From NCBI RefSeq assembly GCF_029867415.1, contig NC_081185.1:36278766-36342765 (forward strand): DNA of 64,000 nucleotides, in the 5' to 3' direction. Source of the DNA: Vicia villosa. Its lineage: Eukaryota; Streptophyta; Magnoliopsida; Fabales; Fabaceae. A program made the position numbers and the translations under genes. Positions 1-64,000 of the stretch are shown one piece after another (positions within the stretch are counted from its first letter, which is position 1; every line of letters begins with the position of its first letter). The notes beneath the pieces are model-generated. The model saw only the letters and a program-made list of their open reading frames with translations. It was not told the origin of the DNA and made no database searches.

Positions 1-2041
1 TAAAGATTTTATAAAGATTCCCAACTGACGTCAGTGTACGCGTGTAGTTCAAAGTTGATAGGGAGACTAGTAATCATTGTGTTTCAATGTACCCTTTCTT
101 GAAAAGTTACCATTTTCAAACTTTGTAATCCATGGAGTCTTGTCGTTCGCGGACTACCATTCTATTAATAAAAATTTGAGCCTTATTTCATTCCTTGGAA
201 TTCTATATTTTTATTCTATCTTGCAAAATTTTGTTTTCAAAATTGATAGGTTTGAAACAAAGTCAAAAGTTTTTTTTCCAAATAAAAGATAGCACATTTT
301 CTTAAGACTCTTGAACACAAAGGTAAATGTTGATCCTGAATCCCCAGGAGAGTTGGTTCTCGAAGCAAGAAGCGAAAGCACCGACAGGTTTCACTCCTAC
401 AAAACAACTAGGTCTTGACACCAGTTATCTCCAGCCGAAGATAGGTTTTCTTCTCGGAATGTGTTCCTTTTTCAACGGATTTTCTTCTCGAAATGAATCC
501 TTTAATAAAGAAGATTGATTTGAAAAGTATTCTTTTCCCCTGCAAGATTTGCAGCCCCAACAGAAGATACTATTGACAGTCAAGCGAGCATATACCCTGG
601 TGTTGTCATTCTCCAATGTGGTCATCTTATCATGTGTCTGTTTTGTCAGTATGCACATAACACTCACTTATGCACTCATGCATTCATGCATCATATATTC
701 ATGCACATCATTTGCATTTTGTTGATATGATAAGCTTATTATTCCCAAGCAATGTCTTTACTCCTTCCATTTAAGCATCAGCTTTAAGCAGAAAGACTCG
801 TAATTGTTACGTTTCCCCAGAGAGTTTGTTCCTCATGGGAAGATCTTGTTTCAGCTTATTCACATATCTATAGATAGGGTGAACCCCCATTTTGAGCTTA
901 TTCCTCAATGGTAAGTGTCTTGTTTGGTGTTTCATTCCAACTCCGCCTTGGATTGAACTTTGTCTCCGGCAGATATGATTATTTGGATCAGCGAATCCTG
1001 GATTCTCGGAGTGCATTTATTTTGCACGATTGAAGACCCGATGTTTTCCCCAGAAAGTTTGATTTATATCCCCAGCAATTAATATTACAGTTATTACCCG
1101 ACAACAAGTAATTGTCTCTTTATTTGAGCAGCCTGTGTGTCCCCAATTCCCTTCTTAAAAGAAGATGACAGTCTCTACGGAGCAAGGAAAGTATTTCCAG
1201 CAAAAATTTTGGGAATAATAGAAGTTTCACAATAGATGGTTGGCCTTCTCAAGATGATGAAGACAGTCTGTTGAAGAACCTGATTTTTCAAGTGATTAGT
1301 CTCTTGGTATAAGAAGACAGTTCATGATAGAAGATTCACAATAGATGATGAAGACAGTCTATTGAAGAACCTAAAGTTATTTATGAATGGTTAGCCCTTC
1401 CAGCTTCGGGACAATCCATGTTAAAGTTTATTATCCTTTATGATTGGTTAGTCTCTCCAGCGTCGAGACAGTTCATGTTGAAGTTACTTATGAATGGTTA
1501 GTCCCTCCAGCATCGGGACAGTTCATGTTGAAGTTTATTATCCCTTATGAATGGTGAGTCTCCCAGCGTAGGAGACAGTTCATTAAGAAATCCCATTGAT
1601 TTCCTTCCCCAGCATGTGAAAGCAGCCCAGGAAGAAGAATTAACCTTGTTGTGTGTGAATCCATAGCTTGGTCTTGTGTTATGTGGGAATCCATAACGTA
1701 TCTTTGTCATTGCGGGAGAATCCGTAGTTGACACTTTTTGTTCTGAGAGAATCCGGAACTCATTTTCCCCTGTAGAGTCTTGAGTTTATCAAAGTCTATT
1801 GCAGTGTCAGGAACTGTTCATTACATATCCCCAGTAGATCTGATTCCTTCCTCCCAGTTTAAAGGAGAATGTTTTTTTCTATTCCAAAAAATCAAAAATA
1901 TATATGTTGTTTTCATATCATGCATGTGGGCTCTTAGGGTCCAAAATTGTGCTATCTTTTATATTTAAGTCCCTCATACCATGCTGAGACGAAGATTCCA
2001 CCTTCCTCTCATCAGGTATCAGGAACTTAAATAGGGGCATC
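1..2041 (+). mobile_element. E0: 3' internal region of an Ogre-like element
   Basis: This stretch has no long ORF and no recognisable pol or gag. It ends in an A/G-rich tract (AATAGGGGCAT at about 2030-2040) directly before an LTR start, so it is the 3' untranslated part of an LTR element whose left part lies outside the window. It holds short imperfect repeats, including the hairpin array listed separately at 1383-1580. The short ORFs on both strands (up to 80 codons) are not conserved with anything else here and are treated as chance. The family assignment rests on the adjoining LTR. Confidence 0.6.
1383..1580 (+). repeat. Tandem repeat, about 50-60 bp, with hairpins
   Basis: Four copies of a unit of the type ATGAATGGTTAGTCYCTCCAGC. 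Copies 2 to 4 each contain an inverted repeat: GTCTC 1451-1455 with GAGAC 1465-1469, GTCCC 1501-1505 with GGGAC 1515-1519, and GTCTCC 1558-1563 with GGAGAC 1571-1576. The first copy (about 1395-1410) retains only CCC/GGG. The loop (TCCAGCNTC or a shorter form) is conserved while the arms change together. Confidence 0.8.
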
Positions 2042-3497
2042 TATTGGACCCCAATTTTTGACCACTGAGATCCCACCATAACCTAAATATTAGGATCATC
2101 ATTATCACCATGCATTTATCATTTGCTAACAAAAATACAAAAAAAGACTGTTGTTTGTTGCTTGTGTCCTAAGGCATGAGACTGATCAAGGAGAAGTTGA
2201 ACAAATTAGGGTTTTGAGGCCCTCAAAGAAATTCATCATTCTCTATGATTCAAAAGGTTCTCCAATCAAAATCAAGGCCCAAAGATGGTTCAATACAAGA
2301 TCAATCACCTTCAAGTTCACCAGAAGCTCCAATTAGGGTTTTTGACCCAATTCCACTGGAAGGTTGACTTTTAATCAGGAGATGGTTCCAAGACTCAAAA
2401 TATGATTCAAGGGCATCCAAATCAACATTATAGTCCATTCACATCATTCATTTGAAGATGAGAGCTTGATTCATTTGAAAATCACAAGACAATCATTCAT
2501 CTGGAAAAAGTCAATTGTGTAAGTCAACCTTTGACTTTTGAAGAAAATAGTCAACCATGGACTTTTAAGGGTCCAAATCATCATCATATGGATATTTAAG
2601 ACTTTTGATCAAAGAAAATTCAAAGAATTCATCAAGAATCAAAAAGTCAACAAAAAGTCAAACTAGGGTTTTTAAGTGAATTTTGACCAAGTTCATGGAT
2701 CTCAAAATTTTGCTTACACACTCAAAAATCTCCCAACATGAAAGTTGTAGATCTTGGCAAAACAAACAAATTATCACATTGGAATTTTTTTTTCAAAAAG
2801 TGATTATTTATAAGTGATTTTGAGCAAACAAGGTTTGTGTTCAAAAAACTTAGAAAATTTTCTAAGTGTTTTACCTAGTTTTTCCTCCACTTTATGGCCA
2901 TTTTTCTCAATGATCCAAGAAGAGTTTTAGGAAAATTTCAACTACTCATTTGAATTATGTAGCAAGGGATTTTCAAAGAGCTAAGTAGCATGAAAATCCA
3001 TGGCTCCATTCATGAGATATGATTTTGTCAATATGACACCATGAACACTTGAAATGAAGAAATTTTATGAAGAAAGTGAAGAACAAAGACCAAAACCCTT
3101 GCAAATCTGAAAGAATCTCTCAAGTACAACCATTTTAAATTTTTCAAATGGCCAAACTCAGAAGATTACACTTTCTTTTGAGCTATGGACCAAGCGTTCT
3201 AAGCATTGTCCAAGTTTCATGCCATTTTTGGAACTAAAGTTCACACTTCCATTCCTGTAAAGAGGCTTTATGCACAAAGTCCACTCTCCTTGAGCCTCTA
3301 ACTTGTCTCCTCTGCAGAAAAAGAAATACAAATCCAACAAGCAAGCCTCTAAGATCATATCAAGCATGCTTAAAGTATTGTACTCACCATGGGAACCATA
3401 ACTTCTTCATTTCTTCACAAACAAGCAAGATGGTACACAAGTCACATGTGAACTTAAAACTCTGAACTTTTGCCATCCATAAACCCTAATTCTTGCC

Positions 3498-3506
3498 TAT
3501 AAATAG
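3498..3506 (+). promoter_or_regulatory. LTR promoter TATA box (E0)
   Basis: TATAAATAG lies in the context GCCTATAAATAGAGG. The same context occurs in the related LTR S4 at 53723, at a comparable distance from the LTR start. It probably marks the U3/R boundary. Confidence 0.7.
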
Positions 3507-4624
3507 AGGACCTTACCTCTTGGATCAATTACACCAGAATTCTCCAAGTCACTACCTCACTTGAGATTCTCTTTTCTTACCTCTTGCATTTTCATAGTGA
3601 TTTTGAGTTCCACAAGTTCTGGGTGTCAAACAAGAGTTTGAACAACTTCTAAATACCATTTTGAAGCTTTCCATACTCTCTTTAACCTATAAAAGGGCCT
3701 ATAACCAAAAATCACCATTTTTGGTTCATTTTCAAAGCTTTTAAGCTCATAACTTGCCATTTTTCAAACCAAACACTTTCAAACCAAAACAACCATTCAA
3801 ATAGCTTCTATTAATCATTTAGAAGCTATCCATAACTCCCAAACACTTGCCAAACACCTACAACAAGAAATCACCATTTCAAAACTCCATTAAAGGACCT
3901 TTGAACTCAAACATGCCAAAACCAAACCTACTCGTGCATTTTCACGCCTTTTGTGTTTGTTAGCTTGTAAACATCATATAGAAGCTAACCAAACATCTGT
4001 TTTGCATCTGGAACATCATCTTCATAGCCAACTCACCATAACTTTTTCAATTTCTAGGTGAAATCGAGTTTTGTTTTGCAGGTATCTTCAAGAACTTTTG
4101 AGCATTGCAAAAGCTTCCCTGAGGTTCATAGAAGCTTTTTGAACACTTGAGGCATTCCCAGGTCCACTACATTGCTCTCCAAACCTCCATTTTCAGAGGT
4201 ATGTAACTTGGTTTCGAGCTCCCTCAAAAGGAGCTCAATTTATGTGTTTCTTAATACCAAAATGCTTGTTGTAACATGTTGAATAATAGCCCTATGGTTT
4301 TGAGAATTGATTGTTCAGATTTAGCATTTAATTTTAGTTTGAAGTTTCTAGGGTTCATACGAATTTCCAGAAATTCTATAGTTTTAATGTGTTTTAATTA
4401 TTGCTAAGCCCACTGTTAGAATCGTGATTAAATTCTGATCATTTTAGGGTTTTGATTTGTCAAAATTGGTTGAGTTTTGACAAAGTTTGAAAATTAGCCA
4501 TTGTTGTATGTTTGAGTTTCTTTACGAGGAAGAAGATGAAGTTTTTGTGTTTGAATTTGAAAAATGGCGCGCGTATTTAAAATATATTGTGTTGAGGTTA
4601 TTTGCTAAACGACTACATCGTTTT

Positions 4625-4703
4625 TGCACAACTGGTTACACACTCTCCCCTTAAAGCGCTCATGACCCTCAGGTCTAGGGTTCGAATCCCCCTCACTCCA
4701 GGC
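4625..4703 (+). other. tRNA-like module 1 in E0 LTR
   Basis: A B-box/T-loop motif GGGTTCGAATCC (about 4678-4689) follows, after about 40 bases, a weak A-box-like ACTGGTTAC. The T-stem is imperfect. The corresponding module in S4 (54682-54758) has an extra pairing of CTGGGG with CCCCAG. It is not a functional tRNA gene, because no complete cloverleaf can be drawn. It lies in the region transcribed from the TATA box at 3498. Confidence 0.6.
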
Positions 4704-4781
4704 CTATTTCGTATTTTTTTTAGTTTCCAAAACTAACTTGTTTTCAAACAAAACCAATAGAAGTCACTCCTTAGTCACTAC

Positions 4782-4848
4782 ACGCGTGCTAACCCAGTGG
4801 TTGTTGTTTTGAGTGGTGAGCCTGAGGTCTTGGGTTCAAACCTTGTTG
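4782..4848 (+). other. tRNA-like module 2 in E0 LTR
   Basis: The A-box-like GCTAACCCAGTGG (4788-4800) and the B-box-like GGGTTCAAACC (4832-4842) have tRNA-like spacing. The homologous module in S4 keeps a better A box (TTGGCTCAGTGGT). It sits about 100 bases after module 1, so this LTR family carries two in tandem. Confidence 0.6.
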
Positions 4849-5436
4849 AAGACAAAAGTCTTTTTTTATCACTTGTTCATTTAAGTTTTTTTATTAAACT
4901 TTGAAAAATCACCAAAAATAGTAGATTAATTATTTTTAATCCCTTCTTTTTTGTGTGTGTCATTTAATTAGTGTATTTTAACACCATGATTAAAAATCCC
5001 AAAAATATTTATTTTATCATCATTTAAAAATTAATCAAAAACAAGTCTTTTTAATATTGAAAAATCAACAAAAATATGTTTCTTTTTGAATATTTCTCTA
5101 AAGTGACTTAGTATATTTTTGTGAATACTTGTTTAGGGTTAGGTTAGAATGTCATTGACTTTCTTATGTACTCTTAGACCATTTCTCTTAACGAAATTGT
5201 TATTTAACAATTCAAATCAATTAGGTTTAGGTATGTGTTTAAAACCATAATTTGAAAACTTTAGGTTTAAACCCCTAACCAAAAAATTTGCAACATGTTG
5301 ATCTTTGTTTATCCATGTTTATACTTGTTGATTTTAATCCATGCTTTTTACTTAATTGTTATTTAAATATCATTTCTTATTTGTTCTGTTTATCTAACCC
5401 CATGTTTGATCATCATATTAATCATTCATCATTCAT

Positions 5437-5441
5437 ACATG
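5437..5441. repeat. Target-site duplication of E1, left (ACATG)
   Basis: ACATG directly precedes the TGTCATACC start of E1 and recurs at 20045-20049 directly after the terminal TACA. Removing E1 and one copy joins the two halves of the E0 LTR. Confidence 0.92.
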
Positions 5442-6305
5442 TGTCATACCCCAAAATTTGCCCTCTTATATTCAATCAAAGGTTTCTCATTTCATCTCCA
5501 ATAACCAAGGTTCTAAGGTTTTCTCAAGTCACTCTCTCCTATCCAAAACTAGGGTTCTGTATTTTATAAAAGGATTTTGAATCTCCAAGGCCTCAAATAG
5601 ATCTCAAGGTCCCTCATATGTCTCAAGGCACCTCCATGTCAAAAGTCAAGCTTCTATTCCAAGGATTGCTCACTCAATGGCTCAGATGACCAATAATCGA
5701 CTATGTTGACCTAAAAGTCAACTATGGTCAAAGTACAGTCAAACTTCAAGATTTTTGCTCAACATCAAGTAGGTGAGGGTATATCCATCATTTGATCAAA
5801 GGTTGATCATGATCCATTAATAAAAACTCGGAAATGAACAAAGTCAAAGGTTCAAATTAGGGTTTTTAAAGGAAAAGTCAACTCAACTTTGACTGGTCAT
5901 AACTTTCACATGGAGTATCAAATATTTCCCAACCAAAGCCTATTTTGAAGGAAGTTGGATTCTCTACAACGTTGTCTCTCACAAGCCAAGGCCATAAATG
6001 CTTCATTCAAGAGATATGGTACAAAAGATTATAGGCCTTCCAAAAAGTCAACAAAAAACACCTTTTAGGTCAAAGCTCATAACTTGAGCATGGAAGCTTC
6101 AATTGAGGTGAAACCAAAAGGATCATTTAGAGGACACATTAAGCTTTCTAAATTGATCAAAAACACCTCCATAGGGTTAAAATTGACAGAGATACGCATG
6201 GTTGAAGTTGAGCAATTTTCAAGATATGCATGAAACCCTAATTGACCAAAATGTGGCTTTTGGACTAATGGGCCTAGAATTTGTATTTCAAACACATCCA
6301 TGACA

Positions 6306-6325
6306 TATATAAGGGCCTATAAAAC
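6306..6325 (+). promoter_or_regulatory. E1 5' LTR promoter TATA region
   Basis: TATATAA (6306-6312) and CTATAAAA (6318-6325) lie in the context CATATATAAGGGCC. The same sequence is at 17497-17516 in the 3' LTR. It is the only strong TATA-type signal in U3. Confidence 0.7.
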
Positions 6326-7467
6326 CACTCTCATCCTTTTGATATTTTATTTATATTTTATTTGAATTTTATTCATATGAATGCAAAATAAATCAAATAA
6401 AATACAAGATATGTGAATTAAATCATGGGGTTTCCATTTTTAATCATCCAAGGGCCCAAGAAATATCCAAGGAGAGTCCAAATTCGTGGCTCATGGTTAG
6501 GGAGAGAAATTATCCAAAAATAGAAAGAAAATAATATAATTTTTAATAAAAATTATATCTCTCCCATAACATATAATCCAAGCCCATCTCTTTCCCTAAT
6601 TGGAAGCATATATATTCTAAAATATTCATAAGGAGAAGGGGAACGAAATTAAGGACAAATACTAGGGTTACAAACTTGCAAAAAAGAGGAGAAACTAGGG
6701 CAAGGAAGAAATCGTGTGGCAGCCTCTCTCAAGAACTTTGAGGTCATCCATCGTGTTCCTGGGGCAATAATGAGTAATACTAGGTCCCAAAGGATGGCCA
6801 AGATCCCTTGAAACGCCCCTGCTCGAACACTCTTTTAACATATTATTGTTTGAATTCGTTTTCGGTATTGTGTCGTGTTTTAATCCATACTAACATCTCT
6901 ATTGTCTTTCTGAGGATCCATAGAGCAAATTAAGATATTCGCATGGGGCTCATAATGACCGGAACGCGATATGCCATTGGAAGGGTCCAAAGATGAGAAG
7001 CTTTGGATCACATGTTCCAGCCATCTTTAGGACCTGGGAGCACTACTATTGAACTCAGAACATGCTTTTACATAGATCTGAACCCTTAGCGTTAACTATG
7101 ATGAGCGATTTCGTGAAGTAAATGTGTGCAATTTTTTCCTTCGAAAACCTGTCTTTTCCGCAGGTAAAACGGAAGCAAAAGAGGCAAGTAAATCCGCAGG
7201 TATCTGCGGAGAAGATGATGAACAGTGCAAGGAATTCAGACTCGCACGCGTGGCACCGTTGGATAGGGTATTCAGCGCGTTTTCCATTGCCATCATGCGT
7301 GTGAACATGCTACTGGCTGGTCAACAGAAAGCCAGTTCTCTCTCCACTCTGGATTGGCTAGACGCTCACGCTGTGGGACCCACGTCCACTTGGTTTGACT
7401 TTTCCCATCTGTACTATTATTCTATATTTATTTTGTTTAAAGCGTTTTGTTGACAAGTAACAAGGCA

Positions 7468-7526
7468 TGGTACAACTGGAGACTGAAAGGTAGGCGTGTC
7501 TCCATGGTCCTGGGTTCGATCCCCAG
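7468..7526 (+). other. tRNA-like module, E1 5' LTR
   Basis: It contains a perfect T-arm: CTGGG, a seven-base loop TTCGATC, then CCCAG (centred on 7512-7524). The sequence GGGTTCGATCCCC is a good pol III B box. Upstream, TGGAGAC pairs with GTCTCCA. No acceptor stem or anticodon arm can be drawn. It lies about 1.2 kb downstream of the TATA box. Confidence 0.65.
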
Positions 7527-8553
7527 GAATGATAATGATTTTTTAGAAAATATTCAAACGATGATTCTATGCAACGAACCCAACACAAGACTATCACGCC
7601 CCTCACCTTACCACCATCAGATCTTCTACAATCCTGATCTAACGTACAGAAGCTCACCTCTACCATGCACCTTCAGAAGGAAGCCACACTGGATCTTTTC
7701 CAGGTTTTATTTAATTATTTTTGTATTATTTATAATTACATGGTTAATCTTAATTATTTTTAGGTTTTAATTAATTATGTAAATATTTAGGTGATTTCAT
7801 TAGAATTAGGATTAGAATAATTAGGATCTAATTGATATTAGGATTTTTCCCGATTATTTGATTATGTCGATTATTCGTTTTGACTGGTTTAATTAATCTT
7901 AATTATAAATCACAAAAATCCTATAAATGCTATCAACGCATTAGGGTTGCCCAATCCCACTGGCCACTTGGCCAAAGTATTAGGATTTAATTTATTGTTC
8001 GCTTCGATTAAATCAATTGATCGCGGTGGGTAATAATCAATTGTCTTATTAATTAAATTCAAATCAAATATAAATTAAAATAACATTTATTTTGCTAAAT
8101 GGTTTTAACCAAAGCTATTGGTTACGATGATTAGCATATTTCCCTTTATCAAATTCGTTATTATTCGTAATCAAATCTATTGATTATGAGGGATAACGAT
8201 CAAATTAATTACTTAAAGCACACACAGTTGCTATTCGTTATTATTCGTAATCAAATCTATCGATTATAGTGGTTAGCAATCCTCCCTTCAATCCGTTAGC
8301 CATGGTAATCAAACCTATTGATTATCGCAACTAATGGTAACAAATTAAAATCAGGGTTGTACGTCCAAATATTAAAACACACTAAACCACGAAACTACAG
8401 ATTTTCATCTCTTCAATACTGCGATTTTCAAATCTACGACAAGGTAATTCAAAATACCTTTGAACTTCGCATTTCAAAAACTACGATAGGCCATTCAAAA
8501 AGCCTTCAAACCATATGAAATCAAATTCAAAGGCGTACAACCCTGTGCCCGAA

Positions 8554-8839
8554 CTACGTTGACTCTGATTCTCCCTAAGGAGATACGTAGGCACTTGGCA
8601 ACAAGGCGAGTCCCCTTCCCTTAAACCTCCATTCAGTTCAAATCTCACTTTTCGCCCTTTTCATTTCCTTAGCTATTAAACTTGAATATTTAGCCATAAA
8701 ACTGTACCTTAGACTTAAAACCTTAGGAAAGGGTTGAGGGTGCCTAACACCTTCCCTCGACCTGATTATAATAATCTTACCCCGATCTCTTAACTGCGTA
8801 GGGTTTCCTATTCTCCCCGGTAGAATAGGTGGCGACTCT
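8554..8839 (+). promoter_or_regulatory. Structured block at the 3' end of the E1 5' LTR
   Basis: Hairpin 1: CTACGT (8554-8559) pairs with ACGTAG (8585-8590), with an inner TCTCC (8570-8574)/GGAGA (8579-8583). Hairpin 2: GGGTTGAGGG (8731-8740) pairs with CCCTCGACCT (8754-8763) around the loop TGCCTAACACCTT. A third stem, CCTATTC/GAATAGG, directly precedes TGGCGACTCT (8830-8839), which repeats the first ten bases of the primer-binding site. Divergent LTR families in the window keep the same arrangement with compensating stem changes. The function is unknown; 3' processing, packaging or primer-tRNA contact are candidates. Confidence 0.7.
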
Positions 8840-8866
8840 AAAAGTCTAATTTTTATGGCAGGTTGC

Positions 8867-10159
8867 TGTAATTGCAAGCTTCTCAAGCATAATTGGTTTT
8901 GATGAAGACAATATGGACATCAAGATTTCATAAAGGATGTGCAAAAAGTATTTCAAGTTTTAGGCAAGAAACACATCATTTCAAAGTCTTGAAGAAACAA
9001 TAAAGATTCAAGGATCGAGCTAAAACGTCAAAGGTACAAACAATACTCACTTTGACATATAATTGTTCACAAATATATTTTCATGCATATCATAAACATA
9101 CTACAAAGTGTCATCCTTCAAAAGTTCATTTAAAACCTTTTTCAAAGTTAAAATTCAAAATAAAGGTTTTAGGAACCGGGTTGTCCCTATGGAGGAACCG
9201 GTTCCCAGCATTCTACATTTTTAGCATTCTGTGTTTTACTACTAGGAATCGGGTTGTCCCTAGGTGGGAACCGGTTCCTCAGTTCAAAATTTGGATTTTT
9301 CTGCTGTAACGTTCAGCAGGAACCGGGTTGTCCCAGGCAGGAACCGGTTCCTACTGAACCAGTGTGTTTTTCCATTGCATGATTTCATTCAAACGAATTT
9401 ATCTTCTTACCACTAAATCATTGCATTGCTTCATGGAAAAATAACCATTCAAAGAGGTGTTTAACACATTATAAATACTACATCTTTCATAATCATTAAT
9501 CACCTTCTTCATTAACAATTCATAACTTTCATAAATCTTCATCTTTCAATATTTCCAAGTGTTCATCAAATCCTTACTTTCAAGTGAAACTTTCTATACA
9601 CATTTTCATTGAGAAATTCATTCAAAGTTTCATGCATACATTGTGAACACTTATATTCATTTTGAGAATTGTTTATTTGAAGAAGAAGATCAATCCAAGA
9701 TTGATAGTGCTATACAAACTTCATCTAAATCTCTTGTAAAAATTCAAAGAAAATTATTTCCTTACTATCCAGGATTGTTGGAAGTAAGTGGTGTGTTTGA
9801 AGAGGATTGTTCTTCATCCACATTAGTGTTGATTGATCTTAAAGGTGTTAGGAACCTTTGATCACCCTATAGGTTAGATAGTAGGCATAGGCTTGTACAA
9901 TAATTCTAACTATAGTGAAATCTCTTTCGTGTTTGAAAGGGGACTGGAGTACTCTCGGATTGTGAGGGGAACCAGTATATATCGTTGTGTTCTTTATCTT
10001 TTCGCTTTTACCGCTTTCATCACCATTACCAAGAAAAAGATAAAAACCATCAAAAGCCTTCAAACACTTAACCAAAAATCAGTAAAGACTTTCTCATAAA
10101 ACCGATTAATTTTTGAAAACCTAATTCACCCCCCCTCTTAGGCATATCTGATACTTACA
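8867..10159 (+). mobile_element. S1: solo LTR, Copia type
   Basis: A 1293-bp insert begins TGTAATTGC and ends ATACTTACA. It is flanked by the 5-bp duplication GTTGC (8862-8866 and 10160-10164) and has no internal domain, so it is a solo LTR left by LTR-LTR recombination. The TATA box is at 9470 (TATAAATAC). The end, with its CACCCCCCCTCTTAGGC tract, resembles Copia SIRE/Maximus-type LTRs from memory. ORFs inside (for example 9643-9861) are treated as chance. It sits four bases before the end of the E1 5' LTR. Confidence 0.88.
9171..9353 (+). repeat. Triple GGAACCGG palindromic motif in S1 U3
   Basis: Three copies of a roughly 36-bp motif (AGGAACCGGGTTGTCCC, then GGAACCGGTTCC) start near 9171, 9244 and 9318, spaced about 73-74 bp. 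They lie upstream of the TATA box at 9470, where enhancer repeats of LTRs usually sit. Confidence 0.75.
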
Positions 10160-10170
10160 GTTGCTACAGC

Positions 10171-10188
10171 TGGCGACTCTGTTGGGGA
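10171..10188 (+). other. E1 primer-binding site
   Basis: TGGCGACTCTGTTGGGGA begins two bases after the LTR end. It differs at one position from the E2 site (TGGCGACTCTGCTGGGGA). From memory, Ogre elements are primed by a tRNA-Arg and this is their characteristic sequence. Confidence 0.85.
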
Positions 10189-11100
10189 CCCTATAATGGT
10201 GATTATTATGCTCCTATAGGTTTTGGTAGGGTTTAGGTTTCAGAAAATTTTAGGGTTTGGCTAATTCGCCATTTTTTAGGGTTTATTTATTTTCATAAAT
10301 ATTTAAATTTAAATTTTTATTTATTTATTTATTTATTTATATTCCCATCTATTTACGTCAGTTAAATAAATATCTATTTATTTAAATATTTGCTGCTTTA
10401 ATGCATTTTCTAAATTATAAGCAGCCGGGTTTTGAGGTTAGTTCGTTAAATATTTAAACTTAGTTTTATTTATTTATTTACAGCCTTAAATTACCGTAAC
10501 TTAAATCTTTATTTAATTGCGGTTTTACTGTATTTTTGAATTACAAGCGGTTGGATTTCGAGGTTAGTAGTTTTTAATATTTAAATTTAAATTTATTTAT
10601 TTATTTACAGTAATTTAAATATACCCTAGATTGCTTATTTATTTTTATTGTTTTTTTTATATACATTGCTGGTTTTTTTATATATTTTTGGGATATATAA
10701 ATTGTTGTTAAACCTAAGTGTGGGAGTTATCCTTAAGACCAAGGGGGACTTGAATTGAATACGAGTCTTATTGATAATTCTACTCAGAGTGGGTTGAATA
10801 TCCGGAAATGTCCAAAACGAGACTTGACTTTGTTGAGGGCAGGACTTGGTATTTGGCTGATCTCTCTGAGAACCTACCCCAAAAACTCGAACCTCATGGA
10901 TAAAATGAGTTGTTCTAAAATCCAAAGAGACAAAAAGTCTCGGAGGCTACGAACGACCCCATGAGACCTTCCAGAACATACCAATGGGAAGGGTAGCCTC
11001 CCTAAGCCGTCATGCCGAACCTATGAACCTAGGACTTTTGTGCTTTTGTGTTTGTTATATGTTTGTGATTTATATGCTATGAATATATGCGTTTCAATTC
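10189..11100 (+). other. E1 leader, conserved untranslated region
   Basis: It is an AT-rich leader with TTTA runs (10300-10620). The block at about 10700-10990 is closely shared with E2 (about 33060-33330), including the segment around CTACCCCAAAAACTCGAACC. Both strands show short ORFs in both elements, but conservation looks nucleotide-level and neither frame is consistently open, so I call it untranslated leader, not a gene. Confidence 0.55.
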
Positions 11101-11116
11101 TGCTGGTTTTTTTACG

Positions 11117-11800
11117 TGCTCCCTAGACTGTAGGGATTCTATTTACAAGGCGACGTCCTTCCTACGAAGGACATTTCCATTTATGTACGTCAATTAGCTT
11201 CCCGATGGCCATGAGACCTAGTGACTGTCTTGAACAGTCACCCTACACCTACATCTACGCATTCCCTAGCCTGTAGGGATTCTATTTCTAGAAACGCATC
11301 CTTCGTACGAAGGACGTCTCTGTTAGCATACGTTGATTGGCCTCTCGATGGCCATGAGATCCAGTGACTGTCTCGAACGGTCACCCCGTGCTTCCTCCTA
11401 CGCACTCCCTAGACTGTAGGGACTTTCTTTTATGTCCATGTGTTTTTACAACGACGTGTCCCTCCCTTGAAGGGCATCCTCATTAACGCACGTCGATTGG
11501 CCTCTCGATGGCCATGAGAGCTGGTAACTGTCTTGAACGGTCAACCCGTGCTTGCTCCCGCGCACCCTTTAACTTGTAGGGTTTGGATTTCCATCTATAC
11601 ATCTTTCACCCCTAGATTGTAGGGATTTCATTTTATCCAATATCGTCCTTAGATAGGTTGTGTTCCGCATAGAGAACCTTCCCACAAGGGACAACTTCAT
11701 TGGCACACGTCGAACGGCCTCTCGATGGCCATGAGACTTGGTGACTGTCTGGAACGGTCATCAGCTGCTACTTTTCGCGTACTCCCTAATCTAAGGGATC
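11117..11800 (+). repeat. About 145-bp tandem repeat in E1 leader
   Basis: About five units start with CCCTAGACTGTAGGG or variants (11121, 11267, 11406, about 11608 and a degenerate one near 11783). Each unit strings together small inverted repeats: CCCTA/TAGGG; GTCCTTC/GAAGGAC (11155-11172; TCCTTC/GAAGGA at 11299-11314 in unit 2); CTCGATGGCCATGAG; and GTGACTGT/ACAGTCAC (11221-11241; ACGGTCAC in unit 2). E2 lacks this array in its leader. Confidence 0.8.
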
Positions 11801-12060
11801 CCAATTGGCGTGTCATAACTTCTATCTTGCATGGATTTCACTAGGGTCTAATGTCATCCCTAAATCCGCATAGGCTATCCTTAGGATTATATATGTCACA
11901 CGCCTGCATTGCATTACATATAAGGAGTTATAATACAAAAATAAAGGAGTCTTGCATACGCATGCATTCGCATTTTCATGCATTCATACGTTTTCATCTA
12001 CATTCGCATTTCTATCCTCGCCCGCATCCATACTTATCGTGCTAGCCAATTTCCCGAGAC

Positions 12061-12645
12061 TTGCAAAGAAAAATCCAAAGGATCGTAGACTATGGAGAAA
12101 CGAGGATAAATTATCGAGAACGAACTTGGTTTCACAAGGAGAAAAAGGATGCCTTTCGTCATGCCAGTTATATGTCCAGGCCTGTTCGAAATAGGATTGT
12201 AAATACCACAAAGGTTATCATCGAGCAAGGATTAGTTCAACAAAGAAGTTCCCTCATAGATACACTCAAGGGGTATCTAGTCATAAAGGGGTTCATCTAC
12301 GAACAAAGCAAACTTACAAGGACGCTCTACGATAACTTGGGGGCAAGGGTTAGTCCAACTGGGGGCAATACCCTAAACGAAGATGTGCATCTACGATGGA
12401 GAGAAGGCGACATATGTTCACTTCACACCAAGGGGAAAAAGGGTCATAGGTTTTATTTACCAATCCCCCGAACTCTGAAGGTTATGAATGGCGTGATACT
12501 ATCCTCTGAAAAAGCAAAAGAGGTTCAGTCTAAGGAAACTCATGAAGTTCCGAAACGAAGAAAACCCACCGCTAACAATTTATTCTCGACAGGTTTGACG
12601 TGCCCAAGGAGAATTCGAGATTACCCTTTACTTCTACAAATCTAG
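12061..12645 (+). pseudogene. Ogre gag remnant (E1)
   Basis: An open frame of 194 codons lies at the place of gag. Only one short part is recognisable: the segment coding EKAKEVQS near residue 150 matches residues 44-51 of the intact E2 gag at both DNA and protein level, and the codons that follow are partly alignable. The gag core (IPDFEKYKG, then the SWNDL region) and the Cys/His knuckle seen in E2 are absent. After the stop, the DNA passes directly into sequence shared with the E2 3' UTR. I read this as a deleted gag whose frame is open partly by chance. A functional product is unlikely. Confidence 0.6.
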
Positions 12646-14655
12646 GAATTAAGGAGTAAAACAAGGTCAACAGATTCACAAAGGAGATTGCCCCTAGGAT
12701 CAATAGGTTTATCATTTCAAGTTGTAACTTCTACGATCGTAAAGTATTATTTGGTGTAAAACGTTGTACCTTTTTGAATAGTAATTCAATAAAATAATCA
12801 TGCATGTTTTGAAATCAATCGGTTCACTTCGCTCTTGCATTACTACGACCTTCCATTTCAAATTATCACTCCCAATTATTAACAAACTTGAGGGAGAATG
12901 ACGAATACAAATAACTAAGTCTCGCTAAGCATATGCTTTCCAGGTAAGACCGAACCGAGGATGTACAGGCATTGTTTCAATTCCTAAAACAGTGGAGATA
13001 TAAGGATGTTAATCCCTCGTCACCCCCTCGAGCCAGGAGTTGGAGTTTGTTTCTACTTTTCAAATAAACCTTGATGTCAACCCGGGGTAGGGTAGATTTC
13101 GATAATTCAATGGTGTATTTTGGTTGTCAAGAGAATCAGTCAATCCAGGCATAAGGATCAAGCAAAGCAAAGGTTCAAGCATATCTTCTTCCTCGCGTTC
13201 ATCCAAGAATGAGGAAACAATGGAGATGACATTCACAACATCTCCTCCCTCAATACATCATTCAAGATTGAGGACGTATCAAAATCAAAGCTTACAAATC
13301 AAAATCAACATGGCAGTCACAACATTCAATATCCAAGGATCAATATCTCAAAAGGAGCTTTCAAAATATAAAAAAAAAACGCCCGCTAAGTTAAAATGGA
13401 AAATTCCATAAAAGAAAACAAAAAAGACTTAGGCAAAAATTAGGGCATCCCGATGGATCAAATTCAAAGGAATTGGTTCACGCAAAATAAGGGATAAAAA
13501 CAGAAACAAAGGCAAAGTATCAAGGATAATCTTGTGACTGCTAAATCATCGAAGCTTCTCATGAATGCTTGGATCTCTACAACGTTTTCATCAATGCTTG
13601 AATCTCTACTAAGGCTTCTGCTCAACATCGGAACTGAAACGATTCTCTTACAAACAAATCACATTCATTGAATTAAGCGAATTTTTAGGATCTGAAGGAC
13701 ATCAAGGAGAAAGGGGTGGGATAAATAAACTTCGAGCCTTATATCCGTTGTTTCTTAAACCACGAACCATGCCAAGTTACAACATTCAAAAGTCCTAATT
13801 GAGGCAAGGTTAACTACGAAAGCATATCAAGCAGGATTTTGTTATACTGACTCCTAGGTTTGTTAAAACTATTTCTAATCACTACGCTTCTTCAAGCATT
13901 CATTTCTAATCATCCGGTCCTAATTCATGACGGACTTCGATTTCAAAACTCGCATACGCATTGCATTGGAGTCACTTCTCAAAGGGTACAACGTCATCTA
14001 CGAACAAACACTTAGCACTCAAGAAGATCTCGAATTTGATTTAACCAAAGATGACCATTTCTAATAAAGACTCTTGCATGGGGAAACCACGTCTAGAGGG
14101 TTTTCCTAAACAGGGGCAAAACCTCAATGATTATAGGGGCATAAAATCAAGGATCCTATTAACTAGGGGCATTCTCCCTAAGGTCCAATTGACTTGGGTC
14201 ACATCTCGAAGCAATCTCAATCAGGGGCATGTCAAACATAGGAGGAATTTAAACCAAAAGGATAGAAAAATGTGGATAACCCTCCATATCGCGGAAATCA
14301 AGGGCATACCCTTCAATCTAAACATCGAAGCATATGACAAGGTTATTTCCCGGGGCACTTCTCTCATAACTTGGAGATCCTAAGCATCCTTTCCCACAAA
14401 AATATTGGGGCAATGGATATCAAATCCATAAGACGCACAACAAAAGGGAAAGACATCTTCATACTTTACGACCTCGAATCAACCTTTCTCCTAACTACGA
14501 TCTTCAAAGTTAAAAAAAAAAATAAGTATTGGGAAATCGCACTAGCATCCAACAACTTTACAACATTAGCGAACTATATGCGCTCTGGTTATCAACAACC
14601 TATCATTGGAGCATCATGCAAATACATATAAATCATGCATTACATACATTGGTTG
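12646..14655 (+). other. E1 3' UTR, first part (no gene)
   Basis: This stretch is collinear with the E2 3' UTR: for example, GGAGATATAAGGATGTTAAT at 12991 recurs at 35489. It contains several PPT-like motifs of the type AGGGGCA (14111, 14135, 14165, 14223, CGGGGCA at 14353, TGGGGCA at 14405). ORFs here (up to 110 codons) are interrupted in E2 and are not genes. Confidence 0.65.
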
Positions 14656-14659
14656 ATAC

Positions 14660-15182
14660 ATTACACCACACCTTGTTAGGTAGTCTGCTTTAAGACAGAT
14701 TGTCATCCTTTCTAGGAACCTCTCCAGGTAGTCTTCTTTAAGATACTCTTTTTTCTAAAAGCCTTTCTAGGTAGTCTTTTCTAAGACATTCATCATCCTT
14801 TCTAGAAACCTCTTCAGGTAGTCTTCTTTAAAACATTCTACGAACCTTTCTAGGAAGTCTTTTCTAAGGCATTCATTGTCCTTTCCAGGAACCTTTTCAG
14901 GTAGTCTTCTTTAAGACAAATTGTCATCCCTTTCAGGAACCTCTTCAGGTAGTCTTCTTTAAGACATTCTACAAACCTTTTTAGGTAGTCTTTTCTAAGA
15001 CATTCATTGTTCTTTCCAAGAACCTTTTTAGGTAGTCTTTGTAAGACATTTTTCAGCCTTTCCAGGTAGTCTTCTTTGAGACATTCCTCATCCTTTGCTA
15101 ATAACCTTTTCAGGTAGTCTTCTTTAAGACAAATGTTCATATCCATTCTAGAAACCTTTTTTAGGTAGTCTTATAGAAGATA
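14660..15182 (+). repeat. AGTC-tetraloop hairpin array (E1 3' UTR)
   Basis: About twelve copies of the core GGTAGTCTT-NNNN-AAGACA are separated by about 47 bp (some 34-37 bp), with the spacer CCTTTCTAGGAACC. GTCTT pairs with AAGAC. The four-base loop varies (CTTT, TTCT, ATAG). The same repeat is amplified independently in E2 (36600-38640). Confidence 0.85.
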
Positions 15183-15286
15183 TTATTTCGTTCCACTCAT
15201 TACATCAATTAACATATGCATGAGCATTATCCCATACAACAAAACATCCAAGTCATTACTCTGGTGCTAAACCACATTGTCCACCT

Positions 15287-15458
15287 GCTTCCCGGTAACC
15301 TTACCACTGCCAGTAACCTTACTGAGATGTTCTCCCCAATCGCCTGATTGATGCTTTCCGGTAACCTTACCGATGACAATAACCTTACTGTTGGCTCATC
15401 TCCAATCACCTATTTAATGTATCCCTGTAACCTTACCGATGATAGCAACCTTGTTGTT
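15287..15458 (+). repeat. GTAACCTTAC hairpin repeats (E1 3' UTR)
   Basis: About six copies of a short inverted repeat with loop ACCT: GGTA/TACC (15294-15305), CAGTA/TACTG (15311-15324) and CGGTA/TACCG (15359-15372), with degenerate copies near 15381, 15426 and 15445. A larger unit of about 65-70 bp includes TCTCCCCAATCGCCTGA-like spacers. Confidence 0.75.
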
Positions 15459-15540
15459 CGTTTCACTCATAAAACATATACATACGCATTAGCATATACA
15501 TATCATCTAGCACATTCTCATACTACAAAAAATCCAGTTT

Positions 15541-15895
15541 CCAACCCTAGTGTTGTGATATGTTCGTTTTTCGACCCTCGAGTCGTGAGTGGCCAACCCT
15601 CGTGTTGTGACAAGTGTGTTTTCCGACCCTCGAGTCATTAGTTTCCAACCCTCGTGTTGTGATTGGTTTCCTTTCCGACCTGCGAGTCGTAAAACATTTG
15701 ACGTGCTTTTTTCTCCGACCCGCAAGTCGTCAAACATTTGACGTGCTTTTTTCTCCAACCCGCGAGTCGTAAAACATTAGGCATGCTATTTTCTCCGACC
15801 CGCGAGTCGTAAAACATTTGACGTGCTATTTTCTCAGACCCGCGAGTCGTAAAACATTTGACGTACTATTTTCTCTGACCCTCGAGTCGTGAGTC
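15541..15895 (+). repeat. 40-bp tandem repeat with CGAC/GTCG stems (E1 3' UTR)
   Basis: The right half is exactly 40-bp periodic: the block TTTTCTCCGACCCGCGAGTC recurs with ends at 15720, 15760, 15800, 15840 and 15880. The left half alternates CGACCCTCGAGTCG and CAACCCTCGTGTTG versions, so paired CGAC/GTCG arms are replaced by CAAC/GTTG. It is an embryonic satellite inside a retrotransposon 3' UTR. Confidence 0.85.
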
Positions 15896-15898
15896 TCA

Positions 15899-16062
15899 AA
15901 ACTTGTTTCCCAACTACTATGATGACAAGGAAGTGGGCCACACCACAAACTTGTTTCCCAACTACGATGATGACAAGGAAGTGGGCCACACCACAAACTT
16001 GTTTCCCAACTACGATGACAAGGAAGTGGGCCGCACCACAAACTTGTTTCCCAACTGCGATA
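15899..16062 (+). repeat. 48-bp tandem repeat (E1 3' UTR)
   Basis: Copies start at 15901, 15949, 15997 and 16042 (48, 48 and 45 bp apart). The consensus begins ACTTGTTTCCCAACTACGAT, and the third copy has lost three bases. CTTGT pairs with ACAAG within each unit. Confidence 0.88.
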
Positions 16063-16087
16063 GGGAATAGGTATACCGCCCGCGACG

Positions 16088-16360
16088 ACTTACTAGTGCT
16101 ATAGTAAGTGGGTTACCTACGAACTGCAAACCCTTGCTAGCACCATAGCAAGGTAAACTCCTTCTACACAGCATTCATCACGTTAGTCCTTTGGCAGTGA
16201 CCTCCTTCAAATCATCTCGCTGATTAATATCACGTTAGTCCCCTGGAAGTGATATAAAGCTACGTCTCTTTGCAAATAGGGATTTATTTTCCCTGATCAC
16301 AAGGTTTCTCGAACAGTTCATCAATTGGGTTTATCATGTTAGTCCCTCGGCAGTGATCTT
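16088..16360 (+). repeat. Two further hairpin repeat families (E1 3' UTR)
   Basis: Pair A: ACTTACTA (16088-16095) with TAGTAAGT (16102-16109), and CCTTGCTA (16132-16139) with TAGCAAGG (16146-16153), with similar loops GTGCTA and GCACCA. Family B has loops of the form GTTAGTCC-N-GG-N-A: TCAC/GTGA (16178-16200), ATATCAC/GTGATAT (16227-16255) and ATCAT/GTGAT (16333-16357). Confidence 0.75.
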
Positions 16361-16789
16361 CTTCAAAATTACAAACAAGATTCTATTTTTCTTTTCCAAA
16401 GTTACTAGCTTCAACTAACATAACTAACAATCATGCATCATTCAATTAACATACCTCATTCATACATAATGCATATGCATACATCGCTCTCATTTATTTT
16501 GAGAAGCTCACTGCATCATACATTACATACATCATAACATTGCATAAAATTCAGGTTGCCTTGTTAGGCCATACTGCGATCAAAACACAGTGGTTCCGTT
16601 CAAAAGCATATGCTTCACACTCTAAAAGAAAAGGGGTATTTACCTTGGATGGCATCTTTAAATCCCATCTCCCATAGAACTTTTTCCGACAAATGCAAAT
16701 TTCAGGGTATTTCAGTGTTCAATCATCTTCTACCTTTAGATCACGATAGGCAGACGTGCCTATCTAAATCCTCAGGTTTAAGAAGATTA
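16361..16789 (+). other. E1 3' UTR, last part (no gene)
   Basis: This is non-coding sequence shared with the end of the E2 internal region, for example the CAATCATCTTCTACCT block at 16718 and 38788. Nothing else is recognisable. Confidence 0.6.
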
Positions 16790-16801
16790 AACAGGGGCAG
16801 C
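16790..16801 (+). other. E1 polypurine tract
   Basis: AACAGGGGCAGC directly precedes the 3' LTR. The same tract (GAACAGGGGCAGT) precedes the E2 3' LTR at 38841. Confidence 0.8.
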
Positions 16802-19800
16802 TATCATACCCCAAAATTTTCCCTCTTATATTCAATCAAAGGTTTCTCATTTCATCTCCAATAACTCAAGGTTCTAAGGTTTTCTCAAGTCACTCTCTCC
16901 TATCCAAAACTGGGGTTCTGTATTTTATCAAAGGATTTTGAATCTCTAAGGCCTCAAATAGATCTCAAGGTCCCTCATATGTCTCAAGGCACCTCCATGT
17001 CAAAAGTCAAGCTTCTATTCCAAGGATTGCTCACTCAATGGCTCAGATGACCAATAATCGACTATGTTGACCTAAAAGTCAATTATGGTCAAAGTACAGT
17101 CAAACTTCAAGATTTTTGGTCAACATCAAGTAGGTGAGGGTATATCCATCATTTGATCAAAGGTTGATCATGATCCATTAATAAAAACTCAGAAATGAAC
17201 AAAGTCAAAGGTTTAAATTAGGGTTTTTAAAGGAAAAGTCAACTCAACTTTGACTGGTCATAACTTTCACATGGAGTGTCAAAAATTTCCCAACCAAAGC
17301 CTATTTTGAAGGAAATTGGATTCTCTACAACTTTGTCTCTGACAAGCCAAGGCCAGAAATGTTTTATTCAAGAGATACGGTACAAAAGATTATAGGCCTT
17401 CCAAAAAGTCAACAATGGGCATGAAACCCTAATTGACCAAAATGTGGCTTTTGGACTAATGGGTCTAGAATTTGTATTTCAAACACATCCATGACATATA
17501 TAAGGGCCTATAAAACCACTCTCATCCTTTTGATATTTTATTTATATTTTATTTGAATTTTATTCATGTGAAATCAAACAAAATACAAGATATGTGAATT
17601 AAATCATGGGGTTTCCATTCTTAATCATCCAAGGGCCCAAGAAATATCCAAGGAGAGTCCAAATTCGTGGCTCATGGTTAGGGAGAGAAATTATCCAAAA
17701 ATAGAAAGAAAATAATATAATTTTCAATAAAAATTATATCTCTCCCATAACATATAATCCAAGCCCATCTCTTTCGCTAATTGGAAGCATATATATTCTA
17801 AAATATTCATAAGGAGAAGGGGAACGAAATTAAGGACAAATAATAGGGTTACAAACTTGCAAAAAAGAGGAGAAACTAGGGCAAGGAAGAAATCGTGTGG
17901 CAGCCTCTCTCAAGAACTTTGAGGTCATCCATCGTGTTCCCGTGGCAATAATGAGTAATACTAGGTCCCAAAGGATGGCCAAGATCCCTTGAAACGCCCC
18001 TGCTCGAACACTCTTTTAACATATTATTGTTTGAATTCATTTTCGGTATTGTGTCGTGTTTTAATGCATACTAACATCTCTATTGTCTTTCTGAGGTTCC
18101 ATAGAGCAGATTAAGACATTCGCATGGGGCTCATAATGACCGTAACGCGATATGTCATTGGAAGGGTCCAAAGATGAGAAGCTTCGGATCGCATGTTCCA
18201 GCCATCTTTAGGACCTGGGAGCACTACTATTGAACTCAGAACATGCTTTTACATAGATCTGAACCCTTAGCGTTAACTATGATGAGCGATTTCGCGAAGT
18301 ATATGTGTGCAATTTTTTCCTTCGAAAACCTGTCTTTTCCGCAGGTAAAACGGAAGCAAAAGAGGCAAGTAAATCCGCAGGTATCTGCGGAGAAGATGAT
18401 GAACAGTGCAAGGAATACAGACTCACATGCGTGGCACCGTTGGATAGGGTAGTCAACGCGTTTTCCATTGCCATCACGCGTGTGAACATGCTACTGGCTG
18501 GTCAACAGAAAGCCAGTTCTCTCTCCACTCTGGAATGGCCAGACGCTCACGCTGTGGGACCCACGCCCAGTCGGTTTGACTTTTCCCTTCTGTATTATTA
18601 TTCTATATTTATTTTGTTTAAAGCGTTTTGTTGACAAGTAACAAGGCATGGTACAACTGGAGACTGAAAGGTAGGCGTGTCTCCATGGTCCTGGGTTCGA
18701 TCCCCAGGAATGATAATGATATTTTAGAAAATATTCAAACGATGATTCTATGCAACGAACCCAACACAAGACTATCACGCCCCTCACCTTACCACCATCA
18801 GATCTTCTACAATCCTGATCTAATGTACAGAAGCTCACCTCTACCATGCACCTTCAGGAGGAAGCCACACTGGATCTTTTCCAGGTTTTATTTAATTATT
18901 TTTGTATTATTTATAATTACATGGTTAATCTTAATTATTTTTAGGTTTTAATTAATTATGTAAATATTTAGGTGATTTAATTAGAATTATGATTAGAATA
19001 ATTAGGATCTAATTAATATTAGGATTTTTCCCGATTATTTGATTATGTCAATTATTCGATTTGACTGGTTTAATTAATCTTAATTATAAATCACAAAAAT
19101 CCTATAGATGTTATCAACGCATTAGGGTTGCCCAATCCCACTGGCCACTTGGCCAAAGTATTAGGATTTAATTTATTGTTCGTTTCGATTAAATCAATTG
19201 ATCGCGGTGGGGAAAAATCAATTGTCTAATTAATTAAATTGAAATCAAATATAAATTAAAATAACATTTATTTTGCTAAATGGTTTTAACCAAAGCTATT
19301 GGTTACGATGATTAGCATATTTCCCTTTATCAAATTAGTTATTATTCGTAATCAAATCTATTGATTATGAGGGATAACGATCAAATTAATTACTTAAAAC
19401 ACACACAGTTGCTATTCGTAATAATCGAATCTATCAATTATAGTGGTTATCAATCCTCCCTTCAATCCGTTAGCCATGGTAATCAAACCTATTGATTATT
19501 GCAACTAATGGTAACAAATTAAAATCAGGGTTGTACGCCCAAATATTAAAACACACTAAACCACGAAACTACAGATTTTCATCTCTTCAATACTGCGATT
19601 TTCAAATCTACGACAAGGTAATTCAAAATACCTTCGAACTTCGCATTTCAAAAACTACGATAGGCCATTCAAAAAGCCTTCAAACCATATCAAATCAAAT
19701 TCAAAGGCGTACAACACTGTGCCCGAACTACGTTGACTCTGATTCTCCCTAAGGAGATACGTAGGCACTTGGCAACAAGGCGAGTCCTCTTCCCTAAAAC

Positions 19801-20044
19801 CTCCATTCAGTTCAAATCTCACTTTTCGCCCTTTTCATTTCCTTAGCTATTAAACCTGAATATTTAGCCATAAAACTGTACCTTATACTTAAAACCTTAG
19901 GAAAGGGTTGAGGGTGCCTAACACCTTCCCTCGACCTGATTATAATAATCTTACCCCGATCTCTTAACTGCGTAGGGTTTCCTATTCGCCCTGGTAGAAT
20001 AGGTGGCGACTCTAAAAGTCTAATTTTTAGGGCAGGTTGCTACA
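16802..20044 (+). repeat. E1 3' LTR
   Basis: 3243 bp, beginning TATCATACC (TG has become TA) and ending TTGCTACA. It is collinear with the 5' LTR except for a deletion after 17415, where the sequence jumps from AACAA to TGGGCATGAAACC. It contains TATATAA at 17497, the tRNA-like module at 18649-18707 and the structured block at 19728-20013 (hairpin 1 19728-19764, hairpin 2 19905-19937, TGGCGACTCT 20004-20013). Confidence 0.93.
18649..18707 (+). other. tRNA-like module, E1 3' LTR
   Basis: Same as 7468-7526 in the 5' LTR. The T-arm CTGGG-TTCGATC-CCCAG is unchanged although neighbouring sequence differs between the two LTRs. Confidence 0.65.
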
Positions 20045-20049
20045 ACATG
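20045..20049. repeat. Target-site duplication of E1, right (ACATG)
   Basis: ACATG directly follows the E1 terminal TACA and matches 5437-5441. Confidence 0.92.
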
Positions 20050-20474
20050 ATTTGAATCCAAGGGTTTAGATACATTCATCTCTGGCTTGTTAACACTCAC
20101 TTGTTTGTTCTTTTACATACATGAGGTGTTTATTGTTAATTGTTTAAGCTTGATGTTTTACCCAAAGGATGGGAATGATATTGACTAAATTGTCAAGGTA
20201 CTCAAATTCTTTTCCAATCTCTTTTATTTTTGTGTCAAGTATTTTAAAAGCTTTTCACTTGTTTATGGTTTAGTATTGTTAAAGCTTAGCCAAAAACCCC
20301 TTTGTTTTGAAACCTTGGTATTAAGAATAGAATTATTCCCGGTGAAACTATTCTTGATCCATTGATCTTGTTTTTAAACCTTGGTGTTAAGAGATGAATT
20401 ATTCCCTGTGAAACTTCTCTTAACCCATTGATCTTGTATTTTAAAGCTTGATCCTTCTTTGATTTGTTTTAAAA

Positions 20475-20810
20475 TTGTTAAGTATTTTAAAGCTTAACCT
20501 TTTAAAGTTATTAGGTATTTTAAAGCCTAGTCCCTTTTATTTGGTAAGTATTTTAAAGCTTAACCCTTTAAACTTATTAGGTATTTTAAACCCTAATCTT
20601 CTTTTAAACTTGTTAAATATTTTAAAGCTTAAACTTTTAAAACTTATTAGGTATTTTAAAGCCCAATCCCTTTTTTAATTTGTTAAGTATTTTAAAGCTT
20701 AACCCTTTAAACTTATTAGGTATTTTAAAGCCTAATCTTCTTTTAAACTTGTTAAGTATTTTAAAGATTAACCCTCTTTTAAGAAAAACTTGTGAGTATT
20801 TTAAAGCTCA
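20475..20810 (+). repeat. GTATTTTAAAGCTTAA tandem array in E0 LTR
   Basis: Alternating half-units TTAAGTATTTTAAAGCTTAA and TTAGGTATTTTAAAGCCTAA give a composite period near 65-70 bp, about five composite units. The half-units are self-complementary (TTAAAGCTTAA). Confidence 0.8.
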
Positions 20811-20867
20811 CACCCCAAAAGATTTTGGCCACTTTGGCCCCCTTTTTCCCTTTTTTAAAAAGAGGAA

Positions 20868-21108
20868 CTACAGAAGCTCTGACTTTCCTATTGCACTTAA
20901 GGGGTATGTAGGCCTAAGATGCGATATCTTATCGAGCTCACTTTTAAAACATTCTTTTCCCATCCCCACATTCTATTTCAAACAAGATTTTCACATAGGT
21001 TTTTCCCAAAAAAAGGTTATTTATATACAAAAGAAAATAACATGAAAACAAAGAGGTTCTCATGGAGTACCATGGATATGAGGGGTGCTTAAAACCTTCC
21101 CCTTGTAT
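20868..21108 (+). promoter_or_regulatory. Structured block in E0 LTR
   Basis: Hairpin 1 has arms CTACA (20868-20872) and TGTAG (20907-20911). Hairpin B has CATGG-AGTA-CCATG (21061-21074). Hairpin 2 has ATATGAGGGG (21076-21085) and CCCCTTGTAT (21099-21108), a ten-base stem with two G-U pairs and the loop TGCTTAAAACCTT. The positions match those in S4, S3, S2 and L1. Confidence 0.7.
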
Positions 21109-21221
21109 AACAAACCCTCCGTAGCCAGAACTCTGACAACTTTATTAGTTTTGATTTTAAAAACTTATGTGGGTTTTATTCGCTCTTTCACCACTACGCC
21201 AAATTTGTCTTTTAGCAGCAC

Positions 21222-21500
21222 CCCTACGAAAGCGCTTTTAGGAAAAAGCGCTGCTATAGGTTTTGCTAAAAACAAAATTAAAAAACACGGAAAAAAGCGC
21301 TCTTATAGGGGGGGTTACGAAAGCGCTTTCAAAAAGCGCTACTATAGGGGAGGATATGAAAGCGCTTTTCAAAAGCGCTCTTATAGGGGGGTTATGAAAG
21401 CGCTTTTAAAAGCGCTGCTATAGGTGTAAGGCTACGAAAGCGCTTTTACCCTAAAAAACACTGGTAAAGGCCTAGGTACGAAGGAGCTTTTCAGAAGCGC
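21222..21500 (+). repeat. CACTA subterminal AGCGCTTT repeats
   Basis: About a dozen GAAAGCGCTTT / AAAGCGCT motifs in both orientations are separated by CTATAGG-type spacers. Such subterminal repeats are the usual binding sites of the TNPA-type protein in plant CACTA elements. Confidence 0.85.
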
Positions 21501-21763
21501 TGCCATAGCTTTTTTAAAATTAAAATTTTTAAAAACAAAATTATACTAAACGCGTTTGCCCTCACAAATTCCTAATTCCCTCTTTCTCTCTTGCCATCGC
21601 AGAAAACTCATAAAACTTAGAAATCTTTGAAATCATCTTAGAATTACTGGTATTGTGATAAATTTGTCTGAAATTGCGTGAATTGCGTTTTATTGCTCCG
21701 GATTCATTCTGTATATACTGTGTTGTGCCTTAATTAGTTGTTTTTGTTTAGATTAATTAAGAC

Positions 21764-24700
21764 ATGGATAAGACATGGATGAAATCAAATCGATTGTCGA
21801 AAGAGTACGAGAAAGAGGTATCGGAATTCGTTAAGTTTACGGTTGCGCACGTCAAAGACCCGAGTCAAATGACGTGTCCTTGCTTGGGTTGCTGTTATGG
21901 GGGTCAGGTTGACGCGGTTCAGTTGGCATCGCATTTACTACGGTTTGGAATTGATAGAAGTTATACATGTTGGAATTTTCATGGTGAGAAAAGTAACGGG
22001 AATGTTGAGTCGATGTATAATACGACGTATGCTTCAAATGACGATTGCACAAACACATACGATTATGATTGAGTCGAAGAGATTGCAGAAGCGCTTGAAG
22101 AAGATCTTGAGGATTGTCCCAAAATGTTCGAGAGGTTGGTAAGTGATGCAGAGAAACCGTTGTATGATGGTTGTACAAAATTCACAAGATTGTCTGTGGT
22201 GTTAAAGTTGTACAACTTAAAGGCGGACAATGGATGGTCAGATAAAAGTTTCACAGAGTTATTAGCCCTAATGAAAGATATGCTACCAGATGATAATGTT
22301 CTTTCCAATCGAACGTATGAGGCCAAAAAGATGTTGTCCTCTATTGGCATGAGCTATAATAAGATACATGCCTGTCCAAAAGATTGCGTTTTGTTTCGAA
22401 ACGAGTATGCAGCGTTGAATGAGTGTCCTAAATGTGGTGCCCCTCGATATAAGAAAAAGTTGTCTCCGGCAAAAGTCTTATGGTATTTTCCTATAATTCC
22501 GAGATTTAGACGCATGTATCATAGTGAAACCGATTCAAGACACTTGACTTGGCATGCAGATGAAAGAATTACTGATGGAAAGTTGCGACATCCGGCAGAC
22601 TCACCACAGTGGATGAAAGTTGATAATGATTATCCTGAATTTTAAAAAGAAGCAAGAAACCTTTGCTTGTCATTGTCTACTGATGGAATGAACCCGCATG
22701 GTATTCAAAGTATCTCGCATATATCCTGGCATGTGATTCTTATGATTTATAACCTACCTCTGTGGCTATGTATGAAGCGTAAGTACATGATATTATCTAT
22801 ATTAATTTCTAGGCCTAAACAACCAAGGAATGACATAGACGTATACTTGGCACCCTTAATCGAAGATTTGAAGTTTTTGTGGGAGAACGGTGTGGAGGTT
22901 TATGATGGGTATAGGAAAGAAAGTTTCAACTTGAGGGCGTTGTTGTTTGGAACAATTAATGATTTTCCAGCATACGGAAATCTATTAGGGTACAGCAATA
23001 AAGGTCAAAAAGCGTGTCCTATTTGTGAAGATGAAACCGATACGACACGATTGGATCTCTGTCGGAAGAATGTCTTTCTAGGTCATCGTAGATTCTTAAA
23101 TTTTAATCATCACTACCGTGGGTGGAGAAAAGCATTCAATGGAAAGGCCGAACAACGTAGTGCCCGCCTTTTTTTATAGGTGATCAAATTTTTGAAAAGG
23201 TGAAAGATGTGAGCACTCAGTTTGGCAAGCCTTTTGCACATTTACTTGTCAAGGGTGGGTGGAAGAAGAGTTCAATTTTTTTTGAACTTCCATATTGGAA
23301 GTCGTTGTACGTAAGACATTTCCTCGATGTTATGCATATTGAAAAAAATGTATTTGACAGTGTTATTGGTACGTTACTCAATATACAAGGAAAGGTATAA
23401 GGATGGCCTTAACATAAGAAAGGACATGGTAAACATGGGAATGAGAACTGAATTGGGACCCGTGACGAAAGGAAGACGAACATATCTGCCACCTGCTGTT
23501 TATACTCTATCTAGAAAGAAGAAGAAAACATTGTGTAAATTCCTCAGTGAAGTTAAAGTTCTAGAAGGCTACTCATCAGATATTAGAAGACTTGTGTCCA
23601 TGAAAGACCTCAAGTTAAAGAGTTTAAAGACGCATGATTGCCATGTTATAATGGAACATTTTCTACCAATAGGTATACGTTCTATTCTGCCAGAAAAAAT
23701 AAGAAGCGCAATAACTAAACTGTGTTTTTTCTTCAGATCAATTTGCAGTAAGGTGATCGATCCCACGATCTTACCAACATTGCAAAAAGAGATAGTTGTT
23801 ACTTTATGTGATCTTGAAATGTATTTTTCTCCCTCGTTTTTTGACATAATGGTTCATCTAATCGTTCATCTTGTGAAAGAGACACAATTGTGCGGACCAG
23901 CTTATATGAGATGGATGTACCCTGCTGAATGTTATATGAAAATATTAAAAGGGTACGTGAAAAACAAAACTTGACCGGAGGGTTGTATTGCCGAACGATA
24001 CGTTGTTGAAGAAGCGGTTGAGTTTTGTACTGAATATCTGTCAAATGTTCAATCAATTAGACTCTCCAAATCTCATTTTGTCGAAAAAAAAAGAAGGAAA
24101 AAGGCTAAATGGAAATAAAGTTGTGACAGTATCAATGGTCGAACGGGATCAAGTGCATTTGTATGTTCTGCACAATGAGATTGAGGTTGAGCCGTATGTT
24201 GAAATGCACAAGGGTGTCCTCCGAGGTTTAAATCCGAATAGAAATGAGAATTGGATAGTACGAGAGCACAATCGAAGTTTCATACCGTGGTTCAAGGAAC
24301 ATATTTATTCAAAGTATCGTTCAGATCCTGCTTCAGTAACAGAAAGGTTGAGATGTTTAGCATATGGTCCAAGTATAGTTGTGTTTTCTTATAGCGCTTA
24401 CGCAATTAATGGATACACATTTTATACCAAAGAACAGGATGATAAAAGTACTATGCAAAATAGTGGTGTTACTTGGTAGCTGAAGCAATGCACATATCAA
24501 ATGCGAATGACTTAAATCCAAAATTTGCAAATTTTTCATATTTTGGGGTTATCGAGCGTATTTTGGTGTTTGATTACGCGAAGTTTCAGAATCCTGTATT
24601 TGATTGCAAGTGGGTTGAAAATAATAATGGCACACGAATGGATAAGTCAGGATTTTTGCAAGTGGATCTCAATAGGGTGGGGTACAAAGATGAGCCTTTC

Positions 24701-24976
24701 ATTCTAGCCTCTCAAGCTAAACAAGTGTTCTATGTCAATGATCCGACAAGTACGAAATGGTCTATAGTGCTTCTATCTAACAAAATAATTGATGAAAACA
24801 TTGGAGATTAAGGTGATATTGGTGTTGGCATTGAATCTTGTACAAGAAACTATCAAAATGAGAATGAATCTTATACTAGAAATGATCATAATGAGGGTAT
24901 TTGGATCAATCCAACCGTCCGCGTTGTTAAGAGACGCGTAGAACATATTCCTACCAAGAAAAGAAAGAGACGTTAG
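21764..24976 (+). pseudogene. CACTA TNP2-like transposase, inactivated
   Basis: The reading order matches plant TNP2 transposases. It has an N-terminal transposase-associated domain with a Cys cluster (CPCLGCC, about 21870), the TNP2 domain (STDGMNPHG near 22677; CPICEDE near 23016; HFLDVMHIEKNV near 23320), a DUF4218-like part (THDCHVIMEHFLPIG near 23630; PAYMRWMYP near 23900), a DUF4216-like part (about 24540-24775) and a basic end KKRKRR just before the stop at 24974. It is disrupted by stops at 22070, 22643, 23398, 23972 and 24809 and by frame changes near 23165, 24110 and 24475. Introns could explain some breaks, but not all. It starts at the ATG at 21764, 570 bases inside the terminus. 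It acted in cut-and-paste transposition and is now dead. Confidence 0.9.
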
Positions 24977-25561
24977 TGAAAAAGGTAATAGTACTATATA
25001 TATATTCAATTCCGACAACTTTCTTTTTTTGACACAAGTACTAATGTGCTTTAGTTTGTTTGATACAAGTAGTATAGTTATATATATATATGTATATTCA
25101 ATTTGTATAGTTTTTTTCAATTTTGCGCCGATTGTTACAATACTTGTCATCCGATTTTGGTGCATATTTTTCGTTTTGTACATAACTTTTGAACCATGTA
25201 TCCGTTTGTCGACTTCTTTACATGTAACTATACTATTTTGACGATTCCGAAGCTGCTCATGCACTTAACTTTGCATTTCGGGAATATTTTTGTATCGGTT
25301 TTGCTTTTGTCCATAATCAAAAGTCGGGCTTAGGGTCTGAATTTTGGAAAACCGACTTCATTTTTGAGTCCGTGAGGACGTTTTACCATAGCCATGTAAA
25401 TTTCGTTCAATTCCGACAACTTTCTTTTTTTGACACTTATTCCAATTTCACCGATTTTGATTCTGATTTACTTGTACATAGTTACTTTGACTTCCATTTG
25501 ACTTGTATACATGTTTAAATATTAATAGTGTACTAATGTGCTTTAGTTTGTTTGATACAGG
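24977..25561 (+). other. CACTA intergenic or intron spacer
   Basis: No gene is seen. Two segments occur twice: ATTCAATTCCGACAACTTTC at about 25008 and 25407, and ACTAATGTGCTTTAGTTTG at about 25040 and 25531. The end TTTGATACAG|G looks like an intron acceptor and is followed, after E2, by TCAAATGGCTAGT, the start of the second CACTA gene. Confidence 0.6.
25557..25561. repeat. Target-site duplication of E2, left (ACAGG)
   Basis: ACAGG precedes TGTCATACC and recurs at 41791-41795 after the terminal TACA. Confidence 0.92.
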
Positions 25562-27305
25562 TGTCATACCCCAAAATTTGCCTTCCATATTCCATGTACA
25601 ATGATTCAAAGTTCAAAGATTCAATCCCAAAGCTTTGCTCAAACAATCCTAAGATCCACAGTCAACTGATCCAATCCTAAAGGCCAACTACAATCAAAGC
25701 ATGATTCAAACCTATGATCATTGGTCAAACATCAAGTGTAGAGGTGCATAATCATCATTTGATCAAAGAAAGATCATGATTCCATTAATAGAAACTCAGA
25801 GATGAACAAATACAAAAAGGTTCAAATTAGGGTTTCTTAGGAGAAAGTCAACCCAACTTTGACTAGGCATAACTTTCACATGGAACATCAAAAATGCCCC
25901 ACTCAAAGCCTATTTTGAAGGAAATTGGATTCTCTACAACTTTGTCTCTCACAAGCCAGGGCTAGAAATGCTTCATTTGAGAGGTACAAGGCAAAAGATT
26001 ACAGGTCATTTTCAGGCATCCCTCAAAAGCAGTTTTTTGTCAAAAGAAGATATGATCAAGATAAAAGCTCCAAATGAAAAATATATTCCAAAGTGGCTTA
26101 TAGGGACCTCTTAAGGTTTCCAAAAAGTCTTAGAACTCCCTCATAGCTTAAAAATTGAGTGAGATATGATTGATCAAAGTTGGGTGATTTTTGAAGACCA
26201 AATGTGAAATAAAGGAGGTCCAAATTTGAAGTTCTTGCAAGTGGGCCTATATTTTATGACTCAAACTTGATCCACAAGCTATCCAAACCATAAGCCACGA
26301 ATTTCACCTTTTATTTTATTTTATATGATTTTTTATTTTATTTAAAAATGATATAAAATGATATAATTGAAGAAAATCAAATATTATGGTAAAAGGGTTC
26401 ATATTGACTATTTCCGATCACAATTATGACAGAATTATAATCTATTTTCGTGGTATATTAATTGGGAAGGAATTGATAGAAGATTTGGACAAAGTTAGAA
26501 AGTTTCCAATCAAATTTTTAATCAAATCTCTCAATATTGCAAGATTGGATTTAAGAGAGATTTTGGAAGTTTTTGTTAACCTAAATTGTTGCCTATAAGT
26601 ACCTAGCATATACCAAACGAAAAGGGGGTTGGAATTTCTGAAAAAAAACGCACCTGCAAGAACGCAAAAAGGTCAAAAAAATCCAGAATTGGTTTGGGAG
26701 AATTAGGGCACTTCAAGAGGTTTTAAGGATTGCAGAAGGTTCATGGGGTCACTCTGAGTCTATCTGGATCGTTGCTCTGCATCAATACCCCCAGATCAAT
26801 CTCCATTTAACCGAGGTAAGTAACTCTGAAACTTGGCTCGATTAGAGTAATTCACGCGGTCTCATGTAGTTCCAATTATATATTGTTTGTACGATTGCTG
26901 TGATCATTCCTGTGCATTTAATTGGATTTCTGGGCGCATTTGATACTGATTGCCATTGTTGATATGATTAGGGTTCTTAAGGCAAATTTGGGGTTTTTCG
27001 CGTAGAAGTAAAATTAGGTTAAATCAAGCATAGGGTTGAATTCGCATGCCTCAGATAAGTGGAAAGGGGATATCGCGAAACATTTTTATGCCCCCATATT
27101 CTATTCGCTATTTTCTGGGTTTTATTGCTACAACAGAATTCGTAGCTAAATCATAGCAAGTTGTTGCAGGCTTTTGTGTCTTCTTGGGGAAGACGATGAG
27201 GTGTCCCCTCATCAGTGGTCCATTTAAAATCCGCGCGCTCTTTTCTGGCTTCTGTATATGTCCTTTATTTAACTTATTAGGCGTGTGGTTTGAACAGAAT
27301 AAACG

Positions 27306-27374
27306 TCTGGTTGGGATGGTAGTGAAGCGCTTAGGTGAGGGGGAGAGTGTGGGTTCGAACCCCACCTCCCACGC
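27306..27374 (+). other. tRNA-like module, E2 5' LTR
   Basis: A perfect T-arm GTGGG-TTCGAAC-CCCAC (27350-27366) includes a consensus B box GGTTCGAACCCC. TGGGA upstream can pair with TCCCA downstream like a short acceptor stem. The A-box-like TGGTAGTGAAGCGCTT lies about 30 bases upstream. It is about 62 nt in all, too short for a cloverleaf with an anticodon arm. Confidence 0.7.
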
Positions 27375-28229
27375 TATTTTTTATTGAAAACCTGGCTTCT
27401 TGTTCCCATATGCACACAATCACATGGTTCACCATGTACCCTCATGATCCAACCATCAGATCACCATCACTCTAGATCTAACGTCCCAGGCCTAATCTAT
27501 ATACCATGAACCTCCAGATTTGCCATACTGAACCAAAACCCTAAATGGACTAAAATAATTTTAATTAATTATTTGTTTTAATTAATCTCTTTTAATATAT
27601 TTATTTATGTATTAATAATTATTTTTGTAAATAAATTAATACATGATAATAATATTAAAATGACAATTTGTTGTTCGTTCCGATTAAATCGATTAATCGC
27701 TATGGTCAACAATAATTTTAATTAAAATGTTTATTTAATTAAAATGCAATTAATTCCTATTTGGTTAAATGGTTTCGACTATCTTATTAGTCGCGATGAT
27801 TAACCTTTCTATTTTCCATACTTCAATTCATTATTCTTTTTAATCGAATCAATCGATTACGAGGGGTAATGATACAAATTAATTATCAAAAATTATAAAA
27901 AAATACTATTATTCGTTATTAGTAATAATCAAATCAATTGATTAAAATTGGTAACGATACAACTACTAATCTGTTAACTATGATAATTGAATCAATCGAT
28001 CGTTGCGGTTAATAGTGCTAAATCAAATCAGGGTTGTACGCCCATATCCTAAAACACTCAAATACACTAAAACCACATTACTATTGATTTTCATCCCTTC
28101 AAACATTGCAATGTTCATAACTACGATAAGGTAATTCAAAATACCTTCGAACATTCGCATTTCAAAACAACTCCAAAACGATTTCAAACCACAAATTCAA
28201 ATTCTAAGGCGTACAACCCTGTCCCCGAA

Positions 28230-28265
28230 CTACGTTGACTCTGATTCTCCATAAGAGATACGTAG
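28230..28265 (+). promoter_or_regulatory. Hairpin 1 of the structured block, E2 5' LTR
   Basis: CTACGT (28230-28235) pairs with ACGTAG (28260-28265), and inner TCTC (28246-28249) with GAGA (28255-28258). The inner stem is one pair shorter on both sides than in E1. The remaining parts of the block are displaced by S2 to 32639-32745. Confidence 0.7.
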
Positions 28266-28342
28266 GCACTTGGATAACCAAGGCGAGTCCCCCTCCCTAA
28301 AATCTCAATTTTCCCCTGTCGCACGCTCGCGAAATGATGATC

Positions 28343-28677
28343 AGAGTCGCCACCAATATATTTATCCCAAGGAGGGAAAGGAATATCAGAAAACCTAAGA
28401 TGAATAAGAATGAGGTCTTTCGACCAGAGATAGGGTACGGGAGTCGGTTACGCAAGGGGAAGGTACTAGCACCCCTTACGCCCATCGTACTCGATGGTAT
28501 CCACCTATGTTTGTTGCTATCTAAAGGGTGTATAAATCTAAAGCTTAATTACTAAGGGAATGCATGCAAATGAAAGAAGAAGAAACACGGGGGAAATAAG
28601 GTTTATAAATAGTTGTGCTCGCTTAGGCCCCGCGACCTAATGCCTACGTATCCTTTTCAGGAATCAGAGCGCCGTAG
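28343..28677 (-). promoter_or_regulatory. Structured block in S2 (minus strand)
   Basis: In plus coordinates, hairpin 1 has CTACG 28644-28648 and CGTAG 28673-28677; hairpin B has CCATCG 28482-28487 and CGATGG 28492-28497 around AGTA (sense strand); hairpin 2 has 28450-28459 with 28472-28481; a GGTC-GAAA-GACC hairpin lies near 28416-28427; TGGCGACTCT (sense) is at 28343-28352. The order is the same as in the plus-strand LTRs. Confidence 0.7.
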
Positions 28678-30940
28678 TTCGGCTCTTTAGTTTTTGTTTG
28701 TTTTTGTGTTTTTTAGTGGACGAAGTTACATTCGCACTCCGCTGCTCGACCTCTGGAGTCTTAAGCTAGGAATGGAGCGGAAATAACGTGTCCGATTAAG
28801 AGGAAGAATGCCCTGAAAGCAAGAGAAAGAATGCCTCGGAGGCAAGAGAGAGAAGAGAGAAAATTGGTTTGTGTCTTTTAGGTGTAATTCCATGATGGAC
28901 GAAAACCCACTACAAGGCTTCGCATCACTTCCTTACTTTGTTTAAGTCTGAGCCTTTATTAAGTGTTTTGAGATGTTTTTGGTTAAGTGTCTTTTAAGGG
29001 AAATTAATTTGTGACTTGAATCATGCCTTAAAAGAGTTTTTTTTTGAATATTTAGAGAACGCACATCGAGGCCTACGCCACAATCGTTTCTATAAATAGT
29101 GAAGTTTTTTGAATAATTAGAGAATGCACATCGAGGCCTACGCCACAATCGTTTCTCTAAATAACGGTTAAGAAATACACCGAGGCCTACGCCTCAATCA
29201 TTTCTCTTCCGCTAAGTGGGAAAGAACATACATCGGGGCCTACGCCCCAATCATTTCTTTCACACTAAAAAAAAGGCATTAGCATGATCCGCGTCGTCCT
29301 TTATTAATGTTTTAAAGTTGAAAAGAAAAAGGAGAAGAAAACTAGCCTAAAATGAATAACTAGCTTAAGTGTTATGAATATTATAGGTCCTAAATCTATG
29401 GGAACACACAAGTGAAACCACAATTACAAGTAAAAATTACAAGTAAACAATGGTACAAAATTAGTACAAAAGCATGACTTGAAAATATAGCACCAAACAT
29501 GAAAACAAATGATTCACAATATGGTACAAAATGAATTAAAAGATACTATTTATTTTTATGATTTTTATAGGAGAAATTGAATTACAACTCAAGTAAAGAC
29601 TAAAACAAATAGCCTAAAACTACTATTTTTGTGATTATTCTTTTTATGTCAAAAATATTGTATTAAAGTCTAAAATGGTAGGAAAAAAATTAGTTCTTTA
29701 TTGCCTAAAAAAAATTGTGAGAAATTTCTAAGTAAAAACCAAATTTCACTAATTAGAACCTAGAGTCAGGGGGTGTAAAAATGTAAATGATGGGGCATAT
29801 AGCAAAGGGCGCAGGGCCCAAAGAAATGGCCCCAAACAGATTTTTGTTATAGTTCTTTATAAGCAAAAAAGATGGTGACGGGCCCAGGGGTGTGCATTCA
29901 GTAACTTCGGCCCAAGAGTATTGGTTTGATCCATACGATTATTAATATCTAATTAACCTCAATTTAATCATTATGTCAATCTCTAATTATATCCATTAAT
30001 TCAATTAAGACTAATTAATACTAATTAAACCAATTAAGCACAATTAATCATAAAAATTAATTAACAAGAAAAGAAAAGAGGAATAGGGTTAAATGCGACG
30101 ATTCAACTTCTCTCTTACTCAGACTCTCTCGTCTCACACTTCGCCGGAAATCGCTCCGCCGCGCCGGAGGCGGCGGAGTTTGCCCAAACCTCATAATGTA
30201 CACCTCACCTTGCTCGTCTCTCCACTCTCCTTTCAATTCTCAGCCTTAAATTCATAGACCTAGATTTAATCTCTCTGAATCCATACGAAAACCCTAGGTC
30301 TAAGAAGAAGTGCAATTAAGCCTTCACGATTAACAATCAAGGAGCGCGATCGTGGGGGAAGTGCTCAGGCAACTTAATACTACGCCATAGCATCAAGAAA
30401 CAGCAAGAGATGGATGGAGGAGTCGATTCGAAGACTTACCTGGGTGACGAAGATGGCAGAAATCGTTGAGGAAGATCGGAAGGGGAGAATACGTGTGCTT
30501 GAATCGCGAAATAAACGCAGTTGAGAGGAGATGTTGATTCAGGTAACTTCGAATCCTCGCTTGTATTTAACTTTCTTCTTCTTCCCTGGTCTTGATGTAA
30601 TTCTGAGATTGTTGCGTTAGGTCGTTATGCATTGTTGGGTGATGACGAGAGTTGTAAGGAGAGTATGAAGATGATTGAATATGGAGATTCAGAGAGGGTG
30701 CGTGAGGCTATGCTTCACCTCTTTCAGAGCTTGATCAATGCTCTGAAGAGGTTGATGGAGAAGCTTTGAGTGTAGGGAATGGAACTGAGAGTGATTGAAG
30801 ATGAATGGTGTGTGTCGAGGGAAGAGATGAAAAAGAGAGGATTGAAGGTGATGACAGGTTGAAGATGAGAAAATGGTGGAGAAAATGGTCAAGGGATTGA
30901 GGAGTTGTGTAGAAGAACCTGAACAATGGTGGAGCACCAG

Positions 30941-30947
30941 TTATATA
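30941..30947 (-). promoter_or_regulatory. S2 LTR TATA box (minus strand)
   Basis: CTCTATATAA is read on the minus strand, about 1.6 kb from the LTR start, similar to the relative position in E0 and S4. Confidence 0.6.
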
Positions 30948-32776
30948 GAGTTTGCAGGTTCAGTTCTCCTTCTCTTTTTTTCTTGAAATTCAGTTATCAA
31001 TAATTGGTTATGCTGTTAGGTTTTTGTTGTCAATCTCTAACCGAATCTGTTAGTTGTTAGATATAAGTTTGGAAAAGTTAGTTTTTGACAGTTAGAAAAC
31101 TGTTATAAGTCAGTTATGAAATTGTTTGGGTGGTTACTAGTTCTGTTAGAGTTTGTAACTGAATCGGTTATAGGTTGTTATAATTTTGTTAAGAATCAGT
31201 CAGCATGATTGGTTAGGAAGGTTTAGAGTGGTAGGGACTGATTTAGAAATAGATTGGAGGTTAGGAATAGTGAGGGGGATGGTTGAAAATCTGTTTAAAT
31301 AATTTTATCAATGTAAATAAATCTGTCGGTGTAAGATAGCTATTGGTTAAAAGAATGGATGCTGGGTTTTTGTACATGTATAAACTTGGAAGGTGTTAAG
31401 CTAGGTTAGTTTATGTGGATGATAAGATGAAAACAACCTACTGTCTTGTATTTGTGAGCTTGATGTTAGTTCTGAACAGGCTTTGGGGGACTGTTTGTGG
31501 GAATTTTTTACAGGTACAGAATTTTTGTTTATGTAGGCATATCCAGATTGGTGATTAAAATAGAACTGTTAGAGATCGATAGGGGATTTGTTTTGTGACT
31601 GGTTTTTGTTAATATTTGAATATGGAAGGTTTGAATGTGTATGCTATGTTGAATGTGTATGGTATATGGCTGATGATAGTAGAGCTTATTTTATGCAGGT
31701 GATATGTCGTGATGCGTGATTGATACAAGTTTGGTTGTCATGATATGGCGTGACTTGAAGTTTATGGTGCCAATGGGAATGAAGTCCTGAAGATATGAAA
31801 CGAACTTGAGGAGGAATAGATATAGATCTTAGGGTTAGTGTAAAGTAAGGATGAAGTGGTATTGGACAAATATTGTTTTGGTTTAAAATTGTATGGAGTT
31901 TGGTATTTTCCAATGCATGTCAAGCGCAAGGCTACAGTTTTCTTTTTTTGACAGTGGCTCTTGAAATTGTAATGAGCAAACTGAACTTCCTTTTATCTCT
32001 TTAAATATGAAACTTCTTTTTTCCTTTTCAATGTGCAAATCCTGAATGAAGAAAACCCAATTGGAATGATAACCAGAGATATGGGTCAACATGACTTTAG
32101 TCGAAAGTCAACCTCACGGTTGACTTTAACTAAAAGTCAAAGTCTTTGCAATTTAGTCAAAGTCTTTGCAAATAGCTTCCAGAGGCCTTCTCTCACCAAT
32201 ATGCATCAATAACCAAAAGGTGCTTATGAATTTCTTTCTTTTGAAACAAACACCATAATAATCTCAATCTCTAAAAGGCTTGTCATAGGTTAGCATTTTC
32301 ATCCGAATGAATTCGTTCAGTACTGTACCGTAATTTATGATTCAAGTAGGACACTAGACAATCACACGTCCAAATTCCAAAAGAAAGAACCCATTGGTTA
32401 ACAAATGAATAGTGAAATAAAACCCTGATTCAATTGATGCCTTTTGATCCATCGCCACTGATTTAATGAACCAATATTATTCTTAATGAATGCATGATGT
32501 GTTAATGACCTAGTAGATGAGAATATGAGATGCATAGGCCAATTAAGAATAATTAGATGGGCAAATTTTGGGGTGCAACATCCCCTACTCAATATTTTAG
32601 CCATAAACCTTCACCTTAGATTCAAAGCCAATAGGAAAGGGTTGAGGGTGCCTAACACCTTCCCTCGACCTGAATATAGTATCTTACCCTGATCTCTTAA
32701 CTGCGTAGGTTTCCTATTCGCCTTGGTAGAATAGGTGGCGACTCTAATCTTTATTTTTAGGGCAGGTTGCTACAGC

Positions 32777-32794
32777 TGGCGACTCTGCTGGGGA
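32777..32794 (+). other. E2 primer-binding site
   Basis: TGGCGACTCTGCTGGGGA begins two bases after the 5' LTR end. It is the typical Ogre site, complementary to a tRNA-Arg 3' end from memory of the family. Confidence 0.9.
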
Positions 32795-33646
32795 TAACTT
32801 AAATGGTGAATACTATGCTCCTATAGGTTTTAGGTTTTGGCAGGGTTTAGGTTTGACAACTTTTTAGGGTTTGGCTAATTCACCTTTTTTAGGGTTTGTA
32901 ATTATTTTATTTTATTTTTTTAAAAAAAATTTTATTTGTTTTTTATCTAAAAATATTTAATTGTTTATAATATGTTTATATTTAATTGTTTATGTTAATA
33001 TATTTATATTTAATTGCCTAATTGTCATATTTTTATATGCACTGCTGACATATTATGTAATGTTAAAACCCTAAGTGTGGGAGTTAACTTTGAGATCAAT
33101 AGGGGAGCATGAATCGCCTACGAGTCTCATTGATAACTCCACTCGGAGTGGGTTGAATATTCGGAAATGTCCAAAACGAGGCTTGACTTTGTTGAGGGTA
33201 GGACGGGATATTTGGCTGATCTCTCCTGGAACCTACCCCAAAAATTCGAACCTCATGGATAAAATGAGTTGTTCTAAAATCCGAAGAGGCTACGAACGAC
33301 CCCATGAGACCTTCTAGAACCCCCCTATAATAAGGTTGGCTCCCAAGAGCCGCTACGTCGGACCTATGAACCTATGTGATTACGTGCTATATGTATATAT
33401 ATGTGTTGATCATTTTTTTATTATTTCTTTTTACATTCATCATACATCAGGGGCATTCTTGCATCATATCTTATTCAAAAAAAAAGAAGGAAAAAAAAGA
33501 TATCATACATATCATGCATGGCATACACATCATTTTTATGACATTGAGAGAAGATTCCTCTTCTATCTCCAGAACAGGGGACCATTGGGAAGGATAACCT
33601 AACATCCCGACCATATTATCCAACAAGATTTCAGCAAAAGAAATCA
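32795..33646 (+). other. E2 leader
   Basis: It is untranslated sequence between the primer-binding site and gag. The block at 33060-33330 is conserved with E1 (about 10700-10990). The E1 145-bp array is absent. A short A-rich run is at 33475-33500. Confidence 0.7.
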
Positions 33647-35164
33647 ATGGATCAGCTAGAACAGAATCAAGCCGCCCTTCGTGAGGAAGTGGATCGACTG
33701 AAGGTTAGTATGGAGGAAGTTAAAGGAGGTATGACTCAGATGCTAGGATTCATGAAGGCCCTCCTGGATAAACAAGAAAAAGCAAAAGAGGTTCAGTCTA
33801 GGGATACCCTGGTTCAGGATGAGATCCCCAACGACGAAAACCCGCCGCTAGGATTGGTTTTAGGCGTTGGCCCGGCTAAGGACAAACCTCAGGCCCGCTC
33901 TGTTAGGAGAGCTATCCAATTCCAAGAGAAAGGAGAAACTTCCCAAGAAGGATTTGTCCCCACTCTACAAATGAAAGGGACAACCCGCACAGTTCGCATT
34001 CCTGCTGACAATGTCCCTAAGGACGAAGATTACCTGGACCAACAATACGGAGTACAAGAGGTGGACGATACAAACCAAGCACCTCAGACGCAACAGTCTA
34101 ATCCCGACTCGAGGGAAGACTCCAAGGATAGTGAACAAATCAAGGCGCTGGAAGAGAGACTAAAAGTGGTAGAAGGATACGATGCCTTCGATGTGGATGC
34201 CTTCGAAATGAGTTTGGTCTCAGACTTGACTATCCCTCGCAAATTCAAGATTCCCGATTTCGAGAAATACAAAGGACTCACATGTCCGAGGAATCACTTG
34301 CGCATGTATGTGCGGAAAATGGATGCCTACGCCCACGATCAAAAGCTAATGATACATTTCTTTCAAGAAAGCTTAAGCGGAGCGTCCATTGACTGGTACA
34401 TGCAATTAGAGAAGTCTTCTGTCCGAAGCTGGAATGATCTGGCTAACACATTCTTGAAGCAGTACAAGTACAACTTGGACATGGCACCCAATCGGATGCA
34501 ATTACAAAACATGTCACAAAAGAAGGATGAATCATTCAAGGAGTATGCCCAAAGGTGGAGGGAAATGGCTTCTCGAGTCCAACCTCCCTTAATGGAAAAG
34601 GAACTAGTGGACATATTTATGAGCACTTTGCAAGGACCGTACTACGACAAGATGGTCGGAAGCATATCTTCAGGGTTCTCGGACTTGATAGTCATTGGTG
34701 AGAGAATTGAAGATGGAATCAAAAATGGGAAGATACAAGGGGCACCCTCAGGTTCCTATCACACAAAGAAGTCATATGACGGAAAAAAGGAACCCAACAC
34801 CGTTGGAGCAATCCTGGTTAATCAGACACCAACACTACAACAGAAGGATCAGCAAAAACAACAGGGTGGCCAACGCCCCTGGAGGTCCAAGCCAAAACGA
34901 TCGTTTACCCCATTGCACATGCCGCTGTCTCAAGCTCTGCAACATCTGCTCAGTCAGAACTTGATAACTCTGCTGCCTCCATACTCAGCTCCAGCTAACC
35001 CCACTCCCGGGTACAAGCATCATGCTAGATGCGCTTATCATTCAGACAGTCCTGGTCATGATACAGAGGATTGTGGGCCATTGAAGCACAAGATACAAGA
35101 TTTAATTGAAGAAGGGCTCATTGAGTTCGAAGATCCTAGCAAGTCTAAAGCCATAAGTGGCTAG
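33647..35164 (+). CDS. gag: Ogre-type gag protein, intact
   Basis: 505 residues without interruption. Residues 1-50 form a likely coiled coil (heptads around LREEVDRLKVSMEEV), useful for Gag multimerisation. Residues 140-165 are acidic and variable. The retrotransposon gag core lies at about 195-360 (IPRKFKIPDFEKYKG, then SGASIDWY, SWNDLANTFLKQYKYN and FKEYAQRWREMASRVQPPL). Near the end is a Cys/His cluster, CAYHSDSPGHDTEDC (C-x2-H-x5-H-x4-C), typical of Tat/Ogre Gag in place of the usual knuckle. It should form cytoplasmic particles that package element RNA. The first in-frame ATG is used, 850 bases after the primer-binding site. In autonomous relatives, protease follows; here the frame ends at a stop and non-coding sequence follows. 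Confidence 0.92.
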   Translation: MDQLEQNQAALREEVDRLKVSMEEVKGGMTQMLGFMKALLDKQEKAKEVQSRDTLVQDEIPNDENPPLGLVLGVGPAKDKPQARSVRRAIQFQEKGETSQEGFVPTLQMKGTTRTVRIPADNVPKDEDYLDQQYGVQEVDDTNQAPQTQQSNPDSREDSKDSEQIKALEERLKVVEGYDAFDVDAFEMSLVSDLTIPRKFKIPDFEKYKGLTCPRNHLRMYVRKMDAYAHDQKLMIHFFQESLSGASIDWYMQLEKSSVRSWNDLANTFLKQYKYNLDMAPNRMQLQNMSQKKDESFKEYAQRWREMASRVQPPLMEKELVDIFMSTLQGPYYDKMVGSISSGFSDLIVIGERIEDGIKNGKIQGAPSGSYHTKKSYDGKKEPNTVGAILVNQTPTLQQKDQQKQQGGQRPWRSKPKRSFTPLHMPLSQALQHLLSQNLITLLPPYSAPANPTPGYKHHARCAYHSDSPGHDTEDCGPLKHKIQDLIEEGLIEFEDPSKSKAISG

Positions 35165-36579
35165 AAGGAGGATTTCTTAGATCATTAGTTTTGTTTTCAT
35201 TCGCAATTTCTTTCCGTTTGTTTAAACATTAGTCTTACGACATATGCTATGTACTTTACAACAATCATTAATGCATTGCTTACGTTTGTCTTGATTCATT
35301 CCTAGTGTTCTCACTATATTTAAAATGGTGTTTTTACTTGGTTTTCTTCTTTGTGATATTCAACTCTCGATCAAAGTCGTACACCTTTTGAGGGAGAATG
35401 ACGAAAACGATACCATAATTTCATACACTATGCTTTCGAACAGACCGTGTTGACGATGTACAGGCATTTGTTCAATCCCTAAATAATGGAGATATAAGGA
35501 TGTTAATCCCTCGTCAACCCCTTTGAGTCCAAAGAAGTAGGAGTTTTCCTTCATACAAAATAGAACCCTTAATATATAACCTGGGGTAGGGTAGTTGCTC
35601 AGTTGACTTAATTACTCCAAATTGTTCCTTTGAACATAATCACCGATGGTTCCCCATCATCATTAAATCCGGCAGTCAATATCCGCAAAGAAAAAGAAAG
35701 CAATGCAAAGACCTGCTAAGTCAAAACCTATTAAGGAGACTTAGGCAAAATTGGGGCATCCCGCTGACTGTAGTTTTAAAACGAACAGTTCAGGCAAAAG
35801 TTAGGGATAACAAAGTCGAAAAGAGGTCATTACATACCCTCACAAGAGAAAATATTACAAGAAAGGAGGATGACTGCCCTTGCAAAATAAACTTCTGGTT
35901 TTTTAACCATCAAAAATATCAATATTCCCAAAGTCTTTTTGGAACTTAAACACATAGCTAACTGAGCATAGGACCGGAGGACATCACGAAGAGGGGGATG
36001 GGTACAAATAAACTTTGAGCCACTATCCTTTGTTTCTTTAAACCGTGAACCAGGCCACGTTACAACCCTTAAAAGTCCTAACTGAAGCATGGTTAGTTCG
36101 AAAGCATATCGTTACCAAAGGTATCCCGACTCCTTAAGGTCTACCATAACTCTTGAGTTGATATCACTTTCTTACAAAAAAAAACTTCGTTTTATTCAAA
36201 AAATGTTTTTAAACTTTCAAGACAAACATATGCATTCGCATCTTATGAATTTCATTATAAAGCACACTTGTCTATGTGGATTCAAATGTTTAAACATCAG
36301 GGAGAAGTTGCATGGGGCATGGCTAATGGCTAAAAATCCTACTGACTGACGAAGTAGCTTTAAAAGCTTGTCAAAATAAGAAACATCTCTTACGCATGAT
36401 TGGGATGGCTAATGTGTACCCGGGGCATAACCCGTCATTATCCCATTTACATGGGGCAATCTAATCAAGATCCATGGAATCTCTCAAGGACGCTGAATAG
36501 CCCATGGGGCAAGCCCGTTACCTGGGGGCACGTTACAAAGGTCACTCAGTATCAGATGATGTTAATGCCACTCTCACAT
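35165..36579 (+). other. E2 3' UTR, first part (no gene)
   Basis: It is collinear with E1 12890-14000. Short ORFs (maximum 86 codons) are not shared with E1. PPT-like GGGGCA motifs lie at about 36313, 36421, 36452, 36505 and 36523. Confidence 0.65.
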
Positions 36580-37130
36580 CCTTTCAGGAACCTTTTTAGG
36601 ATATTTCTCAATCTGTCCATATAGTCTTCTCTAAGACATGTTCAAATACTTTTTACCCTTTCCAGGAGCCTTTTTCAGACAGTCTTTTACAGACCCATCT
36701 TCCTATCCTTTCTATTTTCAAACCCTTTCAGATAGTCTTCTCCAAGACATATTCCTTTCTACGAACCTTTTCTAGGTAGTCTTTTGTAAGACATCTCTTA
36801 ACTTTTTCAGTTAGTCTTTTTTAGACATGTTCAAAACTTCTCTTATGCTTCCAAGAACCTTGTCAAACTTTGTTTAAAGTACCGAGTCTTTTCTAAGACA
36901 GTTCACCATCCTTTCTAGGGTAGTCTTCTTCAAGATGTCTTTTCCTAAGTTTTGTTTAAAACGCCTTAAAAACAATCTCTATCCTCTATAGGAATATCTT
37001 TGATCCTCTGCACAAACACATCCCTTTGAGCTTTGTTTAAAGCACAGTCTTGTGTAAGACAATTTCCCACTCTTTCCAAGGACCTCTTCAAGTAGTCTTA
37101 TAGAAGACGTCATCTCATTCTGAGTACTCA
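36580..37130 (+). repeat. AGTC-tetraloop hairpin array, degenerate part (E2)
   Basis: About ten copies of GTCTT-NNNN-AAGAC with variable loops: CTCT (36624), CTCC (36738), TTGT (36780), TTCT (36886), GTGT (37047) and ATAG (37096). They alternate with CCTTTYCAGGAACC-type spacers. Two copies have shortened arms with a longer loop (GTCT/AGAC near 36682 and 36815). Confidence 0.8.
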
Positions 37131-37779
37131 GCAAATCACTGTCCGTCAGGACGCAACCGAAACGCATGACTCACTCTGAAAAGTATCTGCTTCACATTCA
37201 AGTCAACACTTAGCACCAAGGAGACCTCGAAACTGGTTTAACCAAAGGCAATCACTTCTGAGAAGGACTCTTGAATGGGGAAACCACATCCAGAGGGTTT
37301 TCCTAAAAACAGGGGCATACAAGGATCCTATTGACTAGGGGCATATCTTTCAAGAATTCAAACACTGGGGCAATGCATATCAGGCAAGATATGGTGAAAA
37401 CTCGAGTTCTCTCTAAAGGTCCTTCATTCAGGTTAAGGGGCATGTTTCAAAATCTCTGATATTCGGGAAGTCATATTATTATCACACAAGGAGCATTGTT
37501 GCGTAATTGATCTCCCCATGCCTGTACTATTTACGTCCCGCAGTGTGGGATCGACATATATGCATAATTCTCATTTATTTTGAGAATCTCATTACATGAC
37601 ACATGCATCATAACATTGCATAAAACTAACACTGCCTTTTCAGGTCACTTCATAGTCAAGAGGATGTTATCATCACGTTACAGCGCAAATACGATCGTAT
37701 CAACGATTCAATCTTAACATATACAATTCCAATACCTCATCCCAAGTCTTTCTTCAAAGACAATCCAGAAGCAATCAAA
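37131..37779 (+). other. E2 3' UTR between arrays (no gene)
   Basis: It is shared with E1 14030-14420, including GGGGAAACCAC followed by several AGGGGCA motifs (37311, 37338, 37435; TGGGGCA at 37369). Nothing coding is seen. Confidence 0.6.
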
Positions 37780-38640
37780 GAATTTCTTACCTCTCCAGGT
37801 AGTCTTGTCCAAGACAATTATCCTAATCTTTCCAAGCAGTCTTGTGTAAGACGTATCCTGACCTTTTCTAGGTAGTTTTGTTTAAAACTTCCCACGACCT
37901 TTATAGGAACCTTTCTAGGTAGTTCTGTTTAAAACATCTTATGTCCTTTATAGGAACCTTTCTAGGTAGTTTTGTTTAAAACATATTGTTCCCTTTATAG
38001 GAACCTTTCTAGGTAGTTTTGTTTAAAACGTTTCATGTCCTCTATAGGAACCTTTCTAGGTAGTTTTGTTTAAAACGTTTTATGTCCTTTATAGGAACCT
38101 TTCTAGGTAGTTTTGTTTAAAACGTCTTATGTCCTTTATAGGAACCTTTCTAGGTAGTTTTGTTTAAAACGTCTTATGTCCTTTATAGGAACCTTTCTAG
38201 GTAGTTTTGTTTAAAACATATCGTGTCCTTTATAGGAATCTTTCTAGATAGTTTTGTTTAAAACGTATCGTTCCCTTTATAGGAACCTCTCTAGGTAAGT
38301 CTTGTTTAAGATATCCCGTATCCTATCTAAGAGCCTTTCCAGGTGAGTCCTGTTTAAGACGTACCATAACCTGTCTAGGTATTCCTGTTCAAGACGTTTC
38401 ACATCTTTTTAGGAGCCTTTCTAGGTGAGTCTTATTTAAGACATATCATGCCTTTCTAGGTAGCCTTCTTAAAATGTTTATCCATTCTTTTCTAAGACAC
38501 ACTTAGTTCTTTTAAAGAACTCCTCAGTTAGTCTTCTCCAGGACATTCTTCCTAAGCATTGTTCAAAGCCTAAGCTTATTCGCATCATCCTTTGTTATAC
38601 TCTATTCAGGAACCTCTTCAGGTGGTCTTATGTAAGACAT
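37780..38640 (+). repeat. 47-bp tandem hairpin array (E2 3' UTR)
   Basis: The regular core (about 37860-38300) has about ten 47-bp units, consensus GGAACCTTTCTAGGTAGTTT followed by TGTTTAAAACGT. The arms are GTTTT/AAAAC around GTTT. Flanking units have GTCTT/AAGAC (37803, 37839, 38299, 38427, 38626), so a C-G pair is exchanged for T-A. It is the same family as E1 14660-15182. Confidence 0.88.
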
Positions 38641-38829
38641 TACTTCCTCTCTCCTCAGATACAATCAAATGATCCAGTCTGAAAAGCATATGCTTTAGAC
38701 AAGTACCCTGCCAAACAAATAGATGGCATCTATAAGCCCATCTCCCACAGAACTCTTTCCCTACGCAAACAAATTTCAGGGCATTTTAGTGTCCAATCAT
38801 CTTCTACCTCTTCAGGTTCAAGAAGATTG

Positions 38830-38841
38830 AACAGGGGCAGT
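38830..38841 (+). other. E2 polypurine tract
   Basis: GAACAGGGGCAGT directly precedes the 3' LTR TGTCATACC. Confidence 0.82.
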
Positions 38842-41790
38842 TGTCATACCCCAAAATTTGCCTTCCATATTCCATGTACAATGATTCAAAGTTCAAAGAT
38901 TCAATCCCAAAGCTTTGCTCAAACAATCCTAAGATCCACAGTCAACTGATCCAATCCTAAAGGCCAACTACAATCAAAGCATGATTCAAACCTATGATCA
39001 TTGGTCAAACATCAAGTGTAGAGGTGCATAATCATCACTTGATCAAAGAAAGATCATGATTCCATTAATAGAAACTCAGAGATGAACAAATACAAAAAGG
39101 TTCAAATTAGGGTTTCTTAGGAGAAAGTCAACCCAACTTTGACTGGGCATAACTTTCACATGGAACATCAAAAATGCCCCACTCAAAGCCTATTTTGAAG
39201 GAAATTGGATTCTCTACAACTTTGTCTCTCACAAGCCAGGGCTAGAAATGCTTCATTTGAGAGGTACAAGGCAAAAGATTACATGTCATTTTCAGGCATC
39301 CCTCAAAAGTAGTTTTTTGTCAAAAGAAGATATGATCAAGATAAAAGCTCCAAATGAAAAATATATTCCAAAGTGGCTTATAGAGGACCTCTTAAGGTTT
39401 CCAAAAAGTCTTAGAACTCCCTCATAGCTTAAAAATTGAGTGAGATATGATTGATCAAAGTTGGGTGATTTTTGAAGACCAAATGTGAAATAAAGGAGGT
39501 CCAAATTTGAAGTTCTTGCAAGTGGGCCTATATTTTATGACTCAAACTTGATCCACAAGCTATCCAAACCATAAGCCACGAATTTCACCTTTTATTTTAT
39601 TTTATATGATTTTTTATTTTATTTAAAAATGATATAAAATGATATAATTGAAGAAAAACAAATATTATGGTAAAAGGGTTCATATTGACTATTTCCGATC
39701 ACAATTATGACAGAATTATAATCTATTTTCGTTGTATATTAATTGGGAAGGAATTGATAGAAGATTTGGACAAAGTTAGAAAGTTTCCAATCAAATTTTT
39801 AATCAAATCTCTCAATATTGCAAGATTGGATTTAAGAGAGATTTTGGAAGTTTTTGTTAACCTAAATTGTTGCCTATAAGTACCAAGCGTATACCAAACG
39901 AAAAGGGGGTTGGAATTTCTGAAAAAAAAACGCACCTGCAAGAACGCAAAAAGGTCAAAAAAATCCAGAATCGGTTTGGGAGAATTAGGGCACTTCAAGA
40001 GGTTTTAAGGATTGCAGAAGGTTCATGGGGTCACTCTGAGTCTATCTGGATCATTGCTCTGCATCAATACCCCCAGATCAATCTCCATTTAACCGAGGTA
40101 AGTAACTCTGAAACTTGGCTCGATTAGAGTAATTCACGCGGTCTCATGTAGTTCCAATTGTATATTGTGGTTTATACGATTGCTGTGATCATTCCTGTGC
40201 ATTTAATTGGATTTCTGGGCGCATTTGATACTGATTGCCATTGTTGATAGGATTAGGGTTCTTGAGGCAAATTTGGGGTTTTTCGCGTAGAAGTAAAATT
40301 AGGTTAAATCAAGCATAGGGTTGAATTCGCATGCCTCAGATAAGTGGAAAGGGGATATCGCGAAACATTTTTATGCCCTCATATTCTATTCGCTATTTTC
40401 TGGGTTTTATTGCTACAACAGAATTCGTAGCTAAATCATAGCAAGTTGTTGCAGGCTTTTGTGTCTTCTTGGGGAAGACGATGAGGTGTCCCCTCATCAG
40501 TGGTCCATTTAAAATCCGCGCGCTTTTTTCTGGCTTCTGTATATGTCCTTTATTTAACTTATTAGGCGCGTGGTTTGAACAGAATAAACGCCTGGTTGGG
40601 ATGGTAGTGAAGCGCTTAGGTGAGGGGGAGAGTGTGGGTTCGAACCCCACCTCCCACGCTATTTTTTATTGAAAACCTGGCTTCTTGTTCCCATATGCAC
40701 ACAATCACATGGTTCACCATGTACCCTCATGATCCAACCATCAGATCACCATCACTCTAGATCTAACGTCCCATGCCTAATCTATATACCATGAACCTCC
40801 AGATTTGCCATACTGAACCAAAACCCTAAATGGACTAAAATAATTTTAATTAATTATTTGTTTTAATTAATCTCTTTTAATATATTTATTTATGTATTAA
40901 TAATTATTTTTGTAAATAAATTAATACATGATAATAATATTAAAATGGCAATTTGTTGTTCGTTCCGATTAAATCGATTAATCGCTATGGTCAACAATAA
41001 TTTTAATTAAAATGTTTATTTAATTAAAATGCAATTAATTCCTATTTGGTTAAATGGTTTCGACTATCTTATTAGTCGCGATGATTAACCTTTCTATTTT
41101 CCATACTTCAATTCATTATTCTTTTTAATCGAATCAATCGATTACGAGGGGTAATGATACAAATTAATTATCAAAAATTATAAAAAAATACTATTATTCG
41201 TTATTAGTAATAATCAAATCAATTGATTAAAATTGGTAACGATACAACTACTAATCTGTTAACTATGATAATTGAATCAATCGATCGTTGCGGTTAATAG
41301 TGCTAAATCAAATCAGGGTTGTACGCCCATATCCTAAAACACTCAAATACACTAAAACCACATTACTACGGATTTTCATCCCTTCAAACATTGCAATGTT
41401 CATAATTACGATAAGGTAATTCAAAATACCTTCGAACATTCGCATTTCAAAACAACTCCAAAACGATTTCAAACCACAAATTCAAATTCTAAGGCGTACA
41501 ACCCTGTCCCCGAACTACGTTGACTCTGATTCTCCATAAGAGATACGTAGGCACTTGGATAACCAAGGCGAGTCCCCCTCCCTAAAATCTCAATTTTCCC
41601 CTACTCAATATTTTAGCCATAAACCTTCACCTTAGATTCAAAGCCAATAGGAAAGGGTTGAGGGTGCCTAACACCTTCCCTCGACCTGAATATAATATCT
41701 TACCCTGATCTCTTAACTGCGTAGGTTTCCTATTCGCCTTGGTAGAATAGGTGGCGACTCTAATCTTTATTTTTAGGGCAGGTTGCTACA
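38842..41790 (+). repeat. E2 3' LTR
   Basis: 2949 bp, TGTCATACC to TTGCTACA, nearly identical to the 5' LTR without S2. It contains the tRNA-like module at 40593-40661 and the structured block at 41515-41761 (hairpin 1 41515-41550, hairpin 2 41655-41687, TGGCGACTCT 41752-41761). Confidence 0.94.
40593..40661 (+). other. tRNA-like module, E2 3' LTR
   Basis: Copy of 27306-27374; the B box GGGTTCGAACCCC is at 40636-40648. Confidence 0.7.
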
Positions 41791-41795
41791 ACAGG
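41791..41795. repeat. Target-site duplication of E2, right (ACAGG)
   Basis: It matches 25557-25561. Confidence 0.92.
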
Positions 41796-41799
41796 TCAA

Positions 41800-42399
41800 A
41801 TGGCTAGTAATCAAGAAAACTCACAAGATAGAGATACTCCAGAGACAAATCCTCCATCTGATACATCAGCAACAGAAGTTGCACGAGGCATCACCATTAT
41901 GAAGAGAATCATTCGAGATAGAGACAAAGGATTAATATATAATTTAGAATGGAATTATGATAACCAAGCAATTGGTACTAATGCTGCAAAGTTGACAAGC
42001 TACATTGGTACACTTGTTCGTATGCATATTCCAATCTCCGTATCTAAATGGAATATGAAAAGCAAACTGTTGGACAATAAAAAAGATATGCTTTGGGTTG
42101 AGCTTAAGGTATCATATATGGTTGTTGTTATTATCTTGACGATAATTTGTTTAAATTACTTATACTAACACACTCTATGCGTATGTTTTTTCGCAGAGGT
42201 CTTTTAACATACTAGATGAGCGTAAACGCTTCATACTTGGTTTGGCCGGAAAAAGACATAGAGGGTGGAAAGCTTTTTTAACAAACACCTATCTTAAGGA
42301 TAAAGAATGAAACTTTCTTGAAGAGGCCCCGGGACGTCCAAAAAAGTATGAGATCTTCATTAAAGATGAAGATTGGGTTGGGTTTGTAAATGTGTTGTA
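41800..42399 (+). pseudogene. CACTA second gene (plant transposase, Ptta/En/Spm type), broken
   Basis: Exon 1 (41800-42108) encodes a protein with the GTNAAKLTSYIGTLVR and WNMKS.LLDNKKDMLWVELK features of the plant CACTA accessory transposase family. A canonical intron (GTATCA at 42109 to TTCGCAG ending at 42196) leads in phase into exon 2 (42197-42399: RSFNILDERKRFILG, GWKAFLTNTYL, PEKYE-like GRPKKYE). A TGA at 42307 interrupts exon 2. The C-terminal half is missing because the element stops at the C1/C2 junction. Such proteins bind the subterminal repeats. It belongs to C1, separated from the TNP2 gene by E2. Confidence 0.8.
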
Positions 42400-42422
42400 A
42401 TTGTCTAAATGTGTTGTAATTG
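42387..42422 (+). repeat. 17-bp direct duplication at the C1/C2 junction
   Basis: TAAATGTGTTGTAATTG occurs at 42387-42403 and 42406-42422, exactly between the last CACTA-coding and the first Copia-coding sequence. It looks like filler DNA at a repaired break. Confidence 0.75.
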
Positions 42423-42424
42423 AC

Positions 42425-42894
42425 GATTTTATCATTTGTGTCAATGCATAGTTATGATGATGGTTATGATATAGTCTTTAATCAAAAGTCTTGCAAAGCT
42501 ATTAGTCAAAAAGACGGATCAATCCTCTTTACTGGTAAGAGAAAGAATAACATTTATAAGATTGAAATTTCTGAACTAAAGTCTCAGAAAGTAACTTGTC
42601 TTCTGTCTGTAAATGATAAGCAATGGGTTCGGCACAGAAGATTGGAACATGTTAGCTTGAGGAGATTGTCTCAACTAAACAAACTCAATTTGGTAAGAGG
42701 ACTCCCCAATCTAAAGTTCAACTCAGATGCTCTTTGTGAAGCATGTTAGAAGGGAAAGCTCTCAAAATCCTCTTTCAAATCTAAAAATGTTGTTTCTTCC
42801 TCTAGACCTTTAGAACTTCTACATATTAATTTATTTGGTCCAGTAAAAACTGCATCAATAAGAGGCAAGAAGTATGGATTGGTCATTGTAGATG
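42425..42894 (+). pseudogene. C2: Copia pol relic, GAG-pre-integrase and start of integrase
   Basis: The translated region matches Copia polyproteins: RHRRLEHVSLRRLSQLNKLNL (GAG-pre-integrase HRRLGH type, H-x-H partly lost), then the zinc-motif Cys pair CEAC, a TAG stop at 42748 (probably from CAG, Q), and PLELLHINLFGPVKTASIRG leading into the integrase core, ending GLVIVD. The frame continues at 61592 after E3. The 5' part of the element (LTR, gag, protease) is missing: the relic begins abruptly at the C1 junction. Confidence 0.85.
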
Positions 42895-45207
42895 TGAAAA
42901 TTCTGGTATGACAGACTCAGGATGTCACTTACAATGTCAAAACATCTGATGTGTTATTAACTTAGTAAAGGAAGAACAGAAAGATCCCCAATTTTAAATT
43001 ACCCCTAAGAAGGAGTCCATGAGTACTGGGATCATGTATGTTCAGTCAACATAACCAGATTGTAAACTTTATTGGTTCTGTAAAGGAACAACTATCAAAC
43101 CTGAACCTGATGTTATACACGATGTTAGAACATCCACGACTAAACAAACAATACAATGCAGAAGATAAATAACACAATTAATTATTAACCCAGTTCGGTT
43201 TAACTACCTACTATGGGGGCTACCAAGCCAGGAAGAAGATTTCACTATTAATAGTACTATTTTACGTAAACAACCTCTGGTTTGCAGATAAACAACCTCT
43301 GGTTTACCTAGTCACTACCCAATGCAACCTTTATCTCAGATATCCATCCAAGACAAGAGAACCTCTACTCACTCCCTAGTGATACCAAACTGTTAAAACC
43401 CTGCAACAGCTATTTACACAATTAACAATAAACAATAACTTGATCTTGCTTCACAAATTCAATCAAGAACATAATACTCAACTCTTACCTACAGTTTTCG
43501 AGTGAGGACAATAACGTCTCTTACCTACAGGTTTCAAGAAGAACAGGGTAGCCATCCCACAGCATGGGTGGTCTACCTATAGAAACCCTAAAGACTACAT
43601 CTTTTCTAAACAAGGTTTTCTATATTTTTCGATATAAAAATAAGTTACAAAGGTTTCTATTTATAATCTATTCCCAATTGGACTTGGGCTTACAAATCGC
43701 ATCACTCCTTGCTCTTACAAATCAGCAGATATCTTCTGCTACAATCAAGGTCTTTTAATCATAAGTTTCCTAATTTATCTCCTAATTTAGAAAGTGTTGT
43801 CTTCTGATCTGATTCTTCAATATTCTGACTTGATTCTTTTGACCTTTAAATTTGCGCCACATAGGATTTCATAATATTCACAGAATAATCTGTATCTGTT
43901 GAGAAACAAACTGAATCTTCATTCCAGTTCTGCAGGCGCGGTGTCATGAGTTGATGTCATGACATTCCATACAACATTTTGCTTTTGTACCTGTTTTGTT
44001 CTTTTATATTTTCAAGATTACACACTGTATTATATTTTTCTGTGTCATACCCCAAAATTTACCCACACATTTTTCTCCTATTCAAATTCAAATCAATACA
44101 TAAAGCTCTAAGACACATTTTCCTATACAAAGCTCAGAAACTAGGGTTTGGTTTACCCAAAGGAAAATCAGTGAATCAATGGCTCCAAGGCATCTCACAT
44201 GGATCAATATATCTCACATCATATCCATGACAAATATCATGTCTCAATTCAAAGGATTGGTCACTCAGTTGTTCAGAAAGTCAACAGTCGACTAATTTAA
44301 CCTAAAAGTCAACTGTGGTCAAAGTAAAGTCAAAACTCCTGATTTTTTGTCAAGATCCTCATATTGAAGTATCATTCACCATTTGATCAAGAATTGATCA
44401 TGGTTCATCAAGGAAAGATAAAAAATCAACAAATCAAAAAGTTTCTAAATTAGGGTTTTGCATAGGAAAAGTCAACTGAACTTTGACCAGCCATAACTCT
44501 CACATGGAACATCCAAAATTTTCCATCCAAAGCTCATTTTGAAGGAAATTTGATTCTCTACAAAATTGTGTATCACATGCCCAGTCTAAAAATGCTTCAT
44601 TTGAGAGATATGGACCAAAACATTATAGGTCCTTTTCAAAAGTCAACCGAAAGCAGTTTTTTGAAAAAGACAATATCATCAAGATAAAATGCTCAAATGG
44701 AAAAAAGCTTCCCAAGTGGCTTGTAGAGGACACCCTGAGGTTTCCCAAAAGTCCTAGAACACCTCCATATCTTAAAAATTGAGTGAAATACGCCTTGTTA
44801 AAGTTGGTCAATTTTGAATGAAAAATGCGAAGCAAAAGTGGCACAAAAAGGATTTTTTGTGAAAGAGCCCAACATTTTATGGCCCAATTCTGATCTCCAA
44901 GACATCCAATCCAACCCTCATGAATTTTTGAGTTTTAATTGATTTTATATGAATTTTTCATTCATTTAAAAGTGATTTAAGTCATGAAAATTAAAGGGAA
45001 ATCAAAGATTTAATTAAAGATATTATATTGGTCTATTTCCATCATCAATTACACCACATAATGTGTCAAAATTCGTGCTAATAGTAATGGGTAAGATTAG
45101 ATTGAAATTTGGCATATTAAGGAAGATTTACAAACAAATTTTAATGAAATCCATAATCCTTGATTCAAGAAGATTGAAACCAATATTGTTAACCTAGTTC
45201 CATCCAG

Positions 45208-45217
45208 TATATATAAA
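45208..45217 (+). promoter_or_regulatory. S3 LTR TATA box
   Basis: TATATATAAA in the context CCAGTATATATAAACATGAG, about 1.2 kb into the LTR. Confidence 0.65.
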
Positions 45218-45903
45218 CATGAGTCTCAGAGACTAGGGGACGGATTTTTGGAAAGGAATTGCAGACAAAAGAGGCCTAAACCGAGTTCTTCAAGTGAAGA
45301 AAAAAATCAAAATCATCTTCGCGTTACAGCCAGATTCAAGGCGTTTTGAGGATTGAATCGCATCCTCTGGTGTTCATAAGAGCTACCTCGATCTTTATCA
45401 AGGCCGGAGACATTCAGAACCCCCTCACTACCATACGGCTTGCCAAGTTTTTTTTTCAAAGATTGATTTTGCGAGTTCATTCACCATAAACATGATTTGA
45501 TTACATATTCATGATTATATCCGTGTTTGCGAACTGTTTGACTCGTTAATTGCAAGGTTTGGTATAGGAATCAAGCTATGCCATGGTTAAGGTTTTTGAG
45601 GTCGAATTTGGGAATTTTCTAATCGAGTGAAATTGGATCAAATTACTGGTGCAATTGCGATCACAGGTTGATTACGAGTTAAACCATGGCTTTAGATTGG
45701 ATTTATTGTTGTTATTTTGTAGTTTTGAAGTTTCAGGGGCTATGGCTACGCGCAAGAACCGTGGGTATAGGTCTGTTCCGTTTCTTAAAAAAATCAAGGT
45801 TGAAGAAGACAGCCTGCTGGGCGCGCGTTTTGACAAATTTGAACTTTTGTTTTTCTTTATTTTTAAGTCGTTTGAACTGATTATCGACTTTTTGTTCTAG
45901 CAC

Positions 45904-45963
45904 AGGTGGTTAAGCGCTTATTGCTGTTAACGTTAGTGACGTGGGTTCGAGCCCCAGCGTCAC
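45904..45963 (+). other. tRNA-like module in S3
   Basis: The A-box-like AGGTGGTTAAGCGCTT (45904-45919) and the B box GGGTTCGAGCCCC (45943-45955) are present. The T-arm TGGG-TTCGAGC-CCCA is enclosed by GTGAC/GTCAC. The GCGCTT after the A box is shared with the E2 module, although the rest of the two LTRs is very different. Confidence 0.68.
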
Positions 45964-47726
45964 GAAGTTATTTTGTTGCTATTTTATTTGTTACACTTGC
46001 TTTGTGATCCATTACACCTCCTTCGCATGGATACGCGATGCACCCTCAAGTATTAACCATCAGATCATCATCCAAGTGAACCTAACACCCTTGATGATGC
46101 AGTCCTACCGTGGACCTTCAGCCGTGCGCCATAGGGAATCATAGCTAAGTTTTTTATATTATTTATGTTAATATATATGTTCTTGTTTGTTTTATTTTTA
46201 TTTTTAACTAAAATATTTCTTTCTTCTTCAAACTCATTCTTTTATTAATAATAAATGTTTTTTTCTCTTAATTGACAAATCTTTATTATTTAATTAACTT
46301 TAGTTCATAATTTTAAATAATTAATTATAGTAATTTTAATCTTTTAATTAGGTTGCATAATTAGAATTAATTTAGAGTAATTAAATTAATTTTAATAAAA
46401 ATAATTTAATCAAGATTAGTCGATGGTAAATTAATTAGGTTGAAAACCAATAATTAATTTGACTTTTATTTATTCTATTAACCATGACTAACTTGTACCC
46501 TAATCAGGGTTTGCGAGAGTCAGTCATACACTGAAAAAATATTTTTTTTGTGTATTCTTTTCAGGGTTACTTTCAAGTACCTTCCGACTACTTGCCATGC
46601 CCTTCACAAAGCTAAGTGCCTTATTCATTCTGAAAGTCTATTTTGTTTCCCTTTTTTTTTTAGGGTTTCCCCTTTTAATCTTTTTTGAACTATGCATACA
46701 CTCACATTCTCCTTTGCCTTTGCCATTTTTTAGGGTTACCCCGAGACTTCCTCCGACTGCCAACCATGTCAGATCAAATTCGAAGCTAAGTATCTATTGT
46801 TTATATATTTATTTATTAATTTCTTTATCTTTTTATTTTTTAGGGTTGATTTCGTTTGCCTCCGAACCGATAATGCGCTCACCCATTTTTCTGTTTATTC
46901 TTCCTTTTCCAAATCTTCAGGGTTTGTCAATTGTCAAAGCTACGAGTATCGATAACCCTAAATCCTAAACTATTATATTTTCTGCTTTTAATCCCGCTGG
47001 TTTCAATTCCCCTCTCCTCCGCTGGTTTCAATTTCCCTTCCCCATAATTGTTTATGCTATTGCGTGGTTAGTAATCCTAGGGAGTGCAAGCCTTAAATCA
47101 ATTTAGATAACTAACTATAAGATAAATATCTGAATCTGATCACGTGATTGTTGCACCCACGCACGCTTTTGGGGTAACCTCTCTGTTGCCTTGTTGCCTG
47201 TTGCCTTGTTGCCTCGTTGCCTTGTGTTTTTGCAGAATAGCCATGTCCCTCGAATATGAGGATACCTCAGCCCTGCTGCCTCGATACAAATAAAAGTCAT
47301 AAGTCCCTAATGATGCTGCTGTCGATACACGAATATGACTTCGACCCTCGAAAGTTGCCTACGAAAAAGGCTGAGGTATCTTCTGGTTGCCTACGAAAAG
47401 GCTATTCTGGTCCTTCCTTTAGACTACTTGCCTCTCTATGGCATGGGTCAGTCTTGTGGCTAACGACAATGCGATGACCCTTCAAAATCCAAACGAAAGA
47501 CTTCTTGCCCTCTTATGGCAAGGATAGACCCTTTCACTCTGAAAGGCTAAAATAATTTCATTTTCAAACTATAAGGTAATTGCCCCTAATTGCTTTTCCT
47601 TGCTCTAAAACCTTTTTCTATATTCTTTCTCATAATTCTTCAAAATGGCTACGCTCATTTACGAGCTAAAGTCCACTTTCCTTTTCTTCTACATTTCTGA
47701 AAACAAAGAGCAAAGCAATTAAGAGC

Positions 47727-47870
47727 CCATGGAAAACCATGGATGCAAAGGGTGCCTTACACCTTCCCTTTGCATAATTACCCCCCGAACTCAGTTTCTT
47801 TTAAAAAGGTCTTTTCCTGTTCTTTTAGCCTTTCTGATATTTGGATAAAATAAAAGTCGGTGGCGACTCT
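47727..47870 (+). promoter_or_regulatory. Structured block in S3
   Basis: Hairpin B: CCATGG (47727-47732), AAAA, CCATGG (47737-47742). Directly adjoining hairpin 2: ATGCAAAGGG (47743-47752) with CCCTTTGCAT (47766-47775), a perfect ten-base stem around TGCCTTACACCTT. TGGCGACTCT follows at 47861-47870. Hairpin 1 was not recognised in this family. Confidence 0.72.
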
Positions 47871-47976
47871 TGCTTACCGCGATATTTTCGATTATAAAAG
47901 TCAGTTCACCGTATTACATGCTGCTATTATGTTTTAGCCAAACATAGATGCCAATCAGCCAATAAAAGCACCAACA

Positions 47977-47988
47977 ATCTCCCCCTTT
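47977..47988 (-). other. E3 polypurine tract (minus strand)
   Basis: CCAAAGGGGGAGAT is read on the minus strand directly before the 3' LTR TGTTGGTGC. Similar G-rich blocks recur at about 48203-48221, 49340 and 50731. Confidence 0.75.
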
Positions 47989-50900
47989 GGCATATTTTGG
48001 CTAAAACTATACATTCCTTAAAAATGCAGCAAAACGTAAATGCTTCAACTTTCAAGACAATAAAGAACAAACTTTTACATTCTCATAATTGGGCTCTTCT
48101 ATTCTTCAGGTCTTGAACCACATCATAACATCTTCAGTATGCACTGTCTTTACACTACAAAATCCTTTGTTTCTTTTGACAGCAGCAAAATCAGATGATA
48201 CTTCTCTCCCCCTTTTTAGCCATAATATGAAAAAGATTGGACCAATGTCATAATATGCAGTGGAACATCTTCATGCAACACTGATGTACACGAGGACGAC
48301 GATGGGAGAATGCCTTTGTCTTGGAGGACCAATGGTGGCATAAGAGAACCCTTACTCAGTCTTGAACTAGAAACCAAATCCTGGCTTAGAGCCTGAGAGA
48401 GGACTTGAGTGAAAACTGTCCACCAGTCATAGTAACTCAGAACACAAATCACAATTGTGTTCATAACTCAGATCACAAATCACAATGAAAATGATTCCTA
48501 TACTGAAGGCTGTATATGATGGAACATCTTTGTTGTTATTGCAGAAAAAACCCATGGTAGAGACCACCAACATCCCCAGCCCATGTTTTTCTTTTTTTGG
48601 ACAGGTTTTGGTAAAGCAACCCATCACAATACCAAACCCAGACACGACTCGTAAGGACACACACGAATGACATCTTGAGAGAGTTTGATTTCTGTAATCT
48701 GTGGAGACGCCATTATATAGCCATTGGAGATTATAGGAAATAATGATGGTCTTTGGTCTTGTTCAACGGTCAAACGGTTAATTATGAAATAGTTCCAAAA
48801 GCAATTACTCTTTCCAAAGCAATTTTTGACTGTTTTTCTGATAGGAGTTATCTTAAAATACCAGTGCATGCATAATCATTGATTGTACTTTACAATGACC
48901 ACTGATGTGTAGATAAACTTCAAGACATACTTCCTTGTTTGACTTAGAAGATTCAATGTCTTTAAACATGTCATGACATCCTATCAGACATTGTCACTTT
49001 TCTTCCCTTTAAGCACATAGCTCAAGATTCTTCAAAAGATTAAGACAAAGCATCCTATGGACCAAGTAATAGACTCCCCACTTACTCTTCTGACTCACTA
49101 GTCATAGACATAGACTTCTGTTGTTCTGAACACCTTCAGACCGTTTAATGCAACCGTGAAGAATCTTTCAACACTTGTAGACATACAGCTACCTCATCAG
49201 TGTAGAGAAAGAATTGTGGATTCCAGTTGCACATGGTTAAATTCAACCATTCAAAGATAACTGACAATAATGTCACATTTTCTTCATGATGTATGTTAAA
49301 GTATTATTGACCAAGATACTTTTATTGACATAAGAAGTCACTCCCCCTATCTGAGATAGTCTGAGCTTCTCCAAGGAATAAACTTGTAATGATGAATGGA
49401 AAATATAAGACGCGTCTTCATATCTTCAAGAGAAAACCCTCTGTTCAACTATCCTGCTGAACACACTCATTAAGGCAATGTTGCTCCTTTACATTAAATA
49501 CTCACACCAGAAATTTGATGTTATAACATTGTGTCTATCATTAGTACTACTAGTATATTCCACAAGGTTCATATCTCTTGCTACAACAGACCCTTGTCTA
49601 CCAACTTATCTCCTCCAGAAATGATCAACTAATGACCTCTTGACATTAGAAGCACACATAGAGAGGTTGCCACAATCTCAACATAAAGAACTGCCACTTC
49701 CTGTACTTTGTTGAGCATAACCTTACCATGTTTGTATCAGATAATGATCTGCTTAAGAAAAATTGAAATCCTTCTTGATATGATGTTTCTCAATCTTACA
49801 CATTGATTAACATGCTCCTTTATTTTGAACCAGAAGGATCCTCCTTTATCTTCAGTTGTGTTGATCAGATCATAGAAATTTTGTCTTCAGAGTCATATTC
49901 ACGAAGTGAAGTCTTCATTATGAAAGTAATTCTGTATTTCCAAAACACATTACTAAAATCCAAATCAGAACCTGCCCATTCTAATCCACATTATGTCTGA
50001 ACTGCCACTTTAGACAATAATGTCGCCTTTTCAAAATTTGCATGCATATTCATAGACATTCCTCCAGGATACTAGCACATTGTGATGTTGACATCACCCA
50101 AGACATAAGTTTGTCTGACACTCAAACTCAAACAAACTCTAACTATCCATAGAGATAACACGTCTCTATAGAATGACTTGGAACACAAGAAAAAATTTGT
50201 GTTCACGACACGAAACAAGACTCTACTCTTTACAAAACAACTGCAAAGAATGACCTTAGACTTAACAGTGTCTGAACACTACCCTTAAACCCTATGATTG
50301 TCACAATTTGACAATCATAACCTAGACTCTAGACTTTCCTCATATCCGAAAGAAGAACATAAGAGACTCAAACAAGACTCAAACAAAGCGGAAAATACTC
50401 TAGAAACCTGAGCAATTTAAACAACATACCTGGACTTTAACCAAAGTCTCGATCAAGAGATGTTATTTGAAGAGGAATTGCACCAGGTGGACTTGTGCAT
50501 AGGTTGAAACATGCACTAAGTCAGAACAAGTGATACACACCATCAATACATGTCTTCAGATGATAATGCAAAGAATATTCCTTGCTGGTCTTTAAGAATA
50601 AACATGACTTGAGTTATGTTCTGACATCTTGTGTGAGATTGTTTTTCTGGCTTAAAGATTAGTCTTTGAAGGACTTTCCATTTGATTAGAAGCAGAATAA
50701 AATTGTCTTTGTTGATCTTCGTACTTTCTTACTCCCCCTGAGATATACAAATTTAGGACATCTTTTATGTTCGTCCTTGAAGCTTCCTTCATTTGGAATT
50801 TCCCACAGTTTTCAAGTTTAGAAACCTCTGTTTACTTGCTACACAAGATTCAGATTGCCACACTCTGCAACTTGAAGTAGAAGAAACTATGATTGTATAA

Positions 50901-52194
50901 CCATAAATCAATCTTCAGCATACACGTATGAGCTTTTCATACAGACATTATAAATATCCATCTCCCATCAAGATATTTAACAGAGTCAGTATGCTTCACC
51001 AGATACTCTTGCCACACTTCCTTAATTTGTGAAGATAATAGTGAACACGGACTTTTGTTTCACACTAGTCCTTGAATACATAACTAGAAGGACTTCTCAT
51101 CTAATAGGTACTGAGTCTCCCGTCAAAGTACTTATTAGTTACTCAGTAAGATTTACTACTCACACTAGTTCATCCTAACTGGTTTCTTCTTCTCAATCTT
51201 GCATCTAGGTTCTACACCCAATAAGTACTAAGTCTCCCGTCAAAGTACTTACCAGTTATTCAGTTAGAATTTACTACTCACACTAGGTCATTCTGACTGA
51301 TTACCTCTTCACATTTGTACTCTCTTTTCTTGGCAGACACAATACAAAGAAATTGAAGATCTTGAGATGATGTTGTGACATCTGATATGACATCATCCTT
51401 CATGGTTCTTGGTTAACATTTTTAACATCTAATTCATAACACTTAGGGTGGAAACAGAATAATGCATTTATCAGCAATATCCAGATATATCAAGGAACAC
51501 AATAGCCAGCATCTTAATAAGCTTTTCTTCAAACTTCCATTATGATTTTGAGATGATGGATGCCATAGTCTGTACCTATAGAGGAGATTCCCTCATTTAG
51601 GTTTCTGGAACTGACTTAGTTATAGCATAACACTGAATTAGTCAGATTCTTTTGAGCCATCTGACTTCCTTGATTCCAAACAACACTACCCTTTCTGGAT
51701 AACTACTAGGGCAGTAAACATTATTGACCATATTTCGCTGTGGTTGAGACACAGTATTCATCTCCAACAACTGCTCTATGGTTATGAATGAAAATACACA
51801 TATCTGGTTCCATTAATCAGAGGAAAATACCATATGTAAGCTCATCTTGATTTAAACATAAAGGATCAGAAAGGAATACCTTCATGAGTTTTCTTTGGTA
51901 CTGAGCTTTTTACTTCTAACAGAATTGGAGTAGAAGCACATGTTAATCATGTCCTGATCAACTTATAGTCAGATGTCTCCTCTTCTAGACCAGGAGTAGG
52001 TTCTAAACCAATGTTCTCACACTACATTAGTTTAGCACCAAAACATCTGTTCTTTAGCTGGTAGATGCATACCAGTACTAATGTCCCAACATCCAGTAGG
52101 ACATCTGTTCCTCCTTCTAGGAACACTCTAGCCTTGAAATTTTTCAAGGTTCACACTTGTAGATAATTATGAATATCATTGATCAATTGATATT
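47989..52194 (-). other. E3 internal region, 3' half (no recognised gene)
   Basis: No Copia domain is recognised on either strand. A minus-strand TATATAA-type box (48710-48720) is followed by a short minus-strand ORF whose internal ATG (ending at 48624) gives MASPQITEIKLSQDVIRVCP; I do not recognise it. A duplicated segment of about 119-bp period lies near 51098 and 51217 (AAGTACT...AGTCTCCCGTCAAAG). Otherwise I see nothing. Confidence 0.5.
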
Positions 52195-53722
52195 TGTCAT
52201 ACCCTAATTTTTGACCCCCCTGAGATGACATATCTTCAGGATTTTCATCAAGTCAAAGTAAGTACTCAGGGCAGTCTGGCATTCAATCGAGGGTGTTCAA
52301 AGACAAGAAAACTCAGGCAAAGGATCAATCAATAGAGGGATTAGTCTCTAATACAATCATAAGACTCAAAAGCTTCATTATTTCACCTATGATTGATTAG
52401 ACACCCAGTCATCTAAGTACAGGATTACTCAGATCAACAGACTAGGGTTTGGAGCCTATCAAGGACTAAAATCAGGGATCACCTTTGGGAAACCCTAAAA
52501 AGCCCTAAGGGACCATTCAAAGACATCAATCATCTTCAAACAACTCATATGACAAGATCCACTGGACATTACACCTCAGTTCAAAGTCTACAGTCATCAT
52601 TGTCCTCTGGTCGACAATTAGGGTTTTTGACCTAATTCACCAAGATAGTTGACTTTTAATCAGGGCATGGATCCAAAACTCAAGACATGATTCAAGAATC
52701 TCTACTACCTCAATATAATCCATTTACATCAATCATTTGAGGAGAAGATCTTGTTTCTACACAAAAGCCCAAAAATTCACTTTGTCAGGAAAAGTCAACT
52801 GTGTGGGATCATCATTGACTTTTAAGGTTTTTGGTCAAAAAATGACTTTCAAAGATCAATATCATCAATATATGGATGTCAAAGTCATTTGACCAAAGAA
52901 ATTCAAAGAAATTCATCAAGGAGCAAAAAGTCGGGAATTAGGGTTTTTGAAGGCATGGTGAGAACTCAAAATTTCACCTACACAACTCAAAAAACTTCCA
53001 ACATGAAAGTTGTAGATCTTGCAAAACAAAACAACATCTTACAAAGGAACTTTTTTCAAAAGATCAACCATTTATGAAGTTTTGGAAATTTTGAAGTTTA
53101 GGTCATAAACACTTAGAAATTTTTCTAAGTGTTTTAACCTAGTTTTCATCCAACTTTGGGCTCATTTTTCACAAATTTCCCAAATGATTCTGAAGAAGGC
53201 ATAAACTAATGATTTAAAGTAGATGTTTAGGGCTTTCCAAATTGTGTTCAACCTTCTCCAAATTCAATTTGAGCTAGGAGTTATGCTTGTTCAAAGTTGG
53301 CCTCATGAAGTAAAATTATAGGTCATGTGCAAATTGGAACTTTGCAATTTTGTGCATTTTTGCTTCACTAATGGATGCTACACGACCCATAACATGTCTG
53401 AAACAATACCATGCATTCATTTTCACCATGCCATGATAATTGAAGAAGATTCCTAAAACAAGAACATGTGATTATGTAATGATTACTTTTGAGAATTTAT
53501 GGCAAATTGATGAATCACCCAAGGAATCTTCTCACCAACCAATTAGAGCTCACTTTACATCTGAATTGTCCCCTAAGATCAGATAGAATCAATGGATAGG
53601 GGAGGTGGCTCGAAAATGCAATGATCACACTTGGATATTCTTTGAAATTTCTTCATGGCTAAGAAACCAAACTTGCTTCACTAAGCAAGCTCACTCTCCC
53701 AATCAGTACTGAGACATTTGCC

Positions 53723-53731
53723 TATAAATAG
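53723..53731 (+). promoter_or_regulatory. S4 LTR TATA box
   Basis: TATAAATAG in GCCTATAAATAGAGGCC, the same context as in E0 at 3498. Confidence 0.72.
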
Positions 53732-54681
53732 AGGCCTCATTCTCATTCAAAAAACACACCAAAGCAACCATATTCCTTGCTTTCTCTTTCTCTTCTCATG
53801 TTCATTGTTTTTCAAAGTTCTTTGGCAAGAAGAATCGATTTCTTCAAACCAGAGCTCATCTTTGGGAAGTGAACATTCTAACATCTCAAGGGAGGTCATT
53901 TGAGGTGATCCAAGCACCTGGATCACTTCTGTAAGTGGAGGAACACCATTGTTGCTCTCACTTTGGAGCATTTGCAGTTGGAGGTCCATGGAGTAATTCA
54001 GGAGGTTCTGAGCCAAGCCAATCATCCAGGCACAATCCTCAGGTCATAGTGAAGCTAACCAGATGGCTGCAGCTCATCTGTAACTCCAAATTCAACAACC
54101 TCCATGTTCACTTGAAGCTGAAATCGAGGGAGGTCCATAGAGCAATTCAGGAGGATTCAAGCTCCAATAAGCATTCAGTTAGCATCATTGAGTCTCAGGG
54201 AAGCTATTGAGATCATTCATTCAAGCCCAGGTGCTCTCTATCATCCTCACGACCTCCATTTTCAGAGGTAAGTTTCTGAACTTCACCTCTTTAATTTAAG
54301 CACTCTTTGTGGTAAAGCTCGATTCTATCTTGTTTAGCATCATCAGAGGATTGAAAACCCTCTATCATCTTGCATTTATTCATCTTGTTTGTCATTTAAT
54401 TTCAAATTTAGGGTTTATATGTTCTTAGAGTTTTTCTGAGAAATTAGGTAGCTATAGTTCATATAAATAAATGTTAGTTACATATCTGGATTCGTGAGGA
54501 AATTTAGAACAAGATTGATGTTTACATCATGTCATTTAGTTGAGAAACCAGAGAGTTAGGATTTTGAAAATCTTTGAGCTCGAGGAAGAAGATGACTATG
54601 GCCATGGCGCGCAAAATTTGAATCTGGGGCCAAAGTTTATTTTATTTTGAATGGTATGCGTTCCTTAAACGACTGAACAAA

Positions 54682-54758
54682 CTTGCCCTAGTGGCCTCCC
54701 ATACGCCCTTAGTCTCATCATGCCTCAAGTCTGGGGTTCGAATCCCCCTCGCCCCAGA
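54682..54758 (+). other. tRNA-like module 1 in S4
   Basis: TTGCCCTAGTGGC (A-box-like) and GGGTTCGAATCCC (54733-54745). TCTGGGG pairs with CCCCAGA around the T-arm. Homologous to 4625-4703 in E0. Confidence 0.65.
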
Positions 54759-54839
54759 CTTTTTGATTCTTTTATTTTTCAATGATTTACTAGTTGTTTT
54801 GAAACATAACCAAATGAATGCAAGTTGCTATCACCACAC

Positions 54840-54910
54840 GCGCGTTGGCTCAGTGGTGTTTGTTTTGAGTGTGTGACCTAGAGGGCGTGGGTTCAAACCC
54901 TCCAAGGGCC
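54840..54910 (+). other. tRNA-like module 2 in S4
   Basis: GTTGGCTCAGTGGT (54844-54857) matches the pol III A box, and GGGTTCAAACCC (54889-54900) matches the B box. This is the best A/B pair in the window, with about 32 bases between the boxes, as in tRNA genes. The T-stem is imperfect. Confidence 0.68.
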
Positions 54911-55479
54911 AAAACTATTTTTTTAACACACAATTTCTTTCATTTTTTCACAAACTTCACATATTTATTTAACCTATCAAATTAATTTATTTTCACTTCA
55001 TTTTTCACACACTTATCATTTAATATACCTATTTTGTGAATAATAAAAAAAATCATAAAAATATTATTTATTTCATATATTTTTATTAGGTTTAAAATAG
55101 TATATTTTAAGTGTTTTCTAAAATACTTTAAATATATATATTCACTTTGTTTTAACCTAATCATTTTGTAAATAAAGTTTATGATAAAACCCTAATTGTT
55201 TAGGTCTTAATTAAGTAAAAATCTTTATTTTTACTTTGATTAAGTTGACTTTTGTCAATATTCAAAACTGTTTTCAATCTTTGATTAAACGGATGATTAA
55301 GGTTTTCAAACAACAAAACCTTGTATCATTCAAAATCATTTTCAAATTGCTCTCATCACCAGTACTGTAAAGTACTGGGCCTCTAATAGAGTGTAAGTCC
55401 CAAAAACCTTCTCTTCTTAGCTTGTTTTCAAAACTGTATTTTCAAAATCTTCTTTCTGTTTTCAAAACATTCTTCTGGT

Positions 55480-55975
55480 ATTTGAAGGGCATTATTCCCG
55501 GTGAAACTCTTCAGATACCTATGTGACCTTTGTCCATCTTCACTTCTTCTGTTTTCAAAAACCATTAACTGTTTATAATAAATATTCAACTGTTATCAAC
55601 AAAACAACAAAAATTACTGTTGAGGCTCTGTACATACATACTTCTTCAAAGGCCTCCACTCCATCCAGGTTAGGCTTTACAAGCTTTCAATTTACAGTCT
55701 TTATTTAAATTACTGTCAAATATAGAACTGTTCATATATTTGTTTAGAACTACGTTTGAGTGTAAAACCTAGGACAGTTAAACTATATATATATTATAGG
55801 AATATGGCCTAGGATTGAGAATGTCTTCCCGGTGAAGGCTCTTTCCTAATTAGAGATCTGTAGTTCAAACCCCCAAGATGAATTATTCCCGGTGAAACAT
55901 CTTGGCAAAAACCTTAGAATCCAAAGAAATAGGACACATCCACCCAAAGAGGAATTATTCCCGGTGAAACCTCTT
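55480..55975 (+). repeat. Dispersed hairpins with loop ATTATTCCCGGTGAAA (S4)
   Basis: Copies at 55480-55519, about 55810-55850 (degenerate), 55874-55906 and 55948-55975. Arms: TATTTGAAGGG with CTCTTCAGATA; CCAAGATG with CATCTTGG; AAGAGG with CCTCTT. The loop AATTATTCCCGGTGAAA is constant. Two more are in the E0 LTR (20322 and 20388). Confidence 0.85.
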
Positions 55976-56039
55976 ACCCATTTGCTTAGAGCCAAAATAA
56001 GTTCAAAACTACATAGCTTTCTCTTGTGCTATAACAAGG

Positions 56040-57810
56040 ACCCTCGATGACCCTCGATTAGCCTCCTCTTGGGCTTTGTACAAGGACCCACAGGCTTCTT
56101 AAAAGCATTTCCAGCTTCCTCTTGAGCTTGTATACAAGGACCCATCAGGTTTCTTATAAACATAGGAACAGGTCTTTAGTCACCTTTTAACATACCCTGG
56201 TGAGTTTCTTCCAATTTAAACCAGACTTTAAACAAGCTAAGATTGTCTCAATTTTACATTGAGTACACCTTTTGGAATGAGAGACATGGACAGTCTCTGT
56301 CACCCTTATCTTCATCAATTTTCCTTAGCAGAGTCTAGGATCCATGTTTGCTTATCCTCAGCAAGAGTCAGCCTTCATCTTGGGCTTTAAACAAGAAGTC
56401 TCCACTAGATGATCTTTCTGCCAATCCTTTCATCCTTTAATAATTAATGGAGAGCTACCCAAATCATTTCAATAAAAACCCCTGGAAAGGGTTAGCCTCC
56501 AAAGTCAATTAAAATCAACCTCCTTTTCAATAAAATCCCTGGAAAGGGTTAGCTTCCACACATTCCTTCATTTTCAATAAATTCCCTGGAAAGGGTTAGC
56601 CTCCAAAGTCAATTAATAAATAAAGATTCACTTCTCTTAGGAGATAATTTCCCCAAAAGAGTCAAAACCCCTGGAAAGGGTCAGCCTCCAAAAAACATGA
56701 TAAAGTCAGTCTTTTACCAAACAATTTCTCCAGCTGAGTCAAAATCCCTGGAAAGGGTTAGCTTCCAAAGAAAAACAGTCTTTCAATAAATAAAATCTCC
56801 TCAGTAGAGTCAAAACCAACAAAAACAGTTAGCCTCAACCTTGGGCTTCATACAAGGCACCCAAACAATAAAACTCCCCTGTCAAGAGTCAGCCTCAACC
56901 TTGGGCATTGTACAAGGCAGATAATAGAGTCTCCCCAGTGAGTTCTTCATCACTCAGTAGCCACAACCTTGGGCTTTGTACAAGGCAGATAAACCATATT
57001 TTTCATGTGTCAAAGATTCCTAACACTTAGGATCTTTCCCCATATAGTCATCCATACTTAATTCATTTAAGAGTCCGCCACAACCTTGGGCTTTGTACAA
57101 GGCAGAAAATAATGTTTTTCCTAGCTAGAGTCAGCCACAACCTTGGGCTTTGTACAAGGCATATAAAATAGAGTCATTCATTCAATTATCCACAACAGTC
57201 AGCCACAACCTTGGGCTTTGTACAAGGCACACAAATAGAGTATCCCTAAATAAGAGTCAGCCTCAATTCTGGGCTTTGTACAGAACACAAAAATACCCTG
57301 TAATTAATCCCCAGTGGAGTCATCTCCCAGAGTCAATAGTATTAATTAATCAATCAAAAAGCCTCAAGCTTGGGCCTCATACAAGCTAGCTAAATTCAAA
57401 TCTTTCATACAGTAGATAGACATAGCTTATCTCTATAGAGAGATATTTTTACTACTCTACCACATTCAAACAAACAAACATTTCAATTTCAATTTCATTC
57501 AAAGTCTCCCATTTAGGACTCTGAAAGACATGCTCTGGCACATCCCCAGACTTGTACACTTTCCCTAATTTGGACGAGCATCTTTCTTTCATTTTAGAGG
57601 CACGATGGCTGTCATACTTGATCAACCAAGTAGACTCCCCTCTTAATGAAACATCATTTTTTTTTTTTAGCTTTTCTGTCACTTTTAAATGTTTGTGGTA
57701 GAATAATACAAATACCTCTCTGTAAAGATGATTTCATGTCTCTTTACTGTAAACAGAGATTTAATTCCAAGCTTCAACCTTGAGCTTCAAGCAAGGCACC
57801 AAAAACAAGT
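56040..57810 (+). repeat. GGCTTTGTA-loop hairpins and CCCTGGAAAGGG repeats (S4)
   Basis: About twelve copies have the form arm-GGCTTTGTA-arm: mostly CCTTG/CAAGG (56830, 56890, 56964, 57083, 57140, 57205), but TCTTG/CAAGA near 56379, TTCTG/CAGAA at 57267-57285 and AGCTTG/CAAGCT at 57367-57387. Between 56480 and 56770 a second family, CCCTGGAAAGGGTTAGCYTCC, is repeated about six times. No coding potential is seen. Confidence 0.85.
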
Positions 57811-57834
57811 AATTTCCCTAGTTAGTTCCCCGAA

Positions 57835-58087
57835 CTACATTAAGCTCTGACTTCCACTAGGGATATGTAGGCATGAGGTTCACAAGGAATCTCAGCGAGC
57901 TAATAAAATACCAAAAATAATCAGTCTGTCTATCTGTCTGTCTTTCTTTAATCAAATCAATTCCTTCTCCTAACACAAAGGAGAAACTTTCCCAATCATT
58001 AGCAGCAAACACAATCACAAATGACACAGAGAAGGTTCCTGTAGAGTACTACAGATATGTAGGGTGTTTAAACACTTCCCTATGTAT
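57835..58087 (+). promoter_or_regulatory. Structured block in S4
   Basis: Hairpin 1: CTACAT (57835-57840) with ATGTAG (57865-57870). Hairpin B: CTGTAG-AGTA-CTACAG (58039-58054). Hairpin 2 adjoins: ATATGTAGGG (58055-58064) with CCCTATGTAT (58078-58087), ten pairs including two G-U, loop TGTTTAAACACTT. TGGCGACTCT was not found after it. Confidence 0.72.
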
Positions 58088-58322
58088 AACCGACCTCCCG
58101 GACTCCAGAATTTCTAGTCTAGGTGAAATCCCCACACTTAGCAAACTCCTAGGGTTTAGTTGAGATCTTTTTTCCCCTTTCCTACTCGTAGGACAAATAA
58201 GAAAGTTCGTGTGATATCGTAGGAAGAACTGAAATAAAATTCATCCCACCACGGGCGCATTCTCCTTCCTAATCAACATCCTGACCTGATAAACTCACAT
58301 AGGTCCAAAGGTTACCTTATCA

Positions 58323-58613
58323 ATATCTTCACTCTCGCATGAAGGTTTCAATGAGTTCCTTCTTTGTCCATAGATATCGGTTGAATTAGTTCAATTCAAA
58401 TTCTTCACTCCTGCATGAAGTCTTTGGATTTAGCACTCCTTTATTCCAGCATCACAGCACTAGGTCAGGTTGGTCTAATCCTCCACATATAGGTCCATCC
58501 TCCACTTCAAGGGACCATACAATATGAACATTCCTTGTTCAAACAATCTTCTACCTTCACCACAACCAGAACGTATCCCTCATGGATCTCATCCAGAAAC
58601 AGACAGGATGCCT
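58323..58613 (-). other. E3 internal region, 5' end (no gene recognised)
   Basis: Sequence between S4 and the E3 primer-binding site. On the minus strand it contains two copies of a CTTCATGCRRGAGTGAAGA-type motif. No gag is recognised. Confidence 0.5.
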
Positions 58614-58625
58614 GCTCTTATACCA
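58614..58625 (-). other. E3 primer-binding site (minus strand)
   Basis: On the minus strand TGGTATAAGAGC follows the 5' LTR end by two bases. It differs at one base from TGGTATCAGAGC, the site complementary to initiator tRNA-Met that most plant Copia elements use. Confidence 0.8.
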
Positions 58626-59489
58626 ATTGAAAATTCTGGTATGACAGACTCAGGATGTCACTTACGATGTCAAGACATCTGATATGTTATTAACTTAGCA
58701 AAGGCAGAACAAAAAGATCCCCAATTTTAAATTACCCCTAAGAAGGAATCCATGAGTACTGGGATCATGTATGTTTAGTCAACATAACCAGATTGTAAAC
58801 TTTATTGGTTTTGTAAAGGAACAACTCTCAAACCTGAACCTGATGTTATACACCATGTTACTACATCCACGAGTGAACAAACAATATAATGCAGAAGATA
58901 AATAGCACAGTTAATTGTTAACCCAGTTTGGTTTAACTACGTACTCTGGGGGCTACCAAGCCAGGAAGAAGATTTCACTATCAGTAGTACTATTTTATGT
59001 AAACAACCTCTGGTTTACATATAAAAACCTATGGTTTACCTAGTCACTACCCAATGAAACCTTTATCTCAGATATCCATCCAAGACAAGAGAACCTCTGC
59101 TCACTCCCTAGTGATACCTAACTGTTACAACCCTGCAATGACTATTTACACAATTAACAATAAACAATATCTTGATCTTGCTTCATGATAACACGATTTT
59201 ATATCGTATATTTAGCTTGAAATCCATAGATATTTATAGCATTTTCTGTTTATTATGTTAATTTATTATGATATTACGCGAGTATTTGCTTTGTTTCAGG
59301 TTTTACACTTCAATTACGACTATTTGCGAAAAGGAAAGAAAATAGAGCTTAAATGACCGATATTTATGCCTAAAAGACGAAAAAGGAGTGCTGAAGCGAA
59401 AGAGGGGTGCAATTAGGACCCAAAAGGCCCAAAAGAGATATTCAGCCCACCAAGGAACCAAAGGCGCGTGGCCCAAACCTGCCCAGCAA

Positions 59490-59634
59490 GTGGAGACGCA
59501 CGTCTCCACGTCCTCTTCTGCCACGTCACCAAGAGGAGACGCCCGTCTCCAACTGCTCCTACATCTTCTCCACTTGAGACGCACGTCTCAAGTCAGTCAA
59601 GGCTGCTCCTAAAGAAACGGAGACGCACGTCTCC
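59490..59634 (+). repeat. Four GAGACGNNCGTCTC palindromes (S5)
   Basis: GTGGAGACG-CA-CGTCTCCAC (59490-59509), GGAGACG-CC-CGTCTCC (59535-59550), ACTTGAGACG-CA-CGTCTCAAGT (59572-59593) and GGAGACG-CA-CGTCTCC (59619-59634). All lie upstream of the TATA box. Confidence 0.88.
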
Positions 59635-59690
59635 ACACCCAGTCTGCAAAAATCCCCACTTTTCACGCAACGTCACAGCAAAACCTCTCC

Positions 59691-59699
59691 TATAAATAG
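59691..59699 (+). promoter_or_regulatory. S5 LTR TATA box
   Basis: TATAAATAG in CTCCTATAAATAGGACC, plus strand. Confidence 0.72.
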
Positions 59700-60239
59700 G
59701 ACCTGCTACCTCACTTCCAGAGAGTCCGATTTCCTGCCAACGAAGTGCTGCCGAAATTGTACCGCGAACCGCTTTTCTTTATTCTGCTTTCATTCAACCG
59801 TTTATTTTCTCACAACGATTTCTACACTGGAAATTGTTGTGAACTTTTCGTAGATTTAGCCTTACGTTAGATTTATCGCTTTTATTTCCTTGTTTTTATT
59901 TTCTGCCATTTAAATTCCGAAGAACGATCCAGCCAACCTGTGGTGGAAGTTCAGTACTCGAAGATTCAATTACCATTTATTTAATTCAGGTTTTTATTTA
60001 CCGCCTTTATTTATATTTATTTGCATGATATATTATATGCCAATTACTATGCCTATTATTATGAACCGAACCGATTTATGCATGTTTAACCATATTAATA
60101 TGTCTGACTAAATTATTATGATATCGGTATGTAAAGTAAGTTAACCGTAGGGATCCAAAATAAATTGGCTTAATTATATTTTATTAACTATCACCTGTTT
60201 TTGGTCTGTATGTCTAATTTAATTAGTAAGTCTTAAAAC

Positions 60240-60625
60240 CAATAGAGCGAAAGTTTGAGGGGTTAAGACGGTCAAAGGTTAAAATCAACAGAGCGAAAGT
60301 TTGAGATCTTTAACTGGATAGTAGACATAGGACATTAGTTTTAAGGATGGCGAAAGCGTATTAAAACTAATTAGAACTTATTTATCTTCAAAAATTGTTT
60401 TTACACCCGACGGGATGGCGAAAGCGTACGTTAGGGATATTAGCATGTCCCGAGTCAACAGAGCGAAAGTTTGAGATTAGGAGATTTAAATAGATAACAA
60501 CTTCATAAAACGGGCATTTTATTAATTAAGTTGTTTCCAAAAAGCTTTTCTAAAATCTAATGGGATGGCGAAAGCGTACATTAGGATTAGGACAGTAATC
60601 TAAATCAATAGAGCGAAAGTTTGAG
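60240..60625 (+). repeat. GGCGAAAGCGTA / AGAGCGAAAGTTTGAG repeats (S5)
   Basis: Four AGAGCGAAAGTTTGAG copies (about 60244, 60290, 60460, 60610) alternate with three GATGGCGAAAGCGTA copies (about 60347, 60414, 60565), the latter two followed by TTAGG. They lie downstream of the TATA box, so in R/U5. Confidence 0.75.
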
Positions 60626-61591
60626 ACGAGGATTTTTAATCAATTGAATTAGTATAGATTTTTAATTAAATTATGCAAAAGCCAATGGACCTTCGGATCA
60701 CCTTAAGTTAAACGAAATACATACTGATATCTGTCTTTTATTATATTCTTAATTTTTCACTCACTTTCCCTTAAGAACAATCGAAATATTAGTAGCCCTA
60801 GCTTTACATAGTAACCTTAGATAACGGTAGATCGATTCATAGTCCCTGTGGATTCGATATCTTTTAAAACTACACGACACGACTGTGCACTTGCAGTTAT
60901 CAGATTTATAGACACGTAAAGTCGCGATCACTTCACAGCTTCAATCAAGAGCACAATACTCAAATCTTACCTACAGGTTTCGAGTGAGGACAATAACTTC
61001 TCTTACCTACAGGTTTCGAGATGAACAGGGTAGCCATCCCATGGCATGGGTGGTCTACCTATAAAAACCCTAAAGACTACATCTTTTCTAAACAAGGTTT
61101 TCTATATTTTTCAATATAAAACTAGGTTACAAAGGTTTCTATTTATAACCTATTCCCAATTGGACTTGGGCTTACAAATCGCAGCACTCCTTGCTGTTAC
61201 AAATCAGCAGATATCTTCTGCTACAATCCAGGTATTTTAATCATAAGTTTCCTAATTTATCTCCTAAATTAGAAACTGTTGAATCTTCAATCTTCTGATC
61301 TGATTCTTCAATATTCTGACTTGATTCTTTTGACCTTTAAATTTGCGCCACACAGGATTACATAATATTCAGAGAATATTCTGTATCTGTTGAGAAATAA
61401 ACAAAATCTTCATTCCAGTTCTGCAGGCGCGATGTCATGAGTTGATGTCATGAAATTCCATACAACATCTTAATTTTGTACCTATTTTGTTTTTTTATAT
61501 TTGCAAGATTACACACTGTATTATATTTTGCTGCTATTATGTTTTAGCCAAACATAGATGCCAATCAGCCAATAAAAGCACCAACAAGATG

Positions 61592-62669
61592 ACTACAACA
61601 GATGGACATGGGTAAAATTCTTAAAACATAAAGATGAAACACATACTGTATTCTTTGATTTCTGTAATCAAATACAAAATGAAAAAGAGTCTAAAATCAT
61701 TAAGGTTAGAAGTGATCATAGAGGAGAATTTGAGAAGCATCTCTTTGATAAGTTCTTTAAAGACAATGGAATCTCTCACAATTTCTCCTGCCCTAGGACA
61801 CCTCAACAAAATGGGGGTTGTAGAACGTAAAAACAGAACATTACAAGAATTGGCTAGAACTATGATTAATGAAGCTAATATGGCTAAGCATTTCTGGGTA
61901 GAAGCAGCAAACACTGCATGCTATATTCAAAATAAAGTGTCCATAAGACCTATTCTTGAAAAGACTCCCTATGAACTATGGAAGAATAGGAAACCTAACA
62001 TTTGATATTTTCATCCATTTGGTTGTACTTGTTTTATTCTTAACATTAAAGAACATCTGAACAAGTTTGAATCTAAGGCACAAAAGTGTTTTCTCCTAGG
62101 ATATTCCGAACGCTCAAAAGGCTATAGAGTATATAATACAGAAACCTTAATTGTTAAAGAATCAATCAATATTAAATTTGATGATAAGCTTGGCCATCAA
62201 ACGCCAAAGCAGACTGAAAAATTTTGCAGATACAAAAGAGCAACTCACAAATCCTGATGATTCAGAAGATAAAGATGCATCAGAAATCACATCAACCATG
62301 GAGAACATGAGAATATCTGAAGAGAATCCTCATAAAAGATTTCCAAGACTAACTACACATCATTCAGAAGATGTCATTCTTAGAAAGAAAGATTATCCTA
62401 TCAGAACTAGAGCATTCCTAAGAAATAATGAGAATTCATTATTTGGATTAATGTTAATGATTGAGCCAACTTCTGTAGATGAAGCTCTTCAAAATACAGA
62501 TTGGATCATAGCTATGCAAGAAGAACTAAACCAATTCACTAGAAATGATGTATGGGATCTAGTTCCAAGACCTGAAGGATTCAACATTATTGGAACAAAG
62601 TGAGTATTCAGGAACAAAATGAATGAGCAAGGAGAAGTCATCAGAAACAAGGCACGACTGGTTGCTCAA
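61592..62669 (+). pseudogene. C2: Copia pol relic, integrase core to start of reverse transcriptase
   Basis: It continues the frame broken at 42894: DDYSRWTWVKFLKHK, the integrase motif VRSDHRGEFE (aligned with the usual SDNGGEF), CPRTPQQNG and ERKNRTLQELARTM (integrase core end), then YFHPFGCTCFI, CFLLGYS and the RT start WDLVPRPEGFNIIGTK followed by ARLVAQ. Defects: a frame change at the G-run near 61816, a TGA at 62003, a frame change near 62200 and a TGA in place of Trp at 62601-62603. L1 is inserted after ARLVAQ, so the RT core is not in the window. The lineage looks SIRE/Maximus- or Tork-like; I cannot decide. Confidence 0.88.
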
Positions 62670-63102
62670 TGTCACACACTCGCAAAAAATAAACAGAGTC
62701 GCCACTAATATATTTATCCCATCGAGGGAAAGGAATATCAGAACACCTAGCAAAGAATAAGAACAAGGTCTTACAACCAGAGAACTGGGTACGGGAGTCG
62801 GTTACGCAAGGGGAAGGTGTTAGCACCCCTCACGTTCGTCGTACTCAACGGTATCCACCTATATTTGTTTCTATCTAAAGGGTGTAATCTATGTCTAAGC
62901 CTACATGCGAATGAATGCAAAAGAAACACGGGGAAAAGAAAGAATTATTTACAATTTTGCTCGCTTAGTCCCCGCGACCTAATGCCTACGTATCCCTTTC
63001 AGGAATCAGAGCGCCGTAGTTCGGCTCAAATGTTTTTGTTTGTTTTTGATTTTTTAGTTGGGTGGCGTTAATGTTTACGCTCTTTCATAAGGGACGACCT
63101 AC
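62670..63102 (-). mobile_element. L1: minus-strand Ogre-like LTR end
   Basis: On the minus strand this is the 3' end of an LTR related to S2 (ending GAGTGTGTGACA). It shares the structured block: TGGCGACTCT (plus coordinates 62695-62704), hairpin 2 (62804-62813 with 62826-62835), hairpin B (CGTCG 62837-62841 with CAACG 62846-62850) and hairpin 1 (62986-62990 with 63015-63019). The likely left target copy is CTCAA (62665-62669). It is cut by L2 at 63103, and the rest lies beyond the window. Confidence 0.75.
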
Positions 63103-64000
63103 TATTGCACCCCAATTTTTGACCACTGAGGTCCCACCATAGCTTAAATATTAGGATCATCATTATCATCGTGCATTTATCATTTGCTAACCAAAAATAC
63201 AAAACAATTGTTGTTTGTTGCTTGTGTCCTACGACAGGAGACTGGTCAAGAAGAAATTGAGCAAACTAGGGTTTTGAGGCCAAAAAGAAATTCAACATCC
63301 TTCTATGATTCAAAGGGTTCTTCAATCAAAATCAAAACCCAAGGATGGGTCAATGCAAGATCAATCACCTTCAAGTTCATCAGAAGCCCCAATTAGGGTT
63401 TTTGACCTAATTTCTATGGAGGGTTGACTTTTAATCAGGAGATGGTTCCAAGACTCAAAATATGATTCAAGGGCATCCAAATCAACATTATAGTCCATTC
63501 ATATCATTCATTTGAAGAGGAGATCTTGATTCATTTGAAAATCACAAAACTGCAGTTCATTTGGAAAAGTCAAGTGTTCAAGTCAACCTTTGACTTTTGA
63601 GAAAAATAGTCAACCATGGACTTTTAAGGATCCAAATCATCATCATATGGATATTGAAGACATTTGATCAAAGAAAATTCAAAGAATTCCTCAAGAATAA
63701 AAAAGTCAACAAAAATTCAAATTAGGGTTTTTAAGTGTATTTTGACCTAATTCATGGATCCCCAAATTTTGCCTACACACTCAAAAATCTCCCAACATGA
63801 AAGTTGTAGATCTTGGCAAAAACATAACTTATCACATTGGAACTTTTTTCAATAAGTGATTATTTTGAGAGATATGGAATTAAGAAGATAATTTTCAAAG
63901 ACTTAGAAAAATTTTCAAGTGTTTTACTTGGATTTTTTCTTAACTTTATGGTCATTTTTCTCAATGATCCAAAAGGAGTTTAAGGAAACTTTTAACTATT
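63103..64000 (+). mobile_element. L2: E0-family LTR, start
   Basis: TATTGCACCCCAATTTTTGACC begins a sequence collinear with 2042-2940, with many substitutions. It is a separate insertion of the E0 family, truncated by the window end. The U3 part shows the ACATGAAAGTTGTAGATCTTG block that also occurs in E0 and S4. No gene is present. Confidence 0.8.

Follow-up and report, generated by a model that had tools for sequence, protein, structure and literature searches.

Ogre-type LTRs in the window

The window, meaning the whole stretch of 64,000 nucleotides of Vicia villosa DNA analyzed in this study, contains Ogre-type LTRs on both strands. Those designated E1, E2, S3, S4, and E0 lie on the plus strand, and S2 and S5 lie on the minus strand. 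The LTRs of E1, E2, and S2 and the primer binding site of E2 are as follows.

About 5442-8867 and about 16804-20044, plus strand: LTRs of E1 (the 3′ LTR is about 3.2 kb)
About 25562-28316 plus 32581-32774, plus strand: 5′ LTR of E2
About 38842-41790, plus strand: 3′ LTR of E2
28317-32580, minus strand: solo LTR S2 (about 4.26 kb), inserted in the 5′ LTR of E2
32777-32794, plus strand: primer binding site of E2, perfectly complementary to the 18 nucleotides at the 3′ end of a tRNA-Arg(ACG) of this genome (L193)

Ogre/Tat elements have very long LTRs, and Ogre elements have a primer site complementary to tRNA-Arg. The lengths of S2 and of the E1 3′ LTR agree with the former trait, and the E2 primer site agrees with the latter. 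Two of the five candidate tRNA places that were fetched are tRNA genes; L190 was not called a tRNA by ARAGORN. A Gag domain as in Ty3/gypsy elements (Retrotrans_gag, PF03732, E-value 5.5e-14) was found in the E2 ORF at 33548-35161, which is the sole stop-to-stop frame of at least 250 amino acids; the gag evidence comes from E2. In the available part of one paper, an aRH domain is described as marking the Tat clade (PMC6317226). The borders of the S2 insertion show an apparent TCCCC duplication. In E1, about 1.3 kb of other sequence (8868-10170) lies between the end of the 5′ LTR and the primer site at 10171. There is also a 47-bp tandem repeat array in the internal region of E2 (37813-38344), and short tandem repeats occupy 20464-20806, immediately upstream of the E0 block described below.

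Two structured modules near the 3′ end of the LTRs

A preliminary description of the sequence had placed a block of three covarying hairpins (hairpin 1, or HP1; hairpin B; and hairpin 2, or HP2) at 8554-8839 and at the corresponding places of the other LTRs. Two structured modules are indeed present near the 3′ end of the Ogre-type LTRs, and the structure is larger than first reported. Module 1 consists of HP1 (helices P1 and P2), the hairpin P3 after it, and a pseudoknot between the HP1 loop and the strand right after P3. Module 2 consists of hairpin B abutting HP2. P3 and the pseudoknot had been missed in the preliminary description and are new here. The copies of module 1 in the window are as follows.

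8554-8590, plus strand: HP1 of the E1 5′ LTR, with P1 at 8554-8558/8586-8590 (CTACG/CGTAG) and P2 at 8571-8574/8579-8582 (CTCC/GGAG)
8594-8605, plus strand: P3 of the E1 5′ LTR (CTTG/CAAG), 3 nucleotides after P1
8561-8565 with 8608-8612, plus strand: pseudoknot of the E1 5′ LTR, GACTC of the HP1 loop with GAGTC located 2 nucleotides after P3
19725-19786, plus strand: module 1 of the E1 3′ LTR
20865-20938, plus strand: module 1 of E0 (P3 TAAG/CTTA, pseudoknot AGCTC/GAGCT)
28227-28289, plus strand: module 1 of the E2 5′ LTR, parted from its own HP2 by the S2 insertion
41512-41574, plus strand: module 1 of the E2 3′ LTR
57832-57901, plus strand: module 1 of S4 (P3 TGAG/CTCA, pseudoknot AGCTC/GAGCT)
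28616-28680, minus strand: module 1 of the solo LTR S2 (P3 TTAG/CTAA, pseudoknot GCTC/GAGC, 4 bp)
62958-63022, minus strand: module 1 of S5

The hairpins of module 2, together with one further possible hairpin, are as follows.

8731-8763, plus strand: HP2 of the E1 5′ LTR, with arms at 8731-8740/8754-8763 and a 13-nucleotide loop at 8741-8753
19905-19937, plus strand: HP2 of the E1 3′ LTR
21060-21075 and 21076-21108, plus strand: hairpin B and HP2 of E0
32639-32671, plus strand: HP2 of the E2 5′ LTR
41655-41687, plus strand: HP2 of the E2 3′ LTR
47727-47742 and 47743-47775, plus strand: hairpin B (AAAA loop) and HP2 of S3
58039-58054 and 58055-58087, plus strand: hairpin B and HP2 of S4
28482-28497 and 28450-28481, minus strand: hairpin B and HP2 of S2
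62836-62851 and 62804-62835, minus strand: hairpin B (5/6 pairs) and HP2 of S5
8807-8829, plus strand: HP3, a possible hairpin (CCTATTC/GAATAGG) that immediately precedes the PBS-like motif described below

When the window copies were checked, the arms and loops of HP2 were found at the places given for them in E1/E2, S3, S4, E0, and S2, and the change of the HP1 arms from CTACG(T)/(A)CGTAG to CTACA(T)/(A)TGTAG was also confirmed. Some points had to be corrected. Hairpin B lies directly before HP2 in S3, S4, E0, S2, and S5, but it is absent from E1 and E2 and thus does not occur within 8554-8839; the hairpin B arms CGTTG/CGACG belong to S5. The HP2 loop TGYYTAAMACCTT had been given for every family, but the loop is TGCCTTACACCTT in S3, TGTTTAAACACTT in S4, the 12-nucleotide TGCTAGTACCTT in S2, and TGCTAACACCTT in S5. 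No module 1 was seen by reading in S3 (47300-47726). HP1-like words occur in the LTRs of other dicots.

The pseudoknot has the general form of GAGNN after P3 pairing with NNCTC inside the HP1 loop. The spacers between P1 and P3 (3 nucleotides) and between P3 and the pseudoknot strand (2 nucleotides) are the same in all six window copies, whose arms were set by hand, and this fixed spacing rule fits 68 of 74 copies from the genome. The arms of HP2 differ and yet remain paired: the six arm sets form 60 of 60 pairs, while permuted arms form 50.3 on average. Only two of 720 permutations reach 60, the second of them being due to a 3′ arm common to S2 and S5. The cognate arms of hairpin B form 29 of 30 pairs (permutation mean 24.4; 2 of 120 reach this). 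With one copy per lineage, the cognate arms of P3 form 16 of 16 pairs, and only one of 24 permutations does so; the cognate strands of the pseudoknot form 19 of 20 pairs (reached by 2 of 24 permutations) and those of P1 form 20 of 20 (reached by 4 of 24).

The case for the structure does not rest on folding energy. The energy of the whole block is ordinary (z from −1.64 to 0.01 over eight blocks), and local values are moderate, with a mean z of −1.4 for module 1 alone and of −2.91 (sense) and −2.32 (antisense) for module 2. HP2 is in the minimum free energy fold of all eight blocks, hairpin B in three of the five blocks having it (S4, S2, and S3, not E0 or S5), and P1 only in the three E blocks, not in S4, S2, S5, or E0. 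The window has 94 ten-base stems with loops of 11 to 14 nucleotides (both strands, nested registers counted apart), whereas 20 shuffled sequences had 44.7 on average and 70 at most. Such stems are frequent in this AT-rich sequence, and a hairpin alone therefore proves nothing. Simple chance as the origin of the hairpins is ruled out by the covariation, the fixed place beside conserved words, and the strand bias.

Covariation of the helices

In an alignment of nine window rows (seven distinct), 99% of 100 cells pair, and both sides have changed in 8 of 16 pairs. The covariation score is 0.589, compared with 0.254 for shuffled alignments (0 of 500 reach the observed score) and 0.03-0.143 for slid registers. 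Is this also the case in the rest of the genome? The sample consists of 108 loci of the assembly (2.03 Gb, 1888 contigs), of which eight are from a search with E1 (two being the window's own) and 100 lie within the initial 8 Mb of contig C1. I used a tree of 67 distinct copies having both modules and a null in which each column was simulated separately with its own number of changes. All copies in the tree and the alignment come from one genome, and the tree was built from the same region as the tested structure.

Among 2016 column pairs, the ten highest corrected G scores all belong to proposed pairs. Double changes that keep pairing numbered 16 for HP2 (null mean 1.05), 13 for P3 (0.52), 12 for hairpin B (0.43), 3 for the pseudoknot (0.15), and 2 for P1 (0.15). 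For every helix, none of 200 simulations reached the observed count, and slid registers gave 0 or 1. The number of null pairs expected per alignment (120 simulations) was 0.0 for the first pair of P3, 0.017 for the second pair of P3 and for the fifth pair of B, 0.31 for the seventh pair of HP2, 0.73 for the fifth pair of P1, 0.92 for the third pair of HP2, 1.1 and 1.35 for two further pairs of B, and 1.8 for the sixth pair of HP2. The other variable pairs have at least 5.7, and the pseudoknot pairs (8.9, 20.5, and 117.5) are weak one by one; only three pairs are significant singly at 0.05. In summary, double changes exceed the tree-preserving null in every helix (with a null of my own rather than R-scape, and with 67 copies from one genome), and the paired changes are not confined to a few copies but are found across many families of the sampled genome. 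These results support the earlier suggestion of a selected RNA structure in R/U5 of the Ogre-type LTRs.

Module 1 was parsed by a fixed rule blind to the pairing of P3. The 41 distinct module 1 sequences (91 occurrences, including the window) gave 22 arm combinations. Six of 74 distinct, loosely matched copies were left unparsed, namely L089 and five in which the CGAG word or P3 is altered. P1 pairs 1 to 4 and much of the pseudoknot core were fixed by the search patterns, so that P1 pairs 1 to 4 prove nothing; P1 pair 5 is G-C, A-T, or G-U and is paired in all 67 rows of the genome sample. P3 is paired in 265 of 268 cells of the 67-row alignment, with the arms CTTG/CAAG, CAAG/CTTG, TGAG/CTCA, TTAG/CTAA, CAAA/TTTG, TAAG/CTTA, TTCG/CGAA, TCAA/TTGA, and TAGA/TCTA. 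The badly pairing combinations are those of L079 (2/4) and L090 (3/4). Of ten more strings, hand-picked among the matches listed, eight have seven or eight contiguous P3 pairs from the base, and the other two have one and none.

HP2 has 35 distinct arm pairs in the genome sample. Four were set aside (two chance matches, one cut by the locus end, and the shifted copy L078 with 3/7 paired). Outside the GGG/CCC core, 24 of the remaining 31 pair in 7/7 positions, four in 6/7, and three in 5/7 (the L052/L059 type, L045, and L075). Hairpin B was masked as absent, having fewer than four pairs, in 29 of the 67 rows. In L092, the otherwise invariant HP2 core GGG/CCC reads GAG/CTC, being changed on both sides.

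The pseudoknot is likely to be real but is not proven. Its outermost pair is missing in 15 of the 67 rows. L089 and its subfamily carry changes in both strands of the core (GTTC/GAAC). In the assembly, this double change (TTC...CGAA) was matched 271+300 times on the two strands (control 11+5). Of about 100 of these matches listed, 10 are unrelated sequence, and nearly all the others belong to one S2-like subfamily and are often paired 10-20 kb apart. The single change TTC...GCGAG has 57+60 matches (control 0), a few of those listed not being module 1, and the single change CTC...GCGAA has 100+115 (control 0+1), of which about 45 of about 100 matches listed are immediately preceded by an intact GCGAG and therefore do not represent mutants. 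Thus, single changes are rarer than double changes and are scattered over many families; the counts are not strictly alike, since the patterns differ (CGAA versus GCGA plus one letter). The excess of double over single changes suggests that the re-paired state is the amplified one. This amplified state is mainly one event, and one copy among those listed (C2:48756856) looks independent.

Strand of selection

A G-U combination here is a pair in the sense RNA only. In the outer seven pairs of HP2, the 31 distinct arm pairs (217 cells) have 170 Watson-Crick pairs, 37 G-U, no A-C, and 10 other combinations. The presence of 37 G-U with no A-C indicates that the sense RNA of HP2 is selected. HP2 therefore has a largely conserved loop on a stem that covaries in the sense RNA. 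No G-U bias was found in hairpin B (4 G-U, 3 A-C), P3 (4, 3), or the pseudoknot (1, 3). Over all helices and 67 rows, there are 106 G-U and 20 A-C, and 14 of those A-C are in the outer pseudoknot pair of one lineage.

Copy number and linkage of the modules

The module 1 pattern has 34,998 matches in the 2.03-Gb assembly (17419+17579 on the two strands) and the reversed control has none; the HP2 core has 30,052 (15024+15028; control 0), and the pattern from hairpin B to HP2 has 15142+15446 (control 71+91). An exact HP2 core lies within 360 nucleotides of 74 of 78 distinct module 1 stretches, indicating that the modules travel together. The four stretches without it are the copy interrupted by S2, a copy with a loop change (L099), one with a G-U core change (L103), and the GAG/CTC copy (L092). 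In the viral and genome contig collections searched outside the assembly, the exact patterns had no match; the only plant genome covered by these searches was that of the window itself. A relaxed pattern found 14 stretches in viral contigs and 66 in genome contigs; 79 of these 80 have no CTAC within 16 nucleotides upstream, no HP2 core within 400 nucleotides, and no TGGCGACTC within 500 nucleotides, and the remaining one (L165) has neither CTAC nor an HP2 core.

Of 32 S3-like copies, seven have module 1, 18 have a different hairpin instead, and seven have neither. Thus, module 1 is replaceable and in part dispensable while hairpin B and HP2 are retained; most of this sample was itself collected through HP2. 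The arms of the replacement hairpin, seen at 47646-47675 and in the S3-like loci L009, L030, L032, L053, and L056, covary as well (TGG...GCTC/GAGC...CCA versus AGA...GCTT/AAGC...TCT, with one intermediate).

Position relative to the primer site

HP2 ends 105-260 nucleotides upstream of the tRNA-Arg primer site in all 27 copies in which the site was found, and module 1 starts 171-293 nucleotides upstream of the HP2 core in 17 of these 27 (search reach, 330 nucleotides). E1, S3, and S2 each have TATA candidates at a distance of about 2.55-2.7 kb before the end of the LTR, together with other TATA-like words. Since the TATA candidates are some 2.5 kb upstream of the LTR end and the primer site follows the modules within 105-260 nucleotides, the modules probably lie in the R/U5 leader. 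This placement fits the earlier assignment to R/U5, the exact R/U5 border aside. The block could also be present at the 3′ end of the RNA.

A PBS-like motif, GGTGGCGACTCT, was found inside the LTRs at the following places; ten of its nucleotides (TGGCGACTCT) are identical to the start of the tRNA-Arg primer site.

8828-8839, 20002-20013, 32734-32745, 41750-41761, and 47859-47870, plus strand: PBS-like motif
28343-28354, minus strand: PBS-like motif

S5 has AGTGGCGACTC. In the form GGTGGCGACT, the motif is present in 23 of the 27 copies with a known primer site and absent in the other four, which are of the S4 and L059 types. In L012 and L062, the U5 word and the primer site both read ...GACTT. 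The motif was rejected as a universal part of the structure because of its absence in S4-type and L059-type copies and its alteration in L011 and L055. The arms of the possible hairpin HP3 are nearly constant in E-type copies and weak or missing in other families. Complementarity does not support an additional contact between the HP2 loop and the primer tRNA body: for six loops, the best exact complementary matches with tRNA-Arg are 3-6 bp, and between 64 and 500 of 500 shuffled loops did as well. Within one family, the primer site is TGGCGACTTCAC in one of L059 and L068 and TGGCGACTCTGC in the other, and L073 and L084 likewise have TGGCGACTCCAC or TGGCGACTCTGC. This looks as though a change from one tRNA-Arg isoacceptor to another as the primer is easy.

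Possible functions of the modules

The LTR thus contains two covarying modules a short distance upstream of the tRNA-Arg primer site, the pseudoknot part being likely rather than proven. On balance, they probably form an RNA structure that acts in cis in the full-length Ogre transcript, serving as a leader element for packaging or dimerization or for the start of reverse transcription. A leader role is suggested by the place, the strand, the conserved loop on a changing stem, and the persistence through amplification. The very high copy number, as well as the finding in this genome of a tRNA-Arg whose 3′ end is complementary to the primer site, also speaks for it, while the loss or replacement of module 1 in most S3-like copies speaks against it. 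In the R/U5 leader of the genomic RNA, the modules would act as a recognition platform, with the conserved HP2 loop and the pseudoknotted module as likely contacts for Gag or a host protein. Such a platform might mark the full-length RNA for packaging or dimerization, and it might set up the adjacent primer site for reverse transcription. More tentatively, this may be a packaging-and-priming signal of the Ogre/Tat lineage as a whole, that is, a lineage-wide RNA class in which the pseudoknotted module and two stacked hairpins are accompanied, in most families, by the second, partial primer-site copy in U5 (GGTGGCGACT), which would be able to bind the 3′ end of tRNA-Arg and to stage or switch its annealing.

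A nuclear export or splicing-control element, letting unspliced genomic RNA leave the nucleus as the MTE does for MusD, seems unlikely. In the available text of two papers, Ogre RNA has an intron and is partly spliced (PMC12786077, PMC3735527), and the MTE is described as a structured export element with a pseudoknot and a kissing loop (PMC12786077), so that the pseudoknotted module is what an export element could look like. Nothing here ties the block to export, however, and export does not need the consistent closeness to the primer site. Also unlikely, at a slightly lower rank, is a 3′-end element, that is, a block in R acting in poly(A) site choice or RNA stability. The block is also near the end of the 3′ LTR, GGATAAA-like words follow HP2 in the S2, S5, and S3 types, and a plant LTR retrotransposon with a structured 3′ element, the ENE of Evade, is described in the available part of PMC12501189. 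However, the stems, as read by eye, have no long U-rich internal loops like those of the ENE, and no Rfam match was found. A translation element for internal entry or shunting could be imagined in a leader that is apparently as long as the TATA candidates of E1, S2, and S3 indicate, but it is improbable, as the block lies before the primer site with more leader after it and nothing specific points to translation. DNA-level palindromes (for integration, chromatin, or small-RNA sources) are very improbable: the antisense folds of module 2 are also fairly stable and B, P3, and the pseudoknot lack a G-U bias, but neither a DNA palindrome nor an antisense RNA would tolerate G-U and exclude A-C as HP2 does, and the pseudoknot interleaves with HP1.

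Comparison with known systems

In retroviruses and yeast Ty elements, leader structures choosing, dimerizing, and priming the genomic RNA are well studied. Retrozymes carry a hammerhead ribozyme in the LTR, BARE of barley is a copia element, and MusD is a mouse element. Rfam gave no match reaching a gathering threshold in the window and only sub-threshold ones in the E1 and S2 blocks, and no hammerhead was among these hits. The following comparisons refer to the available parts of the cited papers. Ty1 resembles the present case in that its RNA, also that of an LTR retrotransposon, forms a pseudoknot and hairpins close to the primer site, and disruption of its 5′ pseudoknot or leader interferes with retrotransposition (PMC4974528). 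A role of that pseudoknot in packaging could not be shown (PMC4974528), which counts against the leader reading, Ty1 being the nearest analogue. The Ty1 pseudoknot joins the 5′ end of R to sequence downstream of the primer site (PMC4974528), whereas the pseudoknot found in Ogre is upstream of the site and local to module 1.

Ty3, a Ty3/gypsy relative, has structured leader cis-elements with a bipartite primer site and a palindromic dimerization site; unlike Ogre, it is primed by tRNAiMet, its primer site is divided between the two ends of the RNA, and no matching hairpins were found in that text (PMC11381356). Packaging signals are spoken of for BARE, but no covariation-supported fold is given there (PMC3735527). 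The ENE of Evade, a poly(A)-triplex element, is likewise a structured cis-RNA of plant LTR retrotransposons, but it lies in the 3′ UTR, and its stem has U-rich internal loops (PMC12501189). No such loops were found here by eye or with Rfam, and the L052/L059 type has two U-U mismatches in HP2. The MTE of MusD is alike by description only, as a pseudoknot in a retrotransposon element (PMC12786077).

No description of the present structure was found in the open-licence literature, including the available parts of PMC6317226, PMC3601003, PMC4974528, PMC11381356, PMC3735527, PMC10578108, PMC12501189, PMC12786077, and PMC5407846, nor was an earlier covariation-supported leader structure in plant LTR retrotransposons found there. 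Literal sequence words of the structure gave literature matches that, among those listed, look off topic by title. As the available text of PMC5407846 states, the Ogre lineage can exceed half of some legume genomes. Here, a covariation-supported structure, probably in the leader, has tens of thousands of copies in a single genome. It provides short, exactly defined targets for structure probing and binding assays, and the structural signature could be used to annotate Ogre LTRs despite their fast-changing sequence.
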